A stretch of 64,000 bases of DNA, taken from an uncultured Bacteroidales bacterium (GTDB lineage: Bacteria > Bacteroidota > Bacteroidia > Bacteroidales > Muribaculaceae). Below, piece after piece: positions 1 through 64,000 of the stretch. Position numbers and translations under genes: made by a program. The notes under the pieces were generated by a model. It did not search any database. It was not told the origin of the DNA and saw nothing but the letters and a program-made list of their open reading frames with translations. The stretch is from the NCBI GenBank assembly GCA_902782465.1, contig CACZNH010000008.1, forward strand, positions 1-64,000, given 5' to 3'. How positions within the stretch are numbered: position 1 is the first letter of the stretch; every line of letters begins with the position of its first letter.

Positions 1-28
1 ATGTTGAACGTTAAATGATTATAGAGTA

Positions 29-1210
29 ATGAAGAACGTATTATTCGCATGCCTGTTGTGCATGCTCGTGTGCAGTTGTAATTCCCGTCAGTATAAGGTT
101 GAGGGTAACGTGACCGGTCTGGACGATGGCACCGTTGTGCAACTCGTGCCCATGAGCCATGATAATGAGGCCCCGATTGCCGAGGCTACTGTCAATGGTG
201 GAAAATTCACCTTCGAGGGAGAGATTGGAGACAGCCTGCCGATGCCCATCTGTGTGAACCTCATGGTCAAGGATGCCATCGGAATTGAGACTTTCATGCT
301 CGAGAAAGGCAATGTCACTATCGAGGGCAAAGCCACCAAGGGCGAACCCGACCAGAACGGAGTGACCAATTACACTTGGGACGTTACTGTCAAGGGTTCA
401 CCGCTGACCGACAAGCTCAACGGCTACAAGCAACGCCGCGCCGACCTCGACAAGCTCTTCAACGATAATCACGAGAAGTATGCCCAGGTCATCCAGCAGG
501 TCAATGAGGCCCGCACGGCCAAGGACGCTGCCCGCGAGAAGCAGATCATGGAGACCGAGGACTACAAGGCCTTCGAAAAGGCTGAGAAGGACTTCTTTGC
601 CAAGGTAGAGGAGACCTACAAGGGCATCGTTGAAGAGAATAAGGACACCTATTGGGGCCCCATGATGGCCATCTACTTGTGGACTTACTTCACTGCCGCC
701 GACAAGCCCCTGTATGACTCACTCTCGCCCGAGGCACAGCAGAGCTGGTACGGTAAGAAGATGATTGACGAGATGATGCCTGCAGGTGTCACGGGCCAGA
801 AAGCCAAATCGTTGACCGTGAAAGGCGATGACGGTAAGGAACTGACGCTTGAAGAACTTGCCAAGGGCAAAAAGCTGTTGCTCATCGACTTTTGGGCTTC
901 GTGGTGCGGACCCTGCCGCAAGGAGATTCCCAATGTAAAGAAACAGTACGAGCTCTATAAGGACAAGGGCCTTGAGGTAGTGAGCATCAGTATTGACCAA
1001 AATGAGGCCGCATGGCGCAAGGCCGTGGAACAGGAACAACTGCAGTGGCCCAACTTCCTGGACCGCATGGGCGCTGCCGATGCCTATAAGGTGCGTTCCA
1101 TCCCTGCCATGTTCCTGCTTGATGCTGAGAACCTGACAGTGATTGAATCAGGCGAAAACGCCCGTGGCGAGGCTCTCGCCCAAAAACTCGTCGAACTCCT
1201 CGGCAAATAG
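29..1210 (+). CDS. TlpA-like thioredoxin-fold lipoprotein (DUF4369-type N-terminus)
   Basis: Predicted periplasm-facing thiol-disulfide oxidoreductase lipoprotein of 393 residues. A short signal sequence ends in a lipobox (V-C-S-C, Cys at about residue 17). A beta-rich N-terminal part resembling DUF4369 follows, then a charged helical stretch (about 130-215), then a thioredoxin/AhpC-TSA domain from about residue 265. The active site is intact: W-C-G-P-C, with Cys293 and Cys296, followed by R-K-E-I-P as in TlpA/ResA. It probably reduces or isomerises exported cysteine proteins, or serves cytochrome maturation; the substrate is unknown. It is the only one of the four TlpA-type genes here with the classical CGPC site and a lipid anchor. 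A hairpin terminator follows, so it is transcribed separately from the three paralogues downstream. Confidence 0.85.
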   Translation: MKNVLFACLLCMLVCSCNSRQYKVEGNVTGLDDGTVVQLVPMSHDNEAPIAEATVNGGKFTFEGEIGDSLPMPICVNLMVKDAIGIETFMLEKGNVTIEGKATKGEPDQNGVTNYTWDVTVKGSPLTDKLNGYKQRRADLDKLFNDNHEKYAQVIQQVNEARTAKDAAREKQIMETEDYKAFEKAEKDFFAKVEETYKGIVEENKDTYWGPMMAIYLWTYFTAADKPLYDSLSPEAQQSWYGKKMIDEMMPAGVTGQKAKSLTVKGDDGKELTLEELAKGKKLLLIDFWASWCGPCRKEIPNVKKQYELYKDKGLEVVSISIDQNEAAWRKAVEQEQLQWPNFLDRMGAADAYKVRSIPAMFLLDAENLTVIESGENARGEALAQKLVELLGK

Positions 1211-1258
1211 AAACGGGCACTCACATGAGATTCGAGTAATCTATGTTTTTGTTCATGG

Positions 1259-1287
1259 TTCGGGTGACTGCATGCCAGTCACCCGAA
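1259..1287 (+). terminator. Hairpin terminator after first TlpA gene
   Basis: Perfect 12-bp stem (TTCGGGTGACTG with CAGTCACCCGAA) around a 5-base loop, about 50 bases after the stop codon. The following T-run is weak, so termination strength is uncertain. Confidence 0.6.
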
Positions 1288-1323
1288 TCTTGAAAAAGGA
1301 TTGCTGTGAGTTTTCTTGAAAAA

Positions 1324-1355
1324 TTTGGGTATTGATATGATTCTTACTATCTTTG
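1324..1355 (+). promoter_or_regulatory. Bacteroidetes-type promoter for the TlpA paralogue cluster
   Basis: TTTG at 1324-1327, 20 bases, then TATCTTTG at 1348-1355: a full match to the Bacteroidetes -33/-7 consensus. It lies about 40 bases before the ATG at 1394. This rules out the longer in-frame reading that would start at 1316, upstream of the promoter. Confidence 0.8.
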
Positions 1356-1393
1356 CCACAGTAAATCATTCAAAAAACCAAATAATTACGATT

Positions 1394-2500
1394 ATGAAGA
1401 GGTTTTTTTTGTCCATGCTTGTGGGCTTGATGACGTTGGGTGCAATGGCTCAGGAGGCCACATTCACGCTGAGCGGTACGATTGAGGGCGTGGGCTCCAA
1501 GGTCATGTACTACTTGATCGAACCCGATGGCGGCGTGATTGCCCAGGAGACGAAAAACGTGGTTGGCGACAGACTGGAGTTGTCCTTCGTGGTGGATAGC
1601 GTGGGCTTACTGTCGGTCATCGGCAGCAGTGGATACTTGTTCTTTGTCCCAGTGATTCCAGGTGAGGCGGCTACCGTGACCGGGACGCCCGGGAATTTCA
1701 CCTTCGACGGCTCGCTGTTTTATCGTCAGTTCAGCGAGGTGGTTGCTGCCGTCAATCCCCTCCAGGAGGCATGCTGGAAATATGACTTCAAGGCCGATTG
1801 CCAGGATGAGATAGCAGGTAAGACCGCCGAAGAAATCTTTGACCTGTATCAAGCCAAAACGCAAGCCCAATATCAGCCTGTCAGGGACTTTGTGCTATCC
1901 TATGTCGAGCTCCATCCCGATAGCGACGCCTCGGTGTTTGCACTGCGGTTTTTAGATGATAAGGTTAGCGTGGACCGCGCCGTCGATTGCCTGAGCAAGG
2001 CCGTGCGTGAAGGCCGCATGAAGCCTTTTATTGAAGAGAAGTATGAAGATATGCTCTTGAAAGGATGCAGCTTCATGAATGCGACCGCTCCCGACTTCAC
2101 GTTACAGGACGCCCAGGGCAAGGCGTTGCCGTTGAGCAGCATGCGCGGCAAGTGGGTGCTCGTCGATTTCTGGAGCACGACATGTGGGGCCTCCATCTCC
2201 CAGTTCATGACATTGACGCAACTGTATGACCAGTATAAGGACCATATCGAGATACTGGGCGTTGACTGTGAGACCGATGAGACCACGTGGCGAACGGAGA
2301 TGAACTCCAAGTTCAGATTCTTGCCCTGGAAGAATGTCAACGGCTGTTATGACTTTGATGACCCTGAGAACCCGGCTCGCGTCTATGAAACGTCAGCCAC
2401 TCCCACCTATTTTCTTGTCAATCCCTCGGGTAAAGTCGTCAAGAAGAGTGTGGCCAATGCCGAAGAATTCAAGACGATTTTTGGAATATTATTCGATTAA
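1394..2500 (+). CDS. TlpA-like secreted protein with degenerate active site (CGAS)
   Basis: Secreted thioredoxin-fold protein of 368 residues. The start at 1394 is chosen because it gives a clean signal peptide (MKRFFLSMLV... ending A-M-A-Q) and sits just after a strong promoter. Residues about 20-110 form a DUF4369-like beta domain, then a helical linker, then a thioredoxin/AhpC-TSA domain from about 240. The active site reads T-T-C-G-A-S: Cys264 is kept, but the resolving Cys is Ser267 and the preceding Trp is Thr. Such a monothiol protein cannot do a normal dithiol exchange; it may trap mixed disulfides or have lost redox function. It is the first gene of a three-gene paralogous run, with 6 bases to the next gene. 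Confidence 0.82.
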   Translation: MKRFFLSMLVGLMTLGAMAQEATFTLSGTIEGVGSKVMYYLIEPDGGVIAQETKNVVGDRLELSFVVDSVGLLSVIGSSGYLFFVPVIPGEAATVTGTPGNFTFDGSLFYRQFSEVVAAVNPLQEACWKYDFKADCQDEIAGKTAEEIFDLYQAKTQAQYQPVRDFVLSYVELHPDSDASVFALRFLDDKVSVDRAVDCLSKAVREGRMKPFIEEKYEDMLLKGCSFMNATAPDFTLQDAQGKALPLSSMRGKWVLVDFWSTTCGASISQFMTLTQLYDQYKDHIEILGVDCETDETTWRTEMNSKFRFLPWKNVNGCYDFDDPENPARVYETSATPTYFLVNPSGKVVKKSVANAEEFKTIFGILFD

Positions 2501-2506
2501 AACAAT

Positions 2507-3649
2507 ATGAAGATGAAAAAGTTCTTATTGACCATGCTCATGGGCGTGATGGCGCTGGGCGCGATGGCCCAGGACGGTAAATTTACGGTGACTGGCTCTT
2601 TCAAGGGGCTGGGCGACACGGTGCGGGTCTTCCTCGTCGATGCCAACGGTGAGATGCTGGCTCAGGAAAGCCGTGCCATCGTTGATGACAAGTTTGACAT
2701 GACGTTTGACTTGACTGATGCGGCGACGCTCCACGTCTTCGGTCTTGAAAATGGACAGTTGAGTCGTGACAATTCGTTTTCCGTTCCTGCTTTGCCTGGT
2801 GAGCATGCAGTCATCGAAGGCGATGCCAACGCTTGCACCATGAGTGGCTCACAGTTCTATGTCGATTATCAAGAGGCTTCCAATCTCATTGAAGCCCCTC
2901 AAAAGGCAGCCCGTGACTTCGTGAGGGAGTGCCGTGAGAAGTTTGAATCGGGAGTCCCTCAAGAAGAGGTGGAAAAAGAGTTTGATGAGAAATATCCCGC
3001 TTTGGAACAGGCTGTGGCCGATGCTGTGCTGGACTATGTCAAGGCTCATCCTGATCAGGATGCATCGGCAATGCTGCTCTCCGACCTGGGCAGTGATACC
3101 AAGCACATGGAAGAGGGTGCAGCCTTGTTGAGTGAGCGTGCCCGCAGTAGCGTTGCCGCCAATATGTATAAGGGCATACTTGCCGCTGCTAAGAAGGAAG
3201 AAGCCGACAAGGCTCAGCAAGAGGGGCTTACAGGTAATATGGCTCCCGATTTCACCTTGATGGACATCAACGGCCAGCCGCTGGCATTGAGCAGCTTGCG
3301 CGGCAAGTGGGTGATTCTCGACTTCTGGGGCTCGTGGTGCAAGTGGTGTATCAAGGGTGTGCCCGACATGAAGAAATATTATGCCAAGTATCAGGACAAG
3401 CTGGAAATCCTGGGCGTGGACTGCAACGACACGGTCGAGAAGTGGAAAGCCGCTGTCGCACAATACGAGTTGCCCTGGCTGCACGTCTATTGGGACAAGG
3501 ATGACGAGAACTGCGATAACCCGATTGCGCTCTACGGCGTGCGCGGTTTCCCCACCAAGGTCATCATTGACCCCGAGGGCAACGTTGCCAAGGTCATCGT
3601 GGGCGAGGACCCCGCCTTCTACGGCATTCTGGACGAGATGCTGAAATAA
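2507..3649 (+). CDS. TlpA-like secreted thiol-disulfide oxidoreductase (CKWC)
   Basis: Secreted paralogue of 380 residues: signal peptide ending A-M-A-Q, DUF4369-like beta domain, helical linker with a V-K-A-H-P-D-Q-D-A motif, and C-terminal AhpC-TSA/thioredoxin domain. The active site is W-C-K-W-C with Cys278 and Cys281, so both cysteines are present but the middle residues differ from CGPC. These residues tune redox potential in this superfamily, so a distinct potential or partner is likely (inference). Near-identical DNA blocks around the active site are shared with the next gene, showing a fairly recent tandem duplication. It is co-transcribed with the genes on each side (gaps of 6 and 27 bases). 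Confidence 0.85.
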   Translation: MKMKKFLLTMLMGVMALGAMAQDGKFTVTGSFKGLGDTVRVFLVDANGEMLAQESRAIVDDKFDMTFDLTDAATLHVFGLENGQLSRDNSFSVPALPGEHAVIEGDANACTMSGSQFYVDYQEASNLIEAPQKAARDFVRECREKFESGVPQEEVEKEFDEKYPALEQAVADAVLDYVKAHPDQDASAMLLSDLGSDTKHMEEGAALLSERARSSVAANMYKGILAAAKKEEADKAQQEGLTGNMAPDFTLMDINGQPLALSSLRGKWVILDFWGSWCKWCIKGVPDMKKYYAKYQDKLEILGVDCNDTVEKWKAAVAQYELPWLHVYWDKDDENCDNPIALYGVRGFPTKVIIDPEGNVAKVIVGEDPAFYGILDEMLK

Positions 3650-3676
3650 TATAGAGTAAACTCAAAATAAACGGAT

Positions 3677-4795
3677 ATGAAGATGAGAAAGTTTTTATTG
3701 ACCATGCTCGTGGGCATGATGGCGCTGGGTGCAATGGCCCAGGAAGGTATTTTCACGGTGAGGGGCACCTTTGAGGGCCGCGACGACTCGGTGTCCTTAA
3801 TCCTGGTCAAGCCCTCGAGAAACAGAATCATCGTTAAACAGACCTATCCCGTGACTGGCGAGATGCTGGAGCTGTCGCACAAGTTGAAGGATGTGGCGAT
3901 GCTCTATGTCGTGGACGTCAAGAATGGCAAGAATAATGGCTACATGAAGTTGCCTGCAGTGCCTGGAGAGACCTTGGAGTTCTATTTGGATGCCAACGGC
4001 GTTACACACCTCGGGGGCTCGCAACTGTATATAGACTTTGATGAAGCCGAGCAGACCGTCATGGAAACCGATATAGCTCTTTCTAACTTCCCTCGACCTG
4101 AATCAGAAGAACAATGGGATGAGCATGTTAAAGAGTATCGCAAAGCGTATCAGCACATGGTTGACTGTGTAATGGACTATGTCAAGGCTCATCCCGACCA
4201 GGATGCCACCGCTGCCCTGATTGGAATCACGATTGAGGACCATGTCGAGAATATCGAGGCTGCCGCTGCCATGCTGACCGAACGCGCCCGCAACAGTGTG
4301 GCCGCAAACCTGTATAAGTCCAACCTTGCTCGTGCCAAGAGTATACAGCAGGAGAGAGAAAGCCGATATGCCCTTGAAGGTTGTCCCGCGCCCGACTTCA
4401 CCCTCAATGACATCAACGGCAAGCCGCTGGCATTGAGCAGCCTGCGCGGCAAGTGGGTAGTGCTTGACTTCTGGGGCTCGTGGTGTGGCTGGTGCATCAA
4501 GGGATTCCCTGACATGAAGGAATACTATGCCAAGTACAAGGGCAAGTTTGAAATCCTGGGTGTGGACTGCAACGACACCGTCGAGAAGTGGAAAGCAGCC
4601 GTTGAAAAGCACGAACTGCCTTGGCTCCACGTCTATTGTGACATGGATGACAAGAGCGGCAACGACCCACTGACGCTCTACAACGTGGGTAGCTTCCCCA
4701 CCAAGATTATCATCGACCCCCAGGGGCTGGTGAACAAGATTGTCATAGGCGAGGACCCCACCTTCTATGACTACCTCGACAAGATAATGAATTAG
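3677..4795 (+). CDS. TlpA-like secreted thiol-disulfide oxidoreductase (CGWC)
   Basis: Third tandem paralogue, 372 residues, with the same plan: signal peptide ending A-M-A-Q, DUF4369-like N-terminal domain, helical middle carrying V-K-A-H-P-D-Q-D-A, and AhpC-TSA/thioredoxin domain. The active site is W-C-G-W-C (Cys270, Cys273). It is closest to the preceding gene, with long shared stretches in the C-terminal domain and a divergent N-terminal half, which suggests the sensor-like beta domain diversifies while the catalytic domain is conserved. trxB lies 66 bases downstream on the same strand, but TrxB is cytoplasmic and would need a membrane electron carrier to serve these proteins. Confidence 0.85.
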   Translation: MKMRKFLLTMLVGMMALGAMAQEGIFTVRGTFEGRDDSVSLILVKPSRNRIIVKQTYPVTGEMLELSHKLKDVAMLYVVDVKNGKNNGYMKLPAVPGETLEFYLDANGVTHLGGSQLYIDFDEAEQTVMETDIALSNFPRPESEEQWDEHVKEYRKAYQHMVDCVMDYVKAHPDQDATAALIGITIEDHVENIEAAAAMLTERARNSVAANLYKSNLARAKSIQQERESRYALEGCPAPDFTLNDINGKPLALSSLRGKWVVLDFWGSWCGWCIKGFPDMKEYYAKYKGKFEILGVDCNDTVEKWKAAVEKHELPWLHVYCDMDDKSGNDPLTLYNVGSFPTKIIIDPQGLVNKIVIGEDPTFYDYLDKIMN

Positions 4796-4861
4796 ATAAC
4801 AGATATTAGATAATAGATATTAGATTGACTGACAACTGATAACTTAAAACTGACAACTGAA
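4796..4861 (+). repeat. Degenerate short tandem repeat spacer
   Basis: AT-rich gap made of imperfect 8-11 base units of the type GATATTAGATAATA and CTGACAACTGATAA. Similar spacers occur at 8840-8885, 18770-18819, 19465-19500, 28722-28744, 38875-38905 and 45185-45230. Confidence 0.55.
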
Positions 4862-5788
4862 ATGGAACATACACAATGTTTGATAGTCGGCTCTGGCCCT
4901 GCCGGTTACACCGCAGCGATTTATCTGGTGCGCTCCGCCATCGACTGCCTGCTCATCGAGGGCTTGCAGGTGGGCGGACAGTTGACCCAGACAACGACCA
5001 TCGAGAATTTCCCGGGCTTCCCTGAGGGCGTTGAAGGTTTCCAGCTGATGGAAAGCATGCGCCAGCAGGCAGTGAACCTGGGTGCAAAGATGAAATCGGG
5101 CCTTGTGGCAGGTATCGATATGAGCCAGCGCCCATTCTTCGTCACCCTTGACGGCGGCGAGCAGCTCACTGCCGACACCGTGATTGTCGCTACTGGCGCG
5201 ACTGCCAAATATTTGGGCTTGCCTGACGAGACGAAGTATGCGGGCCAAGGCGTTTCGGCTTGTGCGACGTGCGATGGCTTTTTCTACCGCAAGAAGGTCG
5301 TGGCTGTTGTGGGCGGCGGAGATACCGCCTGTGAGGAGGCCGACTATCTGAGCCATCTGGCCAGCAAGGTCTATCTCATCGTGCGCAAGGACTACCTGCG
5401 CGCTAGCGAGGCCATGCAGCAGCGTGTCAAGGAGAACGAGAAGATCGAGATCCTGTTCAACACCAACACCGTGGGCCTGTTTGGCGACAACGGTGTGGAA
5501 GGAGCCCATCTGGTGCGCTTCAAGGGCACCGACAAGGAAGAACTGTTCGACATCGCCATTGACGGCTTTTTCCTCGCCATCGGCCACCGTCCCAACACCG
5601 ACTTTCTGGGCGGACAGGTTGACCTCGACGAGCAGGGTTACATCAAACTCACGGGTCACAACACCGCCACTAACGTCGAGGGCGTATTTGCCGCCGGTGA
5701 CGTCGCCGACCCGCACTACCGCCAGGCCATCGTTGCCGCCGCTGGAGGCTGCCGCGCCGCCATCGACGTGAAGGAATACCTCTCCTGA
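4862..5788 (+). CDS. trxB: Thioredoxin reductase
   Basis: NADPH-dependent flavoprotein that reduces thioredoxin in the cytoplasm; 308 residues, the normal length. FAD-binding G-S-G-P-A-G at residues 10-15, redox-active C-A-T-C at Cys134-Cys137, NADPH-binding G-G-G-D-T-A at 151-156, and the C-terminal FAD motif G-V-F-A-A-G-D-V. All catalytic elements are intact. It follows the TlpA-type genes by 66 bases; whether it shares their transcript is unclear because the gap is a repeat spacer with no obvious promoter. A strong hairpin follows the stop. Confidence 0.96.
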   Translation: MEHTQCLIVGSGPAGYTAAIYLVRSAIDCLLIEGLQVGGQLTQTTTIENFPGFPEGVEGFQLMESMRQQAVNLGAKMKSGLVAGIDMSQRPFFVTLDGGEQLTADTVIVATGATAKYLGLPDETKYAGQGVSACATCDGFFYRKKVVAVVGGGDTACEEADYLSHLASKVYLIVRKDYLRASEAMQQRVKENEKIEILFNTNTVGLFGDNGVEGAHLVRFKGTDKEELFDIAIDGFFLAIGHRPNTDFLGGQVDLDEQGYIKLTGHNTATNVEGVFAAGDVADPHYRQAIVAAAGGCRAAIDVKEYLS

Positions 5789-5838
5789 TAACGTAATAGA
5801 AGCTATAGCCTCGATAGCAGCTATAGTTGCCATATAAT

Positions 5839-5880
5839 AACACATGAGGACAGTTGCCAACGCAGCTGCCCTCATGTGTT
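5839..5880 (+). terminator. Bidirectional hairpin between trxB and capA-like gene
   Basis: Outer stem of 11 perfect pairs (AACACATGAGG with CCTCATGTGTT) plus inner pairing, in the 105-base gap between two convergent genes. It probably stops transcription from both sides. Confidence 0.7.
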
Positions 5881-5893
5881 GTTGGGGTTTGAG

Positions 5894-6955
5894 TTACTGC
5901 TCTTGGGGAACGTCAATGTTGTTGGACATCACCAGGTCGTGGGTGCGCTGCATGAAGCGGAAGAACTCGCCTTTGGAGTCGGGACGCAGGAGGTCGGGAC
6001 GCGACTCGGGGATGAGGACATAGTTCTCGCCCTTGGCGACGGGTTTCTGGACAAAGAAGAGTTTGTAGCGTGGATTTTCAACGACGGGTTTGCCGTTCTC
6101 CAGCTTCAGTGATACCTTGACCATGGCGCCGCCTCGGGTGTCGATGTCGCTCTGGTTGCTGATGAAGTTGCCCATGCTGTAAACGAGCAGCACGTTCTTG
6201 TCATACTCCTGGCTGTAGCGCATTTCCATAGGCTCGACGACGTGGGGATGGCCGCCGATGATGAGGTCCACACCCTGGGTGACGAGCCAGTCGGCGAGGG
6301 TGCGCTGCGAGGCCACGGGCTTCAACTGGTACTCGATGCCCCAATGCAGATTTACGCAAATGGCGCGTGCACCGCGCTCACGTGCCAGGGCGATATCCCT
6401 TTCTATCTGTTGCTGGTCAATGAAGTCGACGATGACGTTGCCTTGAATGGGGATGCCGTTGGTGCCGTAGGTATAGTCCAGGAAGGCGATTTTGATGCCC
6501 TTGACGTTGACGATATATGGCACTCGACGGTCGCGCTCCTGCTGGTCACGATAGGTGCCGATGTGGGGGATGCACAGCGAGTCGAGCGTCTGGCAGGTGC
6601 GCACCAAGCCCTTGTCGCGGCGGTCCAGACAGTGGTTGTTGGCTGTGAGGAAGAGGTCAAAGCCCACATCCTTGAGGCGCTGCGCATAGCTGTCAGGGGC
6701 ACTGAAGCACGGATAGCCCGTGTAGGGCCTGCCGCCCAACGGACACTCCAGGTTGACCACAGCAAGGTCTGCCCCCTTGATGTCATCCTCGATGTACTGG
6801 AAACACGGCGTGTAGTCGTAGGAGCCGTCAGGCTGCTGGGCGGCCGTGATTTGCGGCGCGTGCTGCATGGCGTCACCCACAAACATCAAGTCAATCGTGT
6901 GGTTGCTTTGCAGCAATGACACGACCGATAGCATCAATATAGAGAGCAGATTCAT
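5894..6955 (-). CDS. CapA-family (PGA_cap) metallophosphatase-like protein
   Basis: 353-residue protein of the CapA/PgsA family. The PGA_cap domain fills nearly the whole length: F-V-G-D-A-M near residue 26, N-L-E-C-P-L near 71, T-A-N-N-H-C-L-D-R-R near 105, H-W-G-I-E-Y and G-G-H-P-H-V near 215-240, and a Y-S-M-G-N-F-I block, matching the metal-site pattern of the family. The N-terminus is hydrophobic and may be a signal peptide. CapA proteins are linked to poly-gamma-glutamate capsules in Bacillus, but the role in Bacteroidales is not established and no pgs partners lie nearby. It lies downstream of ffh, separated by a long inverted repeat. Confidence 0.88.
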   Translation of the reverse strand: MNLLSILMLSVVSLLQSNHTIDLMFVGDAMQHAPQITAAQQPDGSYDYTPCFQYIEDDIKGADLAVVNLECPLGGRPYTGYPCFSAPDSYAQRLKDVGFDLFLTANNHCLDRRDKGLVRTCQTLDSLCIPHIGTYRDQQERDRRVPYIVNVKGIKIAFLDYTYGTNGIPIQGNVIVDFIDQQQIERDIALARERGARAICVNLHWGIEYQLKPVASQRTLADWLVTQGVDLIIGGHPHVVEPMEMRYSQEYDKNVLLVYSMGNFISNQSDIDTRGGAMVKVSLKLENGKPVVENPRYKLFFVQKPVAKGENYVLIPESRPDLLRPDSKGEFFRFMQRTHDLVMSNNIDVPQEQ

Positions 6956-6971
6956 AATTCAGAATGATTAC

Positions 6972-7041
6972 CTCACGCTAAGACGCAAAGCCGCTAAGAA
7001 TAATGTGATAAAAACTTAGCGCCTTAGCGTCTTAGCGTGAG
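6972..7041. repeat. Long inverted repeat (27-bp arms) between ffh and capA-like gene
   Basis: Arms at 6972-6998 and 7015-7041 pair over 27 bases with two mismatches, around a 16-base loop. Each arm is itself built of repeated CTTAGCG units (right arm: CTTAGCG, CCTTAGCG, TCTTAGCG, TGAG). A shorter copy lacking one unit occurs at 14885-14903. It could act as terminator or processing site between two minus-strand genes, or be a dispersed palindromic element. Confidence 0.8.
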
Positions 7042-7051
7042 ATGATGAGTG

Positions 7052-8401
7052 TTAGCGTCCGCGTTTGGCGGCCTTGGCTTGTGCCTTGGCGTTGCGCATC
7101 ATCTGCATGGGATTAGTCGAAACCTGGTGCATGACCTTGCGCATCGACAGGAACTGCTTCAACAGGCGGTTGACTTCCTCAACGCTGGTGCCGCTACCGG
7201 CGGCAATGCGCTTGCGGCGGCTGGCGTCGATGATGTCGGGGTTGGCTCGTTCCTGCGGCGTCATCGAGCCGATGATGGCCTCCACACCCTTGAACGCGTC
7301 GTCGGGGATATCGATATCCTTGATGGCCTTGCCCACGCCGGGAATCATCGATGCCAGGCTCTTGAGGTTACCCATCTTCTTGATTTGCTTGATTTGCTTG
7401 ATGAAGTCGTCGAAGTCAAACTTGTTCTGCTTGATTTTCTTCTCCAGCTTCTCGGCCTCTTCCTCGTCATACTGCTGCTGCATGCGGTCCACAAACGACA
7501 CGATGTCGCCCATGCCCAGGATGCGGTCGGCCATACCTTTGGGACGGAAGGGGTCCAGGTCGGTCATCTTCTCGCCGATACCCACAAACTTGATGGGTTT
7601 GTCAACGACGGCGCGGATTGACAGGGCAGCACCGCCACGGGTGTCACCGTCGAGCTTGGTGAGGACGACGCCGTCAAAGTCCAGACGCTCGTTGAACGCC
7701 TTGGCGGTATTCACGGCATCCTGACCGGTCATCGAGTCCACGACAAACAGGGTCTCGTTGGGGTGAATGGCGTCCTTGATGGCCTTGATTTCGGTCATCA
7801 TGGCCTCGTCAACGGCGAGACGGCCGGCGGTATCGACAATCACCAGGTCATAGCCCTGCTGCTTGGCGTGCTCGATAGCGTGTTGAGCGATGGCGACAGG
7901 GTCCTTGCTGTCGGGCTCGCTATAGACGGGCACCTCGATTTGCTCGGCGATGGTCTTCAGCTGGTCGATAGCGGCGGGACGGTAAACGTCGCAGGCCACG
8001 AGCAGCGGTTTGCGTTTTTCCTTACCGCTCTTGAGGCGGTTGGCGAGTTTGCCGGTGAAGGTCGTCTTACCGGAACCCTGCAGACCCGACATCAGGATGA
8101 CGGCAGGGTTGCCCTCGATGCTGAAGGTGGCTTCCTCGCCACCCATGAGCTCTGCCAACTCGTCATGGACAATCTTGACCATCAACTGGCTGGGATTGAC
8201 GGCATTGATGACGTTCTGGCCCAATGCCTTCTGCTTGACGTCATCGACGAATTTCTTGGCGACGGGATAGCTGACGTCGGCGTCCACGAGGGCGCGGCGC
8301 ACTTCCTTGAGGGTTGATGCTACGTTGATTTCGGTGATGTGGCCTTGTCCTTTCAGGACCTTAAATGACCGTTCAAGTTTATCAGATAAATTTTCAAACA
8401 T
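7052..8401 (-). CDS. ffh: Signal recognition particle protein Ffh (SRP54)
   Basis: GTPase of the signal recognition particle, which binds 4.5S RNA and signal sequences and docks with FtsY to target membrane proteins co-translationally. 449 residues, normal length. N domain helices 1-85, G domain with P-loop G-L-Q-G-S-G-K-T-T near residue 110, D-T-A-G-R near 190, T-K-L-D-G-D near 248, and a methionine-rich M domain from about 300 ending in a basic tail (K-A-A-K-R-G-R). It follows panC and panD on the same strand and may share their promoter. Confidence 0.97.
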   Translation of the reverse strand: MFENLSDKLERSFKVLKGQGHITEINVASTLKEVRRALVDADVSYPVAKKFVDDVKQKALGQNVINAVNPSQLMVKIVHDELAELMGGEEATFSIEGNPAVILMSGLQGSGKTTFTGKLANRLKSGKEKRKPLLVACDVYRPAAIDQLKTIAEQIEVPVYSEPDSKDPVAIAQHAIEHAKQQGYDLVIVDTAGRLAVDEAMMTEIKAIKDAIHPNETLFVVDSMTGQDAVNTAKAFNERLDFDGVVLTKLDGDTRGGAALSIRAVVDKPIKFVGIGEKMTDLDPFRPKGMADRILGMGDIVSFVDRMQQQYDEEEAEKLEKKIKQNKFDFDDFIKQIKQIKKMGNLKSLASMIPGVGKAIKDIDIPDDAFKGVEAIIGSMTPQERANPDIIDASRRKRIAAGSGTSVEEVNRLLKQFLSMRKVMHQVSTNPMQMMRNAKAQAKAAKRGR

Positions 8402-8472
8402 TTGTATGTGAGGTTTTTATAATATCATGATGAACTCCCTCCAAAAAAAATCGGGGGGAGTGCTAAAAGTTG

Positions 8473-8835
8473 TTATTTTTTCTTCTTGATGAGGCGGTTG
8501 GTGGCGGTGTCGGGGAAGACGATTTGCTGCTTGAAATTGCGGCCTTCCTCGGGGGTGACGATGGCATACGCCATGATGATGACGATGTCACCCACCTCGA
8601 CCTTGCGGGCTGCGGCGCCGTTTAGGCAGATGGTGCCGCTGCCGCGCTCGCCGGCGATGGTATAGGTGTCCAAGCGCTCACCATTGTTCACGTCAACGAT
8701 ATACACACGTTCGCCCTCGATGATGCCGGCGGCATCCATGAGGTCCTGGTCGATGGTGATGCTACCGATATAGTTGAGGTTGGCATCGGTCACCGTAACA
8801 CGGTGAATCTTGGATTTCATGACCTGAATGTACAT
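8473..8835 (-). CDS. panD: Aspartate 1-decarboxylase
   Basis: Makes beta-alanine from L-aspartate for pantothenate and CoA synthesis. The 120-residue proenzyme has the self-cleavage Gly24-Ser25 pair in Y-I-G-S-I-T-I-D, at the same positions as in E. coli PanD, where Ser25 becomes the pyruvoyl cofactor. This fit supports the start at 8835 rather than the internal Met at residue 6. The downstream motif L-N-G-A-A-A-R is also conserved. It lies between panC and ffh on the same strand, giving a pantothenate pair. Confidence 0.96.
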
Positions 8836-8839
8836 ATCT

Positions 8840-8885
8840 CTTGAGTTTTTAGTTTTTAGTTGTAAGTTTTAAGTTTTAAGTAAGA
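8840..8885 (-). repeat. Short degenerate repeats between panD and panC
   Basis: Tandem units close to AGTTTTTAGTT / AAGTTTTAAGT fill the gap between the two pan genes. Same class as the spacers noted elsewhere in the window. Confidence 0.5.
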
Positions 8886-8902
8886 TTACTAACGCCTAAC
8901 GC

Positions 8903-9751
8903 CTAAAGCTTCTTATAGGTGATGTTGTCGATTTCGCGCACGTCGCCGCAATAGACGGTGATGCAGCCCACGATGTAGTCGCTTTCGTCCCAGCTGGTGA
9001 CGGGCTGCAGGGTGATGCCGTCGCAGATGGAGAAGTACTCGGTCTCCATCTCGGGCCAGGCGTCGATGGTGGCAACCACCCAGTCATGGGTCTGCTCAAC
9101 GGTGTGGTCCTTGGCAAACTCCAGGCTGCGCTGCAGGGTGGAGTAAATCTGCGGGGCGACCTTGCGGACCTCGGGGGTGAGTCGAACGTTGCGGCTGCTC
9201 TTGGCCAGACCGTCGTCCTCGCGGATGCAGGGACACTGCACGATGTCGATGTCAAAGTCCAGTTGCTTGATCATCGCACGGATGACAGCAATCTGCTGGA
9301 AGTCCTTCTCGCCGAAGTAGGCGCGGTCAGGCATTACCCACGAGAAGAGTTTACTCACTATCTGGCACACGCCATTGAAGTGGCCGGGGCGCATGGCACC
9401 CTCCATCACCTGCTGGACGGGGCCGAGGTCAAACACGCGGGTGTCGGGCTCGGGATAGATTTCCTCGACGGTGGGCATGAAGGCCACGTCAACGCCACAG
9501 CTCTCGAGCAGGGCGGCATCGCGCTCGGCGGTGCGGGGATAGGTGCGCAGGTCTTCCTTGTTGTTGAACTGCGTGGGGTTCAGGAAACAGCTTACCACAA
9601 CGGCGTCGTTTTCCTTGCGGGCACGATCGACAAGCGACTTGTGACCCTCGTGCAGGGCGCCCATGGTGGGCACCAAACCTACTGACTTACCTGCCTGGCG
9701 AAAAGCCTGAACGGCCTCGCGCAACTCATTGACCTTGCTGATAATCTTCAT
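8903..9751 (-). CDS. panC: Pantothenate synthetase
   Basis: ATP-dependent ligase joining pantoate and beta-alanine in the cytoplasm. 282 residues, family-typical length. The ATP-binding motif [10 protein letters not shown] is at about residues 28-37, followed by F-L-N-P-T-Q-F, and G-E-K-D-F-Q-Q near 155 (the K-M-S-K-S-like region reads A-K-S-S-R-N-V-R-L). A perfect Bacteroidetes promoter lies 30 bases upstream, so panC begins a panC-panD-(ffh) transcript. No panB is seen in the window. Confidence 0.97.
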
Positions 9752-9780
9752 TCTTCTATAAATAATGTAAATTCAACCTG

Positions 9781-9812
9781 CAAAATTACTATGCAAAACG
9801 CATATTAGCAAA
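9781..9812 (-). promoter_or_regulatory. Promoter for panC-panD-ffh
   Basis: On the minus strand: TTTG (9812-9809), 20 bases, TAATTTTG (9788-9781). Full consensus match, about 30 bases before panC. Confidence 0.8.
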
Positions 9813-9876
9813 TTTTGTGCCAACTATCTCATTCCGACAGCCAGCGCCAGTCAAACGTTTTTACGGAATTTTTTTC

Positions 9877-9884
9877 TATTTTTG
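9877..9884 (+). promoter_or_regulatory. Probable -7 element for sigma factor operon
   Basis: TATTTTTG fits TAnnTTTG, 62 bases before the sigma gene start. No good -33 element is visible at the right distance, so a different sigma factor or an activator is possible. Confidence 0.45.
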
Positions 9885-9946
9885 TGTGATTTTTTTGAGA
9901 GTAGTGCGTCAAAGGGTCAAAAGAACGTTTTAAAACTGTTGAAATA

Positions 9947-10423
9947 ATGAACGAACTGGAAAGCAAATTTGCGCAAACCATCAAGCAGAACAAGAGCACC
10001 ATCTACACGGTGTGCTACATGTTCTCGAAAGATGCTGACGAGGTGAACGACCTCTTTCAAGAGGCGGTCATCAACATGTGGCGCGGTTTTGAGGGTTTTG
10101 AGAACCGCAGCAATGTGAAAACGTGGATTTACCGCGTGGCACTGAATACTTGCATCTCGATAGACCGCAAGAACCGCCGCACGAGTACCGAACCGCTGTC
10201 GATGGACATCAACCTGTTTGAAGACCATGACGAGGACACCCGCCAGGTGGACCTGTTGCACGAGCGCATCAGCCGCTTGCAGCCTTTTGACCGCGCCATC
10301 GTGCTGTTGTGGCTGGAGAACATGCCCTATGAGGAAATAGGGCAGGTAGTAGGTATCTCAACCACCGCTGTTGCGACCCGCCTCTACCGCATCAAAGAAG
10401 AACTCAAAAAAATGAACAATTAA
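9947..10423 (+). CDS. ECF-type RNA polymerase sigma factor
   Basis: Alternative sigma factor of 158 residues. Region 2 spans about 20-90 with the D-L-F-Q-E-A core-binding motif and W-I-Y-R-V-A-L-N-T; region 4 spans about 100-150 with L-P/Q-P-F-D-R-A-I-V-L-L-W and an HTH reading Y-E-E-I-G-Q-V-V-G-I-S-T-T-A-V-A-T-R-L-Y-R. The usual Bacteroidetes partner, a FecR anti-sigma with SusC/D, is absent. Instead a 191-residue membrane protein follows after 14 bases, suggesting that it holds or senses for this sigma factor. Confidence 0.92.
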   Translation: MNELESKFAQTIKQNKSTIYTVCYMFSKDADEVNDLFQEAVINMWRGFEGFENRSNVKTWIYRVALNTCISIDRKNRRTSTEPLSMDINLFEDHDEDTRQVDLLHERISRLQPFDRAIVLLWLENMPYEEIGQVVGISTTAVATRLYRIKEELKKMNN

Positions 10424-10437
10424 AAAACTGTAAGATT

Positions 10438-11013
10438 ATGGACTACGAACTTGATGAAATGCGCCAGCAAATGGCGATATTGAAAGATAAACTTGACAGC
10501 CAGACCATTGTGAACGACCGCTTTATCCGCCGCAGCATCAAGCGTGGCGTGAGCACCATCAACAGGCGCTATCTGGTCCTCGGTATCATCGCTTTGGCAA
10601 TGATTCCCTATGGCTACTGGGCCTTTGTGATGCTCAACGGACTGTCTGTCGCCCTGTGGCTGACCATGTGTGTGATGATGCTTGTTGTGGTGGGATTCAT
10701 GTACTTCAACAGCCGTGACCTGCAAGACGACGAGCTGATGAACAACAACCTGCTGGACGTCAAGCGCAAGGTCGTCCTCGCCAAGAAGCGTGACGCCAAT
10801 TGGCTGTGGTTCGGCATCCCCGTTGCACTGGCTTGGGGCGCGTGGTTCTTCTATGAATTTTCGCAGAAGATGGGCGTTATTGAATATGCCGTGCCGTTTT
10901 GCATAGTGTGCATCGTGCTTGGTATTGCGGTTGGCCTGAGAGTGCACTTCAAGACCCAGAGCCATTACCGCGACGTCATCGAGCAGATTGAGGATCTGGA
11001 AGACGCTAAGTAA
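10438..11013 (+). CDS. Membrane protein partner of ECF sigma factor (putative anti-sigma)
   Basis: 191 residues: an N-terminal soluble part (1-43) with a coiled-coil-like start (residues 3-25), then two transmembrane pairs at about 46-66 / 70-90 and 122-142 / 150-168, and a short acidic C-terminal tail. A charged stretch (about 92-118) separates the two pairs. No ZAS zinc motif or FecR domain is seen. Its position directly behind a sigma gene, and the soluble N-terminus, are typical of membrane anti-sigma proteins in Bacteroidales; the function is inferred from context only. A strong bidirectional hairpin ends the operon. Confidence 0.75.
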   Translation: MDYELDEMRQQMAILKDKLDSQTIVNDRFIRRSIKRGVSTINRRYLVLGIIALAMIPYGYWAFVMLNGLSVALWLTMCVMMLVVVGFMYFNSRDLQDDELMNNNLLDVKRKVVLAKKRDANWLWFGIPVALAWGAWFFYEFSQKMGVIEYAVPFCIVCIVLGIAVGLRVHFKTQSHYRDVIEQIEDLEDAK

Positions 11014-11029
11014 CCCTGCATCATATTAG

Positions 11030-11075
11030 GAATTGTCCCCTGAAAAGCGAGAAACTTCTGTTCAGGGGACAATTC
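11030..11075. terminator. Perfect 15-bp bidirectional hairpin
   Basis: GAATTGTCCCCTGAA (11030-11044) pairs perfectly with TTCAGGGGACAATTC (11061-11075), loop of 16 bases. It lies between the convergent sigma operon and the GHL10 gene, so it can serve both. Confidence 0.75.
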
Positions 11076-11098
11076 GCTTCGATTTGTATCCGTGAAGC

Positions 11099-13753
11099 TT
11101 AGTTGGGCCAGATTCCGTTGAGGATGTAGTCGATGAGGGTGGTGATGTCACCGATACCAATCAAGCCGTCGCGGTCACCGTCGGCATTGTCGATGTTGAA
11201 ACTGATGGCAGTACCATTCAGGATGTAGTCGATAAGGGTGGTTACATCGGCGATGGTTATAGCACCGTCATCGTCGGCATCGCCGCGCAGGTAGCCGCCC
11301 TGCTTGGTCAGGCGCCACAGGGTGATGTGACCGCCGGGATAGTACTGGTAGATGTTCACGTTGCGGGAATCAATGACCTCGGCATTGAGCCAGTTGGCCT
11401 GGAAACCGTTGGCATCGGCATTGGCCGTCTGCTCAACATAGGCGAGCGGCGTGGCGGCATTCATTTCGGCCACGGCAAAGCCGTCGCGGTAGTTGTTCAG
11501 GGTGGGATAGACCACCAGTTCCTTGCCGTCCCACACAAAGGGGTGGGCGCCGTTGCAGTTGCCCTTGTTGGGCAGGGCGATGGTGACGGCCGTGAAGTTA
11601 TCTCCGTCAGGTGTCAGTTTCTTGACGTAGCTGGAGCGGTTCACATAGAGGACGGCGTCGTTGCCGTTCAGGTCGGTATAAGCGTTCAGCTGCGTGCCGG
11701 TGCTTGCGCTCACGCCGTTGCAGTTGGCCAGATAGGTGTTGTCGGTATCCAGTTCGCCATCGGTGATGGTGATGCGGCTGATGGAGGAGCCGCTATTGGC
11801 GCCCACGATGAAGAATTCGCCGTCCTCCAGCAGGTTGCCGCGAGCGGAGCCCAACAGGTCGCATCGGCCGAAGTTGATGACCTCGCTGGGCAGGGTGTAG
11901 GTCTTCACGGCACCCGTGGCGGGGTTGATGACTTTGACCTCAGGACGGCTGGTCCAGGGGCTGGGGAAGTTAGCGTTGCTCACCAGCAGGTTACCGGCCT
12001 CGTCGCGGGTGATGCCCACATTGCTGCCGCCTGCATAGGTCTCACCCGTCAAGCCGTTCTCGCCGACCACGAGGATGGTGCTGTTGGCCTTGTCGTTGAT
12101 GTAGTATTTGCCGTTCATGCCGAAGCCCATACGCGTGTTGTCGGTGTTGAGGAAGACGAGATTCTTGAGTTCCCACACCTTCTCGATGTTGTAGGTCACA
12201 GGGGTGGGCTGGTCGGGGTCTTCAGGGGTGTCGCTTACACCCAGATAGGCGGGAGCGCTCTCGTTGCCGTAGCCGTCGATGACGCACACGGCATACCAGT
12301 AGCCGCTCTGGTATGCGCTGGGCAGGGAGTAGCTGGGTCTGTAGGTAACATCCAGCAGGTAGTCGCTCCTGATACCGTCATAGGTAGCGCTCATGGCGTC
12401 CTCCACGGTCACGTTGCTGGGCACGGCATAGACCGAATATTTTACCAGGGTGCCCGGCTGTTCCGTCCACGAGAGGTCGGCTCCGTCCTGGGAAAGACCG
12501 GTCGGCGCATCATAGCCTGGCGCTGGCTTCCACGTCAGGGCAGGAATCATGGCGGGGTGGGGGAAGGCATTGTTGAGCAGATAGTTGCCTAGACCGCCGA
12601 CGCCGCCATTGTTGCCGTTGATGTTCTTGGCGCTGTAGAGCACGACGCCCGGAGCATTGTCCTCGTTATATTGGCGGGAATAGTTGATCTGCTTGACAAT
12701 TTCGGCCCAGTCGCTGGTCGTGTTGCCCGACGTGGTGAGGAACGAGATGCTGTGGCTGGCAAAGTGGTGACGGCCATAGTGCTTGGCGATGTAACTCCAC
12801 CACTGCGTCAGGGGACCGAAGGGGTTGGTCGAGTGGGTCGTCTTCCAGTAGAGCTGGGGCGAGATGTAGTCGATGGTGCCCTGCTCGAGCCATGCCAGCG
12901 GGTCGCTGAAGATGCCGTTATACTGCCAGTCGCTGCCCGTGGGGCAAGGGGTGACGCCATGCACGTAGGCCGAGGTGCTGGCCGTGCCCGCCACGCCGGC
13001 GGGGCTGATGCCAAAGCGCACTTCGGGCTTGGTCTGCTGTATCATGTTATAGACATCCCTGACCATCATGTTGACATTGTTGCGGCGCCAGTCGGCAAGT
13101 GTCATGTCCACACCCGAATCGTTCCACAGGTTGTAATCGGGAGCGCTGCTGTTGGTGGGGATGTTGTCGGGGTAGAAATAGTCGTCAAAGACCACACCGT
13201 CCACGTCATAGTTGGTGATGATTTCCTCGATGACGTTGCAGATGCGCTCACGCGTGGCGGGAAGTCCCGGGTTGAGGATGGTCTTGCTGTCCCAGGTCAA
13301 GAGCATCCCCGCTTTTTTCAGTTCCTTGTCTTGGGTGGTGTTCCAGTCGGTGCCGGTGCTCCAGCGGTAGGGATTCACCCAAGCATGGCACTGGATGCCG
13401 CGTGCATGGCACTGCTCGACGGCGTAGGCCAGCGGGTCATAGCCCGGATTCTGGCCACGGGTACCGGTCAGGTAGCTCGACCACGGCTCATAGCTGGACT
13501 GGTAGAAGGCGTCGCACATCGTACGCACCTGGAAAAAGATGGTGTTGAAATTCTGTGCCTTGAGGTTGTCCAGATAGGCAACCAGCTCGGCCTTCTGAGC
13601 CGTAGCGTTGTTGATGCTCGTCGGCCAGTCGATGTGCCAGACGGTAGCGACCCAAGCTGAGCGCATTTCGCGCTTTTGTGCCTCGGCGGCGTTGGCGGTG
13701 AAGGCCGATGTCATCGCCATCGCAATGAGCAGGAGAAAGATTCTTTTTATCAT
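11099..13753 (-). CDS. GHL10-family glycoside hydrolase with dockerin-like C-terminus
   Basis: Secreted putative glycosidase of 884 residues. Signal peptide 1-22; GHL10 (DUF187, YngK/FenI-like) TIM-barrel about 28-340 with R-S-A-W-V-A-T-V near the start, H-A-W-V-N-P-Y-R-W and V-D-G-V-V-F-D-D-Y-F-Y-P carrying likely catalytic acids; an FN3-like segment about 410-510; a propeller-like region of unknown function about 520-815; then two dockerin-like EF-hand units (G-D-A-D-D-D-G-A-I and D-G-D-R-D-G-L-I-G) with paired L-I-D-Y-I-L-N-G helices. YngK homologues act on cell-wall-related glycans; the substrate here is unknown. The dockerin tail links it to the C10 peptidases and FISUMP proteins of this window. 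Confidence 0.88.
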   Translation of the reverse strand: MIKRIFLLLIAMAMTSAFTANAAEAQKREMRSAWVATVWHIDWPTSINNATAQKAELVAYLDNLKAQNFNTIFFQVRTMCDAFYQSSYEPWSSYLTGTRGQNPGYDPLAYAVEQCHARGIQCHAWVNPYRWSTGTDWNTTQDKELKKAGMLLTWDSKTILNPGLPATRERICNVIEEIITNYDVDGVVFDDYFYPDNIPTNSSAPDYNLWNDSGVDMTLADWRRNNVNMMVRDVYNMIQQTKPEVRFGISPAGVAGTASTSAYVHGVTPCPTGSDWQYNGIFSDPLAWLEQGTIDYISPQLYWKTTHSTNPFGPLTQWWSYIAKHYGRHHFASHSISFLTTSGNTTSDWAEIVKQINYSRQYNEDNAPGVVLYSAKNINGNNGGVGGLGNYLLNNAFPHPAMIPALTWKPAPGYDAPTGLSQDGADLSWTEQPGTLVKYSVYAVPSNVTVEDAMSATYDGIRSDYLLDVTYRPSYSLPSAYQSGYWYAVCVIDGYGNESAPAYLGVSDTPEDPDQPTPVTYNIEKVWELKNLVFLNTDNTRMGFGMNGKYYINDKANSTILVVGENGLTGETYAGGSNVGITRDEAGNLLVSNANFPSPWTSRPEVKVINPATGAVKTYTLPSEVINFGRCDLLGSARGNLLEDGEFFIVGANSGSSISRITITDGELDTDNTYLANCNGVSASTGTQLNAYTDLNGNDAVLYVNRSSYVKKLTPDGDNFTAVTIALPNKGNCNGAHPFVWDGKELVVYPTLNNYRDGFAVAEMNAATPLAYVEQTANADANGFQANWLNAEVIDSRNVNIYQYYPGGHITLWRLTKQGGYLRGDADDDGAITIADVTTLIDYILNGTAISFNIDNADGDRDGLIGIGDITTLIDYILNGIWPN

Positions 13754-13802
13754 AATGCTGAAATTTTAGAGGTTTTTTATTGTTATTTTTGGTTAATAGC
13801 CA

Positions 13803-13810
13803 CAAAGTTA
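13803..13810 (-). promoter_or_regulatory. Probable -7 element for GHL10 gene
   Basis: TAACTTTG on the minus strand, about 50 bases before the start codon. The -33 element is not convincing. Confidence 0.4.
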
Positions 13811-13966
13811 TGTGTTTTTCCTAAAAAAAAGAGTTACTTTGTGCAACTTTTTTGGGGTGGTGGTGCATCTAATGCATGAAACGAGTTCGTTGAGGCTCTC
13901 GGCTGAAGGTTTTAGGCATTAGGGCTAAACACGATAGACAAAACAAACAACTAAAACGATAAGACA

Positions 13967-14854
13967 ATGAGAAAGACGATTTTAACATTAGTGATGATGC
14001 TGACAATGGCACTTGCTGCCGCTGCAGCACCCGGAGTCACTGCAAACGCTGCCGGTAAAGGCAAAGTGCAGTTCAAGGGCGACTCGATAGTCGTGACCGA
14101 TGGTGACAAGTCGGTGACCGTGAGCGGTGTGGATTTGAAGAAGGTTCAGGACCGCATTAATGATGCCCTTGACGACACCCTGACCGCCAGTGACGGCACT
14201 ACCGTGGAGATTGACGGATACAAGGGAGAACTGTCACCTGAAGATATCAAGGAGATCAGCAATGATTGGGCCTCTGTCGCCCGGGCATCAATGTTTTACT
14301 CCGTCTGGGGCGTGGTGGCCATTGTGTTGCTGGTACTCTTGTTCCGTTACCTGAGCCGTCGCAACAAGTACCGTGTCATCGAGAAGGCGATTATCAACAA
14401 TTACCCGCTCAACGAACTGTCGTTGAACGACAGCAAACGCAGTGCCATCTATGTGCAGCAGCCCATAGTGACGTCGGCGCCGGGGCAAGTGCCTGTGGGC
14501 ACTCCCATCAGTGGCCAGACTCCCGATAATCCCATCGTGATGACCGACATGGTCAACTGGCGCGCCTTGATGCCTGCCATCAAGTGGATGGGCTGGGGTG
14601 TATTGCTGATACTCTTCAGCGTGGCGATTGGTGAATTCGATAATCCGTTCTGGCCCGTTGGCTTGGCACTTGTGTTCGTGGGAGCTTGCAAGGGATATAT
14701 CCTCTACAAGGAGCAGAAGGCGCTGCAGGAGGCATGGAAACGTGCCGGCCAGATGGCACCCAAGAGTCAACCCATGCGTGAGGGCATCCCCGTGCCGCCT
14801 CCCATGGACAACGACTACAAGGAGGATGACAATACGCCTTACCAACCTTATTAA
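13967..14854 (+). CDS. DUF6249-like membrane protein
   Basis: 295-residue envelope protein. Signal peptide about 1-28, a periplasmic segment about 29-100 with a beta-like K-G-D-S-I-V-V-T-D pattern, a transmembrane helix about 108-128, a basic loop (R-Y-L-S-R-R-N-K-Y-R) followed by a helix that ends in L-N-D-S-K-R, then two more transmembrane helices about 200-220 and 225-243, and an acidic/proline-rich tail. The order resembles DUF6249 proteins, which are often next to ECF sigma genes in Bacteroidales (recalled, not checked). Here a sigma gene follows 76 bases later, so a role in signalling to it is possible. Confidence 0.6.
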   Translation: MRKTILTLVMMLTMALAAAAAPGVTANAAGKGKVQFKGDSIVVTDGDKSVTVSGVDLKKVQDRINDALDDTLTASDGTTVEIDGYKGELSPEDIKEISNDWASVARASMFYSVWGVVAIVLLVLLFRYLSRRNKYRVIEKAIINNYPLNELSLNDSKRSAIYVQQPIVTSAPGQVPVGTPISGQTPDNPIVMTDMVNWRALMPAIKWMGWGVLLILFSVAIGEFDNPFWPVGLALVFVGACKGYILYKEQKALQEAWKRAGQMAPKSQPMREGIPVPPPMDNDYKEDDNTPYQPY

Positions 14855-14884
14855 CGCTGAACGATAACAATGTCATCTTCGCGG

Positions 14885-14903
14885 CTTAGCGCCTTAGCGT
14901 GAG
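14885..14903 (+). repeat. Partial copy of the CTTAGCG repeat
   Basis: CTTAGCG then CCTTAGCGTGAG: the same units as the right arm of the 6972-7041 inverted repeat with one TCTTAGCG unit missing and no opposite arm. It lies in the gap between the DUF6249-like gene and the sigma gene. Confidence 0.65.
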
Positions 14904-14930
14904 GCCTGCAGGAGAAAAAGTGACCAAAAC

Positions 14931-15461
14931 ATGCTTTCCAAGCTTGATGAAATAAGACTGCTGTCGCAATGCGCCCTGGCCGACAACCGGGACGCATTCG
15001 GCCAGCTTGTCGAGGCCTATCAGCCGCGCGTGCGCCGGTTCCTGCTGAACCTGACCATGGGCGACGAGATGCTTACCGACGACCTGGCGCAGGAGACGTT
15101 CATCAAGGCCTATGTGGGCATCCGCAGCTTCAAGGGGCTTTCGTCTTTCGGCACCTGGCTGTACCGCATTGCCTACAACGAGTTTTACAGTCACAGCCGC
15201 CGCCATCACGAGGAGCATGTCGAGAACATCGCTGCCCTGGGCGACGTGAGCACGGCGGCGAGCGATGCCGTCGATGCCTCGATGACGGTGCAGGAGGCCT
15301 TGACGCGCCTCAACGACAACGAGCGTGTCGCCGTCACTCTGTTCTACATCGAAGACCAGCCCCTCAAGCAGGTGGCCAAGGTCATGCAGATATCCGAAGG
15401 CTCGGTGAAATCCCTCATCCACCGCGGCAAAGCTAAAATGAGACAATTTATCGACAATTAA
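14931..15461 (+). CDS. ECF-type RNA polymerase sigma factor (RpoE-like)
   Basis: 176-residue alternative sigma factor. Region 2 about 22-92 with D-D-L-A-Q-E-T-F-I-K-A-Y and F-G-T-W-L-Y-R-I-A-Y-N; region 4 about 120-172 with L-N-D-N-E-R-V-A-V-T-L-F-Y and the HTH L-K-Q-V-A-K-V-M-Q-I-S-E-G-S-V-K-S-L-I-H-R-G-K. It sits between a DUF6249-like membrane protein and, 14 bases downstream, a small two-helix membrane protein, which is the likely anti-sigma. It is more RpoE-like than the sigma factor at 9947, and the two share little sequence. Confidence 0.93.
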   Translation: MLSKLDEIRLLSQCALADNRDAFGQLVEAYQPRVRRFLLNLTMGDEMLTDDLAQETFIKAYVGIRSFKGLSSFGTWLYRIAYNEFYSHSRRHHEEHVENIAALGDVSTAASDAVDASMTVQEALTRLNDNERVAVTLFYIEDQPLKQVAKVMQISEGSVKSLIHRGKAKMRQFIDN

Positions 15462-15475
15462 ACCGTTACTAAAGT

Positions 15476-15793
15476 ATGAATCCCATCGACGAAGATAAGA
15501 AACTGGCGCAAGTGCTCAAGCAGGGCGCACATGACCCCGGCGAGAACCCCTGGTTCACCCGCCGCGTGCTCAACAAGCTGCCCGAGAAGCGTCCCCGCGG
15601 CTCATGGGCGACGACGGTCGTCTATGCCATCGCCCTGGTGGCCTGCATCCTGTGCTGGCTGATGATGTGGCGCGGGCAGGACTTGGGAGCCATCACCGTG
15701 CGCGACGTGCTCTATAACGCCCTGATGTGCGGTGTGACGCTCACCATCCTGTGGCAGACCATCGTCTCCCTCCTCCACGCCGCCGACGTGTAA
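15476..15793 (+). CDS. Small membrane protein, probable anti-sigma partner
   Basis: 105 residues: a soluble N-terminus (1-44) with an acidic start and W-F-T-R-R-V-L-N-K-L-P-E-K-R, then two transmembrane helices at about 46-64 and 78-98. A cytoplasmic N-terminal helix followed by membrane segments, placed right behind a sigma gene, fits a short anti-sigma factor; no known domain is recognised. Translation probably continues from the sigma gene transcript (gap of 14 bases). Confidence 0.65.
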   Translation: MNPIDEDKKLAQVLKQGAHDPGENPWFTRRVLNKLPEKRPRGSWATTVVYAIALVACILCWLMMWRGQDLGAITVRDVLYNALMCGVTLTILWQTIVSLLHAADV

Positions 15794-15860
15794 CCCTTTT
15801 CGGTAAAGTGGCGTGATTTTTGCAGGTTTTTTGGAAATAAACCATTAAAACTGAACCATT

Positions 15861-16169
15861 ATGGAATGGAGATTTGTAACGACGATGAATGAGATTCCCG
15901 GTTATGAGATTGTGGAAACCAAAGGCGTTTTTATTCAAGCTATAGGATTCAAAGGCCCTGAAAGCATGATTGAAAAATTGGCATTACAAGCTGAGAAAGA
16001 AGGCTGTAATGCTGTTGTTCGTCTGAGACTATTATCGGGATACGGTGGCGGCGCTTACGCCTACGGTGACGGCGTGGTCATTCGACCCAAGTCGGCCGAA
16101 GTCCCAGAAGCCCCCGACCTGCCTGAGGTGCCCGACTTCACCAATCCCGACAACATGACGAACTGGTAA
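15861..16169 (+). CDS. YbjQ/DUF74-like protein
   Basis: 102 residues. The core (about 8-75) follows the YbjQ heavy-metal-binding-like fold pattern: T-T-M-N-E-I-P-G-Y-E-I-V-E-T-K-G-V at the start, then A-L-Q-A-E-K-E-G-C-N-A-V-V-R-L-R-L, corresponding to the family's 'A.elGAdAVvgvr' strand. A glycine-rich G-Y-G-G-G-A-Y-A-Y-G loop and a proline/acid tail follow. The family forms pentameric rings of unknown function. It may belong to the sigma operon upstream, although a 67-base gap separates it. Confidence 0.6.
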   Translation: MEWRFVTTMNEIPGYEIVETKGVFIQAIGFKGPESMIEKLALQAEKEGCNAVVRLRLLSGYGGGAYAYGDGVVIRPKSAEVPEAPDLPEVPDFTNPDNMTNW

Positions 16170-16202
16170 ATATCCCTGCGGGGGAAATTCGCGTTTTAAA
16201 AC

Positions 16203-16232
16203 TTATTTCTCGTGGAGCCAGAGGGAGGCGAC
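16203..16232. repeat. 30-bp direct repeat, copy A (cassette outer end)
   Basis: Perfect 30-base match to 17573-17602. Copy B is the stop codon plus last nine codons of the FtsX-like permease gene; copy A is an orphan copy beyond the AAA+ ATPase gene. Confidence 0.95.
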
Positions 16233-16243
16233 CTGTCGCGATA

Positions 16244-17458
16244 TTATGTTGGTTTGTTCTTGTGTAATAGCCATTGCAAAACGTTCACTTTGCGTATCCC
16301 TTGTAGATTTATGTCGGGGTCATCATCTAGTGTCAATAGCCATTTCGGGTGGTTGTCCCTGATGTTTTGCAATGGAGTTAGTTCTCGTCGTAGGGTATTT
16401 TCATCACGCACAGTTGCAGCAACTTGATAGTAGGAAATGTCTTGCCCATTAATGGTGACAAAATCGATTTCTAAATTGTCTGACTTGCCTATAAATACGT
16501 GTTGATTGCGGCGAAGTAGTTCAAGATAAACTATATTCTCGAGAAGATGCCCCAAGTCAACACCTTGCCTTCCTAAGATCACTTGTCTTAGAGCAACATC
16601 TACTAGATAGTATTTTTCCATGGTTTTGAGTAGTTGGCGACCTTTGATATTATATCTGCCAGCTTTGTAAATGATGAAGCTCTCTTGTAGTGCTGACAAG
16701 TATTTCTCGACGGTTTTGACATCTATCTTCCTGCCTGAGGAGGTCATGGTGTCAGCAATCTTTTTGCTGGATAATGTGTTTCCGATATTATCCATCACAA
16801 ACGCGACAATGCTCTCGAGCATCATGACATCCCTGAAACTGCGGCGTTGCATCACGTCTTTCAAGATAATAGTATTGTAGATTCCTTGTAGATAGTCGTT
16901 GACTATAGTGGGATTATCTTGAATTTCAGTTGTATAGGGGAAACTGCTATTGGTGATGTAGTTGATGTATTTTCTATTTAGGTCGTTTTCATTGCCACTG
17001 CTCTCGATATATTCTGAGTAAGATAGTGGTAACAAATTGATTTCAAGATATCTGCCTGAAAGTAATGTCGCGATTTCGCTAGATAACATAAATGCATTGG
17101 AGCCAGTAATGTACAGGTCCACGTTGGGCTTGATAAAGATAGCATTGACGACATCAGCGAAGTTGTTAACATGCTGAATCTCATCAAGGAAGATATAAGT
17201 TGTTCCGGAATTACTAAGGCGTGATACTATGTGAGAGTATAAAATGTCAGGATTGCGCAGTTCCTTATTCTCGTAGTCTTCAAAATTTATAGCTATTATC
17301 TGCTTCTCCTGGACTCCCATAGATCGCAACTCATCCTGCATAATTTCCAACAATGTGGATTTTCCGCATCGTCTTACACCTGTGATGACCTTGATAATTT
17401 GTTTCTTGCGCAAGGCCAATAGTTTGTCTAGATATTCTTTGCGTTGTAATCTTTTCAT
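16244..17458 (-). CDS. AAA+ ATPase, AAA_14/DUF4143 family
   Basis: 404-residue ATP-binding protein. AAA_14 domain: Walker A G-V-R-R-C-G-K-S-T near residues 27-35, Walker B Y-I-F-L-D-E-I-Q-H-V near 93, sensor-like Y-I-T-G-S-N-A-F near 115, and S-G-R-Y-L-E-I-N-L-L-P-L-S-Y-S-E-Y, the family signature. The C-terminal DUF4143 half (about 195-345) has a winged-helix-like part and E-I-D-F-V, a nuclease-fold-like acidic motif. The biological role of the family is not established; copies are numerous in Bacteroidales genomes. Base composition is AT-richer than the neighbours. It begins 21 bases after a TATCTTTG box whose upstream side carries palindromes. Confidence 0.9.
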   Translation of the reverse strand: MKRLQRKEYLDKLLALRKKQIIKVITGVRRCGKSTLLEIMQDELRSMGVQEKQIIAINFEDYENKELRNPDILYSHIVSRLSNSGTTYIFLDEIQHVNNFADVVNAIFIKPNVDLYITGSNAFMLSSEIATLLSGRYLEINLLPLSYSEYIESSGNENDLNRKYINYITNSSFPYTTEIQDNPTIVNDYLQGIYNTIILKDVMQRRSFRDVMMLESIVAFVMDNIGNTLSSKKIADTMTSSGRKIDVKTVEKYLSALQESFIIYKAGRYNIKGRQLLKTMEKYYLVDVALRQVILGRQGVDLGHLLENIVYLELLRRNQHVFIGKSDNLEIDFVTINGQDISYYQVAATVRDENTLRRELTPLQNIRDNHPKWLLTLDDDPDINLQGIRKVNVLQWLLHKNKPT

Positions 17459-17480
17459 AGCCGTAGAGGATTAAACGCTG

Positions 17481-17488
17481 CAAAGATA
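17481..17488 (-). promoter_or_regulatory. -7 element of the AAA+ ATPase promoter
   Basis: TATCTTTG on the minus strand, 22 bases before the start codon. The -33 region (about 17509-17514) falls inside the first palindrome arm. Confidence 0.65.
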
Positions 17489-17494
17489 ATGAAA

Positions 17495-17558
17495 GTTTTG
17501 GGACTAGAATCCAAAAAGTGTAGAAAATTTAAATTTTTTTGGATTATAATCCCAAAAC
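17495..17558. repeat. Paired operator-like palindromes upstream of AAA+ gene
   Basis: Two 23-base arms (17495-17517 and 17536-17558) form an inverted repeat with 21 of 23 matching positions. Each arm is also close to a palindrome by itself, around GGGACTAGAATCC and GGATTATAATCC. The first arm overlaps the promoter spacer and -33 region, as an operator would. Confidence 0.75.
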
Positions 17559-17572
17559 ATCAAGAAAGCTCT

Positions 17573-17602
17573 TTATTTCTCGTGGAGCCAGAGGGAGGCG
17601 AC
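17573..17602. repeat. 30-bp direct repeat, copy B (3' end of permease gene)
   Basis: Begins exactly with the permease stop codon (TTA on the plus strand) and covers its last nine codons. Identical to 16203-16232. Confidence 0.95.
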
Positions 17603-18769
17603 TTTGCGGCGGATGGCATGGATGTTGCCAGCAGTGATGGCGCCCATGATGAGCAGGCCGACGAGGATGGCGACTCCGACGCCTGAGCCGCTGACACCGA
17701 AGGCGTGTATCATATCCATATAAGCCAGGCGGCCCAGCAGCATCAGGATAATAGCTAGCACGAGCACCACGGCGTTAAGGCCGATGACGAGCAGGATGTA
17801 GTGCTTGGACACCTGGCTGGGTGAGAAGCCCAGCAGCAGCAGGTCCTGCAGTTTGCGGGTGTTCTTTTGCAGCAGCAGGTAGATGCTGAGCATGAGCACA
17901 AAGAAGGACAGCAGACTGATGATGATGCCCACGGCGATGACGATGCTGCTGATGACGGTGAGGAAGTAATTGGCCTTGCTCGACGACATCTTGTCGCCCG
18001 CCACCTCGTAGTGGTGGTCATCCATGTATTGCTCGATTTTCACGTCGCCCGGGGTGCTGACCTCGAGGATGAGGCGCTGCGGGTGCTGCTCCTCTCCTGA
18101 GCCGAAATATTGGTTGGCCCACTCCATGAAGTCCTGCGGCACGATGACGGTGTTGAGGCGGTTGGAGAATCCAACGATGCGTCCTGGCATGTCCATGCGC
18201 CTGCCGTTGCCGCTCAAGGTGAATTCCAGCGGCAGCATCTCGGCCTGGCCCTCGCTGATGCGGGGCATCCCCTTGGTAGCGGCAAAGCCGAAGTTATAGA
18301 GCGACAGATAGTCGCGCGAGATGACCACGGGCACCTCGGGCTTGTCGGGAGAGTATCCCCATTGTGCTGGGTCAATGTCGATGAACTCGTCGGGGATGGC
18401 CTCGAAGAAGAACTGCGTGTGCATGGCTTGACCGCTGCCCACGCCCAGCCTGGCGTCGATGGCGAAGTCACTGTTGATGAATCGGCCCACCTGACGGCAC
18501 CACGGCTGACTGACGATATCGTTGATGTCCTCGTCGCTAAACTCGCCGTTGCTGCCCATCATCGCCCCGGCGCCGGTGACGGCACGGGTGATGATAAGGT
18601 AATCCTTGCTGATGAAGCTCTCCTCGTCGTTGAAGACGGGGCGCACGTCGCGGTAGAACTGCACGGCAAGCAGGACGATGGTCAACCCGATGAGGTTGGC
18701 GATGGCAAAGCCGATGAGTTGGCCCTTGCTGATGTGCTGCCGCAGCAGTTTCCAGATGATATTGTTCAT
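17573..18769 (-). CDS. FtsX-like ABC transporter permease
   Basis: 398-residue inner-membrane permease of the FtsX/MacB/LolC type. One N-terminal transmembrane helix (about 18-38), a large periplasmic domain (about 40-270), then three transmembrane helices (about 272-300, 322-346, 362-383). The pair with the ABC ATPase immediately upstream suggests a mechanotransmission or lipoprotein/peptide-handling transporter; no substrate can be assigned. The last nine codons and stop are duplicated beyond the adjacent AAA+ cassette, so the reading frame was preserved when the cassette came in. Confidence 0.85.
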   Translation of the reverse strand: MNNIIWKLLRQHISKGQLIGFAIANLIGLTIVLLAVQFYRDVRPVFNDEESFISKDYLIITRAVTGAGAMMGSNGEFSDEDINDIVSQPWCRQVGRFINSDFAIDARLGVGSGQAMHTQFFFEAIPDEFIDIDPAQWGYSPDKPEVPVVISRDYLSLYNFGFAATKGMPRISEGQAEMLPLEFTLSGNGRRMDMPGRIVGFSNRLNTVIVPQDFMEWANQYFGSGEEQHPQRLILEVSTPGDVKIEQYMDDHHYEVAGDKMSSSKANYFLTVISSIVIAVGIIISLLSFFVLMLSIYLLLQKNTRKLQDLLLLGFSPSQVSKHYILLVIGLNAVVLVLAIILMLLGRLAYMDMIHAFGVSGSGVGVAILVGLLIMGAITAGNIHAIRRKVASLWLHEK

Positions 18770-18819
18770 TTTAGTTTTCAGTTCTCAGTTTTCAGTTGTT
18801 AGTTTTCAGTTCTTGGTTT
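18770..18819 (-). repeat. Short degenerate repeats between ABC genes
   Basis: Seven- to eight-base units close to AGTTTTC fill the 50-base gap between the ATPase and permease genes. Same class as the other spacers. Confidence 0.5.
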
Positions 18820-19464
18820 TTACAGGTTGAAGATGGTGTCCACTTCCATTTGGAGGTGGTTGCCCACCGAGGTGGCAATGACACCGGCACCCTGCCTGGT
18901 GGCCTCTTGGGTAATCAGGTCGGCGACAATGCGGTTGTTCTCGTCGTCGAGGTGGCTCACAGGTTCGTCAAGCATGATGAAGTCGCATGGTTGACACAGG
19001 GTGCGGATGATGGCCACACGCTGCTGCTGGCCGATGGAGAGCTTGCTTGCGAGGCTGTCCATCTTGTCGGCAATGCCCATGGCCTCGAACAGGCGGCGGA
19101 TGTCGTCGCGGCTCTTGAATCCAGTGAGGCTGTTTTTCAGCTCCACGTTCTCCATTGCGGTGAGTTCGCCGAACAGGCGCATGTCCTGTGGCAGGTAAGC
19201 GATGTGGCGCTGGCGAATGTCGCACCACTGCTGGATGGAGAGCGAGCGGATGTCCTGCCCGTCAAAGGCGATGACGCCGCTGTAGTCCTGACGGTAGCCG
19301 TAGATGTAGCTGCAAAGCGACGACTTGCCGGTACCGCTCTCGGCGCTAATGAGGTAATGCTTGCCGCGCTCCAGGGTGATGTCCTGATGCCAGACGTCAC
19401 TGCTGATGCCGTTTTGTCCGGCAAACACGCGTGGCAGGGTGTTATTTAATGCTATCTTTTCCAA
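18820..19464 (-). CDS. ABC transporter ATP-binding protein (LolD/FtsE-like, divergent)
   Basis: 214-residue nucleotide-binding subunit, partner of the permease 50 bases downstream. Walker A A-E-S-G-T-G-K-S-S near residues 42-50; Q-loop Y-L-P-Q-D; signature L-S-I-G-Q-Q-Q-R in place of LSGGQ; Walker B F-I-M-L-D-E-P; D-loop S-H-L-D-D. The H-loop position reads A-T-S-V-G-N-H, without the usual Thr-His-Asp, so the switch histidine seems lost or shifted. It may hydrolyse ATP slowly or depend on the partner. Confidence 0.88.
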   Translation of the reverse strand: MEKIALNNTLPRVFAGQNGISSDVWHQDITLERGKHYLISAESGTGKSSLCSYIYGYRQDYSGVIAFDGQDIRSLSIQQWCDIRQRHIAYLPQDMRLFGELTAMENVELKNSLTGFKSRDDIRRLFEAMGIADKMDSLASKLSIGQQQRVAIIRTLCQPCDFIMLDEPVSHLDDENNRIVADLITQEATRQGAGVIATSVGNHLQMEVDTIFNL

Positions 19465-19543
19465 ATTGAGTTGTAAGTTTTAAGTTGTAAGTTTTAAGTA
19501 AGAATACTGTCGCCTTCTCTCCTCTCTCCTCTCTCCTCTCTCG
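19465..19543 (-). repeat. Low-complexity gap (AAGTTTTAAGT and CTCTCCT units)
   Basis: Contains AGTTGTAAGTTTTA units followed by about four CTCTCCTCTCTC-type units on the plus strand. Too short and too uneven for a CRISPR; no promoter seen. Confidence 0.5.
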
Positions 19544-20503
19544 TCAGTTTTCTCTCCTCACACCTTTCAGCGGCGTTGCCGTTTTCTCGCAGTGGGTGCT
19601 GCCGCGGTAAGGCTCGACGTGGATGTTGGTCATCACCTCACCCAGGGCATCGCTTAGTTTCCGCTCGATTTCGCGGGTGATGTCGTGCGAACGGCTGACG
19701 CTCATGTCGCCCTCGACCTTGATGTGCATGTCCACCACGCGCAGGTTGCCGTTGCGGCGGGTGCGCAGGTTGTGGAAGGCCTTCACGCCATCGGTGTGAG
19801 TGACAATATCGGTAATTTTGTTCTCTTCTTCATTGGGCAATGACACCTCAAGCAACTCTTCGACGGCGGGTTTCCCAAGTCGGTAGGCCATCACGAGGAT
19901 GAGCACACTCACGGCAATGGCTGCCAGCGGGTCGAGCACACGCCAACGCTCTCCCAGGAACATCGCTCCAGCCACGCCAAGCAGTGTGGCGACGGTCGAT
20001 AGAGCATCGGCGCGGTGGTGCCAAGCATAGGCCTTGAGGGCGGTGCTACCTGTCCTTTTGCCCACATGCTGCGTGTAGTGGTACAATCCTTCTTTGACGG
20101 CGATGGCGATGATGGCGACAACGAGTGCGATGTTGTGGGGACGCTCGAGGGTGGCACCGTTCAGTGCTGCCCACACGTCCTTAACGCCATCCATCATCAG
20201 TCCAATGGCGACCACCACCAGGATGATGCTGATGAGGAAAGCCGCCAGGGTCTCATACTTGCCCCTGCCGTAGCGGTACCGTTCGTCGGTACCCTTGCCC
20301 GATAGTTTGACCATAGCATAAACGAGGGCATCGGTCACCGTGTCGCTGATGCTATGGATGCCGTCGGCAAGGATGGCGCTGGAACGCCCAAAGAAACCGG
20401 CTGCAATCTTCATCGCCGATAAAGTGATGTCGCACGCCAGCCCGGTCAAGGTGCAGCGCTTCTCCTGACGGTTTTTGTTAATATGTCCTGAATGCTGATT
20501 CAT
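19544..20503 (-). CDS. Cation diffusion facilitator (CDF) transporter
   Basis: 319-residue membrane antiporter exporting Zn2+, Fe2+ or similar divalent ions. Six transmembrane helices in the first 220 residues; metal sites A-D-G-I-H-S-I-S-D in helix 2 and H-H-R-A-D-A-L-S in helix 5; then a cytoplasmic ZT-dimer domain with M-H-I-K-V-E and a histidine-bearing tail. The start at 20503 is preferred over an in-frame ATG at 20530, because the latter lies inside the -7 promoter element. The His/Asp set in helix 5 (HxxxD) is the Zn/Cd type rather than the Mn DxxxD type. Confidence 0.93.
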   Translation of the reverse strand: MNQHSGHINKNRQEKRCTLTGLACDITLSAMKIAAGFFGRSSAILADGIHSISDTVTDALVYAMVKLSGKGTDERYRYGRGKYETLAAFLISIILVVVAIGLMMDGVKDVWAALNGATLERPHNIALVVAIIAIAVKEGLYHYTQHVGKRTGSTALKAYAWHHRADALSTVATLLGVAGAMFLGERWRVLDPLAAIAVSVLILVMAYRLGKPAVEELLEVSLPNEEENKITDIVTHTDGVKAFHNLRTRRNGNLRVVDMHIKVEGDMSVSRSHDITREIERKLSDALGEVMTNIHVEPYRGSTHCEKTATPLKGVRREN

Positions 20504-20527
20504 AAGGTAGTGGTCGAAAAACCGCCG

Positions 20528-20535
20528 CAAAATTA
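20528..20535 (-). promoter_or_regulatory. -7 element of the CDF promoter
   Basis: TAATTTTG on the minus strand, 24 bases before the ATG at 20503. A TTTTG further upstream is at 23 bases, slightly long for a -33 element. Confidence 0.55.
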
Positions 20536-20678
20536 ATCATTATACTGCATTGGTGTGGCAAAATGCTGGTTTTTTTTGAAAATGCTATCATAGGTAAGGC
20601 AGATATGCCTAAAAAGATGGCGTTTTGCTTAATAATTTCATGGTTTTATGCTTTTTTTATATAAAAAACATTGAATAA

Positions 20679-20710
20679 TTTGGAATCATTGTTTTGTTCT
20701 ATTAAATTTG
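20679..20710 (+). promoter_or_regulatory. Promoter of first C10 peptidase
   Basis: TTTG (20679-20682), 20 bases, TAAATTTG (20703-20710). The leader then starts GCGGGGTCTTAAAAACGAG, nearly the same as at the second C10 gene. Confidence 0.8.
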
Positions 20711-20781
20711 CGGGGTCTTAAAAACGAGTACATTTTTTATCTTTAATCACCTATACATTAAACTAAAAAACCAAAACATTT

Positions 20782-23700
20782 ATGAAAAAAGTCCTATTAC
20801 TTTTAGCAGTCGCTCTTGCGACGCTATCAGCGTCGGCAGCCGATGTGTCCATATCGCAGGCACAGGCCGCTGCCAAAGCGTTTCTGACGCAACAAGTAAA
20901 AGCTGGTAATCTTAAAGCTTCTGCAGCTACCAACCTCCAGCTTGTCAAGGCTGAAAAATCTGTAGCCAAGCCCACAGCTGTGGACTACTACATCTTCAAC
21001 TCGGCAAAATCCTATGTGGTAGTTGCCGGTGATGACTTGGCACCCCAGATTCTGATGTACGGTGAGGAGGGTTCTCTCGACATGGACAACATTCCTCCCG
21101 CCATGCAGTGGCTGCTCAACAAGTACAAATTTCAGATTGACGGCCTCAAGGCTGGTACCCGCGCGCCGGTGAAACTCCCCAAGTTTGCCACTACCCCCGT
21201 TGCACCGCTGGTAACCGCTAACTGGGACCAGAGTTCGCCTTACAACAACCAATGCCCTACCAGCGGTAGCAGTCGCGCTGTCACCGGTTGCCCTGCCACT
21301 TCGCTGAGTATGTGCTACTACAAGTGGAAATGGCCTGAGACCTACCCTGCATGTGCAGCCATCAATGGTTCGACTACTGGCGGTTACTCGGCTTCGGCTC
21401 TTGCCGCACGCGAGGCTGACTGGGACAACATCATCGACGAGTATACCGGCCCCACTAATACTTCCTCCACAAGCGCTCAGAAGACCGCTGTGGCATGGCT
21501 GATGCGTTATGCGGGTCAGTCTATTCCCGACTATTATTACACCAGCAGTGCCAGCGGTGCCGATGACCCCGAAATCTACCAGGGTGTCCTCAACATGGGT
21601 TATACCGACGCCCAGTACCTCCTGCTCACCGAGCTTCAGCAATCGGGTTGGAGCTACACCAACGGTCCCCAGCAGTACACCGATGCCCAGTGGAACGAAT
21701 ATATGCTGAACGAGCTGCATAATGGCCGTCCCATCGAGTATCTGGCCTATGACTGCAGCAGCTATCAGCCTGCAGGTCACGCTTTCAATGTGTTTGGTGT
21801 AAATTCCAATGGCCAGTACTACGTGAACTGGGGTTGGAGCGGCGACAGCAACGGCTATTGCACGCTGCACAACTTCACCACTGCTACGGGCGCTACCGGT
21901 CAGTCAGGCTCCTATGTCTTCAACTATGGCGAGGCTATGATTATCGGTATCGAGCCTCCCGCAGGAGCTCTTAACACTCCCAGGATTACGGTTGATCCCA
22001 CAACGCTCACGATGAACACAACCGTGGGCACTCCCGTCACCGCTACCTTCACTGTTACTGGTGCCAACCTTACCGGCAACGTGACGCTGACCCGCAGCGG
22101 CGACAACGTGTTCTCATTGAACAAAACCAGTATCACCGCATCTCAGGCCGAAAATGGCGTGACGGTTACCGTAACCTATAATCCTACTGCAGTAGGCACT
22201 CATGAGGCTACTGTCACCCTGGCAAGCACTGATGCCGAATCAGTGACCGTGAAACTCAACGGTACCGCCGATCCCACTCCGCTGGAGACCTATGCCCCCG
22301 TGATGCTCGACGCTACCAATATTACCTCCACTTCGTTCACCGCTACCTGGACCGATGCTACTCCTGCCGCTAACGTGGCCAGCTATACCCTGTATGTACA
22401 GTCCCAACCCGTACAACCTGCAGTTGCTCTACTCGATTCTGTTGACTGGTCGGCAAACAACAATTTGCCCACCGGTTGGACTGCCTCTGGCCTGACCTAT
22501 TGGAGCTCCAGCAGCGCATGCTATCTGAAATCAAATGGTTATGTAAAGACTAAGACCTACGACCTCACTGGTTACAGCAAGATGAGCGTGATGGTTTACT
22601 CGCAGCCCTATCAGAGTTCCAACACCATTACCGTGACTACCAGTGTTGACAGCAAGACAGTCACTGTTCCTGCCAACAGCTCGTTCCAATGGTACACCAT
22701 CGTTGTGGATTGCGCCAGCAGCGACTATGTGAACCTCACCACCGACGGTATGCCTGACCTGAAGTACATGAAGGTTTATGCCGGTGACGTCACCGCTACT
22801 AACAAAAAGGCTTCCGAGACCGGCGATGCCACTTACCGTATTGTCACCGGTATCACCGACAAGAACTATACCGTTACCGGCCTTACCGAGGGTGGAACGT
22901 TCTACTTCTATGTTGTGGCCAATTATGTCAATAGCACTATCGGCACCAGCAACGTTAATGAAGTGACCCTGCTGGAGGATATGATGGGTAAGGAGACTCC
23001 TATCATGCTTCCCGCTATTGAGGAGTACATCAACCTGACTGAGTTCCGCGCCGACTGGACGCACGGCACTCCTGCCGAGAATGTGGCCAGCTACACTCTG
23101 GAAGTAACTCCCAAGCCCACCACTCCCGTTGTTCCCGATCCCGTCCTGCTCGAGGATGCCGACTTTACAAGCTTGTCGGCTGTAACCAACTCTTCTAACC
23201 AGCTGACCAACGTTGCCAGCACGGCCACTCAGTATCTGCCCACGGGATGGACAGCACAGAACGGTCTGTGGATTAACCAGGGTTATATTATCTCGGGTTA
23301 CTTGAGCAGCACTACCTGTGGTATCACCTCGCCCACTTATGACTTTACCGGTTATGATAAGGTGACGGTAGAGATGAGCGCTTATTCCTACTATGCAAGC
23401 TACTATGGCTCTGCAACCATCCGCATCAGGACCAGCGCCGGTTCGCAGGAGATTGTTCTGAATGACGAAGACTTCGCCACCTACAGGGTTGTGCTTGATG
23501 TTGCCCAGAGCGACCAGGTGGTATTTGAGGGTGTTGAGAACATGTTCGCCATCGAGGACATCAAGATCTATGCCGGCGACTACTATGCTGTAAATACCTT
23601 GTTGCTGGCTCAGGAGACCGGTGACGAGAACAGCCGCTTGATTACTGGCATCACCGACAAGTTCTACACTGTTAAGAACCTCACCGCCGAGGGCACCTTC

Positions 23701-24027
23701 CTGTATCGTGTTAAGGCCGTTTACACCGATGGCACCGAGAGCGGTTGGAGTAACGTCGAGGAGGTAACCCTGTTCCAGAATGGCCACGGCTTCGAACCGG
23801 GTGACGTGAACCACGACGGCAAGATTGACATCGTCGATGTAACCGCCCTGATTGATATGGTGCTGAATGGTAATACAGACGCATGTTCCATCTGCGCCGA
23901 TGTGAATCAGGATGGAATAGTTGACGTTGGTGATGTAACGTCCATGATTGATCTGGTTCTGAATGGAAACAATGCATCACTCATGATGCCTCGTCAATCA
24001 GCCAAGTTGCGCCTGTTGGCGATGTAA
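20782..24027 (+). CDS. C10-family cysteine peptidase with ASH-like/FN3 repeats and dockerin tail
   Basis: Secreted streptopain-like proteinase of 1081 residues. Signal peptide 1-20; Spi-like propeptide about 22-125; C10 catalytic domain about 135-390 with Cys170 in T-G-C-P-A-T-S and His333 in G-H-A-F-N-V-F-G, followed by V-N-W-G-W-S-G. Then an ASH-like beta domain (about 400-500), two units combining an FN3 half with a jelly-roll insert (about 510-735 and 745-985), and a dockerin-like tail with G-D-V-N-H-D-G-K-I-D and A-D-V-N-Q-D-G-I-V-D. It probably acts at the cell surface or in the medium. It is paralogous to the next gene, including control regions. Confidence 0.92.
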   Translation: MKKVLLLLAVALATLSASAADVSISQAQAAAKAFLTQQVKAGNLKASAATNLQLVKAEKSVAKPTAVDYYIFNSAKSYVVVAGDDLAPQILMYGEEGSLDMDNIPPAMQWLLNKYKFQIDGLKAGTRAPVKLPKFATTPVAPLVTANWDQSSPYNNQCPTSGSSRAVTGCPATSLSMCYYKWKWPETYPACAAINGSTTGGYSASALAAREADWDNIIDEYTGPTNTSSTSAQKTAVAWLMRYAGQSIPDYYYTSSASGADDPEIYQGVLNMGYTDAQYLLLTELQQSGWSYTNGPQQYTDAQWNEYMLNELHNGRPIEYLAYDCSSYQPAGHAFNVFGVNSNGQYYVNWGWSGDSNGYCTLHNFTTATGATGQSGSYVFNYGEAMIIGIEPPAGALNTPRITVDPTTLTMNTTVGTPVTATFTVTGANLTGNVTLTRSGDNVFSLNKTSITASQAENGVTVTVTYNPTAVGTHEATVTLASTDAESVTVKLNGTADPTPLETYAPVMLDATNITSTSFTATWTDATPAANVASYTLYVQSQPVQPAVALLDSVDWSANNNLPTGWTASGLTYWSSSSACYLKSNGYVKTKTYDLTGYSKMSVMVYSQPYQSSNTITVTTSVDSKTVTVPANSSFQWYTIVVDCASSDYVNLTTDGMPDLKYMKVYAGDVTATNKKASETGDATYRIVTGITDKNYTVTGLTEGGTFYFYVVANYVNSTIGTSNVNEVTLLEDMMGKETPIMLPAIEEYINLTEFRADWTHGTPAENVASYTLEVTPKPTTPVVPDPVLLEDADFTSLSAVTNSSNQLTNVASTATQYLPTGWTAQNGLWINQGYIISGYLSSTTCGITSPTYDFTGYDKVTVEMSAYSYYASYYGSATIRIRTSAGSQEIVLNDEDFATYRVVLDVAQSDQVVFEGVENMFAIEDIKIYAGDYYAVNTLLLAQETGDENSRLITGITDKFYTVKNLTAEGTFLYRVKAVYTDGTESGWSNVEEVTLFQNGHGFEPGDVNHDGKIDIVDVTALIDMVLNGNTDACSICADVNQDGIVDVGDVTSMIDLVLNGNNASLMMPRQSAKLRLLAM

Positions 24028-24068
24028 ATGCTTGTCAAGGTAAAGTGACCTGATTATATTGAAACAGT

Positions 24069-24099
24069 TGCGGGGTGTCCCAGCCAGGGGCGCCCCGCA
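24069..24099 (+). terminator. Terminator after first C10 peptidase gene
   Basis: GC-rich hairpin TGCGGGGTGTCCC...CGCCCCGCA with G-U pairs, about 40 bases after the stop. The same hairpin with small changes ends the second C10 gene. Confidence 0.75.
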
Positions 24100-24207
24100 T
24101 TGTGCCATGGTCAGTAATGATGGAGAACGAGCAGGTTTTCCAGTTGCTTGGTTTTACTTGATAAATTGTTGGTTTAGATGATTTTTTATGATAATTTCAT
24201 AAAATAA

Positions 24208-24239
24208 TTTGGATGGTTTATATTGTTCTATTATCTTTG
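24208..24239 (+). promoter_or_regulatory. Promoter of second C10 peptidase
   Basis: TTTG (24208-24211), 20 bases, TATCTTTG (24232-24239), followed by GCGCGGTCTTAAAAACGAG. Spacing and leader match the first C10 gene. Confidence 0.8.
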
Positions 24240-24286
24240 CGCGGTCTTAAAAACGAGCACTATATCTTTATCATTAATATAATAAT

Positions 24287-27200
24287 ATGAAGAAATTATT
24301 GTTTCTATTGACTGCCGCTATCGCGGCTATGTCGTTGTGTGCTGCCCCTGTTGACCAGGCAGCAGCAGCCAAGGTGGCCAAAAAGTATTTGGCCGAAACG
24401 ATGTATGCAGGCAAGATAATGGCTCCTGCAGCCCTGAATCCCATCTTGCTGAAAGCCGAGGCTGGAGATTCCAAGCTCAACAATCCGGTGTATTACATCT
24501 TCAACACCTCCTTCACCTTCCTTGTTGTGTCGGGTGATGACCGTGCCGAAGATATCCTTATGGTGGGTGACGAGCCCTTGAATATGGACCGCATTCCTGA
24601 CGGACTGCAGTATCTGCTGGACTGCTACAAGGAGCAGTTGACCTTCTTGATGGAACGTCCCAACCTGCAGGTTGAGAAACGTTCTCAGACTCCTATGCTG
24701 CGCGCCGTGACCTACGGACCGCTGCTGACGGCAAAGTGGGCCCAGGAGACTCCGTACAACAACCTGTGCAAATTCACCTACAACAACAGGACCTATACTT
24801 GCTTGACGGGTTGTCCTGCCACCTCGGCAGCCATGGTGATGTACTACTGGAAATACCCTGCAAGTGTTAGCGCTATTGCATCCTACACTTCAACGCTGGA
24901 TATCGGGTATAATCAAAGCGTGAACTTTACCTATCCTGGTCTGGATGCTACCACCTTTGACTGGGGTAACATGAAGGATACATACAGTAGCTATAATTCA
25001 GCCCAGGCTTCTGCCGTCGCTACCCTGATGCGCTACATTGGTCAGGCCGAGCAGATGATGTATGGTACATCTGCTGCTGGAGGTAGCGGTATCTACACGA
25101 ATGAGACCTATAAGGTCGTTAATATGTTTAAGAATTGGGGCTATCAGAACACCGTTGCAGTTAAGTACAAATCCAGTTATACCTCAACTAACTGGGCCAA
25201 CTTGATTATCGGTGAAATGGCAGCCGGCCGTCCCGTAATTTATAATGGTGTGGACAACAGCGGTGGAGGCCATGCCTTCAACGTTGACGGTTACCGCGAC
25301 AGCGACGGCAAGTACCACGTGAACTTCGGTTGGAGTGGTGACGGTAACAGCTGGTATGCTATGGATGCGTTCACTTATAGCGGTTACACCTTCAACCAGG
25401 GCCAGCAGGCTGTCATTGGTATCCAGTCTCCCGGTGGCACGGTAACTACTCCCGAGTTGACCGTTAACCCGACCTCGCTGGCATTTACCGGTGAAGTAGG
25501 TGAGACCTATACCAAGACCTTTACCGTAAGCGGTGAGAATCTGTATGGTGAAGTTACTATCAGCAAGAGCGGTAGCAGTTACTTCACTGTTTCTCCCACT
25601 ACCCTGACGGCCGCTCAGGCTAATGCTGGTGCCCAAATTACTGTAACTTATAAGCCCACTTCTACTGGTAACCAGACCGGTACGATTACCGTGAGCAGCA
25701 GCGGTGCCGATAACCAGACCATCTCATTGACCGGAACCTCGGCCAAGACTCCTACGCTCACCGTGGAGCCTGCCTCTTTGTCATTGAATACGACCGTTGG
25801 CACTGTAGCGACCGAGACCTTCGTTGTCTCGGGTACAAACCTCACCGACAATGTGTCGCTGAGGGTTGAGGGCGATGATAGCCCTGAGTTCTCCATCGAC
25901 AAGATATCTATCCTCAGGAGTGTGATTGGTAATGGCGTGACAGTGACTGTAAGCTATGATCCTTATGAAGCTGGAACGCATCATGCTTATGTATCTATCA
26001 CCAGCAGCGGTGCAGAAACCAAGACTGTTACTTTGACGGGTACTGCTCAAGAGCCTGATCGCCTAATCACTGTTGAACCGGCTTCCTTGTCGTTTGAGAC
26101 GGTAACGGGTCAAGCAGTTTCCCAGACTTTCTATTTGACGGGTACTAATTTGTCAGGAGACCTTACCCTGTCGCTGACTGACCCCAAGGGCTCTTATAGC
26201 CTCAGCACGACATCCGTTACTGCTGCCCGCGCAGCAAGAGGTATCAACATCACGGTGACCTTTAATCCCTCTACGACCGGCACTCACAATGCTACTGTCA
26301 ACATCAGTGGCGGTGGTGCACAAGCCAAGACTGTCACCCTGAGCGGTACTGCTGCAGGCCCCACGGTTACTGTTAATCCCACCTCCTTGACGTTTGCTGC
26401 CAATACTGGTGAAACTGTAACCCAGACGTTCACGGTTACCGGTGCAAACCTGACCGGCAACCTGTCTCTGGCACTGAATGATGCCAACGGCGTTTATAGC
26501 ATTAATCCCACCAGCATCACTGCTGCCAATGCCGCTAATGGTTTCCCCGTTACCGTGACCTATGCTCCCACCGCATTTGGCAACCACCAGGCTACCGTCA
26601 CCATCAATGGTGGTGGAGCAGCTTCTGTTAGCGTTAATCTGAATGGTACTGCCACTCTGGCCAAGTTCACTCCCGTCATGCTGGCAGCTGTTGAAGAATA
26701 CATCAACCTGACCCAGTTCCGTGCTGACTGGACCGATGCAACACCTGAGGCCAACGTGGCAAGTTACACCCTTGAGGTAACTCCCAAGCCCGAAGAGCCT
26801 GCCGAGCCCGTGCTGCTCCATTCGTTGAGTGGAAGCGCATATTCCGGCAATACCTACAATGATATTGTCCTGTCTGCCCCCTGGAGTGGTGTGAACGTGC
26901 GAGGCGGCAACAATATTATCTATATCAAAAACAATTATAACAATATCGCCCAGGGTTACATCAAGTACACGATTCCTGAGGGTTATAGCAACGCTACCTT
27001 CACGTTGATGATTACCTCGATGAATGATGCCACTGACGGTATTGGCGACGTGACTGTTTCCACTCCGCAGACTGCTGCTGTAAGCCACAACTTCGTTAAG
27101 AACGAGACGTTCTACTGGGTTGTTACCGCAAGCTCGGGTGAAGAGATTACCATCTACTCGACCGACGCGAAGTATTCTCCCAGCATGACTCTGCTTGCCG

Positions 27201-27643
27201 TTTATGCAGGCGATGCCACCCCGGCAACGTTGATGGCCACCGAAACTGGTGACGCTACTTGGCGTACCATTACCGGTATCACCGACAAGTTCTACACCGT
27301 TGAGAATCTGACTGCCGAGGGCACCTTCTTCTACAGGGTTAAGGCTCTCTACCAGGATGGTACCGAGAGCGATTGGAGTAACATTGAGGAGGTAACCCTG
27401 TTCCAGAATGGCCATGGCTACGAACCGGGTGACGTTGACCATAATGGTACTATCGGCGTCGTTGACGTGACCACTCTGATTGACTTGGTACTGAATGGCA
27501 ATGACAACGCATGTCCCATCTGCGCTGACGTGGATCAGGATGGCGAAGTAAGTGTTACTGACGTAACTGCCTTGATTGATATGGTTCTGAATGGAAGCGC
27601 TGCATCACTCATGATGCCTGTTACTGCCCGTCTTGAGAAGTAA
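24287..27643 (+). CDS. C10-family cysteine peptidase with four ASH-like repeats and dockerin tail
   Basis: Secreted streptopain-like proteinase of 1118 residues. Signal peptide 1-19; propeptide about 20-140; catalytic domain about 145-385 with Cys176 in T-G-C-P-A-T-S and His329 in G-H-A-F-N-V-D-G, followed by V-N-F-G-W-S-G (Phe where the family usually has Trp). Four ASH-like beta repeats of about 95 residues (about 388-790), each with a T-x-T-F-x-V-x-G-x-N-L core, then one FN3/jelly-roll unit, and a dockerin-like tail (G-D-V-D-H-N-G-T-I-G and A-D-V-D-Q-D-G-E-V-S). Compared with the first C10 gene it has more ASH repeats and fewer FN3 units. Confidence 0.92.
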   Translation: MKKLLFLLTAAIAAMSLCAAPVDQAAAAKVAKKYLAETMYAGKIMAPAALNPILLKAEAGDSKLNNPVYYIFNTSFTFLVVSGDDRAEDILMVGDEPLNMDRIPDGLQYLLDCYKEQLTFLMERPNLQVEKRSQTPMLRAVTYGPLLTAKWAQETPYNNLCKFTYNNRTYTCLTGCPATSAAMVMYYWKYPASVSAIASYTSTLDIGYNQSVNFTYPGLDATTFDWGNMKDTYSSYNSAQASAVATLMRYIGQAEQMMYGTSAAGGSGIYTNETYKVVNMFKNWGYQNTVAVKYKSSYTSTNWANLIIGEMAAGRPVIYNGVDNSGGGHAFNVDGYRDSDGKYHVNFGWSGDGNSWYAMDAFTYSGYTFNQGQQAVIGIQSPGGTVTTPELTVNPTSLAFTGEVGETYTKTFTVSGENLYGEVTISKSGSSYFTVSPTTLTAAQANAGAQITVTYKPTSTGNQTGTITVSSSGADNQTISLTGTSAKTPTLTVEPASLSLNTTVGTVATETFVVSGTNLTDNVSLRVEGDDSPEFSIDKISILRSVIGNGVTVTVSYDPYEAGTHHAYVSITSSGAETKTVTLTGTAQEPDRLITVEPASLSFETVTGQAVSQTFYLTGTNLSGDLTLSLTDPKGSYSLSTTSVTAARAARGINITVTFNPSTTGTHNATVNISGGGAQAKTVTLSGTAAGPTVTVNPTSLTFAANTGETVTQTFTVTGANLTGNLSLALNDANGVYSINPTSITAANAANGFPVTVTYAPTAFGNHQATVTINGGGAASVSVNLNGTATLAKFTPVMLAAVEEYINLTQFRADWTDATPEANVASYTLEVTPKPEEPAEPVLLHSLSGSAYSGNTYNDIVLSAPWSGVNVRGGNNIIYIKNNYNNIAQGYIKYTIPEGYSNATFTLMITSMNDATDGIGDVTVSTPQTAAVSHNFVKNETFYWVVTASSGEEITIYSTDAKYSPSMTLLAVYAGDATPATLMATETGDATWRTITGITDKFYTVENLTAEGTFFYRVKALYQDGTESDWSNIEEVTLFQNGHGYEPGDVDHNGTIGVVDVTTLIDLVLNGNDNACPICADVDQDGEVSVTDVTALIDMVLNGSAASLMMPVTARLEK

Positions 27644-27674
27644 CAACCTGTTCAGGTAATTATCATCTATACAA

Positions 27675-27707
27675 TTGCGGGGTGTCCCAGTCTGGGGCAC
27701 CCCGCAA
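27675..27707. terminator. Terminator after second C10 gene, facing fmt
   Basis: Stem TTGCGGGGTGTCCCA with TGGGGCACCCCGCAA, one G-U pair, in the gap between convergent genes. Homologous to the hairpin at 24069-24099. Confidence 0.8.
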
Positions 27708-27740
27708 TGTGTGTCGTATAATGTGTCGCTGTGCAAATGT

Positions 27741-28721
27741 CTATTCGCAGTGGCTTGCCGATGACAAGGTATAACCGCGCAGAAAGGCGTCAGTGTCCAT
27801 GCGTTTCTTGCCTGCCTGTTGCAGTGATAGCACTTGCAGCCAACCGTCAGCACAAGCGATACGCATAGTCTTGCGGTCAGCGGCAATAGTGCCTGGTGCG
27901 GGCGCCTTGTTGCAGTCAAAGGGCTCAGGCTCGCTTGTAGTATAGATTTTTAATGTGGTGGGCTCTTTGCCGTCCTCGTCCACGAGTGTGGTCCAAGCGG
28001 CGGGGTGGGGAGAAAGGCCGCGGATGTGGTTATACAGTTGTTCGGCTGGACGTGCCCAGTCGATACGGCAGGTGTCCTTGAAAATTTTGGGTGCAGGAGT
28101 GGGTTGTTGGTTTGACATCAGCATCTGGTCCTGGGGGATAGGCTTGACGGTGCCTGCGATGATGGCATCCACGGTTTCCAGTACCATATCGGCGCCCATC
28201 ACCATCAGGCGGTCGTGGATATCCTCGACGTTCTCGTTGCGGCCGATGGGGCAGCTGCGCTGCTGGATGACATCGCCCGTGTCTATCTCGTGTTTGAGGA
28301 AGAAGGTAGTCACGCCCGTCTCGGTGTCGCCGTTCATGACGGCCCAGTTGATGGGCGCTGCGCCACGGTAACGGGGCAGCAGCGAGGCGTGCAGGTTGAA
28401 GGTGCCCAATGGGGGCATCTGCCACACGGCCTCGGGGAGCATCCTGAAGGCGATGACAATGAATAGCTGGGCGTTGTACGAGCGCAGTTCCCCGATAAAG
28501 GCCTCGTCCTTGAGGCTGACGGGCTGCAGTACAGGCAGGTTGTGCTCCACGGCATAGCGCTTGACGTCGCTGTGCTGCAGTTGGCGACCGCGTCCGGCGG
28601 GTTTGTCGGGCATGGTGACCACGGCAACGACGTTGTAGCCACCGTCAACCAGTCGGCTCAGACTCTCGACGGCAAAGTCGGGTGTGCCGAAAAAAACTAT
28701 CTTTAAATCTTCTTTTTTCAT
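27741..28721 (-). CDS. fmt: Methionyl-tRNA formyltransferase
   Basis: Formylates Met-tRNAi with 10-formyl-THF for translation initiation. 326 residues. N-terminal formyltransferase domain with F-F-G-T-P-D-F-A near residue 10, N-L-H-A-S-L-L-P-R-Y-R-G-A-A-P-I near 110 (catalytic Asn-His), and an Asp in H-E-I-D-T-G-D near 145; C-terminal domain from about 205. All active-site elements are present. It is the last gene of a minus-strand run after a nucleotidyltransferase-like gene and a PAP2 gene, with 23 bases of spacer upstream. Confidence 0.97.
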   Translation of the reverse strand: MKKEDLKIVFFGTPDFAVESLSRLVDGGYNVVAVVTMPDKPAGRGRQLQHSDVKRYAVEHNLPVLQPVSLKDEAFIGELRSYNAQLFIVIAFRMLPEAVWQMPPLGTFNLHASLLPRYRGAAPINWAVMNGDTETGVTTFFLKHEIDTGDVIQQRSCPIGRNENVEDIHDRLMVMGADMVLETVDAIIAGTVKPIPQDQMLMSNQQPTPAPKIFKDTCRIDWARPAEQLYNHIRGLSPHPAAWTTLVDEDGKEPTTLKIYTTSEPEPFDCNKAPAPGTIAADRKTMRIACADGWLQVLSLQQAGKKRMDTDAFLRGYTLSSASHCE

Positions 28722-28744
28722 TACTTCTAACTCCTAATTCCTAA

Positions 28745-30514
28745 CTAAAAAGAGACACACAGCGCGCCGCCCAGTACCCACTGGTGCAGATGCTTCCGTG
28801 CACTGGACGTCATCGTCTGAGAGAGATGGAATTCAAAGATATCAAATAGAGTGCTCATTTCGGGGCTTAACGTTTCGAAGAAGCCAAATGGGCTGTAGTC
28901 GGCGGTATAAGTCTTGGCAGAGTAGTCGTAGTCACAGAACACGCGCCATGAGAATGAATTCTTATAAGCGTAGGTGAATGAGAGACCTGTACCAAACTTC
29001 ATCGAATTGGAAGCCTTCACACCAATGTAATCCCATTTATGCTCCACATCCTTGTCTGTTTTGATGAACATGGGAACATTGTCGTTTAACAGATATTCGA
29101 AATTGAAGTCTAACTGTGTGCCCCTGAAATAGGCGTTTACATCAATGTCATCCATGATGCTGCGGCCCACCAGTAACTTCGAACCGATGGCAAAACGTGA
29201 CGACAGCGGCAGGTTGAAGTAAACACCGACATCGGCAGAAAACTCAGAGATGTGGTCGCTCTCGATTTTGAGGTCTATGCTCTTGATGGCACCCTGGACA
29301 AGAGGATCTACCATTATTACATCGCTGATACTTGTACTGTCACTTTGGACAAAGGCGTTCCAACCCTTGATGGGGGTACTCTTGACTCGCAAACGGCCTC
29401 CGATGCCTACATAGGGACAGAAGAACCATGCGCCTTCAGCTCCAACGGCGGTCGCTGATCGGAATTGCAGTTTTAAAGGCATATCAGAGACTAATTCGTC
29501 TTGAGTGTCATCATCGTCATCATCTAACAATGACTCGGCCTTGAATTCAAAGGGGGGCAACGTGAGGTTTTTATTGCCAAGACCGATACCCATCGAGATG
29601 GAGAAGAACGACGGGTCTTTGCTGAGGTCGGAATGGTAGTTGAGGTCATTCATGAGGAGTCCTTTCTCCTTGAAAAGGAGGTCACAGATGCCGTAGGCCA
29701 ACTCGGTGGAGAGAATGCCGATTCCGGCACCCGAAAGTACGTCCGAAACCCAGTGCCGGTTGTTCAACACGCGCATCACGCCCGTGGCGGTTGCAACGGA
29801 GTAGCCTGCGATGGAGTACCATGGTGAACGCGTGAGTCCGTACTCCTTGTGCAGAATTGTGGCACCGACAAAAGCGGTTGCAGTGTGCCCCGATGGCCAT
29901 GAGTTGCGGGTGGAACCGTCGGGACGCATCTCGCTGGCGGTATATTTGATTCCGTTGACAAAGGCTGCCATGACGCCATAGGATGTCAGAGACGAAGCAA
30001 AGAGGCGGGGCCAGCTGGAACGTCCTTCGACACCTGCCATTTTTAGCCCGGCAGTTAATGCGATGCCCGAGAACTGCGTGTAATTGTCTATCTCGCTGTG
30101 AAAATTGTATTTGACCAGACGGATTCTGGTGTTTTCTCTTTTATAGTCCTGTCGGAATGCCTTTTTCTCGTATTTGGCAAGCATGCCGGCCAGAAATACG
30201 GGAATGCCCACCCATGTCTGGTCTTCCAAGAAGGTATAGGGCTTGGCTGCGGGGTTGGTAGTGTTCTTGAGAAAGTGAAAATCGGGCCCGTTGTACTTGC
30301 GGTACTTATCTCTTTTCCTAAACATGTAAAAATCGCCAGCGCCTCCCTCTAAAGGGCCATAAATCGTTTGTCCTGATACCGAGTCGATGGCTTTAACGGA
30401 ATCAGTGGCCACAGTGTCGGCCACTGCCGGCTCTGTCTCGTTGGCTGCGGCAGCAGGGCGTGCCGACAACATGCCTATGGCGATGAGTATTATGGAGATA
30501 TGTAAGTATCTCAT
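28745..30514 (-). CDS. PAP2 phosphatase fused to outer-membrane beta-barrel-like domain
   Basis: 589 residues. Signal peptide 1-23; PAP2 acid-phosphatase domain about 145-275 with K-Y-T-A-S-E-M-R-P-D-G, S-W-P-S-G-H-T-A-T-A-F and N-N-R-H-W-V-S-D-V-L-S-G, covering the three PAP2 motifs. From about 300 to the end come amphipathic beta strands, finishing in L-C-V-S-F with a terminal Phe, like an outer-membrane barrel. A lipid (undecaprenyl-PP or lipid A type) phosphate substrate is plausible, but catalysis at the outer membrane is inference. It is co-directional with the sugar nucleotidyltransferase-like gene upstream (32-base gap). Confidence 0.85.
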   Translation of the reverse strand: MRYLHISIILIAIGMLSARPAAAANETEPAVADTVATDSVKAIDSVSGQTIYGPLEGGAGDFYMFRKRDKYRKYNGPDFHFLKNTTNPAAKPYTFLEDQTWVGIPVFLAGMLAKYEKKAFRQDYKRENTRIRLVKYNFHSEIDNYTQFSGIALTAGLKMAGVEGRSSWPRLFASSLTSYGVMAAFVNGIKYTASEMRPDGSTRNSWPSGHTATAFVGATILHKEYGLTRSPWYSIAGYSVATATGVMRVLNNRHWVSDVLSGAGIGILSTELAYGICDLLFKEKGLLMNDLNYHSDLSKDPSFFSISMGIGLGNKNLTLPPFEFKAESLLDDDDDDTQDELVSDMPLKLQFRSATAVGAEGAWFFCPYVGIGGRLRVKSTPIKGWNAFVQSDSTSISDVIMVDPLVQGAIKSIDLKIESDHISEFSADVGVYFNLPLSSRFAIGSKLLVGRSIMDDIDVNAYFRGTQLDFNFEYLLNDNVPMFIKTDKDVEHKWDYIGVKASNSMKFGTGLSFTYAYKNSFSWRVFCDYDYSAKTYTADYSPFGFFETLSPEMSTLFDIFEFHLSQTMTSSARKHLHQWVLGGALCVSF

Positions 30515-30546
30515 GTGCTGGGTCTTTAAAGGGTTATTATCTCGTT

Positions 30547-31743
30547 TTACTTGTAACGGTCGCTGATGTTATAGATGGCTTTGTAGATGTCGCGGTCAAC
30601 ATCGGTTAAGGCAATGTTGCGTCGTGCCATGACACGCTCGGCAATGGTGTAGAAGGTTTCGAGCGGCACATTCTTGAATCCTGCTGCCGCGCTGCCTTCC
30701 TGGAACGATGCTACAAAGTTGCGAGGGAACCCCGCCCCGTGGATGTTGACACCGACACCGAGCACGGTAGCGGTGTTAATCATGCCGTTGACGCCGATTT
30801 TGCTGTGGTCACCCATGAATAGGCCGCAAAACTGCAGCCCTGTGCGTTCAAAGCGCTTGGTGGCGTAGTTCCAAAGTTTGATTTCTCCGTAGTCGTTCTT
30901 GAGGTTGCTGGCAGTGGTGCCACCACCGATGTTACACCACTCGCCGATGACGGCATCGCCCAGGAAACCCTCATGAGCCTTGTTGCTGTAACCAATAAAT
31001 ACCGTATTTTCTACCTCTCCGCCAATCTTGACATGAGGGCCTAATGTCGTGGCACCATAGACTTTGGCTCCGATTCTCACTTTGGCATCATGGCATGCGG
31101 CAAAACCGCCACGGATGCAGGCGCCTTCCATCACCTCGACATCCTTGCCGATGTAGATAGGCCCCTCGTTGGTGTTGAGCATGGCACCCTCGACATAGGC
31201 GCCCTGCTCGATGAAGATGCGTGACGGGTCACCGATTACGGTGTTGGTCGATGAGAGAGGCTGTGACTCGCGACCTGCCGTTAAGCGTACAAAATCCTGT
31301 TCCAGAACGAGGCGGTTAAACTCGAATATGTCGTAGAGGTGCTTCACGATGAGTGGGATACTCTTGGGATAGCACACACGTGTATAATGGCGGGTATCGT
31401 AGTCGTGGGCACTACCGTTGAATGCAATCAACTCTTCGCCCACCATCAAGGCTTCGCCCGACTGCAGTGAGAGTACCTGTTCTGCCAGTTCTGGAGTGGG
31501 GATGACATGTCCGGCGACCATGAGGTTGCTGCTTCGGCGTGCCCGAAGCGGGAATTTCTTCTTGAGATAAGGCACGGTAAGGTAACTGTAGGTTGCCTCG
31601 CCTAGCATGGCCTGCCATTTCTCGCCAATGGTTGTGATTCCTACACGCAGTAATGCTGTTGGGCGTGTATAGGTGAAAGGCAGGAGTTGCTTGCGCACCT
31701 CGTTGTCATCAAACAGGATGATGTTGCGTGCTGTCTTTTTCAT
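30547..31743 (-). CDS. GlmU-like sugar nucleotidyltransferase-type protein
   Basis: 398 residues. The N-terminal part (about 1-180) resembles a degenerate nucleotidyltransferase: I-I-L-F-D-D at the start and T-R-P in place of the usual G-x-G-T-R-(M/L) loop. The C-terminal part is a left-handed beta helix of hexapeptide repeats (about 185-365: V-I-G-D-P-S-R-I-F-I-E, I-Y-I-G-K-D-V, V-R-I-G-A-K-V-Y-G). The family is common in Bacteroidetes as 'putative sugar nucleotidyltransferase'. Without the canonical NTP-binding loop, nucleotidyl transfer is uncertain; acyl transfer is possible. First gene of the run that ends with fmt. Confidence 0.8.
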   Translation of the reverse strand: MKKTARNIILFDDNEVRKQLLPFTYTRPTALLRVGITTIGEKWQAMLGEATYSYLTVPYLKKKFPLRARRSSNLMVAGHVIPTPELAEQVLSLQSGEALMVGEELIAFNGSAHDYDTRHYTRVCYPKSIPLIVKHLYDIFEFNRLVLEQDFVRLTAGRESQPLSSTNTVIGDPSRIFIEQGAYVEGAMLNTNEGPIYIGKDVEVMEGACIRGGFAACHDAKVRIGAKVYGATTLGPHVKIGGEVENTVFIGYSNKAHEGFLGDAVIGEWCNIGGGTTASNLKNDYGEIKLWNYATKRFERTGLQFCGLFMGDHSKIGVNGMINTATVLGVGVNIHGAGFPRNFVASFQEGSAAAGFKNVPLETFYTIAERVMARRNIALTDVDRDIYKAIYNISDRYK

Positions 31744-31772
31744 TTATAAGAGACTTGATTTGTTTTATGTTG

Positions 31773-31780
31773 CAAAAGTA
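31773..31780 (-). promoter_or_regulatory. -7 element for the nucleotidyltransferase-PAP2-fmt operon
   Basis: TACTTTTG on the minus strand, 30 bases before the start. Divergent to the rfbC promoter. Confidence 0.5.
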
Positions 31781-31800
31781 CTTGTTTTTCCTGAATTATG

Positions 31801-31831
31801 TTGTATGCGAGCATAAAAATGGTTACCTTTG
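31801..31831 (+). promoter_or_regulatory. Promoter of rfbC
   Basis: TTG (31801-31803), 20 bases, TACCTTTG (31824-31831), 25 bases before the ATG. Confidence 0.7.
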
Positions 31832-31855
31832 CAGTAGTTTTCACAAAAACAGGAA

Positions 31856-32413
31856 ATGGAATTCATCGAACAAGATATCAAGGGCGTGTGGGTGATAGAG
31901 CCACAACGCTTTGGTGACAGGCGTGGTTACTTCTGTGAGGTCTTCAAGCAGGCCGAATTTGAAGCCCATGTGGGGCATATTGACTTTGTCCAGGATAATG
32001 AATCGTTATCGAGCAAGGGCGTGTTGCGTGGCTTGCATTTCCAGCGTGGCCAGTGGAGCCAGGCCAAATTGGTGCGCGTTTCTCAAGGCGCAGTTCTTGA
32101 TGTGGTTGTGGATTTGCGTCATGGAAGTCCCACTTGGGGTAAAAGCTTGTCGGTGGAGTTGAGCGCTGACAATGCCCGTCAGATGTTCATTCCGCGTGGC
32201 TTTGCACATGGCTTTATGGTACTGAGTGATGTGGCCCAGTTCCAGTACAAGGTGGATAACCTGTATGCACCTCAAAGCGAGGCTACACTGCGTTTTGATG
32301 ACCCCGCGCTGGGTATCGACTGGCGCATTGACAGGGCTGACATGGTCTTGAGCGACAAAGACTTGAAAGGGATGCCCCTTGATGAGATGACCCCGGAATT
32401 TCTTGGTTTTTAG
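31856..32413 (+). CDS. rfbC: dTDP-4-dehydrorhamnose 3,5-epimerase
   Basis: Third enzyme of dTDP-L-rhamnose synthesis in the cytoplasm; 185 residues, normal length. Cupin fold with the family motifs: D-R-R-G-Y-F near residue 22, Q-D-N-E-S near 45, L-R-G-L-H-F-Q-R (catalytic His) near 60, and P-R-G-F-A-H-G-F near 120. rfbA, rfbB and rfbD are not in this window, so the pathway is split across the genome. Monocistronic: own promoter and a strong hairpin behind it. Confidence 0.96.
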   Translation: MEFIEQDIKGVWVIEPQRFGDRRGYFCEVFKQAEFEAHVGHIDFVQDNESLSSKGVLRGLHFQRGQWSQAKLVRVSQGAVLDVVVDLRHGSPTWGKSLSVELSADNARQMFIPRGFAHGFMVLSDVAQFQYKVDNLYAPQSEATLRFDDPALGIDWRIDRADMVLSDKDLKGMPLDEMTPEFLGF

Positions 32414-32450
32414 CATTTACGATTATCACTAAGCTAAAGAAGATAAAAAT

Positions 32451-32480
32451 GTGGGCGGCAGTCTAAAAACTGTCGCCCAC
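32451..32480. terminator. Bidirectional terminator between rfbC and clpB
   Basis: GTGGGCGGCAGT pairs with ACTGTCGCCCAC (one G-U), six-base loop, in the 92-base gap between convergent genes. Confidence 0.8.
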
Positions 32481-32505
32481 ACTATTATTGCTATTCGCTA
32501 TAGAA

Positions 32506-35094
32506 TCAATTCTTGAAGATGAGTTCGCCATCCTGTGCATCGATGACGATGGGCCGGTCGCGGTTCACCTTCATGGCGATGATGTCCTTGCTCAACTGAT
32601 TTAGCACCATGGCCTGGATGGCACGCTTGACGGGTCGTGCGCCGAATTCGGGGTCATAACCTGCCTTGCTCAGCAGCTGGATGGCGTCGTCGGTAGCCTC
32701 AAGGGTGATACCGTTCTTTGCCAACATTTTCTTGACACTGGTGAGCTGCAAGGTGACAATCTGACGAATCTGCTCCTCGTTGAGCGGCGTGAACATGATA
32801 ATCTCGTCGATACGGTTGAGGAACTCGGGACGGATGGTCTGCTTCAGCATGCCCATCACATCGTCGCGGGTGCGGTTGAAGACCTCTTCGCGGTTGTCAT
32901 CGGTCATGTGCTCGAAGCGCTCGCGGATGAGGCTGGAGCCCAGGTTGCTCGTCATGATGATGATGGTGTTCTTGAAGTTAACAGTGCGGCCCTTGTTGTC
33001 GGTCAGACGGCCGTCGTCAAGCACTTGCAGCAGGACGTTGAACACGTCGGGGTTAGCTTTCTCGATTTCGTCAAAGAGGACAACCGAATAGGGCTTGCGG
33101 CGTACTGCCTCAGTCAGCTGGCCACCCTCGTCGTAACCCACGTAGCCGGGAGGCGAACCGATGAGCCTGGTGACCGAGAATTTTTCCTGATACTCGCTCA
33201 TGTCGATACGGGTCATCATGTTCTCGTCGTTGAACATATAGTCGGCAAGCGCCTTGGCAAGCTCGGTCTTACCCACACCCGTCGTACCCAGGAAGATGAA
33301 CGAACCGATAGGACGTCGCGGGTCGTTCAGGCCGGCACGGCTGCGGCGCACGGCATCACTGATGGCCTTGATGGCGTCATCCTGGCCGACGACACGCTTG
33401 TGCAGTTCTTCCTCGAGGTGGAGCAGTTTCTCCTTCTCGCTCTGGAGCATCTTGGTTACAGGAATTCCCGTCCATCGGGATACAATCTCGGCAATGTCAT
33501 CGCTGTCGATTTCTTCCTTGATGAGAGCCTTGTCGCCCTGCATCTCACGCAGGCGGTCTTGAATCTCTCGGTTCTCGTCCTCCTTCTGCTTGATGAGGGA
33601 GTAGCGGATTTCAGCTACGCGGCCGTAATCGCCGTTGCGCTCAGCGCGTTCAGCTTCGAAATTGAGCTGCTCGATGTCGATTTTGTTCTGCTGAATCTTG
33701 TTAATCAGCTCCTTCTCACTCTTCCACTTGGCGTTGTAGTCGTTCTCGCGGTCCTTGAGTTCGGCAATCTGTTTGTCGAGTTCGGCGATGCGCGCTTCGT
33801 CGCCATCACGCTTGATAGCAGCGCGCTCAATCTCGAGTTGAGAAATTTTGCGCGAGATTTCATCAAGACCCTGCGGCACGCTGTCCATCTCGATGCGCAG
33901 TTTGGCAGCGGCTTCATCAATCAGGTCAATGGCCTTGTCGGGCAGGAAGCGGTCGCTGATGTAGCGCTGACTCAGCTGGACGGCTGCGATGATGGCATCG
34001 TCCTTGATGCGCACCTTGTGGTGGTTTTCGTACCTTTCTTTCAAGCCGCGCAGGATGGCGATGCTGCTTTCCTCGTCGGGCTCATCGACCATGACAATCT
34101 GGAATCGGCGTTCCAGGGCCTTGTCCTTCTCAAAGTATTTTTGGTACTCGTCGAGGGTGGTCGCGCCGATGCTGCGCAGGTCGCCACGGGCTAAAGCGGG
34201 TTTCAGGATGTTAGCTGCATCCATAGCTCCGCTGCTTTTGCCAGCACCCACAAGAGTGTGAATCTCGTCGATGAACAAGATGATTTCACCCTGTGCTTGG
34301 GTAATCTCGTTGATGACCGACTTGAGTCGCTCCTCAAATTCACCCTGGTACTTGGCGCCGGCAATCAGCGCACCCATATCGAGTGAGTAAACCTGCTTCA
34401 TCTTCAGGTTCTCAGGGACGTCACCGCGCACGATGCGCTGTGCCAAACCCTCGACAATAGCGGTCTTGCCCGTACCGGGCTCGCCGATGAGGATAGGGTT
34501 GTTCTTAGTGCGTCGACTCAGAATCTGCAGCACGCGGCGGATTTCATCGTCGCGGCCGATGACGGGGTCAAGCTTGCCCTGGCGGGCACGCTCGTTGAGG
34601 TTGACGGCATACTTGCTCAAGGCATTGTATTGCTCCTCGGCACTCTGTGAAGTGGCATTCTTGCCCTTGCGGAGCTCGTCGATAGCCGCTTGAAGGCCAT
34701 CACGCGTCATGCCTGCATCCTTGAGAATCGAGGATGCGTTTGACTTGATATCAAACAGCGCCATGAGAATCGCTTCAATGGTAACAAACTGGTCACCATT
34801 CTTGCTGGCGATGTCGTTTGCCTTTTCAAGAACCTTGCTGGCCTCATTACTCAGGTAAGGTTCGCTGCCGCTCACGTGTGGCAACTTCTGTAATGCGGCT
34901 TCCAGTGGGCGCTCAACATTGGCGGGGTTGATGTCCAGCTTTTGGAAAATGAAGCGCACAACGGCATCTCCTTCGGTCATGAGGGCCTTGAGCAGATGCT
35001 CGGGCTCGATTGCCTGATTTCCGTTGGTGCTAGTCAGCTGTACGGCTTTCTGTACAACTTCTTGTGCTTTGATAGTAAAATTGTTGAAATTCAT
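32506..35094 (-). CDS. clpB: ATP-dependent disaggregase ClpB
   Basis: Hexameric AAA+ chaperone that resolves protein aggregates with DnaK. 862 residues, normal length. Clp-N repeats about 1-145; NBD1 with G-E-P-G-T-G-K-T near 205; coiled-coil middle domain about 405-530 with [11 protein letters not shown]2 with G-T-T-G-V-G-K-T near 605, pore loop G-Y-V-G-Y-D-E-G-G near 655; C-terminal D2-small domain. No IGF/L loop for ClpP binding is seen, in line with ClpB rather than ClpA/C. An AGGAG sequence precedes the ATG, which is unusual for this genome; no clear CIRCE or heat-shock motif was found. Confidence 0.97.
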
Positions 35095-35189
35095 ATAGTT
35101 GTGTCTCCTTTCTTAATCATTTTTTTCACTTCAAAACATCAACACTTGTGCCAAAGACAGAAGACTGACAAAATGGCAGTTTATATACT

Positions 35190-35221
35190 AAAGCGGCCCA
35201 GCCATGTGGCAGAGCCGCTTT
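35190..35221 (-). terminator. Hairpin after the Wza-like gene
   Basis: AAAGCGGC (35190-35197) pairs with GCCGCTTT (35214-35221), 24 bases past the stop of the minus-strand export gene and before clpB. Confidence 0.5.
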
Positions 35222-35244
35222 GTAAGTTTTTGTTGTTTAGTGCT

Positions 35245-36057
35245 TTAGAGTTTTGCTCGTACAGTGATAAATGTAAAGATTGACATGAGTGTACCGAGAA
35301 GGCCGACACCGAACGAGTAGGCAGGCGGAACGCTCCATACACTGCGTTTTCTGTACTTGTCAGGCTCCACATATACAATGTCATTCTGCTGCAGGAAAAA
35401 TTCGGGCTGAGTAAGGAAGTTGGCATCATTGATGTTGATGCGCTTAACAGTTCGCTGGCCAGTGGGGTCAGTGCGGATGAGCATAATGTTGTCACGGCGT
35501 CCGTGTAAGGTCAAACCACCGCAACGGGTGATAGCTTCAATTAATGTGAGACGACCATTATCGGCAGTTACTACACTATTGCTGGCAAGTTCGCCAAGGC
35601 AGTACACTCTAAAATTCTGGATATGGCACTCAACTGTGGGCAACTCGTTCATGTATTTGGGATAAATGAGGTTCATGATATAGTCCTCAAGGCTGCTCTT
35701 GGTTTTGCCTCCTATATGAAGTTTACCAAGCACCGGGAACTCGATGTCACCGTTGTCATCCACAATATAGAATAAAGCGCTACGGTCACCCATGGAATAA
35801 GATGAGCCTGTACCCAACGTGGGAACGTATTTAATTTTGTTGAAGGGCTTCACTACATCATCGTTCGAAGCCGTCACGTTAATCTGCAACATGTCACCAG
35901 GTTTGATGGTGAAGTCACTGGCATTCACAGCAGCTTCTGAGAGGTTGGATGCTTGAATGTCGTCGATGTTGGTCATGTAAGGTACGTTCTTGCCGGAGTC
36001 ACATGCAGCGAGCAGTAACGCAATAGCAGCAAGCAAAAAGAGATTACGCATTTTCAT
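35245..36057 (-). CDS. Polysaccharide export lipoprotein (Wza/BexD family)
   Basis: 270-residue outer-membrane polysaccharide export protein. Lipobox L-A-A-C with Cys at about 19; Poly_export domain about 48-150 with F-T-I-K-P-G-D-M-L-Q-I-N-V; SLBB-type beta-grasp domain about 160-245 with V-Y-C-L-G-E-L; then a C-terminal hydrophobic helix (about 245-265), the membrane-spanning element of Wza. Together with the PglF-type dehydratase at 36916 it points to capsule or exopolysaccharide export, but no Wzc/Wzx/Wzy genes are adjacent. Confidence 0.9.
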   Translation of the reverse strand: MKMRNLFLLAAIALLLAACDSGKNVPYMTNIDDIQASNLSEAAVNASDFTIKPGDMLQINVTASNDDVVKPFNKIKYVPTLGTGSSYSMGDRSALFYIVDDNGDIEFPVLGKLHIGGKTKSSLEDYIMNLIYPKYMNELPTVECHIQNFRVYCLGELASNSVVTADNGRLTLIEAITRCGGLTLHGRRDNIMLIRTDPTGQRTVKRININDANFLTQPEFFLQQNDIVYVEPDKYRKRSVWSVPPAYSFGVGLLGTLMSIFTFITVRAKL

Positions 36058-36092
36058 ATTATCTGTTGTTTTTGATTGTTTATTTTAAACCG

Positions 36093-36100
36093 CAAAGATA
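36093..36100 (-). promoter_or_regulatory. -7 element for the Wza-like gene
   Basis: TATCTTTG on the minus strand, 35 bases before the start; -33 not convincing. Confidence 0.5.
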
Positions 36101-36176
36101 GTAAAAAATGGAATAAGCCGGTTTTTTTTCCGAAAAAACATACCAGAAGAACATTTTTTTCTATTTCTTTGCATCC

Positions 36177-36755
36177 ATGAATGCAACAAATCATCCAATA
36201 GAGCATCATCCTTGGCCTCCATATGTTCCTGATGAGGCCCGGCATCTTTTTTTGGGAACATTTCCCCCAAAACCTGAACGTTGGTCAATGCCTTTCTTCT
36301 ATCCAAATCGCATCAATGACTTCTGGAGGGTAATGGGTATTATTTTCTTGAAGGACCGGGATGCCTTGTGGGATAATGAGTCGCGACAGTTTGACCTTGA
36401 GGCCATTAAGTCTCTGCTCAACAAGGAGAAAATTGCCTTGTGGGACACTGCTATGGCTGTGCGGCGTCTTAAGGACAATGCCAGTGACAAGTTCTTGGAG
36501 ATTGTGGAACCCATTGACCTTGCCGCATTGCTGGCTGCGCATCCCACTATTACTCAGGTTATTGCTACAGGAGAGAAAGCTGCCTCGGTTGTAGCTGCAC
36601 AGGCTGGTATCGATGTGCCGCCCATAGGGGAACCTGTGGATTGCAGTATCGCTGATTCCCGCATCAGGTTATGGCGAATGCCCTCTACCTCGCGGGCCTA
36701 TCCTTTGTCTCTTGAGAAAAAGGCTGCTGCCTATCGTAGAGTATTCGGCCTCTGA
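36177..36755 (+). CDS. Uracil-DNA glycosylase superfamily protein (Mug/UDG-like)
   Basis: 192-residue cytoplasmic protein of the UDG fold. The N-terminal motif L-F-L-G-T-F-P-P-K-P near residue 24 is the family's G-x-x-P loop, followed by F-F-Y-P-N-R-I-N-D-F-W-R-V-M-G. The C-terminal P-S-T-S-R-A-Y corresponds to the minor-groove loop (in UDG: HPS). It lacks the catalytic Asp/His pair of classical Ung, as is common for Mug-like or nucleobase-processing members, so repair activity is plausible but not sure. The start codon lies only five bases after a TTTG box. Confidence 0.72.
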   Translation: MNATNHPIEHHPWPPYVPDEARHLFLGTFPPKPERWSMPFFYPNRINDFWRVMGIIFLKDRDALWDNESRQFDLEAIKSLLNKEKIALWDTAMAVRRLKDNASDKFLEIVEPIDLAALLAAHPTITQVIATGEKAASVVAAQAGIDVPPIGEPVDCSIADSRIRLWRMPSTSRAYPLSLEKKAAAYRRVFGL

Positions 36756-36796
36756 TTCCTGATGTCGCAATATGGCAGGTTTTTTCACACATTATA

Positions 36797-36826
36797 TTGT
36801 TTATTGGAAGAAAATAGTTAATTTTG
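36797..36826 (+). promoter_or_regulatory. Promoter of the PglF/CapD-like gene
   Basis: TTG (36797-36799), 19 bases, TAATTTTG (36819-36826), followed by a leader of about 85 bases. Confidence 0.7.
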
Positions 36827-36915
36827 CGGTCATATAAAAGTTCGCTGATGGCCCTGCAGGGCTTCTCGAGGGATTGAAAAGTGAACTATGAAAAAATGAT
36901 TTAGCACATTTATAA

Positions 36916-38874
36916 ATGGAAGCATTGATAAATAAACTGCTGGATTTGAGGATTTTCAGATGGTTCAGAGTCAAGACGACGCCCCGATGGATAATCCTTC
37001 TTCTGGATATGCTCATCGTCATGGTGAGTTTTATAGCCACAGTGATGGCTGACATGTATTCCACCCATTTCGTTCAGCCGTCTGGTACCATCTTGCTGAA
37101 TGCCTTCATCGTCATAGCCGTATATTTTGCCGTCACCTATATCTCCAAGAGTTATACCTGTGTTATCCGCTTGTCGGTAATCGAGGATTTGTACCGCATC
37201 TTTCTGGTAATTGTGTTTTCCACTCTCCTGTTGAGCGGTATCAATGTCTTGAAGCTGATGCTTACTGGCTCGACATTCATGAAGTTCTGGGATATTCTTG
37301 TCATTGGTGCCTTGTCGTTCTCGATGATGATGATTGAACGATTGTGCATCAAGTATCTTTACATGCGCATGAACAGTGCCACCGAGGGCCGCAAGCGCGT
37401 GCTGGTACTTGGAACTTCATTTGCCTCGGTGTTCCTTGCCAATGCACTTAAGGGCGAAATTGGCGGCAAGTATTTGCCGGTGGGATTATTGAGCATCAAG
37501 GCCGGACAGGAGAACAACGAAATCAACGGTTTCAAGGTCTATCGTTTTGATCCGACCAAGATGACCGAACTCTTTGAGCAAAAGAAAATTGATGCCCTGC
37601 TGTTCGACAGCAAGAGTAAAAACTTGATGCAGAGCGGTTTCGCAGATTTCTTTATCAAGAATGACATCCCCCTGCTGGCCATGAACAGGGTTGCCGAGTT
37701 TGACCAGGACAAGGAAGACAAAAACATTTCCACGTTCATTAAGGAAGTTCAGATTGAAGACCTGCTGGGGCGTGACCCCATTGTGCTGAACAACCCCATG
37801 GTGAGCGAGCACATCAAGGGCTCATGTGTGCTGATTACTGGCGCCTGTGGCTCGATCGGCAGTGAGATTGTGCGTCAGGTGGCCAACTATGCTGCCAGCA
37901 AGATTGTGCTTTTTGACCAGGCCGAGACGCCCATGCATGATCTGGCCTTGGAGATGAGAAAGGGTTATCCCGGTGCCGACATCGAGCTCTTTATGGGCGA
38001 TGTGCGCAACCGCGAACGTGTCGAGGAGGCCTTCAAGGCATTCCATCCGCGTTATGTGTTCCATGCTGCGGCCTACAAGCACGTGCCGATGATGGAAATC
38101 AACCCCACCGAGGCCATCCTGGCTAATGTCAGGGGTACCCGAAACGTAGCAGACCTGGCACTCAAATATGACGTCTATAAGTTTGTGATGATTTCGACCG
38201 ACAAGGCCGTGAATCCCACCAACGTGATGGGATGCACCAAGCGCCTGGCCGAAATCTATTGCCAGTCGCTCTACTTCGATGCCCAGAAGCAAGGCAAGAA
38301 GACCCAGTTCATCACCACACGCTTTGGCAATGTGCTGGGCAGTAATGGCTCGGTGATACCCTTGTTCCGCAAGCAGATTGCCGCCGGCGGCCCCGTGACC
38401 GTGACCCATAAGGAGATTATCCGCTACTTCATGACAATTCCCGAGGCCTGCTCGCTGGTACTCGAGGCCGGATGTATGGGCAGCGGTGGCGAGATATACA
38501 TTTTTGACATGGGTGAGCCCGTCAAGATTTACGACCTGGCCCGACGCATGATTTCCCTCGCGGGTCTCAAGCCCGAGGTGGACATCAAGATTGACGAAAT
38601 CGGTCTGCGCCCCGGTGAGAAGCTTTACGAGGAACTCTTGAACGACAAGGAGAAGACCACTGCAACCGTCAACAAGAAAATCATGATTGCCAAGGTGAAG
38701 ACCTACGACTACCAGGACGTGTGCGCCAAGATAGAGAACATCATCTCTCTTGCTGCAAGTGGTGAGACCCATGCCATGATCTATGCCATGAAGGAGTTCG
38801 TCCCCGAGTATAAGAGCCAGCACAGCAATTTCGAGTCCATAGACAAGGAAATCGAGGCGCAGAGCAAGAACTGA
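36916..38874 (+). CDS. Membrane nucleotide-sugar 4,6-dehydratase (PglF/WbpM/CapD family)
   Basis: 652 residues. Four N-terminal transmembrane helices (about 22-42, 55-76, 95-115, 122-142), a CoA_binding_3-like Rossmann segment (about 155-285) with V-L-V-L-G-T-S-F-A, then the catalytic SDR domain (about 310-600): G-A-C-G-S-I-G-S-E-I-V near 313, D-V-R-N-R, and S-T-D-K-A-V-N-P-T-N-V-M-G (the modified S/T-M/D-K triad of this subfamily). It converts UDP-GlcNAc-type precursors to 4-keto-6-deoxy sugars at the membrane for capsule or glycan synthesis. Monocistronic, with a small hairpin behind. Confidence 0.92.
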   Translation: MEALINKLLDLRIFRWFRVKTTPRWIILLLDMLIVMVSFIATVMADMYSTHFVQPSGTILLNAFIVIAVYFAVTYISKSYTCVIRLSVIEDLYRIFLVIVFSTLLLSGINVLKLMLTGSTFMKFWDILVIGALSFSMMMIERLCIKYLYMRMNSATEGRKRVLVLGTSFASVFLANALKGEIGGKYLPVGLLSIKAGQENNEINGFKVYRFDPTKMTELFEQKKIDALLFDSKSKNLMQSGFADFFIKNDIPLLAMNRVAEFDQDKEDKNISTFIKEVQIEDLLGRDPIVLNNPMVSEHIKGSCVLITGACGSIGSEIVRQVANYAASKIVLFDQAETPMHDLALEMRKGYPGADIELFMGDVRNRERVEEAFKAFHPRYVFHAAAYKHVPMMEINPTEAILANVRGTRNVADLALKYDVYKFVMISTDKAVNPTNVMGCTKRLAEIYCQSLYFDAQKQGKKTQFITTRFGNVLGSNGSVIPLFRKQIAAGGPVTVTHKEIIRYFMTIPEACSLVLEAGCMGSGGEIYIFDMGEPVKIYDLARRMISLAGLKPEVDIKIDEIGLRPGEKLYEELLNDKEKTTATVNKKIMIAKVKTYDYQDVCAKIENIISLAASGETHAMIYAMKEFVPEYKSQHSNFESIDKEIEAQSKN

Positions 38875-38905
38875 CGAGTTAACAGTTAATAGTTAACAGT
38901 TAATA

Positions 38906-38928
38906 GTTGGGAGTGAGACAGTCCCAAC
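38906..38928 (+). terminator. Weak hairpin after PglF-like gene
   Basis: GTTGGGA pairs with TCCCAAC across a nine-base loop, followed by AGAAAAATG. Confidence 0.4.
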
Positions 38929-39008
38929 AGAAAAATGTTGTTCCTGTTGTTCAACGTTTATTAAATATATAGTTGTTTGAAAAAAAAGGACGCGGATGCC
39001 CGGGCTAA

Positions 39009-39038
39009 TTGCTAATCGCTAATAATTGCTTACCTTTG
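39009..39038 (+). promoter_or_regulatory. Consensus promoter abutting a small reading frame
   Basis: TTG (39009-39011), 19 bases, TACCTTTG (39031-39038). Only five bases (CAGCC) separate the box from the ATG at 39044, so the transcript would be leaderless. Confidence 0.65.
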
Positions 39039-39043
39039 CAGCC

Positions 39044-39172
39044 ATGAAACGATTGCCGGTTTTGATAGTTGCAATAGCGCTGGCCATGATGGCGATGGGC
39101 ACCGAGGTGCCGACGACGCCCGGCATCTACATCCACCAGGGCAAAAGAATTTGTGTAAGCCAAATGCCATGA
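39044..39172 (+). CDS. Possible small secreted peptide (42 residues)
   Basis: Reads as a signal peptide (MKRLPVLIVAIALAMMAMG) followed by about 23 residues with P-T-T-P-G-I-Y-I-H-Q-G-K-R. The tail resembles the G-I-Y-I-x-x-G-K-K end of Bacteroidetes C-terminal sorting domains, so the frame could be a real small exported peptide or a remnant in which signal and tail were joined by deletion. Support: a consensus promoter just before it and a hairpin terminator 90 bases after it. No homologue is recognised. Confidence 0.4.
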   Translation: MKRLPVLIVAIALAMMAMGTEVPTTPGIYIHQGKRICVSQMP

Positions 39173-39262
39173 TGCTTGCATCAATGGCTGAGGCGCAACC
39201 AAATTTATGAAAAATTATCGTGAGATAAGGGGAAAAACAATTCCTGCCACTGTGAAAAATAG

Positions 39263-39294
39263 GCATCTGCGCAAATCCGAAAATGCGCAGATGC
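39263..39294. terminator. Strong hairpin between small gene and DUF4251 gene
   Basis: Eleven perfect pairs (GCATCTGCGCA with TGCGCAGATGC), ten-base loop, T-rich on both outer sides, so likely active in both directions. Confidence 0.75.
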
Positions 39295-39369
39295 TATTTA
39301 TTGTTGTTTAGCGCCCTTTATCGTCACGATGGCGAGCCCCGGAAAAACAATGAGGCGGCTTGTGAAAAT

Positions 39370-39861
39370 CTAGAACACCATTTCTCCGTCAAATGAGATG
39401 GCGTCGCGGTCATGCCCGTACACGTCGATGATGGCTTTGCCGTTGGTGAACATGTCGATGCGGTAGTGATAGGTGTCCTCGTCATTATTCACATTAAATT
39501 CGATGGTGTAGCGGTTGCTTGTTGGCCGTGTTACCATGTAGTCGGTTATCTTGCCTTTGAAGATTAGGCCCTTGCCGCCACCATAAGGCAGACGATAGGC
39601 CTCGCCCACGTAGGGCAGGTAACTGTCCACTTCTTCGCCAATCACTTTTAGCGTGTAGTTCGAGCTCACGTGGCGCGGCATGCCGCCTAACGGCTTCATC
39701 CAGTCCACTGCGATAGTGTAGTTGCCCTGGTCGAGCGCCGCCTGTACCATCTGCACTATTTGGGCCTCGCGTTCAGCCTTGGTCAGGCTGTTGCTTGTGC
39801 CGCATGCAACCAGTGCTGCCAGCATGGTTGCCGCCATAAAGAAGGAAAAGATTTTTTTCAT
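39370..39861 (-). CDS. DUF4251 lipoprotein
   Basis: 163 residues. Signal with lipobox A-L-V-A-C (Cys at about 20), then a DUF4251 beta-sandwich-like domain (about 45-160) with V-D-W-M-K-P-L-G-G, L-P-Y-V-G-E-A-Y and F-D-G-E-M-V-F at the end. Function of the family is unknown; it is specific to Bacteroidetes. It lies 9 bases behind a membrane protein gene on the same strand and probably shares its promoter. Confidence 0.85.
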   Translation of the reverse strand: MKKIFSFFMAATMLAALVACGTSNSLTKAEREAQIVQMVQAALDQGNYTIAVDWMKPLGGMPRHVSSNYTLKVIGEEVDSYLPYVGEAYRLPYGGGKGLIFKGKITDYMVTRPTSNRYTIEFNVNNDEDTYHYRIDMFTNGKAIIDVYGHDRDAISFDGEMVF

Positions 39862-39870
39862 AGCTGTATT

Positions 39871-40443
39871 TTACTCAACGACGTGGTACTGGTCGCGGGG
39901 ACGCCAGTTGGCCGTCAGGATGGTCATGGTCACGATGGCGAGCACCAGCGTCAGGATAATCATGGACAGGAGCATATACTTGGAGAGCATGCGGCCCATC
40001 ACTGCGGCATAGATGTCACCCATGCGGCTGATGACCAGTCCCATCGCTGTCTCGTAGTCAATCCACAGGACAATACTCTTAGTGAAGGGGATGAGTGACA
40101 GGGCAGCATAGCTGGCGATGACGCCCTTGCGGCCGCGGTAGTTGCCGAACAGCTTGCGCAGTCCCTCGGCAACGCATCCCAGTCCGACGCATCCCAGCGC
40201 AAAGTATTCGTGTCCCTGTCCGAACAGGAAGTTGACCATGAGCAACAACATGGCGCACAGGATGGCCATGCCAGGCATGGGGTGCTGCTGGTTCAGCTTG
40301 AAATAGGGCCATGCGGCCAACACGGCAGCAAAGACGGCGCTGTAAGTCCATCCGAACGGGTGGATGAACCCCAGGAACTCGGGAAGCGTTACCGCTACCA
40401 CATATAATGCTGCCAATGCTAATACTTTTACTGCTCTTTCCAT
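39871..40443 (-). CDS. Multi-pass membrane protein, MptD/Trep_Strep-like (putative ECF S component)
   Basis: 190 residues with about six hydrophobic segments (about 5-25, 28-45, 58-76, 80-93, 110-128, 155-178). Size, topology and the R-M-x-x-K-Y-M-L-L-S-M-I motif recall the Trep_Strep/MptD family, thought to be substrate-binding S components of energy-coupling factor transporters. No EcfA/T genes are nearby. The assignment rests on general resemblance, so another small membrane family is possible. Confidence 0.5.
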   Translation of the reverse strand: MERAVKVLALAALYVVAVTLPEFLGFIHPFGWTYSAVFAAVLAAWPYFKLNQQHPMPGMAILCAMLLLMVNFLFGQGHEYFALGCVGLGCVAEGLRKLFGNYRGRKGVIASYAALSLIPFTKSIVLWIDYETAMGLVISRMGDIYAAVMGRMLSKYMLLSMIILTLVLAIVTMTILTANWRPRDQYHVVE

Positions 40444-40464
40444 GACTTATTAATGTTATAGCGG

Positions 40465-40494
40465 CAAAGGTAAGTCAATTTATTGATTTTACAA
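40465..40494 (-). promoter_or_regulatory. Promoter of the membrane protein-DUF4251 operon
   Basis: TTG (40494-40492), 19 bases, TACCTTTG (40472-40465) on the minus strand, about 20 bases before the start. Confidence 0.7.
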
Positions 40495-40541
40495 GAATGA
40501 ATGGCGACAAAAAAGACGTTTACACCGTTTTTTTGTTATTG

Positions 40542-40574
40542 TTGATAAGAAAAGGGGGAAAAATTGTACCTTTG
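40542..40574 (+). promoter_or_regulatory. Promoter abutting the HExxH membrane protein gene
   Basis: TTG (40542-40544), 22 bases, TACCTTTG (40567-40574), then CAGCC and a GTG start. The block TACCTTTGCAGCC is the same as at 39031-39043. Confidence 0.6.
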
Positions 40575-40579
40575 CAGCC

Positions 40580-40924
40580 GTGAAGATTGTGCGCACCTCG
40601 ATATTGCCCTTCCGGGGTTTCTCGGCGATTAATTTGCTGGGGGTTTTGTTCGTGCATCATGGCGTGTACTTGAGCAACGAGCTGATCAACCACGAGCGCA
40701 TTCACACGGCGCAGCAGCGCGAGATGCTGTTCGTGTTTTTCTATCTCGCTTATGTCATCGAGTGGCTGATGAGGCTGCCCATGAGGGGGAACGCCTACCG
40801 CAACATCTCGTTTGAGCGCGAGGCGTACGCCAATCAGCGCAATCCTCACTATCTGGAATCGCGGCAACATTATGCATGGCGCCGCTACATGAAGAAACCC
40901 TTATATCGGTCAAAAAAGAAATGA
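40580..40924 (+). CDS. Small HExxH-motif membrane protein
   Basis: 114 residues, GTG start five bases behind a promoter box; no later in-frame start would keep the conserved N-terminal part. Contains N-H-E-R-I-H-T-A-Q-Q (H-E-x-x-H, zinc-protease-like) near residue 36, a hydrophobic helix about 50-66, and a basic C-terminal end. The fold may be a minimal metallopeptidase, but length and lack of a third ligand leave this open. Its stop overlaps the start of the PBP4 gene (ATGA), so the two are translationally coupled, hinting at cell-wall work. Confidence 0.7.
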   Translation: MKIVRTSILPFRGFSAINLLGVLFVHHGVYLSNELINHERIHTAQQREMLFVFFYLAYVIEWLMRLPMRGNAYRNISFEREAYANQRNPHYLESRQHYAWRRYMKKPLYRSKKK

Positions 40925-42363
40925 GAATGAGAAAAATAGCTTTATCTGCAGTGTTGGCTCTGATGGCTGTGGCACAACTTGCTGCCATGACGCCCCAGGA
41001 AGCCGTCAACCGCTTTGTATCACACAGTTCACTCCGTTATGCGTCAGTGGGGGTTCAAGTAATTGATTTGGATTCGGCCAAGTCCATTGCCAGCTATCGC
41101 CCCGAGCAGGCCAATATCACTGCCTCGACGATGAAGACCGTTGTCTCGTCGGCAGCACTGGGCCTGTTGGGACCTCACTTCCGCTTCGAGACGCCCGTTT
41201 ATCTTGACGGTGTGGTCCAGGACGGATGTTTCAAGGGCAATGTGGTCATCCGTGGCACGGGCGACCCCACGCTGGGTTCAGTGTTCCTGCCTTGCCAGGC
41301 CAATATCGTCGATGAAATCATCGCTGCTTTGCGTGACCGTGGCATCACCAGCATCGAGGGCGCAATTATCGGCGATGACAGCTATTACGGCTATCCCTAC
41401 TTTGATGAAGACTGGGATGTGGGCGACCTGGCCTATGACTACGGTGCTGCCGTTCATGCCTTGAATTTCCATGACAACCTCGTGACCGTTTCCTGCACCC
41501 TGGATTCCCGCGGTCGCGTGTCGCAATCATCGTTCAGGCCGTCGGTGCCTGGCCTTAAGGTCATCAGCCGTTGTCGCAACAATCGTGGCCGCAACGCCAT
41601 CACACCTTATCTGGACTATAGCATTCCCGCCCTGATACTCACAGGTGAGACAACCGCTAGGAGCTATCGTAACACCTATGCCAATCCCACGCCGGCTCCC
41701 ATGCTTGTCGATAGCGTGGAGCGTGCGTTGAGGACCAACGGCATTAGCTATACGCAAAATCAGGATGCTCGTGCAGCCCTCTCCACTGCCGACAGCATAC
41801 TGCTTGTGTTGCACAAGTCTCCCGAATTGACCGAAATCATCACCTCGTTGCTGGATCGCAGCGACAATATGTTTGCCCACGCCCTGTTGCGTGCCATCGG
41901 AGCCCGTGACTGGGAATTGAAGGGGTATGAAAACTTGCCCAGCGACCTTGACCAGGTGGGTGTTGCTGCCGTCAAGCACTGGCTGGAACTGCAGGGGATT
42001 GACACCGAACCGCTGTTCATGCGCGACGGCAGCGGCCTGGCCCGTGCCAACAAGGCGTCGGTCAGCTTCTTCGGGGATATGCTCACGATGATGGCTCACC
42101 GTCGTTTTGACGGCGTCAGGCTGTGTGACCTCATGCCCAAGGCCGCCGACCGCGTAGGCAAGACCTTGGAGAAAAACCCGTTGAACGACCGCATCGTGCT
42201 CAAGTCGGGCAGTATGCGCCATGTGCAGTGCTTTGTGGGCTACTATCCTGCCGAAGAGCCCCGCTATGCCTTTGCCGTGCTGGTCAACAACTACACCTGC
42301 TCACGTGCCAGCATCAAGGACCAGATAGGCACCTTCCTTTGCAATCTTTTGCAGGAAAAATAG
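40921..42363 (+). CDS. dacB: D-alanyl-D-alanine carboxypeptidase/endopeptidase (PBP4, S13)
   Basis: 480-residue periplasmic penicillin-binding protein that trims or cuts peptidoglycan peptides. Signal peptide 1-22; S-x-x-K motif S-T-M-K at Ser69-Lys72; S-x-N motif S-D-N near 320; K-S-G in place of K-T-G near 438. The three active-site motifs are in the order and spacing of S13 enzymes with the extra domains II/III between motifs 1 and 2. Start at 40921 gives an ATGA overlap with the upstream gene and a proper signal peptide. Confidence 0.92.
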   Translation: MRMRKIALSAVLALMAVAQLAAMTPQEAVNRFVSHSSLRYASVGVQVIDLDSAKSIASYRPEQANITASTMKTVVSSAALGLLGPHFRFETPVYLDGVVQDGCFKGNVVIRGTGDPTLGSVFLPCQANIVDEIIAALRDRGITSIEGAIIGDDSYYGYPYFDEDWDVGDLAYDYGAAVHALNFHDNLVTVSCTLDSRGRVSQSSFRPSVPGLKVISRCRNNRGRNAITPYLDYSIPALILTGETTARSYRNTYANPTPAPMLVDSVERALRTNGISYTQNQDARAALSTADSILLVLHKSPELTEIITSLLDRSDNMFAHALLRAIGARDWELKGYENLPSDLDQVGVAAVKHWLELQGIDTEPLFMRDGSGLARANKASVSFFGDMLTMMAHRRFDGVRLCDLMPKAADRVGKTLEKNPLNDRIVLKSGSMRHVQCFVGYYPAEEPRYAFAVLVNNYTCSRASIKDQIGTFLCNLLQEK

Positions 42364-42453
42364 TTGGTGTTTCAAAAAAAATGCCTAAAATTGCAGGCTA
42401 AATTTAAGCATGACTTGGCACAGGATTGCTAGGTTACAATAACACTGAAGATT

Positions 42454-43479
42454 ATGAACATGTCGATAGAAAAAATGCTGTCTCATGTCTATGAGATTGA
42501 GGGATTGATGCTCGTGTCCCGCCGACTGGGTGAAGAGAACACGCCTGATGTCATCACCAATAAAATGCACCGCAAGGTGCGTGAACTCGCCGAGATGTGC
42601 GGCATGGAGATTGCCGTAGAGCAAGAAACCCCTGTACAGCAACCCGAGGCCGCCCCCGTCGAGCAACCCGTCGAGCAGCCGGCAGCTACGGAATTGCCTG
42701 CCCAGCAGGAGCCTGTCGTTCCCGCCGAGGCCGAGGGCTTGCCCGAGGAGGATTATGATGCCGACGAGACCTGGCAGCATGACAATGGCGAGGAGTTCAA
42801 TGAAGTGTTTGAACTCAACTACGAGGAACCCAAACATGAAACGGTTGCCGACAATGAAGTGCCTGTCGCCGACCGTGAGCCCGACGAGGATATCACTGTG
42901 GAGTTTATTGAGGCCGACGAAGAACCCGCCGAGGAGCCTGCCGTCGAGGAACCCCGTCAGGAACAACCCACCCCTGTTCCCCCCATCTTTAACCCTAGGC
43001 CTGAAGCCGAGAAAGTCGTTGCCCCTGTGGCTCCAGCTCCCGAGCCTGTCAACGATGAGCCCGTTCCCGAGCCTGACCCCGATGTGCTCCCTGAGGCTGA
43101 CGAAGAGCCCGACATTACTGTGGAGTTTATCGAGGCCGATGATGTGCCCGTACCCGAGCCCGAGGACCTGCCTATCCCGCCAACACCTACCGAGATTCCT
43201 GTGGAGGTAGAGCCTGAATCACCGATTCGCGTTGACGAGAAATTGCAGCGACATCTTTCCAAGGATATCCGCAAGGCCTTGTCTATCAATGACCGTTTCC
43301 GTTTCCAACGCGAACTGTTCGCCGGTAGCGCCGACGCACTGAATACCGCCATCGAGCACATCGAGGCGATGCGCAGCTATGGCAATGCTGAACTCTATTT
43401 TTACAGCCAGTTGAACTGGGACCGTGAGAATGAGGTGGTGAAGGATTTCATGACCCTTGTTCGCAACCATTTCCAGTAA
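42454..43479 (+). CDS. Acidic proline/glutamate-rich protein with conserved ends
   Basis: 341 residues. The N-terminal helix block (about 1-55) and the C-terminal block (about 255-341, with L-S-I-N-D-R-F-R-F-Q-R-E-L-F) are well-formed and resemble a Bacteroidetes family of unknown function. Between them are about 200 residues of low complexity rich in E, P, V and D, including two near-copies of D-I-T-V-E-F-I-E-A-D (near residues 147 and 221). No signal peptide is present, so it should be cytoplasmic. The middle may be a flexible spacer. Immediately followed by rsmI. Confidence 0.8.
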   Translation: MNMSIEKMLSHVYEIEGLMLVSRRLGEENTPDVITNKMHRKVRELAEMCGMEIAVEQETPVQQPEAAPVEQPVEQPAATELPAQQEPVVPAEAEGLPEEDYDADETWQHDNGEEFNEVFELNYEEPKHETVADNEVPVADREPDEDITVEFIEADEEPAEEPAVEEPRQEQPTPVPPIFNPRPEAEKVVAPVAPAPEPVNDEPVPEPDPDVLPEADEEPDITVEFIEADDVPVPEPEDLPIPPTPTEIPVEVEPESPIRVDEKLQRHLSKDIRKALSINDRFRFQRELFAGSADALNTAIEHIEAMRSYGNAELYFYSQLNWDRENEVVKDFMTLVRNHFQ

Positions 43480-43501
43480 TTATGGTTTAGTGCCACATTC
43501 C

Positions 43502-44236
43502 ATGGCAGGGAAATTGTATATAGTGCCCACCCCAGTGGGAAATCTGGGGGACATGACACCGCGAGCTGTCGAGGTGCTCAAGAGCGTGGATACTATCCTC
43601 GCCGAGGATACCCGTACCAGCGGCGTGTTGCTCAAGCACTTTGACATCTCAACGCCCATGCGCAGTCACCACAAATTCAATGAGCATGAAGCGGTGGCTG
43701 CTGTCGTGCAGCAGTTGAGCGGTGGCGCGGTGATGGCGCTCATCAGCGATGCGGGAACTCCAGGCATCAGCGATCCGGGTTTTCTGCTGTCGCGTGAATG
43801 CCGTCGCCAGGGCATCGAGGTGGAGACCCTGCCGGGACCAACGGCTTTTGTGCCCGCGCTGGTCAACTCGGGACTGCCTTGTGACCGTTTCGTCTTCGAG
43901 GGATTCCTGCCGCAAAAGAAAGGCCGCGCCACGCGTCTTGAGGAACTCAAGTCACAGTCCTTGACGATGGTGTTCTATGAATCACCCGTGAGGCTGTTGA
44001 AGACGCTCCAGCAGTTTGCCGAGGCTTTCGGTCCTGACCGTGAAGCCAGTGTCGTGCGCGAAATCAGCAAGCTGCACAACACTACCCACAACGGCACGCT
44101 CGGTGAGCTGGTGGAATACTTTACCGCTCACGAGCCCCGTGGCGAAATCGTCATCATCGTTGCCGGATGCCCGCCAGTGGCTGCTGTCAAGGTCGACAAG
44201 TATGCCGCCTTCAAGGGAAAACAAGCCAAGGTATAA
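43502..44236 (+). CDS. rsmI: 16S rRNA 2'-O-ribose methyltransferase RsmI
   Basis: Methylates the 2'-OH of C1402 in 16S rRNA using SAM. 244 residues. TP-methylase fold with L-Y-I-V-P-T-P-V-G-N-L-G-D near residue 5, A-E-D-T-R-T-S near 36, S-D-A-G-T-P-G-I-S-D-P-G near 78, and L-P-G-P-T-A near 106. The Met at 43502 (MAGKLYIV) is the family start; an in-frame upstream ATG at 43457 lies inside the preceding gene. Shorter than the ~280-residue E. coli form. Confidence 0.95.
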   Translation: MAGKLYIVPTPVGNLGDMTPRAVEVLKSVDTILAEDTRTSGVLLKHFDISTPMRSHHKFNEHEAVAAVVQQLSGGAVMALISDAGTPGISDPGFLLSRECRRQGIEVETLPGPTAFVPALVNSGLPCDRFVFEGFLPQKKGRATRLEELKSQSLTMVFYESPVRLLKTLQQFAEAFGPDREASVVREISKLHNTTHNGTLGELVEYFTAHEPRGEIVIIVAGCPPVAAVKVDKYAAFKGKQAKV

Positions 44237-44296
44237 CAAAAAGCAAAGTAATACGTTATTCAATAAGTAAGAACAAACCGATAAAAGCCTTTAGAT

Positions 44297-45184
44297 ATGA
44301 AGAAGATTTTCTATTTTGTTTGCCTGTTGATTGGCATCGCAGTGTTGCCCGCCTGTCAACGCAGCAACAAGCTGATGGATGAGGTCTCACGCCAGGATTC
44401 CATCAATATGGCTCTGCAGGATTCAATCGCGACGGCCAATGCCGAGAAAGACAGTCTCATGGAACTCATGGGTGACATTGCCGACGGCATGCAGCAGATT
44501 AAGGAACTCGAGGACATCGTTTCGGTCAATAACCTGAACGGCGAGACCCCCGACCGCAAGAAGCAGCTGCGTGACGACATCGTCCTTATTCAACAGTCTA
44601 TCAACAAGCACAAGAACCGCTTGGCCGAGTTGGAGAAGCGTCTCAAGCAGTCCACCAACTACAACGAGACGATGCAGAAGTCGATTGCCAACCTCAAGAG
44701 CCAACTCGAGGAACAGCAGAAGACCATCAACAGCCTGACCGAACAGCTGGCGGCAGCCCATGTCCAGATTAAGAACCTCAACCAGAGCGTTGACTCGCTG
44801 AACACGGTGAACAAGAACGTCACCAAGGAGAAGGAAGCCGCACAGCAGCAGTCCAAACAGCTCACTGCCGAGGTGGATAACCTCAATACCTGCTACTACG
44901 TCATCGGCTCCAAGAAGGAACTCAAGGCCAACAAAATCATCGAGACGGGTTTCCTGCGCAAGACCAAGATTCTGCAAGGCGACTTTGAGATGTCCTATTT
45001 CACCAAGGCCGACCGTCGCACCTTGAGCGAAATTCCTTTGCACAGCAACAAAGCTGAACTGATGACCAACCATCCTAAGGACTCCTACGAAATCGTGTCG
45101 AACGGCAACGTCAAGACGTTGCGCATCCTCAATGCCCACAAGTTCTGGGAGAAGTCCAATTTCCTTGTAGTGAAGGTTGATTAA
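44297..45184 (+). CDS. Coiled-coil lipoprotein of unknown function
   Basis: 295 residues. Lipobox V-L-P-A-C (Cys at about 20), a long coiled coil about 25-205 (heptads rich in L, Q, K, E), then a globular C-terminal domain (about 205-295) with Y-Y-V-I-G-S-K-K-E-L-K-A-N-K-I-I and F-W-E-K-S-N-F-L-V-V-K-V. The pattern is a Bacteroidetes-specific lipoprotein; the coiled coil could reach across the periplasm. No function can be assigned. Repeat spacer follows (45185-45230). Confidence 0.82.
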   Translation: MKKIFYFVCLLIGIAVLPACQRSNKLMDEVSRQDSINMALQDSIATANAEKDSLMELMGDIADGMQQIKELEDIVSVNNLNGETPDRKKQLRDDIVLIQQSINKHKNRLAELEKRLKQSTNYNETMQKSIANLKSQLEEQQKTINSLTEQLAAAHVQIKNLNQSVDSLNTVNKNVTKEKEAAQQQSKQLTAEVDNLNTCYYVIGSKKELKANKIIETGFLRKTKILQGDFEMSYFTKADRRTLSEIPLHSNKAELMTNHPKDSYEIVSNGNVKTLRILNAHKFWEKSNFLVVKVD

Positions 45185-45230
45185 GCTGTTAGCTTTTAGC
45201 ATTAAGCTGTTAGCAGTTTTCTAATTATTC
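45185..45230 (+). repeat. Short degenerate repeats before glycerate kinase
   Basis: AAGCTGTTAGC / TTTTAGCATT units, about 11 bases each, between the lipoprotein gene and the kinase gene. Confidence 0.45.
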
Positions 45231-45232
45231 AG

Positions 45233-46336
45233 ATGAACGTCCTTTTGGCATTCGATAAATTCAAGGGTTCTGCAACCGCCCGGCAACTCAATGAGGCAGC
45301 GAGGCAGGCGCTTGAAGCAATCGAAGGCGTGAGTGTGTCGTGTGTGCCCGTTGCCGATGGCGGTGACGGCACAGTTGATGTGCTGGCGGCTGCTTGCCAG
45401 GGACAATGGGTGACCGTTCCCACGATGGGACCCTTGCTGCAACGGGCGCCTGTCACCGCCAGCTATTTCCTGTGCGATGACGGCACGGCACTTATCGAGG
45501 TGGCTGCTGCCAGCGGATTGGCGCTCTTGCCCGACGATGCACACGACGTGATGCATGCCACCACCTTGGGGACGGGTATGCTGATGCGTGACGCGATGGA
45601 GCGCGGCAGCCGCAACATTGTGCTGGGCCTTGGGGGCTCGGCGACGTGTGATGCGGCAATGGGTATCCTGTGCGCCCTTGGGGCCGAGTTCCTGGATGCT
45701 GACGGCCATCACCTCTATCCCAGCGGTGAATCCCTTGAGAAAATAGCCCATATCGAGACCTTCGGCATCCCCCAAACCGTGCGGGACTGCCGTTTTACCT
45801 TGTTGACCGACGTAGATAACCCATTGTGTGGCGAACGGGGCTCGGCAAGGATTTATGCGCCGCAGAAGGGCGCTTCGCCCGAACAGGTGGAACAGTTGGA
45901 GCGTGGCATGCTCCATATCGCAGACCTCGTGGGTGATGATATCGCCAATCGGGCAGGCTGCGGCGCTGCTGGAGGCATCCCTGCATTGATGATGCACCTG
46001 CTTGATTGTGAATTGCAGCCTGGCGCTCCCTATGTTCTGGAACACAACGGCTTTGCCGAGGCGCTTGACGATGCCGACCTGGTCATTACCGGCGAGGGGC
46101 GGATGGATAGTCAATCCCTGATGGGCAAAGGACCTGGGCGAGTCATCGAGATGGCACTTGCGCATGGCGTTCCCGTCAAGGCGGTCTGCGGCGTGATAGA
46201 TGCCGCTTTTGACCCCATAGCGGCAGGTTTAGCCGATGCGGTCGCCGTGAGCGACGGGCTCCCTCATGACATGGCGATGGATACCGATGGCACGCTCATG
46301 CGTGTTGCCGCAGCCGTCACCAGGATGATACAGTGA
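45233..46336 (+). CDS. Glycerate kinase (GarK/GlxK family)
   Basis: 367-residue kinase converting D-glycerate to phosphoglycerate in the cytoplasm. Family motifs: F-D-K-F-K-G-S near residue 7, P-V-A-D-G-G-D-G-T near 40, G-L-G-G-S-A-T-C-D near 133, R-A-G-C-G-A-A-G-G near 241, and G-E-G-R-M-D-S-Q-S near 290. Complete and of normal length. Whether the product is 2- or 3-phosphoglycerate cannot be read from sequence. Single gene, with the next gene having its own promoter. Confidence 0.94.
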   Translation: MNVLLAFDKFKGSATARQLNEAARQALEAIEGVSVSCVPVADGGDGTVDVLAAACQGQWVTVPTMGPLLQRAPVTASYFLCDDGTALIEVAAASGLALLPDDAHDVMHATTLGTGMLMRDAMERGSRNIVLGLGGSATCDAAMGILCALGAEFLDADGHHLYPSGESLEKIAHIETFGIPQTVRDCRFTLLTDVDNPLCGERGSARIYAPQKGASPEQVEQLERGMLHIADLVGDDIANRAGCGAAGGIPALMMHLLDCELQPGAPYVLEHNGFAEALDDADLVITGEGRMDSQSLMGKGPGRVIEMALAHGVPVKAVCGVIDAAFDPIAAGLADAVAVSDGLPHDMAMDTDGTLMRVAAAVTRMIQ

Positions 46337-46379
46337 TGCCTCTATAGGCACCATGCCAAAAAGATTTTTCGACCGATTG

Positions 46380-46411
46380 TTGCATTATCTCGGCGAATAA
46401 CACTAATTTTG
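46380..46411 (+). promoter_or_regulatory. Promoter of the YidE-like transporter gene
   Basis: TTG (46380-46382), 21 bases, TAATTTTG (46404-46411), 22 bases before the GTG start. Confidence 0.6.
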
Positions 46412-46433
46412 CGTTATCAATACTTAAAGACAA

Positions 46434-48098
46434 GTGGCAGAGTGGTTAAGTGACATATTCTTGACCCATTCGGCGGTGCAGGCGGTCGTCGTTCTATCAC
46501 TGCTATGTGCCTGCGGGCTTGCCCTGGGCCGCATCAAGGTGCTGGGCGTGTCGCTGGGCGTTGCCTTTGTCTTCTTCCTGGGCATTTTGGCGGGCTATCT
46601 GGGCATCTCGATTGATGGTGATATGCTGCGTTATGCACAGAACTTCGGACTCGTACTTTTTGTCTATGCCTTGGGTCTGCAGGTGGGACCGGGATTCTTC
46701 AGTTCGTTCCACAAGTCAGGACTCACCCTCAACCTGTGGGCCATCGGCGTGGTCCTGGTGGGCACTGTGTTGACGTTGTTGCTCCCCCTGATGGGCATCA
46801 GCTTGAGTGATGCTGTGGGTATCATGTGTGGTGCGTCGACCAACACGCCAGCCCTGGCAGCAGCCCAACAGACGCTCTCCCAACTGCATCAGCCCGAGAG
46901 CGGTGCGGCCCTGGGCTGTGCTGTGACTTATCCGCTGGGTGTCGTGGGCGTTATCCTGGCTTTTGCCTTGATGCGAAAGGTTGTAGTGAGTCCCAGCGAC
47001 CACCTTGTTGATGAGAGTGAGGAAGAGGCCGACCACACGTTCATAGCGACCTATCAGGTGCGCAACGAGGGCATCATCGGTAAGACTGTTGGCGATTTGG
47101 CCCGCATCAGTCCGCGGCAGTTTGTCATCTCACGCCTGTGGCGCGAGGGCAAGGTGACCATCCCCGACGCCAACACTGTACTCATGCGTGACGACCGTGT
47201 CCTGGTCATCACCGACCACGATGCCGCCGAGGCCATGGAAGTGCTGTTTGGCAGGCAGGAGGGTACCGACTGGAACACGGGCGACATCGATTGGAATGCC
47301 ATCGACAGCGACCTCGTTTCTCAAGCCATCCTCATCACTAAACCCGAAATCAATGGCCGCAAATTGGGTTCTTTGCGCCTGCGAGAGCATTACGGTGTGA
47401 ACATCAGCCGTGTGAACCGTGGCGGCCTGCAACTGCTGGCAACGCCCGAGCTGCGTCTGTTGCTGGGTGACCGCATCATAGTCGTCGGCCACCGTGAGGC
47501 GCTCAAGAATGTTGAGAAGGAAGTGGGCAATGCCGTCAAGATGCTTGACGAGCCCAATCTGATAACCGTCTTCCTGGGCATGACGCTGGGTCTTATCATT
47601 GGCTGCATCCCGATTGTTCTGCCCGGCATCTCGGCACCTGTTAAACTGGGTCTTGCCGGTGGCCCCATCATTGCAGGTATCCTGATAGGAGCCTTCGGCC
47701 CCCGCATCCACATCAATGCCTATACCACGACGAGCGCCAACCTCATGCTGCGCTCTATCGGTCTCGCACTATATCTCGCCTGTCTGGGATTGGCCTCAGG
47801 CCCCGATTTCTTTGCCACCGTAGTCCGTCCTGAGGGCTTGCTGTGGGTGGGCACGGGTTTCCTGCTCACAGTTGTCCCCGTGCTGCTGGTGGGCTGGCTG
47901 GCGATGCGTCTGGCACACATCGACTATGCCTCGGTGTGCGGTATGCTCAGTGGTGCGATGGCTAATCCCATGGCGATGAATTATGCCAACGACACGTTGT
48001 CGAGCGACCGCCCGTCGGTAGCCTATGCGGCAGTCTATCCCCTGAGCATGTTCCTCAGGGTCATCATCGCGCAGGTGCTCCTGCTTATTTTCCTGTAG
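46434..48098 (+). CDS. Putative transporter, AspT/YidE/YbjL family
   Basis: 554-residue inner-membrane protein with GTG start. Two sets of about five transmembrane helices (about 15-180 and 380-554), each starting in the duplication motif of the family (A-L-G-L-Q-V-G-P-G-F-F; A-C-L-G-L-A-S-G-P-D-F-F), enclosing two RCK_C (TrkA-C) domains (about 200-285 and 290-370). AspT exchanges aspartate for alanine; YidE/YbjL substrates are unknown, so no substrate is proposed. The RCK_C domains suggest regulation by a small ligand. Single gene with its own promoter. Confidence 0.92.
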   Translation: MAEWLSDIFLTHSAVQAVVVLSLLCACGLALGRIKVLGVSLGVAFVFFLGILAGYLGISIDGDMLRYAQNFGLVLFVYALGLQVGPGFFSSFHKSGLTLNLWAIGVVLVGTVLTLLLPLMGISLSDAVGIMCGASTNTPALAAAQQTLSQLHQPESGAALGCAVTYPLGVVGVILAFALMRKVVVSPSDHLVDESEEEADHTFIATYQVRNEGIIGKTVGDLARISPRQFVISRLWREGKVTIPDANTVLMRDDRVLVITDHDAAEAMEVLFGRQEGTDWNTGDIDWNAIDSDLVSQAILITKPEINGRKLGSLRLREHYGVNISRVNRGGLQLLATPELRLLLGDRIIVVGHREALKNVEKEVGNAVKMLDEPNLITVFLGMTLGLIIGCIPIVLPGISAPVKLGLAGGPIIAGILIGAFGPRIHINAYTTTSANLMLRSIGLALYLACLGLASGPDFFATVVRPEGLLWVGTGFLLTVVPVLLVGWLAMRLAHIDYASVCGMLSGAMANPMAMNYANDTLSSDRPSVAYAAVYPLSMFLRVIIAQVLLLIFL

Positions 48099-48119
48099 AT
48101 TTCAGTTAACCTGTAACGG

Positions 48120-49535
48120 TTAGATTTCGATGATTGCGGTGTGGTCGTTGATGACCGTCTCGTGGCTGGTGCTGATGTCGTTCAAATCCTCGAGAATGCT
48201 CCGCAATACCAGCTTGAAGGTTTTGTAGATGCGCAGTCGGAAAGCTAACTTGACAAACGGCTTGAGGATTCCCTTGACGGTCTGGTTCACCACTTGGTCT
48301 ATCCCCTTGATGAGCCGATTGATGAGTTCCTTGTTGTTGCTGCCACCCTCGTTGCCTTCGGCAAAGGTGATATATGTTTGTGTTACAGGCTCCTGCAGGT
48401 TCTTTAGCAGCAGGTCGGCGATAGCTTCAGGGCTGTCGGGTATGTTGATAAAGCGCATCAGGAAGGGATGCTTGATCTGAAGATTGTCGATGGCCTGGCT
48501 GATTTCGGGCCAATAACGTGTGAGCACTCCTTGGGTCATGGTGGGAATGCAGTTCTTGAACACCTCTCGGGCATGCTCTCCGAATTCCGGGTCCGAGGGC
48601 AGGCTGTGAAGGGTGACGCTGCGCAGCTGCATCTTTCCTGCAGCTGTGTTGCAAGTGGCGACCCTCCACTGGCAAGGATAGCCCACGGCGGCAGCAGTCG
48701 CCACTTCGACCATATTCCCCTCACGGACGCTGGTCTGGCCGATGTCACTGATGTGCAGGTGGCCGGTGAAGATGACATGAACGCCAGCCTTGACGAGCCG
48801 TCTGCACAGTTGACGGGCGTCATCGACCATATAGGGCGCTGCCAGTGTGTCCTCCATGTGGAAGTGGGGTGCCAGATGGTGATGCATCATGGCAATGACC
48901 TTCCTGCCCGCAGCCGTAGCAGCAGTGGCCTGCTCGACTAGCCATTGCTGGGTCGAAGCCTCAAGACTGCCGCTTGTCTTGCAATGGTCACGCGGGTCGC
49001 CATGAGAGACAAAGGTGTTGAGACGGTCCATGCAGGCATCGATGGCGAGGATGGTCATCTCGTCGGTGACATCACGGCAATAGCTCAGGGTGTCGTTGTC
49101 GCGCCTGGAGAGCCCGTCATAACCCGCATGGCGGTAAATCTCGGCAAAATCCTGTCGGGTGATGGTCTCGGTAGCTGTCGCGGTATCGCCGTCAAAGACT
49201 TTGGCGTCAGGATTGTTGATGTCATGGTTGCCGGGAACGACAAGCACCTGGATGCCGGCATCCGTCAGCCGTTGCAGGCGGTCGGCAACAAGCAGGTGAC
49301 TCGCCCGCTCACCGTCCTTGGTGAGGTCACCGGTGACCAGTACCAGATGCGGTTTCAAGTCGATGATGTCTGCCACGAGGGTCTCGAGGATTTCGACACT
49401 CTCGCGCAGCATTTTGCGGTCACGGCTCAGGTATTGCTCAAAGGCACTGCCGTCCTTCTTGAGCAGTTCGGGTGCCATCACGTGCAGGTCGCTGATGACG
49501 GCAATCTTGATGCTTTGGCTTTTTGCGGGTTTCAT
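48120..49535 (-). CDS. Calcineurin-like metallophosphoesterase
   Basis: 471 residues. Metallophosphoesterase motifs in order: S-D-L-H-V near residue 15, G-D-L-T-K-D-G near 69, G-N-H-D-I-N-N near 101, M-H-H-H-L near 217, and G-H-L-H-I near 258, so the dimetal site is complete. The remaining C-terminal part (about 300-471) is helical and of unknown role. No signal peptide is evident. Located 13 bases downstream of the alpha-galactosidase gene and likely co-transcribed; substrate unknown. Confidence 0.88.
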   Translation of the reverse strand: MKPAKSQSIKIAVISDLHVMAPELLKKDGSAFEQYLSRDRKMLRESVEILETLVADIIDLKPHLVLVTGDLTKDGERASHLLVADRLQRLTDAGIQVLVVPGNHDINNPDAKVFDGDTATATETITRQDFAEIYRHAGYDGLSRRDNDTLSYCRDVTDEMTILAIDACMDRLNTFVSHGDPRDHCKTSGSLEASTQQWLVEQATAATAAGRKVIAMMHHHLAPHFHMEDTLAAPYMVDDARQLCRRLVKAGVHVIFTGHLHISDIGQTSVREGNMVEVATAAAVGYPCQWRVATCNTAAGKMQLRSVTLHSLPSDPEFGEHAREVFKNCIPTMTQGVLTRYWPEISQAIDNLQIKHPFLMRFINIPDSPEAIADLLLKNLQEPVTQTYITFAEGNEGGSNNKELINRLIKGIDQVVNQTVKGILKPFVKLAFRLRIYKTFKLVLRSILEDLNDISTSHETVINDHTAIIEI

Positions 49536-49548
49536 TGTGATAAAGCGT

Positions 49549-51123
49549 TTAATCCAGTTCCATTTTGTCGATGTCGGGCATCATCAGACCGTCATTGTAC
49601 AGGCGGATGACGTTTTCTCCCTTCTTCAGGTTGACGTTGACCTTGATATACTGCGGTGTGGTCCAGTCTTTGGCTTGAACGGTAAAGGTGCCCATCTTTT
49701 TCCCGTTGACCTCGACATCGAACTCCCTCTTGTCGCCGGAATAGCAGGTGATGGTTATCCTCCGGCTGCCCGCCCGATGGGCATAGACGTGTTGCCATTG
49801 CAGGTCATTGCCTGCCCGGTAACCCAGGAAACAGGCCTTGAAACCGCCTGATGCGCTGGGTTCGGCATAGAAACAGGCCGTGATGACCCAATTGTGGGGT
49901 AACAGTTCCTGATAATGGCTCAGCAATGCCGTCTCGGCCTCATAGACCTTGCGTTCCAGGCGCTCCTCGGCCTGGGCGCGATAGATGCGCGTGCCATGGG
50001 CGGGGACAGTGATGACCATGGATTCGGTGGCGCTGCCGGCGTTGCATTGGCCGTAGCAGTCATAGAGTTCCACCTTGCCGCCTAGGTCGATGGTGCTGAA
50101 CTTGAGCGTGACGGTCTGCTCCTTGTCGCTGGGATTGTAGACGGCAAAAGCGCGCTCCTTGCCGTAGAGTTGCCTGATGTCCTTGACCAGCACGTAGCAC
50201 TCACCCTGTTTCTCGGCAATATAGGCCTGCAGATGCAGCGGGTCCTGGTTCAGGGCGATGAGGTCGCGGTTGGTGAGCAGCTTGAGCGACTGGGGCTTGA
50301 TGTTTGCCATGTCGCAGCCGATGAGCAACGGTGACGACATGATGCACCACATCCCGAAGTGCGTCTCGTCCTCGGTCTGTGACATCGAGCGTCCCACCTC
50401 CAGCATATCCATGTCGTTGTAGTGGCCGTCATGGCAAAAAGCACTCAAGTACAGGTTCTCGGCAAGGATGCTCTTCACCGATTCCCATTTGTCATAGATG
50501 TCGCCTGTCGTGCGCCACGAGTCAGCAATGCCGGCAGCCCAAGCTCCAGGGAAAGCCCAACTGCAGATGTTGAAAACAACATCCTCTTTGCCGCAGTTGC
50601 GTATGGCATTGGAAATCAGTGTATATTGCTCTTTCTCGTTTAAGCCCAGGTGTCTGCCCCCGCACCAGTCCACCTTGATGAAGTCAAAGTCCCAGTCGCG
50701 GAAATACAGTTGGCAGTCCTGCTCTTCATGTCCCGCAAAACCAACGCCCAGCCCCCACGGTTGACGGTTGCCCGAACCGCAGGTGTTGTCGCCCGCGTCG
50801 GTGTAGATGCCCGCCTTGAGCCCCAGGGAGTGGATATAGTCCACCAGCGGGCGCATCCCGCTGGGGAAGCGTTGCATATTCAACCGCAGGTTCCCGTCCT
50901 TGCCGCGTCCCTGCCAGTAGCCGTCGTCGATGTTGATATAGCGGTAGCCAGCCTCCTGCAAGCCACTGTTGTGCATGGCATCGGCCTGCTGGCGGATAAG
51001 TTGCTCGTTGATATCCAGGGCAAACGTGTTCCACGAGCTCCATCCCATCGTGGGCGTGCGTTGAGCTACAGTCGGCACCACGATAGCCAGCGCCATCAGG
51101 ATAGAAGTCAGTCTTTTCATCAT
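49549..51123 (-). CDS. Alpha-galactosidase, GH27
   Basis: Secreted glycosidase cutting terminal alpha-galactosides; 524 residues from the chosen start. Signal peptide about 1-21; GH27 TIM-barrel about 24-300 with P-T-M-G-W-S-S-W-N, K-V-D-W-C-G-G (nucleophile Asp), and D-S-W-R-T-T-G-D (acid/base Asp); beta-sandwich about 310-395; C-terminal carbohydrate-binding-like domain about 400-524. The start at 51123 is chosen because it opens a typical signal peptide right after a promoter box; a 42-codon upstream extension would read through that box. Starts an operon with the phosphoesterase. Confidence 0.93.
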   Translation of the reverse strand: MMKRLTSILMALAIVVPTVAQRTPTMGWSSWNTFALDINEQLIRQQADAMHNSGLQEAGYRYINIDDGYWQGRGKDGNLRLNMQRFPSGMRPLVDYIHSLGLKAGIYTDAGDNTCGSGNRQPWGLGVGFAGHEEQDCQLYFRDWDFDFIKVDWCGGRHLGLNEKEQYTLISNAIRNCGKEDVVFNICSWAFPGAWAAGIADSWRTTGDIYDKWESVKSILAENLYLSAFCHDGHYNDMDMLEVGRSMSQTEDETHFGMWCIMSSPLLIGCDMANIKPQSLKLLTNRDLIALNQDPLHLQAYIAEKQGECYVLVKDIRQLYGKERAFAVYNPSDKEQTVTLKFSTIDLGGKVELYDCYGQCNAGSATESMVITVPAHGTRIYRAQAEERLERKVYEAETALLSHYQELLPHNWVITACFYAEPSASGGFKACFLGYRAGNDLQWQHVYAHRAGSRRITITCYSGDKREFDVEVNGKKMGTFTVQAKDWTTPQYIKVNVNLKKGENVIRLYNDGLMMPDIDKMELD

Positions 51124-51161
51124 CTTGGTCTCGTTATTGAGGGTTGAATGTTTATTGACCA

Positions 51162-51169
51162 CAAATATA
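51162..51169 (-). promoter_or_regulatory. -7 element for the alpha-galactosidase operon
   Basis: TATATTTG on the minus strand, 38 bases before the chosen start; it lies within the longer in-frame reading and so argues against it. Confidence 0.5.
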
Positions 51170-51214
51170 GCGTTTTTTGAGCAAAATGCTGCATCCGAAT
51201 GAAGAAATTTTTCG

Positions 51215-51222
51215 TATTTTTG
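51215..51222 (+). promoter_or_regulatory. -7 element for the dockerin-FISUMP pair
   Basis: TATTTTTG, 54 bases before the start at 51277; divergent to the alpha-galactosidase promoter. Confidence 0.5.
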
Positions 51223-51276
51223 CACCAAAACGTTATAATGTGTCAACAATCAAGTTAAACTTATAAAATTATTACA

Positions 51277-52164
51277 ATGAAAAAGATTACAGCAAGTTTG
51301 TTTGCAGTGTTGGCGTTGATGCTGATGTCCTTCACTGCTCAAGCAGAGTATCCACGTGGCGATGTGGACTATGATAGCAATGTAGGCATTGGTGATGTCA
51401 CCTGCCTGATTGATTACCTGTTGAATGGCGTTTGGGTGGGAGAGCCTGCGACACCTGTCGACGGGCAATACCAGCGCGGCGACGTAGACCTGGATGGCAC
51501 TGTGGGCATTGGCGATGTCACCAGCCTGATTGATTACCTGTTGAACGGAACCTGGGGAGGTGAACCCGTTACTCCTCCCGATGAGCACGAATGGGTTGAC
51601 TTGGGTCTTCCCAACGGTACGTTATGGGCGACAATGAATGTCGGTGCCGACAATCCCGAGGACTTCGGCGACTATTTCGCCTGGGGCGAGACCGCTCCCA
51701 AGGATACCTATAGCTGGAGCACCTATTCATGGTGCAGGGGCTCCTATAAAACGATGACGAAGTACTGCACAAACAGTTCTTACGGCACGGTTGACGATAA
51801 GACCGAGCTGGAGCTTGAGGACGATGCCGCCTATGTGAACTGGGGCGCATCGTGGCGTATGCCGACCAAGGAGCAACAGGACGAACTGCGCGAAAACTGC
51901 ACATGGACCTGGAAGAAAATAAATAATGTGAACGGTTATCAGGTCACCGGCCCCAACGGTAATTCCCTGTTCCTGCCCGCAACGGGTTGTCGCGACGGCA
52001 GCACACACTACGATGAGAACTATTACGGCTACTATTGGTCGCGCACTCTCCACGTGGACCGCTCTTTCTATGCCTACTACATTCTTTTCTATGCACAGCA
52101 AGTGGACTTCCACAACTATCACCGCTACCAGGGGTTTGCTGTCCGCCCAGTACGTGTACAGTAG
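51277..52164 (+). CDS. Secreted protein: two dockerin-like units plus FISUMP domain
   Basis: 295 residues. Signal peptide 1-23; two dockerin-like EF-hand units directly after it (G-D-V-D-Y-D-S-N-V-G and G-D-V-D-L-D-G-T-V-G, each with L-I-D-Y-L-L-N-G); then a FISUMP (Fibrobacter succinogenes major paralogous) domain about 105-295 opening with W-V-D-L-G-L-P-N-G-T-L-W-A-T and containing G-D-Y-F-A-W-G-E-T, W-R-M-P-T-K-E-Q and a C-terminal G-F-A-V-R-P-V. Dockerin at the N-terminus is the reverse of the peptidases here. The FISUMP role is unknown, perhaps adhesion. Confidence 0.88.
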   Translation: MKKITASLFAVLALMLMSFTAQAEYPRGDVDYDSNVGIGDVTCLIDYLLNGVWVGEPATPVDGQYQRGDVDLDGTVGIGDVTSLIDYLLNGTWGGEPVTPPDEHEWVDLGLPNGTLWATMNVGADNPEDFGDYFAWGETAPKDTYSWSTYSWCRGSYKTMTKYCTNSSYGTVDDKTELELEDDAAYVNWGASWRMPTKEQQDELRENCTWTWKKINNVNGYQVTGPNGNSLFLPATGCRDGSTHYDENYYGYYWSRTLHVDRSFYAYYILFYAQQVDFHNYHRYQGFAVRPVRVQ

Positions 52165-52223
52165 GATTAAGCTCATACTCAAGCATTAATGATTATTGTT
52201 AAACTATAAATACTTGTTTTATT

Positions 52224-52994
52224 ATGAAAAAGATTGCATTTAGTTTGTTTGCGGTACTGACAATGGCGTTGGTGTCATTTACCGCCGAAGCACAGTACGT
52301 GCGTGGTGATGTTGACCAGGATGGAACAGTGACCGTTGGCGATGTTGCCAGCCTGATTGATTACCTGTTGAATGGAACCTGGAATGATGACCCTGTCACC
52401 CCTCCCGAAGAGCATGAGTGGGTTGACCTGGGTCTGCCCAGCGGCACGTTGTGGGCAACGTGTAATATCGGGGCTAACGCTCCCGAGGAATACGGCGACT
52501 ACTTCGCCTGGGGCGAGACAAAGCCCAAATCTTTCTATTCGTTTTCTACTTACAAGTGGAGCAGCGGCAATTACAATACGTTGACAAAGTATTGTAACAA
52601 TAGCGAGTACGGTGAGGTAGATGGCAAGACGAAGTTGGAACTCGAGGACGATGCCGCTTACGTGAACTGGGGCCCGTCGTGGCGAATACCAACTACGAAC
52701 CAACTGGCAGAATTGTGCACTAACTGTACACATGCTGATACGACAATGAATAATGTGAAAGGTGTGTTGGTGACAGGCCCTAATGGGAACACTATGTTCA
52801 TGCCTTTAGCTGGCTGTCGTGAGGATAGTTTGTTGCACGGCGATAACTTGATGGGCTATTACTGGTCCGACGAGCTTATTTCGACCACCTCCTATGCCGC
52901 TTTTTATTTCAACTTGTCTTCATGGCGTTATTGGTTCGGTTATAGACGCGCTAACGGCTTCACCGTCCGCGCTGTGTACATGCCGCAGGATTAG
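52224..52994 (+). CDS. Secreted protein: dockerin-like unit plus FISUMP domain (paralogue)
   Basis: 256 residues. Signal peptide 1-23; one dockerin-like unit (G-D-V-D-Q-D-G-T-V-T with L-I-D-Y-L-L-N-G); FISUMP domain about 66-256 with W-V-D-L-G-L-P-S-G-T-L-W-A-T, G-D-Y-F-A-W-G-E-T, and a closing G-F-T-V-R-A-V. It is a tandem duplicate of the preceding gene that has one dockerin unit fewer; the FISUMP parts differ most in their last third. Likely co-transcribed (gap of 59 bases). Confidence 0.87.
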   Translation: MKKIAFSLFAVLTMALVSFTAEAQYVRGDVDQDGTVTVGDVASLIDYLLNGTWNDDPVTPPEEHEWVDLGLPSGTLWATCNIGANAPEEYGDYFAWGETKPKSFYSFSTYKWSSGNYNTLTKYCNNSEYGEVDGKTKLELEDDAAYVNWGPSWRIPTTNQLAELCTNCTHADTTMNNVKGVLVTGPNGNTMFMPLAGCREDSLLHGDNLMGYYWSDELISTTSYAAFYFNLSSWRYWFGYRRANGFTVRAVYMPQD

Positions 52995-53026
52995 TGCCCT
53001 CCCATTTTCGTGGAACTGACAAATAA

Positions 53027-53065
53027 CAGTGACGGCCATCGGGAATTGCCCGGTGGCCGTCACTG
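53027..53065. terminator. Bidirectional terminator before capsid locus
   Basis: CAGTGACGGCCATCGGG pairs with CCCGGTGGCCGTCACTG (one T-G pair), five-base loop. Closes both the FISUMP transcript and the minus-strand capsid operon. Confidence 0.8.
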
Positions 53066-53089
53066 TCGTGTGGGTGAGCGCCTGTGGCT

Positions 53090-53488
53090 CTAGAATTTCA
53101 TGTAGAGGCGGCGGTTGCGCCCTGCGCGATGGCTGATGTGAATCCAACTGCAGCCTTTCTCGTCGATGCATTGGTCGACGGGCAGGTTCAGGCGCTTGAT
53201 GAGCGCCAGCAGGCGGCGGTTGCCGCTGCGCGTGCCGACGGTGATGTCGGCCGCCTCGCCTCGCTGATGCTGGCTGCCGGGTGTGCCTCCCACGGCTTTG
53301 TTCAACAGGGGGCAGCGGTAGCCGCTGTTGACGCGGATGGGGCCGCCCCAGGCCTCGCGCAGCGGGTCGAGCACCTTGTCAACCAGTTCCTTCAGTGCGG
53401 TGACGGCACTGGCAGGCGGCGTGTTGTCGATGCGTAGCCGCCTGGCCGTCGCCGAGCGCGTCAATTCCTCGATGGTGAAGTACTTCAT
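53090..53488 (-). CDS. M15-family D,D-peptidase (phage-endolysin-like)
   Basis: 132 residues, Peptidase_M15_3 type, cutting cell-wall peptide crosslinks or D-Ala-D-Ala ends. Core I-R-V-N-S-G-Y-R-C-P near residue 51; zinc ligands His74 in S-Q-H-Q-R-G-E-A-A-D, Asp81, and His117 in W-I-H-I-S-H. All ligands are present, so the enzyme should be active. No signal peptide, so export needs a holin-like route or lysis. The start at 53488 overlaps the capsid gene stop (ATGA), which shows translational coupling; a longer 148-codon reading would extend into the capsid gene and lacks support. Confidence 0.9.
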   Translation of the reverse strand: MKYFTIEELTRSATARRLRIDNTPPASAVTALKELVDKVLDPLREAWGGPIRVNSGYRCPLLNKAVGGTPGSQHQRGEAADITVGTRSGNRRLLALIKRLNLPVDQCIDEKGCSWIHISHRAGRNRRLYMKF

Positions 53489-54891
53489 CGGTAATTGATG
53501 CGCATGTGCGCCTTGGGATAGCGCAGCACCAGACACGAAGCTTCGGTCATCACCAGCGCGTCAACGTTGCGCACGCCGCTCTTCTTCAGGTTCAGCTGTT
53601 CGGTGCTGAAGGGGATGTGTACATACTTCTGGATATACTCGGGGTCGATGACGATGCCGTTCTCGCTCATGCCCATCTCGTCGAAGACCTCGCTGAGCAG
53701 GAGGTAGAGGCAACCAAACTTGGACCTCAACTCGGTGAAGTCGATACCCCATTTGGACACATGCTGGTTGGCCGTGATGACGCGGGTGTAGTCCAGCTTG
53801 CTGATGCGGCTGATGAGTCCGCTGCCGCCGATGAGAATCTTGCGCTTGCTGCCGGCATTGCCGGTGAATGCGTCGTGCATCAGGTCAATCATCCTGCTGG
53901 CATCGAAGTCCAAACTCGACTCGATATAGAAGTCCTTGCCGGCCTGGTTCCAGATGCCGCCCGTGAAGTAGATGTGCTCCTTCTTGCTGTTGTCCCACAG
54001 CTGGCGTGCAGCACCGAACAGGAACGACTTCTCCATGCCCAGTCGCATGTCGTAGATGGCGGCCTCCTCCTGGTCGCTCATCGTCCAGCCCACTTCCTTG
54101 TTGGCGAGGCGCTGCAGCGTGGATTGCTCGACCTGCATCTTGAAAATCTGGCACAGGTTGCGGCCCTTGGTGGGCAAGGCCTCGAACTGCGGCGACTGCA
54201 CGTCGAGCTCACTGGCGGCACGACCCATGCGCACCAGGTAGGTACCCTGAGGGATGGCGGGAATGCAGTTGCTGACACCGCCCACCGTGGGTCCGTTCAC
54301 GGCCATCACTTTCACACCGTCCTCGTTGCGGTCCAGGACGTAGAGGATGAGGTCCTGGGTGCTCTCGGAGGTGCCATTGTTCTGATAGCCCGAGACGCCA
54401 CGCACGAGAATCGTGTCGGTAGCATCAAAAATCTCGTCATTGCCGGTGCTGATGGTGGCGATGGGAGTCTCACCGGCGTTCTCGGGGTTGGTCTCGGAGA
54501 CATCCTCCAGCAGTTGTGTCATCGTGGGCTTGGTGTCCACGCGGTAGAAATCGACGACCATGCTGCCGGCATGCTTGCTGCCTGCATAGCGCGAAATTTG
54601 GTCGATGGGCGTGGACATGGGGCGGATTTTCACGATTTGCTGGTCAATCTCGTTGAGCAACAGGTCGGGTGACCCCTCGCGGCTCAGCTCGGTGGTGAGC
54701 GGACCGTCAACGACGTGGCGACCGCCATCGGCACCGGGAACCACCATACCCACGACGGCAAGCGTGGTGCTGCTTGTTACCATACCGCATGACGCCAAAA
54801 TGGCGATGAGGATAACGGTGATGACAAAGATGACTAACTTCTTGTGGTTGCGCATCCAGCGCAGAACCTTAGTGAAATGAATAATGTTCAT
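53485..54891 (-). CDS. Major-capsid-like protein (SU10/HK97-fold) with N-terminal membrane/lipoprotein signal
   Basis: 468 residues. Residues about 50-468 resemble SU10-type major capsid proteins: L-T-T-E-L-S-R-E-G-S-P-D-L-L-L near 65, a central helix-rich part, and a closing G-V-R-N-V-D-A-L-V-M-T-E-A-S. In front is an unusual extension: a basic stretch (R11-K18), a hydrophobic helix (about 19-34) and a lipobox L-A-S-C at Cys35. The far start is favoured because its context AAAACCATGAA is the same as at the portal and scaffold-like genes; the alternative Met37 has no such context. It may be membrane- or lipid-anchored, which is unexpected for a capsid. Confidence 0.72.
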   Translation of the reverse strand: MNIIHFTKVLRWMRNHKKLVIFVITVILIAILASCGMVTSSTTLAVVGMVVPGADGGRHVVDGPLTTELSREGSPDLLLNEIDQQIVKIRPMSTPIDQISRYAGSKHAGSMVVDFYRVDTKPTMTQLLEDVSETNPENAGETPIATISTGNDEIFDATDTILVRGVSGYQNNGTSESTQDLILYVLDRNEDGVKVMAVNGPTVGGVSNCIPAIPQGTYLVRMGRAASELDVQSPQFEALPTKGRNLCQIFKMQVEQSTLQRLANKEVGWTMSDQEEAAIYDMRLGMEKSFLFGAARQLWDNSKKEHIYFTGGIWNQAGKDFYIESSLDFDASRMIDLMHDAFTGNAGSKRKILIGGSGLISRISKLDYTRVITANQHVSKWGIDFTELRSKFGCLYLLLSEVFDEMGMSENGIVIDPEYIQKYVHIPFSTEQLNLKKSGVRNVDALVMTEASCLVLRYPKAHMRINYR

Positions 54892-54970
54892 GGTTTTAAA
54901 GATTTAAATGGTTAGTAAAAAAAGTGTTTCTTGGCAATTGCCATCTAATACCTATTATCTATTATCTATC

Positions 54971-55327
54971 TCAGTCCCAGATGCTGCGGCGGCAGTATTG
55001 GGGAAAGACCGGATTGGTCTCGGAGGATTCTGCCGAGTCTCGCTCAGGCGGCAGTACGGTCTCGATTTTCTCGTTGCGGCCGCGCAGGTAACCCTCGGCA
55101 TCGGCATTCTGGACATCGGCATCATGTGTGATGCCGCGGGCAAGGGTGCTCAGCAACTCGGATGATAGCGATGCGGGAGCCATACCGTCGATGAGTTGGG
55201 CCAGGCGATTGCTGGTGTCCTCGTCGAGCCCGAGTTCGGTGATCTTGTTGGCAAGGGTGGGGGAGGCGGACGGCTCTGGGGCCTGTGCCTCTTGTGGTTG
55301 TTCACGGTTTTCTTCTTCGTTCTTCAT
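54971..55327 (-). CDS. Small acidic scaffold-like protein in capsid locus
   Basis: 118 residues. The N-terminal third is rich in E, Q, P and A (disordered); about 25-75 is helical; the end is R-S-I-W-D. Position between portal and capsid genes, small size and acidic, helical nature fit a scaffold or assembly protein of tailed-phage heads, but no domain is recognised. Starts with the locus-typical AAAACCATGAA context. Gaps to the neighbours are 79 (capsid) and 37 (portal) bases. Confidence 0.6.
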   Translation of the reverse strand: MKNEEENREQPQEAQAPEPSASPTLANKITELGLDEDTSNRLAQLIDGMAPASLSSELLSTLARGITHDADVQNADAEGYLRGRNEKIETVLPPERDSAESSETNPVFPQYCRRSIWD

Positions 55328-55364
55328 GGTTTTACTTGTTTAGTTAATCAATAATGTTAGTAGT

Positions 55365-56783
55365 TTAACGTGAGGACATTGCTAGAATTTTGCGGTCTCG
55401 CTGGCGGCGGAAGGCCTGGAACGTCTCATAGACGTCGCTCAGGGCGATGTTGGCGTTTTCGCTTTGCAACTGATAGGCGTTGGCACTGACGACGGTGGGC
55501 TCTTTGCCCTGTAGGGCACCGCTCACACCGCTGATTTCCTCAAACAGGCGCATCTGCAGTTCAATCATCTGGTAGGCACCGATGTTGGTGCCGTTGACGT
55601 TGACCTGTTCGGGCTTGGCATCGCTGTAGCGCGGGTTGTAGGGCAGCAGCCCTCCAGCACTGGACCAGCAGCGGCGTGCGTCTTCCCAGGTCCATCCGTC
55701 AGGCAGAGCCGTCTCGGGGAACAGCAGCACCCCCTTGGCGCAGGAGCGCATCACCTGGTCGAGCAGCGAGATGAGGCGGTTGACGTGCTTCTGTGTATCG
55801 ATGATGTCTTCGACCACGGCATGCACCTCGCCGTCGGTGAGCGGGTAGAGTTTGATGACAAAGGGGTGGCTGCCGTGTGCCCATGGAGAGTCATATTCGC
55901 ACAGCAGGTCACCCATGGGGCTGAACCAGCGGCAGTGCCACACGGTGGCGATGTCCCAGCGTGTGGTGACATCGGGATGACCCTTCAGGCGGCTGGCAGC
56001 ACTGGCGGGTTCCACGGTGAGTGTTCCCTCGCGGCGGTTGTGGCACACGGTCACTTCGCGGCTCTCCAGGGTCCACACCTCGATGGCACGGCACTTGCCG
56101 TCGCGGGCATGCCAAAAGTCCGTCCCCAGTTGCGAGTCGGCGCCCAGACGCGTCGTGAAGTCGGCAAGGCGTTGCTCGGCGCCATCGGTGTACAGACGCC
56201 GCACCCATGCCGCCTTGCGCGGGTTACCACCGGCCACGCGGCGCAGCAGTTGGGCGATGTTCAGGTCGTGAAGCTGTCCGATGAGTTCGCAGTCCCAGGC
56301 GCGGGTGTCGTTCATCGGCCCTGTGAACAGGCGGTTCACGTTCACGTTGTCGACCCTCACGCGTTCGTCACCGCCAGGTTCGTGGCAGGTGTCCACGCGC
56401 TGGATGCAACATCCCGAAATCAGGAACTCCTCTAGGGCCCGGCTGTCGAGTTCGTTTAGTTCGTTGTCCTCGGCAACGGCTGAGGGCGCTGTCTGTTTCC
56501 CGTCATCACTGTTGATGTACTGGGCGCGGAAACGGCCTACGATAGTCTTCACCAGCTGGCGAATCAGGTTGTTGGTGATGCTCTGGCAGCCTTGGCTGGC
56601 AAGGTGCTCACCCTCGGTCATCAGGCGCCCCTCGTGGTCTCGCACCAGGTCTCCCCACTGGTCGCCGTAGGTGAAGCGCTTGTTGCGCAGTCGTGACTGC
56701 CTGAGCCCCGCACCACTCATCCAGGCCTGGTAAGCTGCCTGCAGCACTTGAGTGTGCCGCTCATTGGTTGTTGGTGTTTTCAT
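55365..56783 (-). CDS. Phage portal-like protein
   Basis: 472 residues, size of SPP1/P22-related portal cores. N-terminal part with R-N-K-R-F-T-Y-G-D-Q-W and N-N-L-I-R-Q-L-V-K-T, a central beta/helix portion, the stem-like D-I-I-D-T-Q-K-H-V-N-R-L-I-S-L-L-D-Q-V-M near 320, and a C-terminal helix E-I-S-G-V-S-G-A-L-Q-G-K-E typical of portal crown/clip regions. In phages it forms the 12-mer through which DNA enters the head. No terminase gene is next to it, so DNA packaging by a dedicated motor is not evident. First gene of the operon. Confidence 0.8.
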   Translation of the reverse strand: MKTPTTNERHTQVLQAAYQAWMSGAGLRQSRLRNKRFTYGDQWGDLVRDHEGRLMTEGEHLASQGCQSITNNLIRQLVKTIVGRFRAQYINSDDGKQTAPSAVAEDNELNELDSRALEEFLISGCCIQRVDTCHEPGGDERVRVDNVNVNRLFTGPMNDTRAWDCELIGQLHDLNIAQLLRRVAGGNPRKAAWVRRLYTDGAEQRLADFTTRLGADSQLGTDFWHARDGKCRAIEVWTLESREVTVCHNRREGTLTVEPASAASRLKGHPDVTTRWDIATVWHCRWFSPMGDLLCEYDSPWAHGSHPFVIKLYPLTDGEVHAVVEDIIDTQKHVNRLISLLDQVMRSCAKGVLLFPETALPDGWTWEDARRCWSSAGGLLPYNPRYSDAKPEQVNVNGTNIGAYQMIELQMRLFEEISGVSGALQGKEPTVVSANAYQLQSENANIALSDVYETFQAFRRQRDRKILAMSSR

Positions 56784-56848
56784 GGTTTTACTGTTTATTA
56801 TGTTCTCTTTATCAACTAAATGCTAACAGCTAAAAACTGTTCACGCTG

Positions 56849-56856
56849 CAAAATTA
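56849..56856 (-). promoter_or_regulatory. -7 element for the capsid operon
   Basis: TAATTTTG on the minus strand, 65 bases before the portal start. Host-type promoter element; the nearest upstream TTTG is at 27 bases, outside the usual range. Confidence 0.5.
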
Positions 56857-56906
56857 TAACCTGTGGATTCTGCTCCACCATGTCAAAAAGCACAAACTGC
56901 AAAAAA

Positions 56907-56938
56907 AACCGCTTCCCGCTTTTTCGCGGGAGGCGGTT
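56907..56938 (-). terminator. Intrinsic terminator of the gene at 57002
   Basis: Stem AACCGCCTCCCGC with GCGGGAAGCGGTT (one G-U) on the minus strand, followed directly by eight T. Separates the sorting-tail protein gene from the capsid operon. Confidence 0.85.
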
Positions 56939-57001
56939 CATGAAAAAACTACCTTTCTTTATTACTGATGCGGACTCCGAGGAGCACGCCGCAGTTGTTT
57001 T

Positions 57002-58231
57002 TTACTTGATGACCTTGGCGGTGGTGCGGGTGCCGTCGGTGTAGGTGGTAACAACGATGTTCACACCATCAACGGGCTCCTGGCTCATCTGACCAGCAAG
57101 GTTGTAGTAAGCTACGTTGGCAACAGCCTTCTGACCGTTAATCTCATCAACAGCCGTCATGTCCTTGTTGATGTTGACAGTGATGTCGGTGTACATGTCG
57201 GTGAAGGAGAGTTCCTGGCTGTACTTGCCGTCAACAACGATAACATAGGTCTTGGAGTGGTCCAGGCTGTAGTAGTTGCCATCCTCGGCTGGAGCAACCA
57301 GCTCACCAATCTGGTCGCCATCCATCGTCCACAGCTCAACGTCGGCTGCCAGCTCGGGCAGGTTGACGCGGATGTCGCTGGTGAAGTAGGGAGTGCGGAA
57401 GGCGGGCAGACGGTGCTCGGGCAGGTTGTACCAGTAGGTCAGCAGATTCTCGGGAATCTGGTCCACTACCTCGGAGCTGAAGCAGTACTGTCCCGAACGC
57501 ATCAGGCTGGCAACGGGCAACTCAGCGTCGTCATAGGCCATGTAGCGATACATCATGTGAATATCCTCCCAGTTGCACATCCACAGGGTGAGGTAGATGC
57601 TCTCACCGGTGTACAGGAAGGGGATGTTCCTGCCTTCTTCGTCCTTAACGTTGAAGGGGCAGTCCACGATGGTAGAGGGTTCAATGGCCCTGGCCATGAG
57701 GTCAAATTCGCTGATGTAACCAGGATGGTTGCCGAAGCCGCCGCGGCAGTTGACGGTGTCGGTCAGAAGCTCTCCGTCGGGGATATTCCACCAAACGCGA
57801 TAGCCATTACCAAACCACTCGTCATACTCGTTCAGCTCCTCACCATCAGCGATGTTCTTGCACCATGCCACTACGTCGAGGTAGGTGACGCCTCTTGTGG
57901 TGGCGTCGGTGGCTACGTCATAGCCGTCGAGGGCAAGACCGATAACCTTTGCATTGGCAGGGAGGGTGGGAGTACCCTTGGTGATGTCACCGTTAGAGAA
58001 GTCTGTGCTGGTAACAACATACTCAGGCTGGAACTTCATCATGCGCATACCGGGGTCAAAGTCGGGGTAATTCTGAATGTGCTGATAATGCTCAATGTCA
58101 ATGGGCAGTGCGAACAACAGAGTGTCGCCAGCGGGTTGAGGAACATTAACAGCCGTGATGTCGGTATAGGCATTAGCAACACCAAAACCGGCCACAAGCA
58201 TCAAAAAAGTGGAAAGTAAAACCTTTTTCAT
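57002..58231 (-). CDS. Secreted protein of unknown function with C-terminal sorting-like tail
   Basis: 409 residues. Signal peptide 1-21, a large middle part without recognised domains (Trp- and Asp-rich, with D-I-T in several places), and a C-terminal segment of about 45 residues (V-A-Y-Y-N-L-A-G-Q, then G-V-N-I-V-V-T-T-Y, then K-V-I-K) that resembles the sorting tail of Bacteroidetes type IX secretion cargo or the related short tails in Prevotella-like species. This suggests surface export, but the T9SS itself is not in this window. Own promoter and terminator. Confidence 0.75.
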   Translation of the reverse strand: MKKVLLSTFLMLVAGFGVANAYTDITAVNVPQPAGDTLLFALPIDIEHYQHIQNYPDFDPGMRMMKFQPEYVVTSTDFSNGDITKGTPTLPANAKVIGLALDGYDVATDATTRGVTYLDVVAWCKNIADGEELNEYDEWFGNGYRVWWNIPDGELLTDTVNCRGGFGNHPGYISEFDLMARAIEPSTIVDCPFNVKDEEGRNIPFLYTGESIYLTLWMCNWEDIHMMYRYMAYDDAELPVASLMRSGQYCFSSEVVDQIPENLLTYWYNLPEHRLPAFRTPYFTSDIRVNLPELAADVELWTMDGDQIGELVAPAEDGNYYSLDHSKTYVIVVDGKYSQELSFTDMYTDITVNINKDMTAVDEINGQKAVANVAYYNLAGQMSQEPVDGVNIVVTTYTDGTRTTAKVIK

Positions 58232-58288
58232 AATGTCTTTAATTTTGTATAGTTATAAATATTTGTTCAGTTCACTATATAGATGATG

Positions 58289-58319
58289 CAAAGTTAAACT
58301 AAATTTCTCGATGTAACAA
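58289..58319 (-). promoter_or_regulatory. Promoter of the sorting-tail protein gene
   Basis: TTG (58319-58317), 20 bases, TAACTTTG (58296-58289) on the minus strand, about 60 bases before the start. Confidence 0.7.
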
Positions 58320-58389
58320 GAAGTTCTCCGTTTTTTTTAAAAAAAAACGCGATTTCGTCAAAAATGAGCACGTTGTTGCCGATTTTCAG

Positions 58390-61083
58390 TTACTGGTTCT
58401 TGGCTCGTTGTACCAGTTGGCCCAACAAGAATACAGGCAATGTGCCCAATATTATCCATAGCCAAGTGTCCCACTCGAGCGGGGAGCAGTTGAACAGCGG
58501 ACCAGCAAACTGGACAATGAGAACCTGCCCAACGAAGACAACTGCTGCAACGGTCCAGAACACCTTGCTGTCCTCCATGTTGTTGAATGCACTCTTGCCT
58601 GTGGCAAAAGACCTGGCGTTGAGCATGTTCCAGAATTGCAGGAAGACAAATACGCTAAAGAACACGCCCATCTCATGCGGATTGATGTTGGGGTTGATGC
58701 CGCGGGCAAAGACGGGCCCGCCATTGGCCTCGCGAACGAAGAAATAGAACAGGCCTATCATCAGCACCGCAAAGATGGTGCCGGTCAACATGATGAACTT
58801 CATCATGGCTGGTGTGATGATGCTGGCGCGCGAGTCGCGGGGTTTCTGTCTCATGAGTACGCTGTTGGGCGGCAGCGACGCCAGGGCCAGGGCAGCAAAA
58901 GTGTCCATGATGAGGTTGACCCATAGCATCTGTGTCACGGTGAGGGCCGGCTGCTTGCTGAAGAACGAGCAGATGGCGACAACCAGGCAGGCGCACACGT
59001 TGACCGCAAGCTGGAACAGGATGAAACGCTGAATGTTGCTGTACAGGGAGCGTCCCCACAGGACGGCCTTGTTGATACTGGCAAATGAGTTGTCGAGGAT
59101 GGTGATGTCGCTGGCCTCTTTGGCGACAGCGGTGCCATCGCCCATCGACAGGCCCACTTGTGCCGCGTTGAGGGCTGGCGCATCATTGGTACCATCGCCG
59201 GTTACGGCAACGACCTCGCCCTGTTGCTGCAGGAGCCTGACGAGCCGTGCCTTGTCGTCGGGACGTGCGCGTGCCATGATTTTGATGGCTGCTGCGCGCT
59301 GGGCCGCCTCGTTGTCATCAAGGGCGGCAAAGTCCGGTCCCGTGATAATGGCATCGTCGCCATCGTCATCGGTCCACAAGCCTACCTGGCGGCCGATTTC
59401 GCGTGCCGTGGCTCCTGTGTCTCCAGTGATGATTTTCACCTTCACGCCCGCATTGCGGCAGTCCTGGATGGCGGCGGGTACATCGGCGCGTACAGGATCG
59501 CTGATGGCAACGATTCCCATAAAGGTGAGTTCCTTGCATTTTCCATCCGTCAATTGCTTGATGGCATCCTCGACATCTTGGCCGTCGGGCAATTCAGTGT
59601 AGGCAAACCCCAGCGTGCGCATGGCCTTGGCCTGATAGCTGGCCAGTTCTTCATTAATCTGCTGGAAAGTGACGTCGCCAACTACATTATCGCACAGGCG
59701 CATGACAATCTCAGGGGCGCCCTTGAGCAGCATTAACCGTTTGCCGGTGGTACTGGAGATGACTGTAGCCATGAATTTGTTCATGGTCGAGAACGGCAAC
59801 TGGGTCAGTAATTCACTGCTCTCACGCAGTTCCATGTAATCGGCTCCAGCACTGTGCAGCCACAGCAACAGGGCTCCCTCGGTGGGATTGCCCAGCGCCA
59901 CGATGTTATTGGGGTCGCTGTCGTCAAGGAAGGCTGTGCTGTTGCAGGCGATGCTCTCTTGGACAATCATGCTTGCCTGGTCGTCGGTGAGTTTGTCACC
60001 GTCGATGAGGCCGTAGAAGTGGGCATGATAGACCTGCATCTTGTTTTGGGTGAGCGTGCCGGTCTTGTCGGTACAGATAACGGTGGTGGCTCCCATCGTT
60101 TCACAGGCATGCATGCGGCGCACCAGATTGTTATGCTTCAGCATCTTGCGCATGCTCAACGCCAGTGAAAGGGTTACGCTCATGGGCAGGCCCTCGGGCA
60201 CCGACACAACAATGAGTGTCACGGCCAGCATCACAGTCTCGATGAAATACTGGGCGTCGGCAACAAGGCCTTCGCTGCCGGCAATGAAATACTCAAGCAA
60301 TCGACCCAGCACAAGCAGGCCAGCCATGACATAGCTGCCGCGGGCAATCGTACGTCCCAGACGGTCGAGCTGCTGGGTGAGAGGGGTCTTGACGGCATTG
60401 TCGATTTGGGAGTCTCTGAAGACTTTGCCATATTCCGTCTTGTCACCTACACGTTCCACACGCATGACGGCACCACCCTCGATGATGGTGCTGGCACGGA
60501 GCAACAGGTTGGCAGGATAAGTAGTAGAGCTCTCGTTGGCTGCGGCAATAGCGGCATCATGCGTTTTCCAAGCCGATGGCTCTCCCGTGAAGGAACTCTC
60601 GTCCACGGTGAGGTCGTGGCTGATGACAATGGTGCCGTCGGCTGGAATCTTCTCACCGGTGTCAAGGATGACGATATCATCGACCACGATGTCGCAGCGG
60701 GGAACCTGGGTGACGTGCCCAGCTCGCATCACCTTGACCATAACATGGTCGTCGGTCTGGTTGAGCAGGCGGAATTTCTTGTTGGCGTTGACTTCGACAA
60801 GGAAACCTACCAGTGTGGCAAGCACGATAGCCAGGAAAATGCCCAGCGGCTCAAACAGGATGGTAGCGCCAAGCCCCAACCAAAAGTATTCATAAATGGA
60901 TAGTCCTACCGACAGCATGAGAGCCACCAGCAGAATCTTGATGAGTGGGTCATTGAATTTGTCGAGAAACTGCTTCCACAGCGGTTCACGAGCCGGTGGG
61001 GTGAGCACATTGTCACCATGTTCCTGACGGCTGGCGAGCACTTGCTCGGCAGTCAAGCCCTTATCTAATTTGGCTTTTACCAT
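58390..61083 (-). CDS. Calcium-translocating P-type ATPase (PMCA-type)
   Basis: 897-residue cation pump exporting Ca2+. Actuator motif T-G-E-P-S (166-170) where T-G-E-S is usual; helix-4 ion motif V-P-E-G-L-P (295-300); phosphorylation site D-K-T-G-T-L-T with Asp339; hinge T-G-D-G-T-N-D-A-P near 630; ten transmembrane helices. Short N- and C-terminal tails, without a calmodulin-type domain. The Glu of V-P-E-G and an Asn/Asp in M6 fit type II Ca2+ pumps. It lies 99 bases downstream of the GT2 gene; no promoter box is seen between, so read-through is possible. Confidence 0.94.
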   Translation of the reverse strand: MVKAKLDKGLTAEQVLASRQEHGDNVLTPPAREPLWKQFLDKFNDPLIKILLVALMLSVGLSIYEYFWLGLGATILFEPLGIFLAIVLATLVGFLVEVNANKKFRLLNQTDDHVMVKVMRAGHVTQVPRCDIVVDDIVILDTGEKIPADGTIVISHDLTVDESSFTGEPSAWKTHDAAIAAANESSTTYPANLLLRASTIIEGGAVMRVERVGDKTEYGKVFRDSQIDNAVKTPLTQQLDRLGRTIARGSYVMAGLLVLGRLLEYFIAGSEGLVADAQYFIETVMLAVTLIVVSVPEGLPMSVTLSLALSMRKMLKHNNLVRRMHACETMGATTVICTDKTGTLTQNKMQVYHAHFYGLIDGDKLTDDQASMIVQESIACNSTAFLDDSDPNNIVALGNPTEGALLLWLHSAGADYMELRESSELLTQLPFSTMNKFMATVISSTTGKRLMLLKGAPEIVMRLCDNVVGDVTFQQINEELASYQAKAMRTLGFAYTELPDGQDVEDAIKQLTDGKCKELTFMGIVAISDPVRADVPAAIQDCRNAGVKVKIITGDTGATAREIGRQVGLWTDDDGDDAIITGPDFAALDDNEAAQRAAAIKIMARARPDDKARLVRLLQQQGEVVAVTGDGTNDAPALNAAQVGLSMGDGTAVAKEASDITILDNSFASINKAVLWGRSLYSNIQRFILFQLAVNVCACLVVAICSFFSKQPALTVTQMLWVNLIMDTFAALALASLPPNSVLMRQKPRDSRASIITPAMMKFIMLTGTIFAVLMIGLFYFFVREANGGPVFARGINPNINPHEMGVFFSVFVFLQFWNMLNARSFATGKSAFNNMEDSKVFWTVAAVVFVGQVLIVQFAGPLFNCSPLEWDTWLWIILGTLPVFLLGQLVQRAKNQ

Positions 61084-61182
61084 GAGTGATCGTTCGTTTC
61101 AAGAATTGACAGTGCCCATAAAAGCAGCAAGAACCGTGCCAAATGGGCCGTCTGACCCGCAGAGGGCCAGAACAAAGCAGCA

Positions 61183-61953
61183 TCATGCAGTAATCTGTTT
61201 CGGTAGTGGGCGGCGTGTGAATTTCTGCTTGTTGAAAATGGAATCCCAACGCAGCTTGATAACGCCCCACAAAGCCTCAAAGAAGATGCTACTGTTCATC
61301 TTGCTCGTTCCCAGCACACGGTTCACGAAGACGATGGGCACCTCCTTGATTTTGAAGCCCATGCAGTGGGCAGTGAACTTCATCTCGATTTGGAAGGCAT
61401 ATCCCTTGAACTCGACAGTATCCAGATTGATGCTCTGCAATACCTCACGACGGTAGCACACATATCCCGCCGTGGTGTCACGGACATCCATCCCGGTGAT
61501 GATGCGGACATAGGCCGATGCGTAGTAACTCATGAGCATTCTACCCATCGGCCAGTTGACGACATTCACGCCGGTCAGGTATCTCGAGCCGACAGCGACA
61601 TCGGCACCGCCCGTGGCGCATGCTGCCTGCAACTCGGGCAATTTGTTGACGGGATGAGAGAAGTCGGCATCCATCTCGATGATGTATTCATACTGGTGGT
61701 CAAGGGCCCATTTGAAACCTGCGATATAGGCGGTTCCCAGCCCCTGTTTGCCAGGACGCTTGAGGATGTTGACGCGATCGGGCCTCTCGGCGATAATCGA
61801 GTCCACGATGTCGCCCGTACCGTCGGGCGAATTGTCATCAACGATGAGCACATCAAACTGGTGCTCAGTGAGGCTGAGCACAGCATCGATGATATTCCTG
61901 ACGTTCTCCTTCTCGTTGTAAGTCGGGATGATTACTAAGCTGTCTGACTTCAT
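61183..61953 (-). CDS. GT2 glycosyltransferase (polyprenol-phosphate mannose synthase-like)
   Basis: 256 residues. GT-A fold with I-I-P-T-Y-N-E-K-E-N near residue 8, V-D-D-N-S-P-D-G-T near 38, G-T-A-Y-I-A-G-F near 73, and M-D-A-D-F-S-H-P (DxD) near 93; R-x-x-D-T-T-A-G-Y-V-C-Y near 158 resembles the DPM1 acceptor region. No C-terminal membrane anchor, as in type II/III DPM1. Likely transfers mannose or a similar sugar to undecaprenyl/polyprenyl phosphate for surface glycans or protein O-glycosylation (inference). Has its own promoter. Confidence 0.9.
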   Translation of the reverse strand: MKSDSLVIIPTYNEKENVRNIIDAVLSLTEHQFDVLIVDDNSPDGTGDIVDSIIAERPDRVNILKRPGKQGLGTAYIAGFKWALDHQYEYIIEMDADFSHPVNKLPELQAACATGGADVAVGSRYLTGVNVVNWPMGRMLMSYYASAYVRIITGMDVRDTTAGYVCYRREVLQSINLDTVEFKGYAFQIEMKFTAHCMGFKIKEVPIVFVNRVLGTSKMNSSIFFEALWGVIKLRWDSIFNKQKFTRRPLPKQITA

Positions 61954-61993
61954 GAGTGCTTACTATAATTATTTCCTCGGTCTAATCTGAGTA

Positions 61994-62001
61994 CAAAGGT
62001 A
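61994..62001 (-). promoter_or_regulatory. -7 element for the GT2-Ca2+ ATPase run
   Basis: TACCTTTG on the minus strand, 40 bases before the start; -33 TTG at 23 bases is only fair. Confidence 0.5.
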
Positions 62002-62028
62002 CAATATTTTTTATAATAAAGGGCCAAA

Positions 62029-62053
62029 AGCCGATGATATTGTACCATCGGCT
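62029..62053 (-). terminator. Intrinsic terminator after the methyltransferase gene
   Basis: AGCCGATG pairs with CATCGGCT around a nine-base loop, followed on the minus strand by TTTT. Ends the flavodoxin-methyltransferase transcript. Confidence 0.75.
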
Positions 62054-62082
62054 AGATTTTATTATACTTTTGCAATGATTAA

Positions 62083-62799
62083 CTACCGTTTAACGCGAGA
62101 AATGCGGGCCAGATAGTCATAGTGGCCTCCGCGAGCGATGACCTCGGCATTGAAGCCGTAGGCGCTTGCGTGCTCGGCCAGCGTCTCGGGGTCGATGAAC
62201 AGCCAGGGGAAAGATGTGCCCTTGACGTCCTTGTACTGCATCTGATAAGTCAACTCGCCATAGTATCCGTCAATGCCCGTGAGGTCAATGATACCGTCCT
62301 CGTCCTCAAAGACGTAGCAGATGTCACTGGAGTCGCACAGCACCTCGCCACCTGGTGCCAGCAACTTGTCCACCTGCATGAAGAAGGCCGGCAGGCGACT
62401 CAATGTGCCCACGATGCCGATGCCGTTCATCAGCATCAGGATGGTGTCAAACTGGCCGTCGAGGGTGAAGAAGTCCTGCTCGCGGGCATCCTGAACGCCG
62501 CGTTCCTGCATGGTGGCGACGGCAAGTGGAGAAATATCGATGGCGGTCACCCGTTTGCCCATCTGCTGCAATGCCAGGGAGTGGCAACCGGCGCCAGCCC
62601 CGACATCGAGAACATGGCCACGGGCAAGACGCAACGCCTCCTGCTCGATGGCAGGCATTTCCTCCATCGGTCTGAAAAGGGTCTTGACGGGTATCTCGTC
62701 CTCGTCAAACATGGGCGAGAAAACACGCAACCGTGCTGCCTTGCCGTTCTTGTGATAGTCGGCAATGGCTTGTCCCATGGGGTCTTTGTCGATGTTCAT
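62083..62799 (-). CDS. Class I SAM-dependent methyltransferase
   Basis: 238 residues. SAM motif I V-L-D-V-G-A-G-A-G-C near residue 65, post-I T-A-I-D-I-S near 86, motif with I-L-M-L-M-N-G-I-G-I near 122, so the cofactor site is complete. Substrate unknown; small-molecule methylation is likely from the size. The start at 62799 gives an ATGA overlap with the flavodoxin gene stop, so the two are translationally coupled; an in-frame ATG nine codons upstream lies inside the flavodoxin gene. Confidence 0.88.
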   Translation of the reverse strand: MNIDKDPMGQAIADYHKNGKAARLRVFSPMFDEDEIPVKTLFRPMEEMPAIEQEALRLARGHVLDVGAGAGCHSLALQQMGKRVTAIDISPLAVATMQERGVQDAREQDFFTLDGQFDTILMLMNGIGIVGTLSRLPAFFMQVDKLLAPGGEVLCDSSDICYVFEDEDGIIDLTGIDGYYGELTYQMQYKDVKGTSFPWLFIDPETLAEHASAYGFNAEVIARGGHYDYLARISRVKR

Positions 62800-63419
62800 C
62801 AGCGGATGAAGTGGGTGCCCTGCCACGGTTCGTATTTGGGCGATTGACTACCCTCGGCAGTCAACTGGCGAATCATCCATGCCATGTTGAGCGCCATCGT
62901 GCGCATCGTCTGCATGCCCTCGCTGTCATGGCGAACCTCGCCTGGCTCACGGCCGTAAGCGATATTCCAGTATTGCGAGGTAACCAGCGGCATATTCACC
63001 ATCTGGAAAGGTGTCTGCAGTGTCTGGAATGCTGCGGTGGCACCGCCACGGCGGCACACGGTAACGGCAGCTGCTGGTTTGCCCGATACTTTTGCACCGG
63101 CAAAGAGCATGCGGTGAATCAGGTTGAGCAGGCTGCCCGTCGGGTTGCCGTAATATACAGGGGAACCGACGATGAGGCCGTCGGCCTGGTTCATCTTGTC
63201 AATGACCTCGTTGCACAGGTCGTCATTGAAAACGCAATGACCGTCACCGGCAGTTACGCATCCGCCACAAGCGATGCAACCCCGTACGGGTTTGGTACCT
63301 ATCCATACGATTTCGGTCTGGAAACCTTGTTCTGTGAGTGTCTTTGCAGCCTCGTTCAGGGCAAAGTAGGTATTACCCTTCTCATGAGGCGACCCGTTAA
63401 TCAAAAGGACTTTCTTCAT
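62799..63419 (-). CDS. Flavodoxin-family NAD(P)H-dependent oxidoreductase
   Basis: 206 residues. FMN-binding pattern L-I-N-G-S-P-H-E-K-G-N-T near residue 5 and G-S-P-V-Y-Y-G-N-P-T-G near 85, with a cysteine cluster C-I-A-C-G-G-C near 47 that might hold a metal or act in redox, as in other 'NADPH-dependent FMN reductase' members of gut anaerobes. Cytoplasmic; physiological partner unknown. Coupled to the methyltransferase downstream by an ATGA overlap. Confidence 0.9.
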   Translation of the reverse strand: MKKVLLINGSPHEKGNTYFALNEAAKTLTEQGFQTEIVWIGTKPVRGCIACGGCVTAGDGHCVFNDDLCNEVIDKMNQADGLIVGSPVYYGNPTGSLLNLIHRMLFAGAKVSGKPAAAVTVCRRGGATAAFQTLQTPFQMVNMPLVTSQYWNIAYGREPGEVRHDSEGMQTMRTMALNMAWMIRQLTAEGSQSPKYEPWQGTHFIR

Positions 63420-63468
63420 TATTTAGTTATTTTATGTGGTTCAGTTTAAGTACAATAACTAGAAACTA

Positions 63469-63996
63469 CTATATTTTCGTCATGTGGTAGCCCATGGCTT
63501 TGAGTTGCACGGCCATGCCCATCTGGTACAGGCACTGTAGTCCTGCGACATAGGCCTTAAATGCCTCGACCGTTCCCGGCTCAATATCCAGACGGAAGAT
63601 GGCACGTTTCACGCGCTCGGCACAATCGCCCACGAGTGTTTGCATTTGTTCGGCGTCATCACCGTGCAGGTCAAGCACCTCGTCCAGGATGTACTCATCC
63701 AGGTTGTCAAAGCCGCGCTTGTCGCGCATCGGCGTGTACAGGTCGTCTATCTTGCCGTATGTCTCCCAATCCTCGTCCCAGCGTTTGGCAATTGCCATGC
63801 CGATAAACATCATCCATCCCAGCGAGGCGATGGGGTAGTCGGCAAATTCACGCACTCCGTCAGGCAGGTAGGCCTCGGCGATGGGCGGCCATTTGGCCTC
63901 TACATCAGGGCATTCGGGCAGGCGCTCGTCCACGGCACCCCGCTCAACGAGGTAACGGTGCAGGTCGGCAAGCATCGTGTTGGCAAAGTCTTCCAT
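63469..63996 (-). CDS. Hypothetical protein, possibly cut at the window edge
   Basis: 175 residues in this reading, starting at the ATG 63996-63994 close to the window end; a start further upstream outside the window cannot be excluded. Acidic, helix-rich (W-M-M-F-I-G-M-A-I-A-K-R-W-D-E-D-W near residue 60), no signal peptide or recognised domain. It runs in the same direction as the flavodoxin and methyltransferase genes (49-base gap). Confidence 0.7.
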   Translation of the reverse strand: MEDFANTMLADLHRYLVERGAVDERLPECPDVEAKWPPIAEAYLPDGVREFADYPIASLGWMMFIGMAIAKRWDEDWETYGKIDDLYTPMRDKRGFDNLDEYILDEVLDLHGDDAEQMQTLVGDCAERVKRAIFRLDIEPGTVEAFKAYVAGLQCLYQMGMAVQLKAMGYHMTKI

Positions 63997-64000
63997 ATCA

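Follow-up and report, generated by a model that had tools for sequence, protein, structure and literature searches.

A head-and-lysis operon of an uncultured rumen Bacteroidales bacterium, probably one piece of a dispersed candidate gene transfer agent

Genes for the head of a virus that lie among ordinary chromosomal genes raise the question of what their host uses them for. Such a locus is found in the window analysed here, a stretch of 64,000 nucleotides from an uncultured rumen bacterium of the Muribaculaceae (Bacteroidales), in which four intact genes form one compact operon on the minus strand (53090-56783). The most likely answer is that this bacterium and its relatives have made pieces of an old short-tailed virus into a particle of their own, which would pack and pass on bacterial DNA. 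Judged from its genes, this operon is probably the head-and-lysis part of an ancient particle of podovirus descent, owned by the host and with its genes scattered, which we regard as a candidate gene transfer agent (GTA) in the Bacteroidales. GTAs are known from few lineages. A full-text search of the open-licence literature found no description of a GTA in Muribaculaceae, and none of the matches listed for domesticated capsids or terminases in that literature concerned this family. The features of the locus are these:

55365..56783, minus strand: P22-like portal, 472 aa (PF16510, P22_portal, E 1.7e-17; phrog_156, E 1.4e-40)
54971..55327, minus strand: small scaffold-like protein, 118 aa (by position and BLAST homology to a phage protein)
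53485..54891, minus strand: SU10/HK97-type major capsid protein (MCP), 468 aa (SU10_MCP, PF17236, E 7e-47)
53090..53488, minus strand: M15-family peptidase, endolysin-like, 132 aa (Peptidase_M15_3, E 2e-18; phrog_894 endolysin, E 2e-34)
56914..56931, minus strand: terminator-like hairpin that separates the gene at 57002-58231 from the operon (consensus match only)

These matches bear out the operon of portal, scaffold-like, capsid and peptidase genes that an earlier note on this DNA had described, and the chromosomal neighbours it reported are recognisable by Pfam as a P-type cation ATPase and an alpha-galactosidase. The best structure match of the MCP profile A5 in a PDB search is the major capsid of VP1 (9in6_M, E 1.7e-15). 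The start of the M15 gene is better set at 53488, which gives the length seen in its relatives and an ATGA overlap with the MCP stop; of its zinc-ligand-like residues, H74 and D81 are conserved in all 40 rows of the M15 alignment and H117 in 39. The 118-aa protein, for which no useful Pfam match was found, is a shortened homologue of the protein of 251-283 aa whose gene directly precedes that of the MCP in the phages, and retains its conserved GYLRGRNE-type stretch; from its position, it would act as a scaffold. The strong terminator once assigned to the operon belongs to its neighbour, as the sole terminator-like hairpin on the minus strand (56931-56914) is located upstream of the portal gene and closes the adjacent gene. 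Six terminator-like sites were seen against 4.6 expected.

The absence of terminase and tail genes, on which the earlier note had built its argument, holds for the window (tblastn with the proteins of four phage relatives) but not for the genome. The terminase large subunit (TerL) is encoded elsewhere in the same genome with its catalytic residues present, and the ATPase and nuclease residues, whose roles we presume from TerL motifs, are invariant in 41/41 sequences, as expected of the packaging motor of a GTA. A tail nozzle gene likewise lies elsewhere in this genome; the PDB search detected no sequence similarity for it, and its identity rests on fold comparison, in which the predicted structure matches the nozzles P22 gp10, T7 gp12 and that of SU10. 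The head-tail adaptor is kept in other species, about half of the genus, and its predicted fold matches the adaptors of phicrAss001, SU10 and GP4, with no meaningful match to the PDB by sequence. Neither the adaptor nor the small terminase was found in the genome studied here in searches with A2 and A3, although divergent copies are possible. The phage-derived head, packaging and tail genes that mark the host of a GTA are therefore represented in this genome by portal, scaffold-like protein, MCP, TerL and nozzle, and by the adaptor in other species. The multi-locus arrangement of a GTA is plainest in genome G060, where one contig carries the parts at five places (nozzle at 925684, TerL at 937082, M15 and portal at about 1358 kb, adaptor at 1539693 and MCP at 1893627); no main gene cluster was seen in the genus. 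As terminase and tail genes do occur at other chromosomal positions, the key argument of the earlier note fails, and its view that the packaging and infection parts are missing finds no support. As TerL, the podovirus-type nozzle and the adaptor have been kept in this way, we infer a particle that would package and transfer DNA, that is, a GTA.

The device for containment, secretion or release that had been proposed, a domesticated, DNA-free and encapsulin-like protein shell, would fit the shell, portal and wall enzyme that stand alone in the window, as well as the scaffold-MCP pair that occurs by itself in other species of the genus. However, such a container needs neither a TerL with catalytic residues nor a nozzle, and from family to family TerL occurs together with the MCP (55/56 MCP-positive genomes tested, 0/20 MCP-negative). 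Encapsulins are HK97-fold shells that work without portal, terminase and tail, whereas portal, TerL and nozzle are kept here and the MCP belongs to the SU10 type known from phages. We regard this explanation as very unlikely. A container free of terminase was dropped once a search with the TerL from a viral contig gave matches in 95/101 genus genomes.

It could also be asked whether the genes belong to a prophage in decay or are several remnants of separate origin, since their phage origin is clear. Complete relatives of 64-68 kb exist in the Bacteroides phages BS-TP4 (PQ571277), BF1-TP2 (PQ571263) and BKO1-TP3 (PQ571269), with 33-35% identity to the host-kept portal and 36-37% to the host-kept MCP, and prophage-like regions with relatives occur in G041, G102 and G132. 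A few MCP copies are split or carry a stop in the best match (G007, G014, G015 and G041), and gene trees agree weakly with rpoB within type A, the subgroup of the bacterium studied here. Against this, the MCP is found in 59/61 genus genomes, mostly as one copy, so that the broken copies amount to four of 59 and not to the majority by which the earlier note would have recognised a remnant. It is also present in 355/397 family genomes and in 25 genomes from six further families, and a portal homologue occurs in 95/101 genus genomes, in one of which (G102) it is only prophage-like. The dN/dS values that the note had called for are mostly near 0.2-0.3 for MCP and TerL, which indicates purifying selection; the divergence of both proteins parallels rpoB over the genus, and synteny with fumarate hydratase holds across families. 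Vertical inheritance under purifying selection, which is expected of a GTA, is thus seen for MCP and TerL, and the patchy distribution and frame decay of prophage remnants are not. Terminase beside homologous loci in relatives had been named as another sign of a remnant; it was observed in some relatives (L331 and L332), but there too each locus is an isolated piece surrounded by other genes rather than a complete prophage. Decay is accordingly the least probable of the readings weighed here, independent prophages were rejected on account of the comparison with rpoB and the synteny with fumarate hydratase, and the domestication that the note suspected stands. A capsid-forming phage satellite, by comparison, would be a compact and patchily distributed mobile island, whereas these genes are family-wide and scattered.

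BS-TP4 and BF1-TP2 also encode relatives of TerL, scaffold, adaptor and nozzle, and carry portal, TerL, scaffold and MCP within about 7-8 kb, unlike the scattered host-kept set. Their portal and scaffold are longer: the host-kept portal measures 441-511 aa (34 loci) against frames of 644-657 aa in three phages, and that of the window is shorter at its C-terminus by about 120-137 aa, the alignments stopping at residue 520-526 of 644-657. Shortened portal and scaffold-like proteins are what would be expected of dominant-negative parts, and the genus still contains related phages; it may be asked whether the host keeps capsid, portal, terminase and tail parts so that they disturb the assembly of incoming phages from this group. 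We consider such a defence unlikely, since poisoning would require neither the invariant catalytic residues of TerL nor the nearly invariant ones of M15, nor the retention of an almost complete set of parts between scaffold and nozzle. A domesticated short-tailed particle that kills or signals, with incidental DNA content, would agree with the kept nozzle, portal and M15 enzyme and is decidedly improbable, because capsid and TerL are under selection and head-less killing particles need neither. Tailocins, similarly, consist of tail genes without capsid and terminase, both of which are present here.

For the candidate GTA, the following course can be proposed. A prohead would be assembled from scaffold and MCP, perhaps beginning at the membrane via the N-terminal segment of the MCP, the portal would form the entry vertex, and TerL would pack host DNA without favouring its own genes. 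With adaptor and nozzle, a short tail would seal the head, the M15 enzyme would help to lyse a few producer cells, and the particles would carry host DNA to kin.

Near the N-terminus of the MCP, approximately residues 19-37 form a hydrophobic segment of membrane type, and the MCP N-terminus is hydrophobic in BS-TP4 and BF1-TP2 as well. A rhomboid-domain protein is encoded close to the MCP gene in several phage relatives, the gene being present in BS-TP4 and BF1-TP2; no joint treatment of rhomboid proteases and phage major capsid proteins was found in the open-licence literature.

A wider proposal can be offered tentatively, with slightly less than even confidence. At least seven Bacteroidales families may share one ancient GTA that arose from a short-tailed phage before their split, was first fixed beside fumarate hydratase and was later broken into single genes and pairs across the chromosome. 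Its capsid would be assembled at the inner membrane via an anchored MCP, which would subsequently be released by cleavage; the phage ancestors would have used a rhomboid protease encoded by the phage for this step. Such a GTA would offer a permanent channel for gene exchange within a bacterial group that is among the most abundant in the gut. If true, an overlooked heritable device for gene exchange exists in gut and rumen, in most genomes of a Muribaculaceae-type family and in members of related families. The arrangement suggests that a GTA can fragment into isolated loci of one or two genes, which would escape searches for prophage clusters, and capsid assembly at the membrane with cleavage of the anchor becomes testable. 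The GTA reading would also help to interpret host-DNA signals in viromes: in mouse gut, one study reports 46 contigs with a pattern of generalised transduction or GTA, and Bacteroidetes account for 83/186 contigs with any mobilisation pattern (PMC7667829).

Among known systems, RcGTA is siphovirus-like and has a main cluster, whereas the parts of the Bacteroidales candidate are podovirus-like. RcGTA and related GTAs of Alphaproteobacteria resemble the candidate in host-kept phage head, packaging and tail genes, several loci and elevated GC. Their multi-locus nature is described in PMC11841831. A GC and carbon bias of GTAs is described in PMC7360931; here, TerL has a mean of 5.03 carbons per residue against 5.13-5.19 in six phage, prophage or viral-contig rows (p 6e-7, the rows being related to one another), and the MCP shows no such carbon-saving bias (p 0.12). 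FpGTA of Faecalibacterium prausnitzii, as described in PMC12946183, is likewise podovirus-like and from a gut bacterium. Its genes form two operons, one of which comprises TerL, portal, scaffold and MCP; the other, which in one strain lies at a distance of about 125 kb, encodes additional structural and lysis proteins. Particles, DNA and proteomics are shown for FpGTA in that source, whereas the Bacteroidales candidate is read here from gene sequences. The host of FpGTA belongs to the Bacillota, so that the two presumably have independent origins, and the candidate of the Bacteroidales occupies as many as five places in the chromosome and occurs in more than one family, indeed in several.

The window carries a four-gene operon on the minus strand, in which the products other than the small second one are identified by profile matches:

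56783-53090, minus: operon encoding a portal, a small scaffold-like protein, an SU10/HK97-type major capsid protein (MCP) and an M15 peptidase
first gene, minus: portal, 472 aa; Pfam and PHROGs matches well above chance
second gene, minus: small scaffold-like protein, 118 aa; equivalent of the phage protein encoded directly upstream of the MCP
54891-53485, minus: MCP, 468 aa; Pfam and PHROGs matches well above chance
ATG at 53488, minus: M15 peptidase, 132 aa, its start overlapping the MCP stop; Pfam and PHROGs matches well above chance

The 118-aa protein is labeled scaffold-like because of its position upstream of the MCP, and it retains a GYLRGRNE-type stretch found in the corresponding protein of related phages. 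Neighbors of the operon with Pfam matches are chromosomal genes, the terminator-like hairpin adjoining it is the end of the upstream gene, and tblastn with proteins of four phage relatives detected no further phage gene in the window. Upstream, 57002-61083 encodes a P-type ATPase together with the protein at 57002-58231; both recur, partly inverted, within 10 kb of the operon in several loci of type A, the window's own subgroup of the genus (L032, L043, L056, and L057). Downstream lie two tandem genes (51277-52164 and 52224-52994) whose secreted-type products contain dockerin-like and Lcl_C-like stretches; relatives of these proteins are also found near the capsid locus in several other genomes.

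The genomes surveyed were mostly metagenome bins. Of 61 genomes from the genus, the window's own included, 59 carry the MCP, and it was not found in the other two (G019 and G032); the best match is split or contains a stop in G007, G014, G015, and G041. Across the family it was detected in 355 of 397 genomes, 209 of 222 good-quality genomes, and 29 of 30 genera, with many genomes of one genus (g70) giving weak matches only. Named records with MCP loci bear the labels Muribaculaceae, Prevotellaceae, Porphyromonadaceae, or Bacteroidales, two of these being Candidatus Sodaliphilus, and the family is accordingly taken as Muribaculaceae. In a sample of the order, 33 of 393 genomes gave a match: the window's own, five of the same family, 25 of six further families (49%–56% identity; match-free genomes of these families may be among 340 others of the sample), and two others (29%–35%). 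The terminase large subunit (TerL) occurs in 55 of 56 MCP-positive genomes, G145 being the exception, versus 0 of 20 MCP-negative genomes in a chosen set from the order. MCP and TerL are closely co-inherited without tight linkage.

In type A, the portal, scaffold-like, MCP, and usually M15 genes are grouped at one locus, and in most fetched stretches a separate locus holds TerL together with a tail nozzle gene (predicted fold like P22 gp10/T7 gp12/SU10); when MCP and TerL share a contig they lie 14–57 kb apart (G017, G034, G043, G051, G059, G126, G127, and G137). A glycosyltransferase and a DUF6048 protein are among the genes near TerL at one locus (L145). In type B, the other species of the genus examined, the scaffold-like gene is paired with MCP, M15 is often paired with portal, and TerL, nozzle, and adaptor are frequently solitary, with a nozzle-adaptor-portal row in G050 and the MCP and M15-portal within 6 kb of each other in G014 and G038. 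In the single-contig genome G060, the genes occupy five places: nozzle at 925 kb, TerL at 937 kb, M15-portal at 1,358 kb, adaptor at 1,540 kb, and MCP at 1,894 kb. Outside the genus, portal, nozzle, and adaptor are known from fetched loci only; there, other genera of the family have a row of MCP, adaptor, and portal behind a scaffold-like gene (L328 and L329) or a similar small gene (L330 and L331), with TerL near the MCP-row locus in L331 and L332. Six other families have scaffold and MCP followed by varying subsets of a small gene (C160), an adaptor, and additional tail-type genes. TerL-to-MCP distances of 31–45 kb (G669, G702, G742, G676, G087, and G647) and 93 kb (G765) were also recorded. 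In 11 of 13 loci, scaffold-MCP adjoins a fumarate hydratase frame or has one no more than a few frames away (L317–L323, L325–L327, and L309, from five other families; class I by NCBIfam in five, the remainder assigned by clustering), the exceptions being two loci of family f22; this neighborhood marks an old insertion point of the scaffold-MCP operon.

The locus is locally rearranged in G127, where a portal lies 28 kb from a shortened MCP (G127:C5), and in G036, which has an additional C-terminal MCP fragment (G036:C8:129492-129803) with the intact gene about 4 kb away. On G041:C41 (L195), G102:C27 (L198), and G132:C35 there are prophage-like regions that belong to the same phage group and carry relatives of TerL, adaptor, and small terminase; these genomes additionally contain host-kept copies of part of this gene set.

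Descent was compared with rpoB in 40 species, 20 of each type picked for available loci (38 for TerL). Distances correlated strongly for MCP (Mantel r 0.94, p 0.001) and TerL (r 0.93, p 0.001). Splits common with the rpoB tree numbered 21/37 for MCP (permutation 0.30) and 13/35 for TerL (permutation 0.20), and each of the three trees has a branch that separates type A from the rest; inside type A agreement is weak (MCP 6/17, TerL 3/17; permutation maximum 3). Median dN/dS for unsaturated pairs was 0.18–0.21 for MCP and 0.17–0.28 for TerL, and for pairs with dS <1, which are few for type B and TerL, 0.18–0.31 and 0.28–0.41, compared with 0.04–0.10 for rpoB. TerL residues assigned by motif to Walker A (K126, G131, S133, and T134), Walker B (E235), and the nuclease acids (D439, D448, E498, D588, and D589) are identical in 41/41 sequences, and the zinc-ligand-like residues of M15 are retained (H74 and D81 in 40/40, H117 in 39/40).

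A hydrophobic, membrane-type stretch near the MCP N-terminus is clear in 77 of 80 rows, four rows being from phages or viral contigs, the exceptions being L094, L096, and L105; in three genera (L328, L329, and L330), the MCP begins just behind the position of this segment. Four phage or prophage relatives (L114, L115, L116, and L195), two of them detailed below, encode a rhomboid-domain protein (PF01694) no more than about 1.5 kb from the MCP gene, and none was noted in L112 and L198.

L114: MCP 9830-11467; rhomboid-domain gene 7781-8308
L115: MCP 20040-21482; rhomboid-domain gene 18173-18691

We propose that prohead formation may begin at the membrane, with the MCP anchor then being cleaved off. 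A loose lipobox-like motif ending in Cys (e.g., ILASC or ILGGC) lies near the end of the segment in 56/80 MCPs.

Kept by host-level selection with an intact packaging motor, the set of portal, scaffold, MCP, TerL, nozzle, and endolysin, joined in many species by an adaptor, is best read as a putative gene transfer agent (GTA), whose particle would package host DNA, be released, and transfer that DNA. The recognized genes include no fiber, holin, or regulator, and adaptor and small terminase were not found in the window's own genome. GC is 0.58–0.65 in the operon genes, 0.61 in the genome's own TerL, and 0.65 in the nozzle, versus 0.544 (sd 0.039) in 44 other window frames. Alphaproteobacterial GTAs are reported to have elevated GC and cheaper proteins (PMC7360931); raised GC is common to both, whereas carbon saving appears here in TerL only. 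According to a review, a typical GTA is made up of structural and packaging genes spread over several loci, certain of which hold only one or two genes (PMC11841831), and this multi-locus layout is shared by the set described here.
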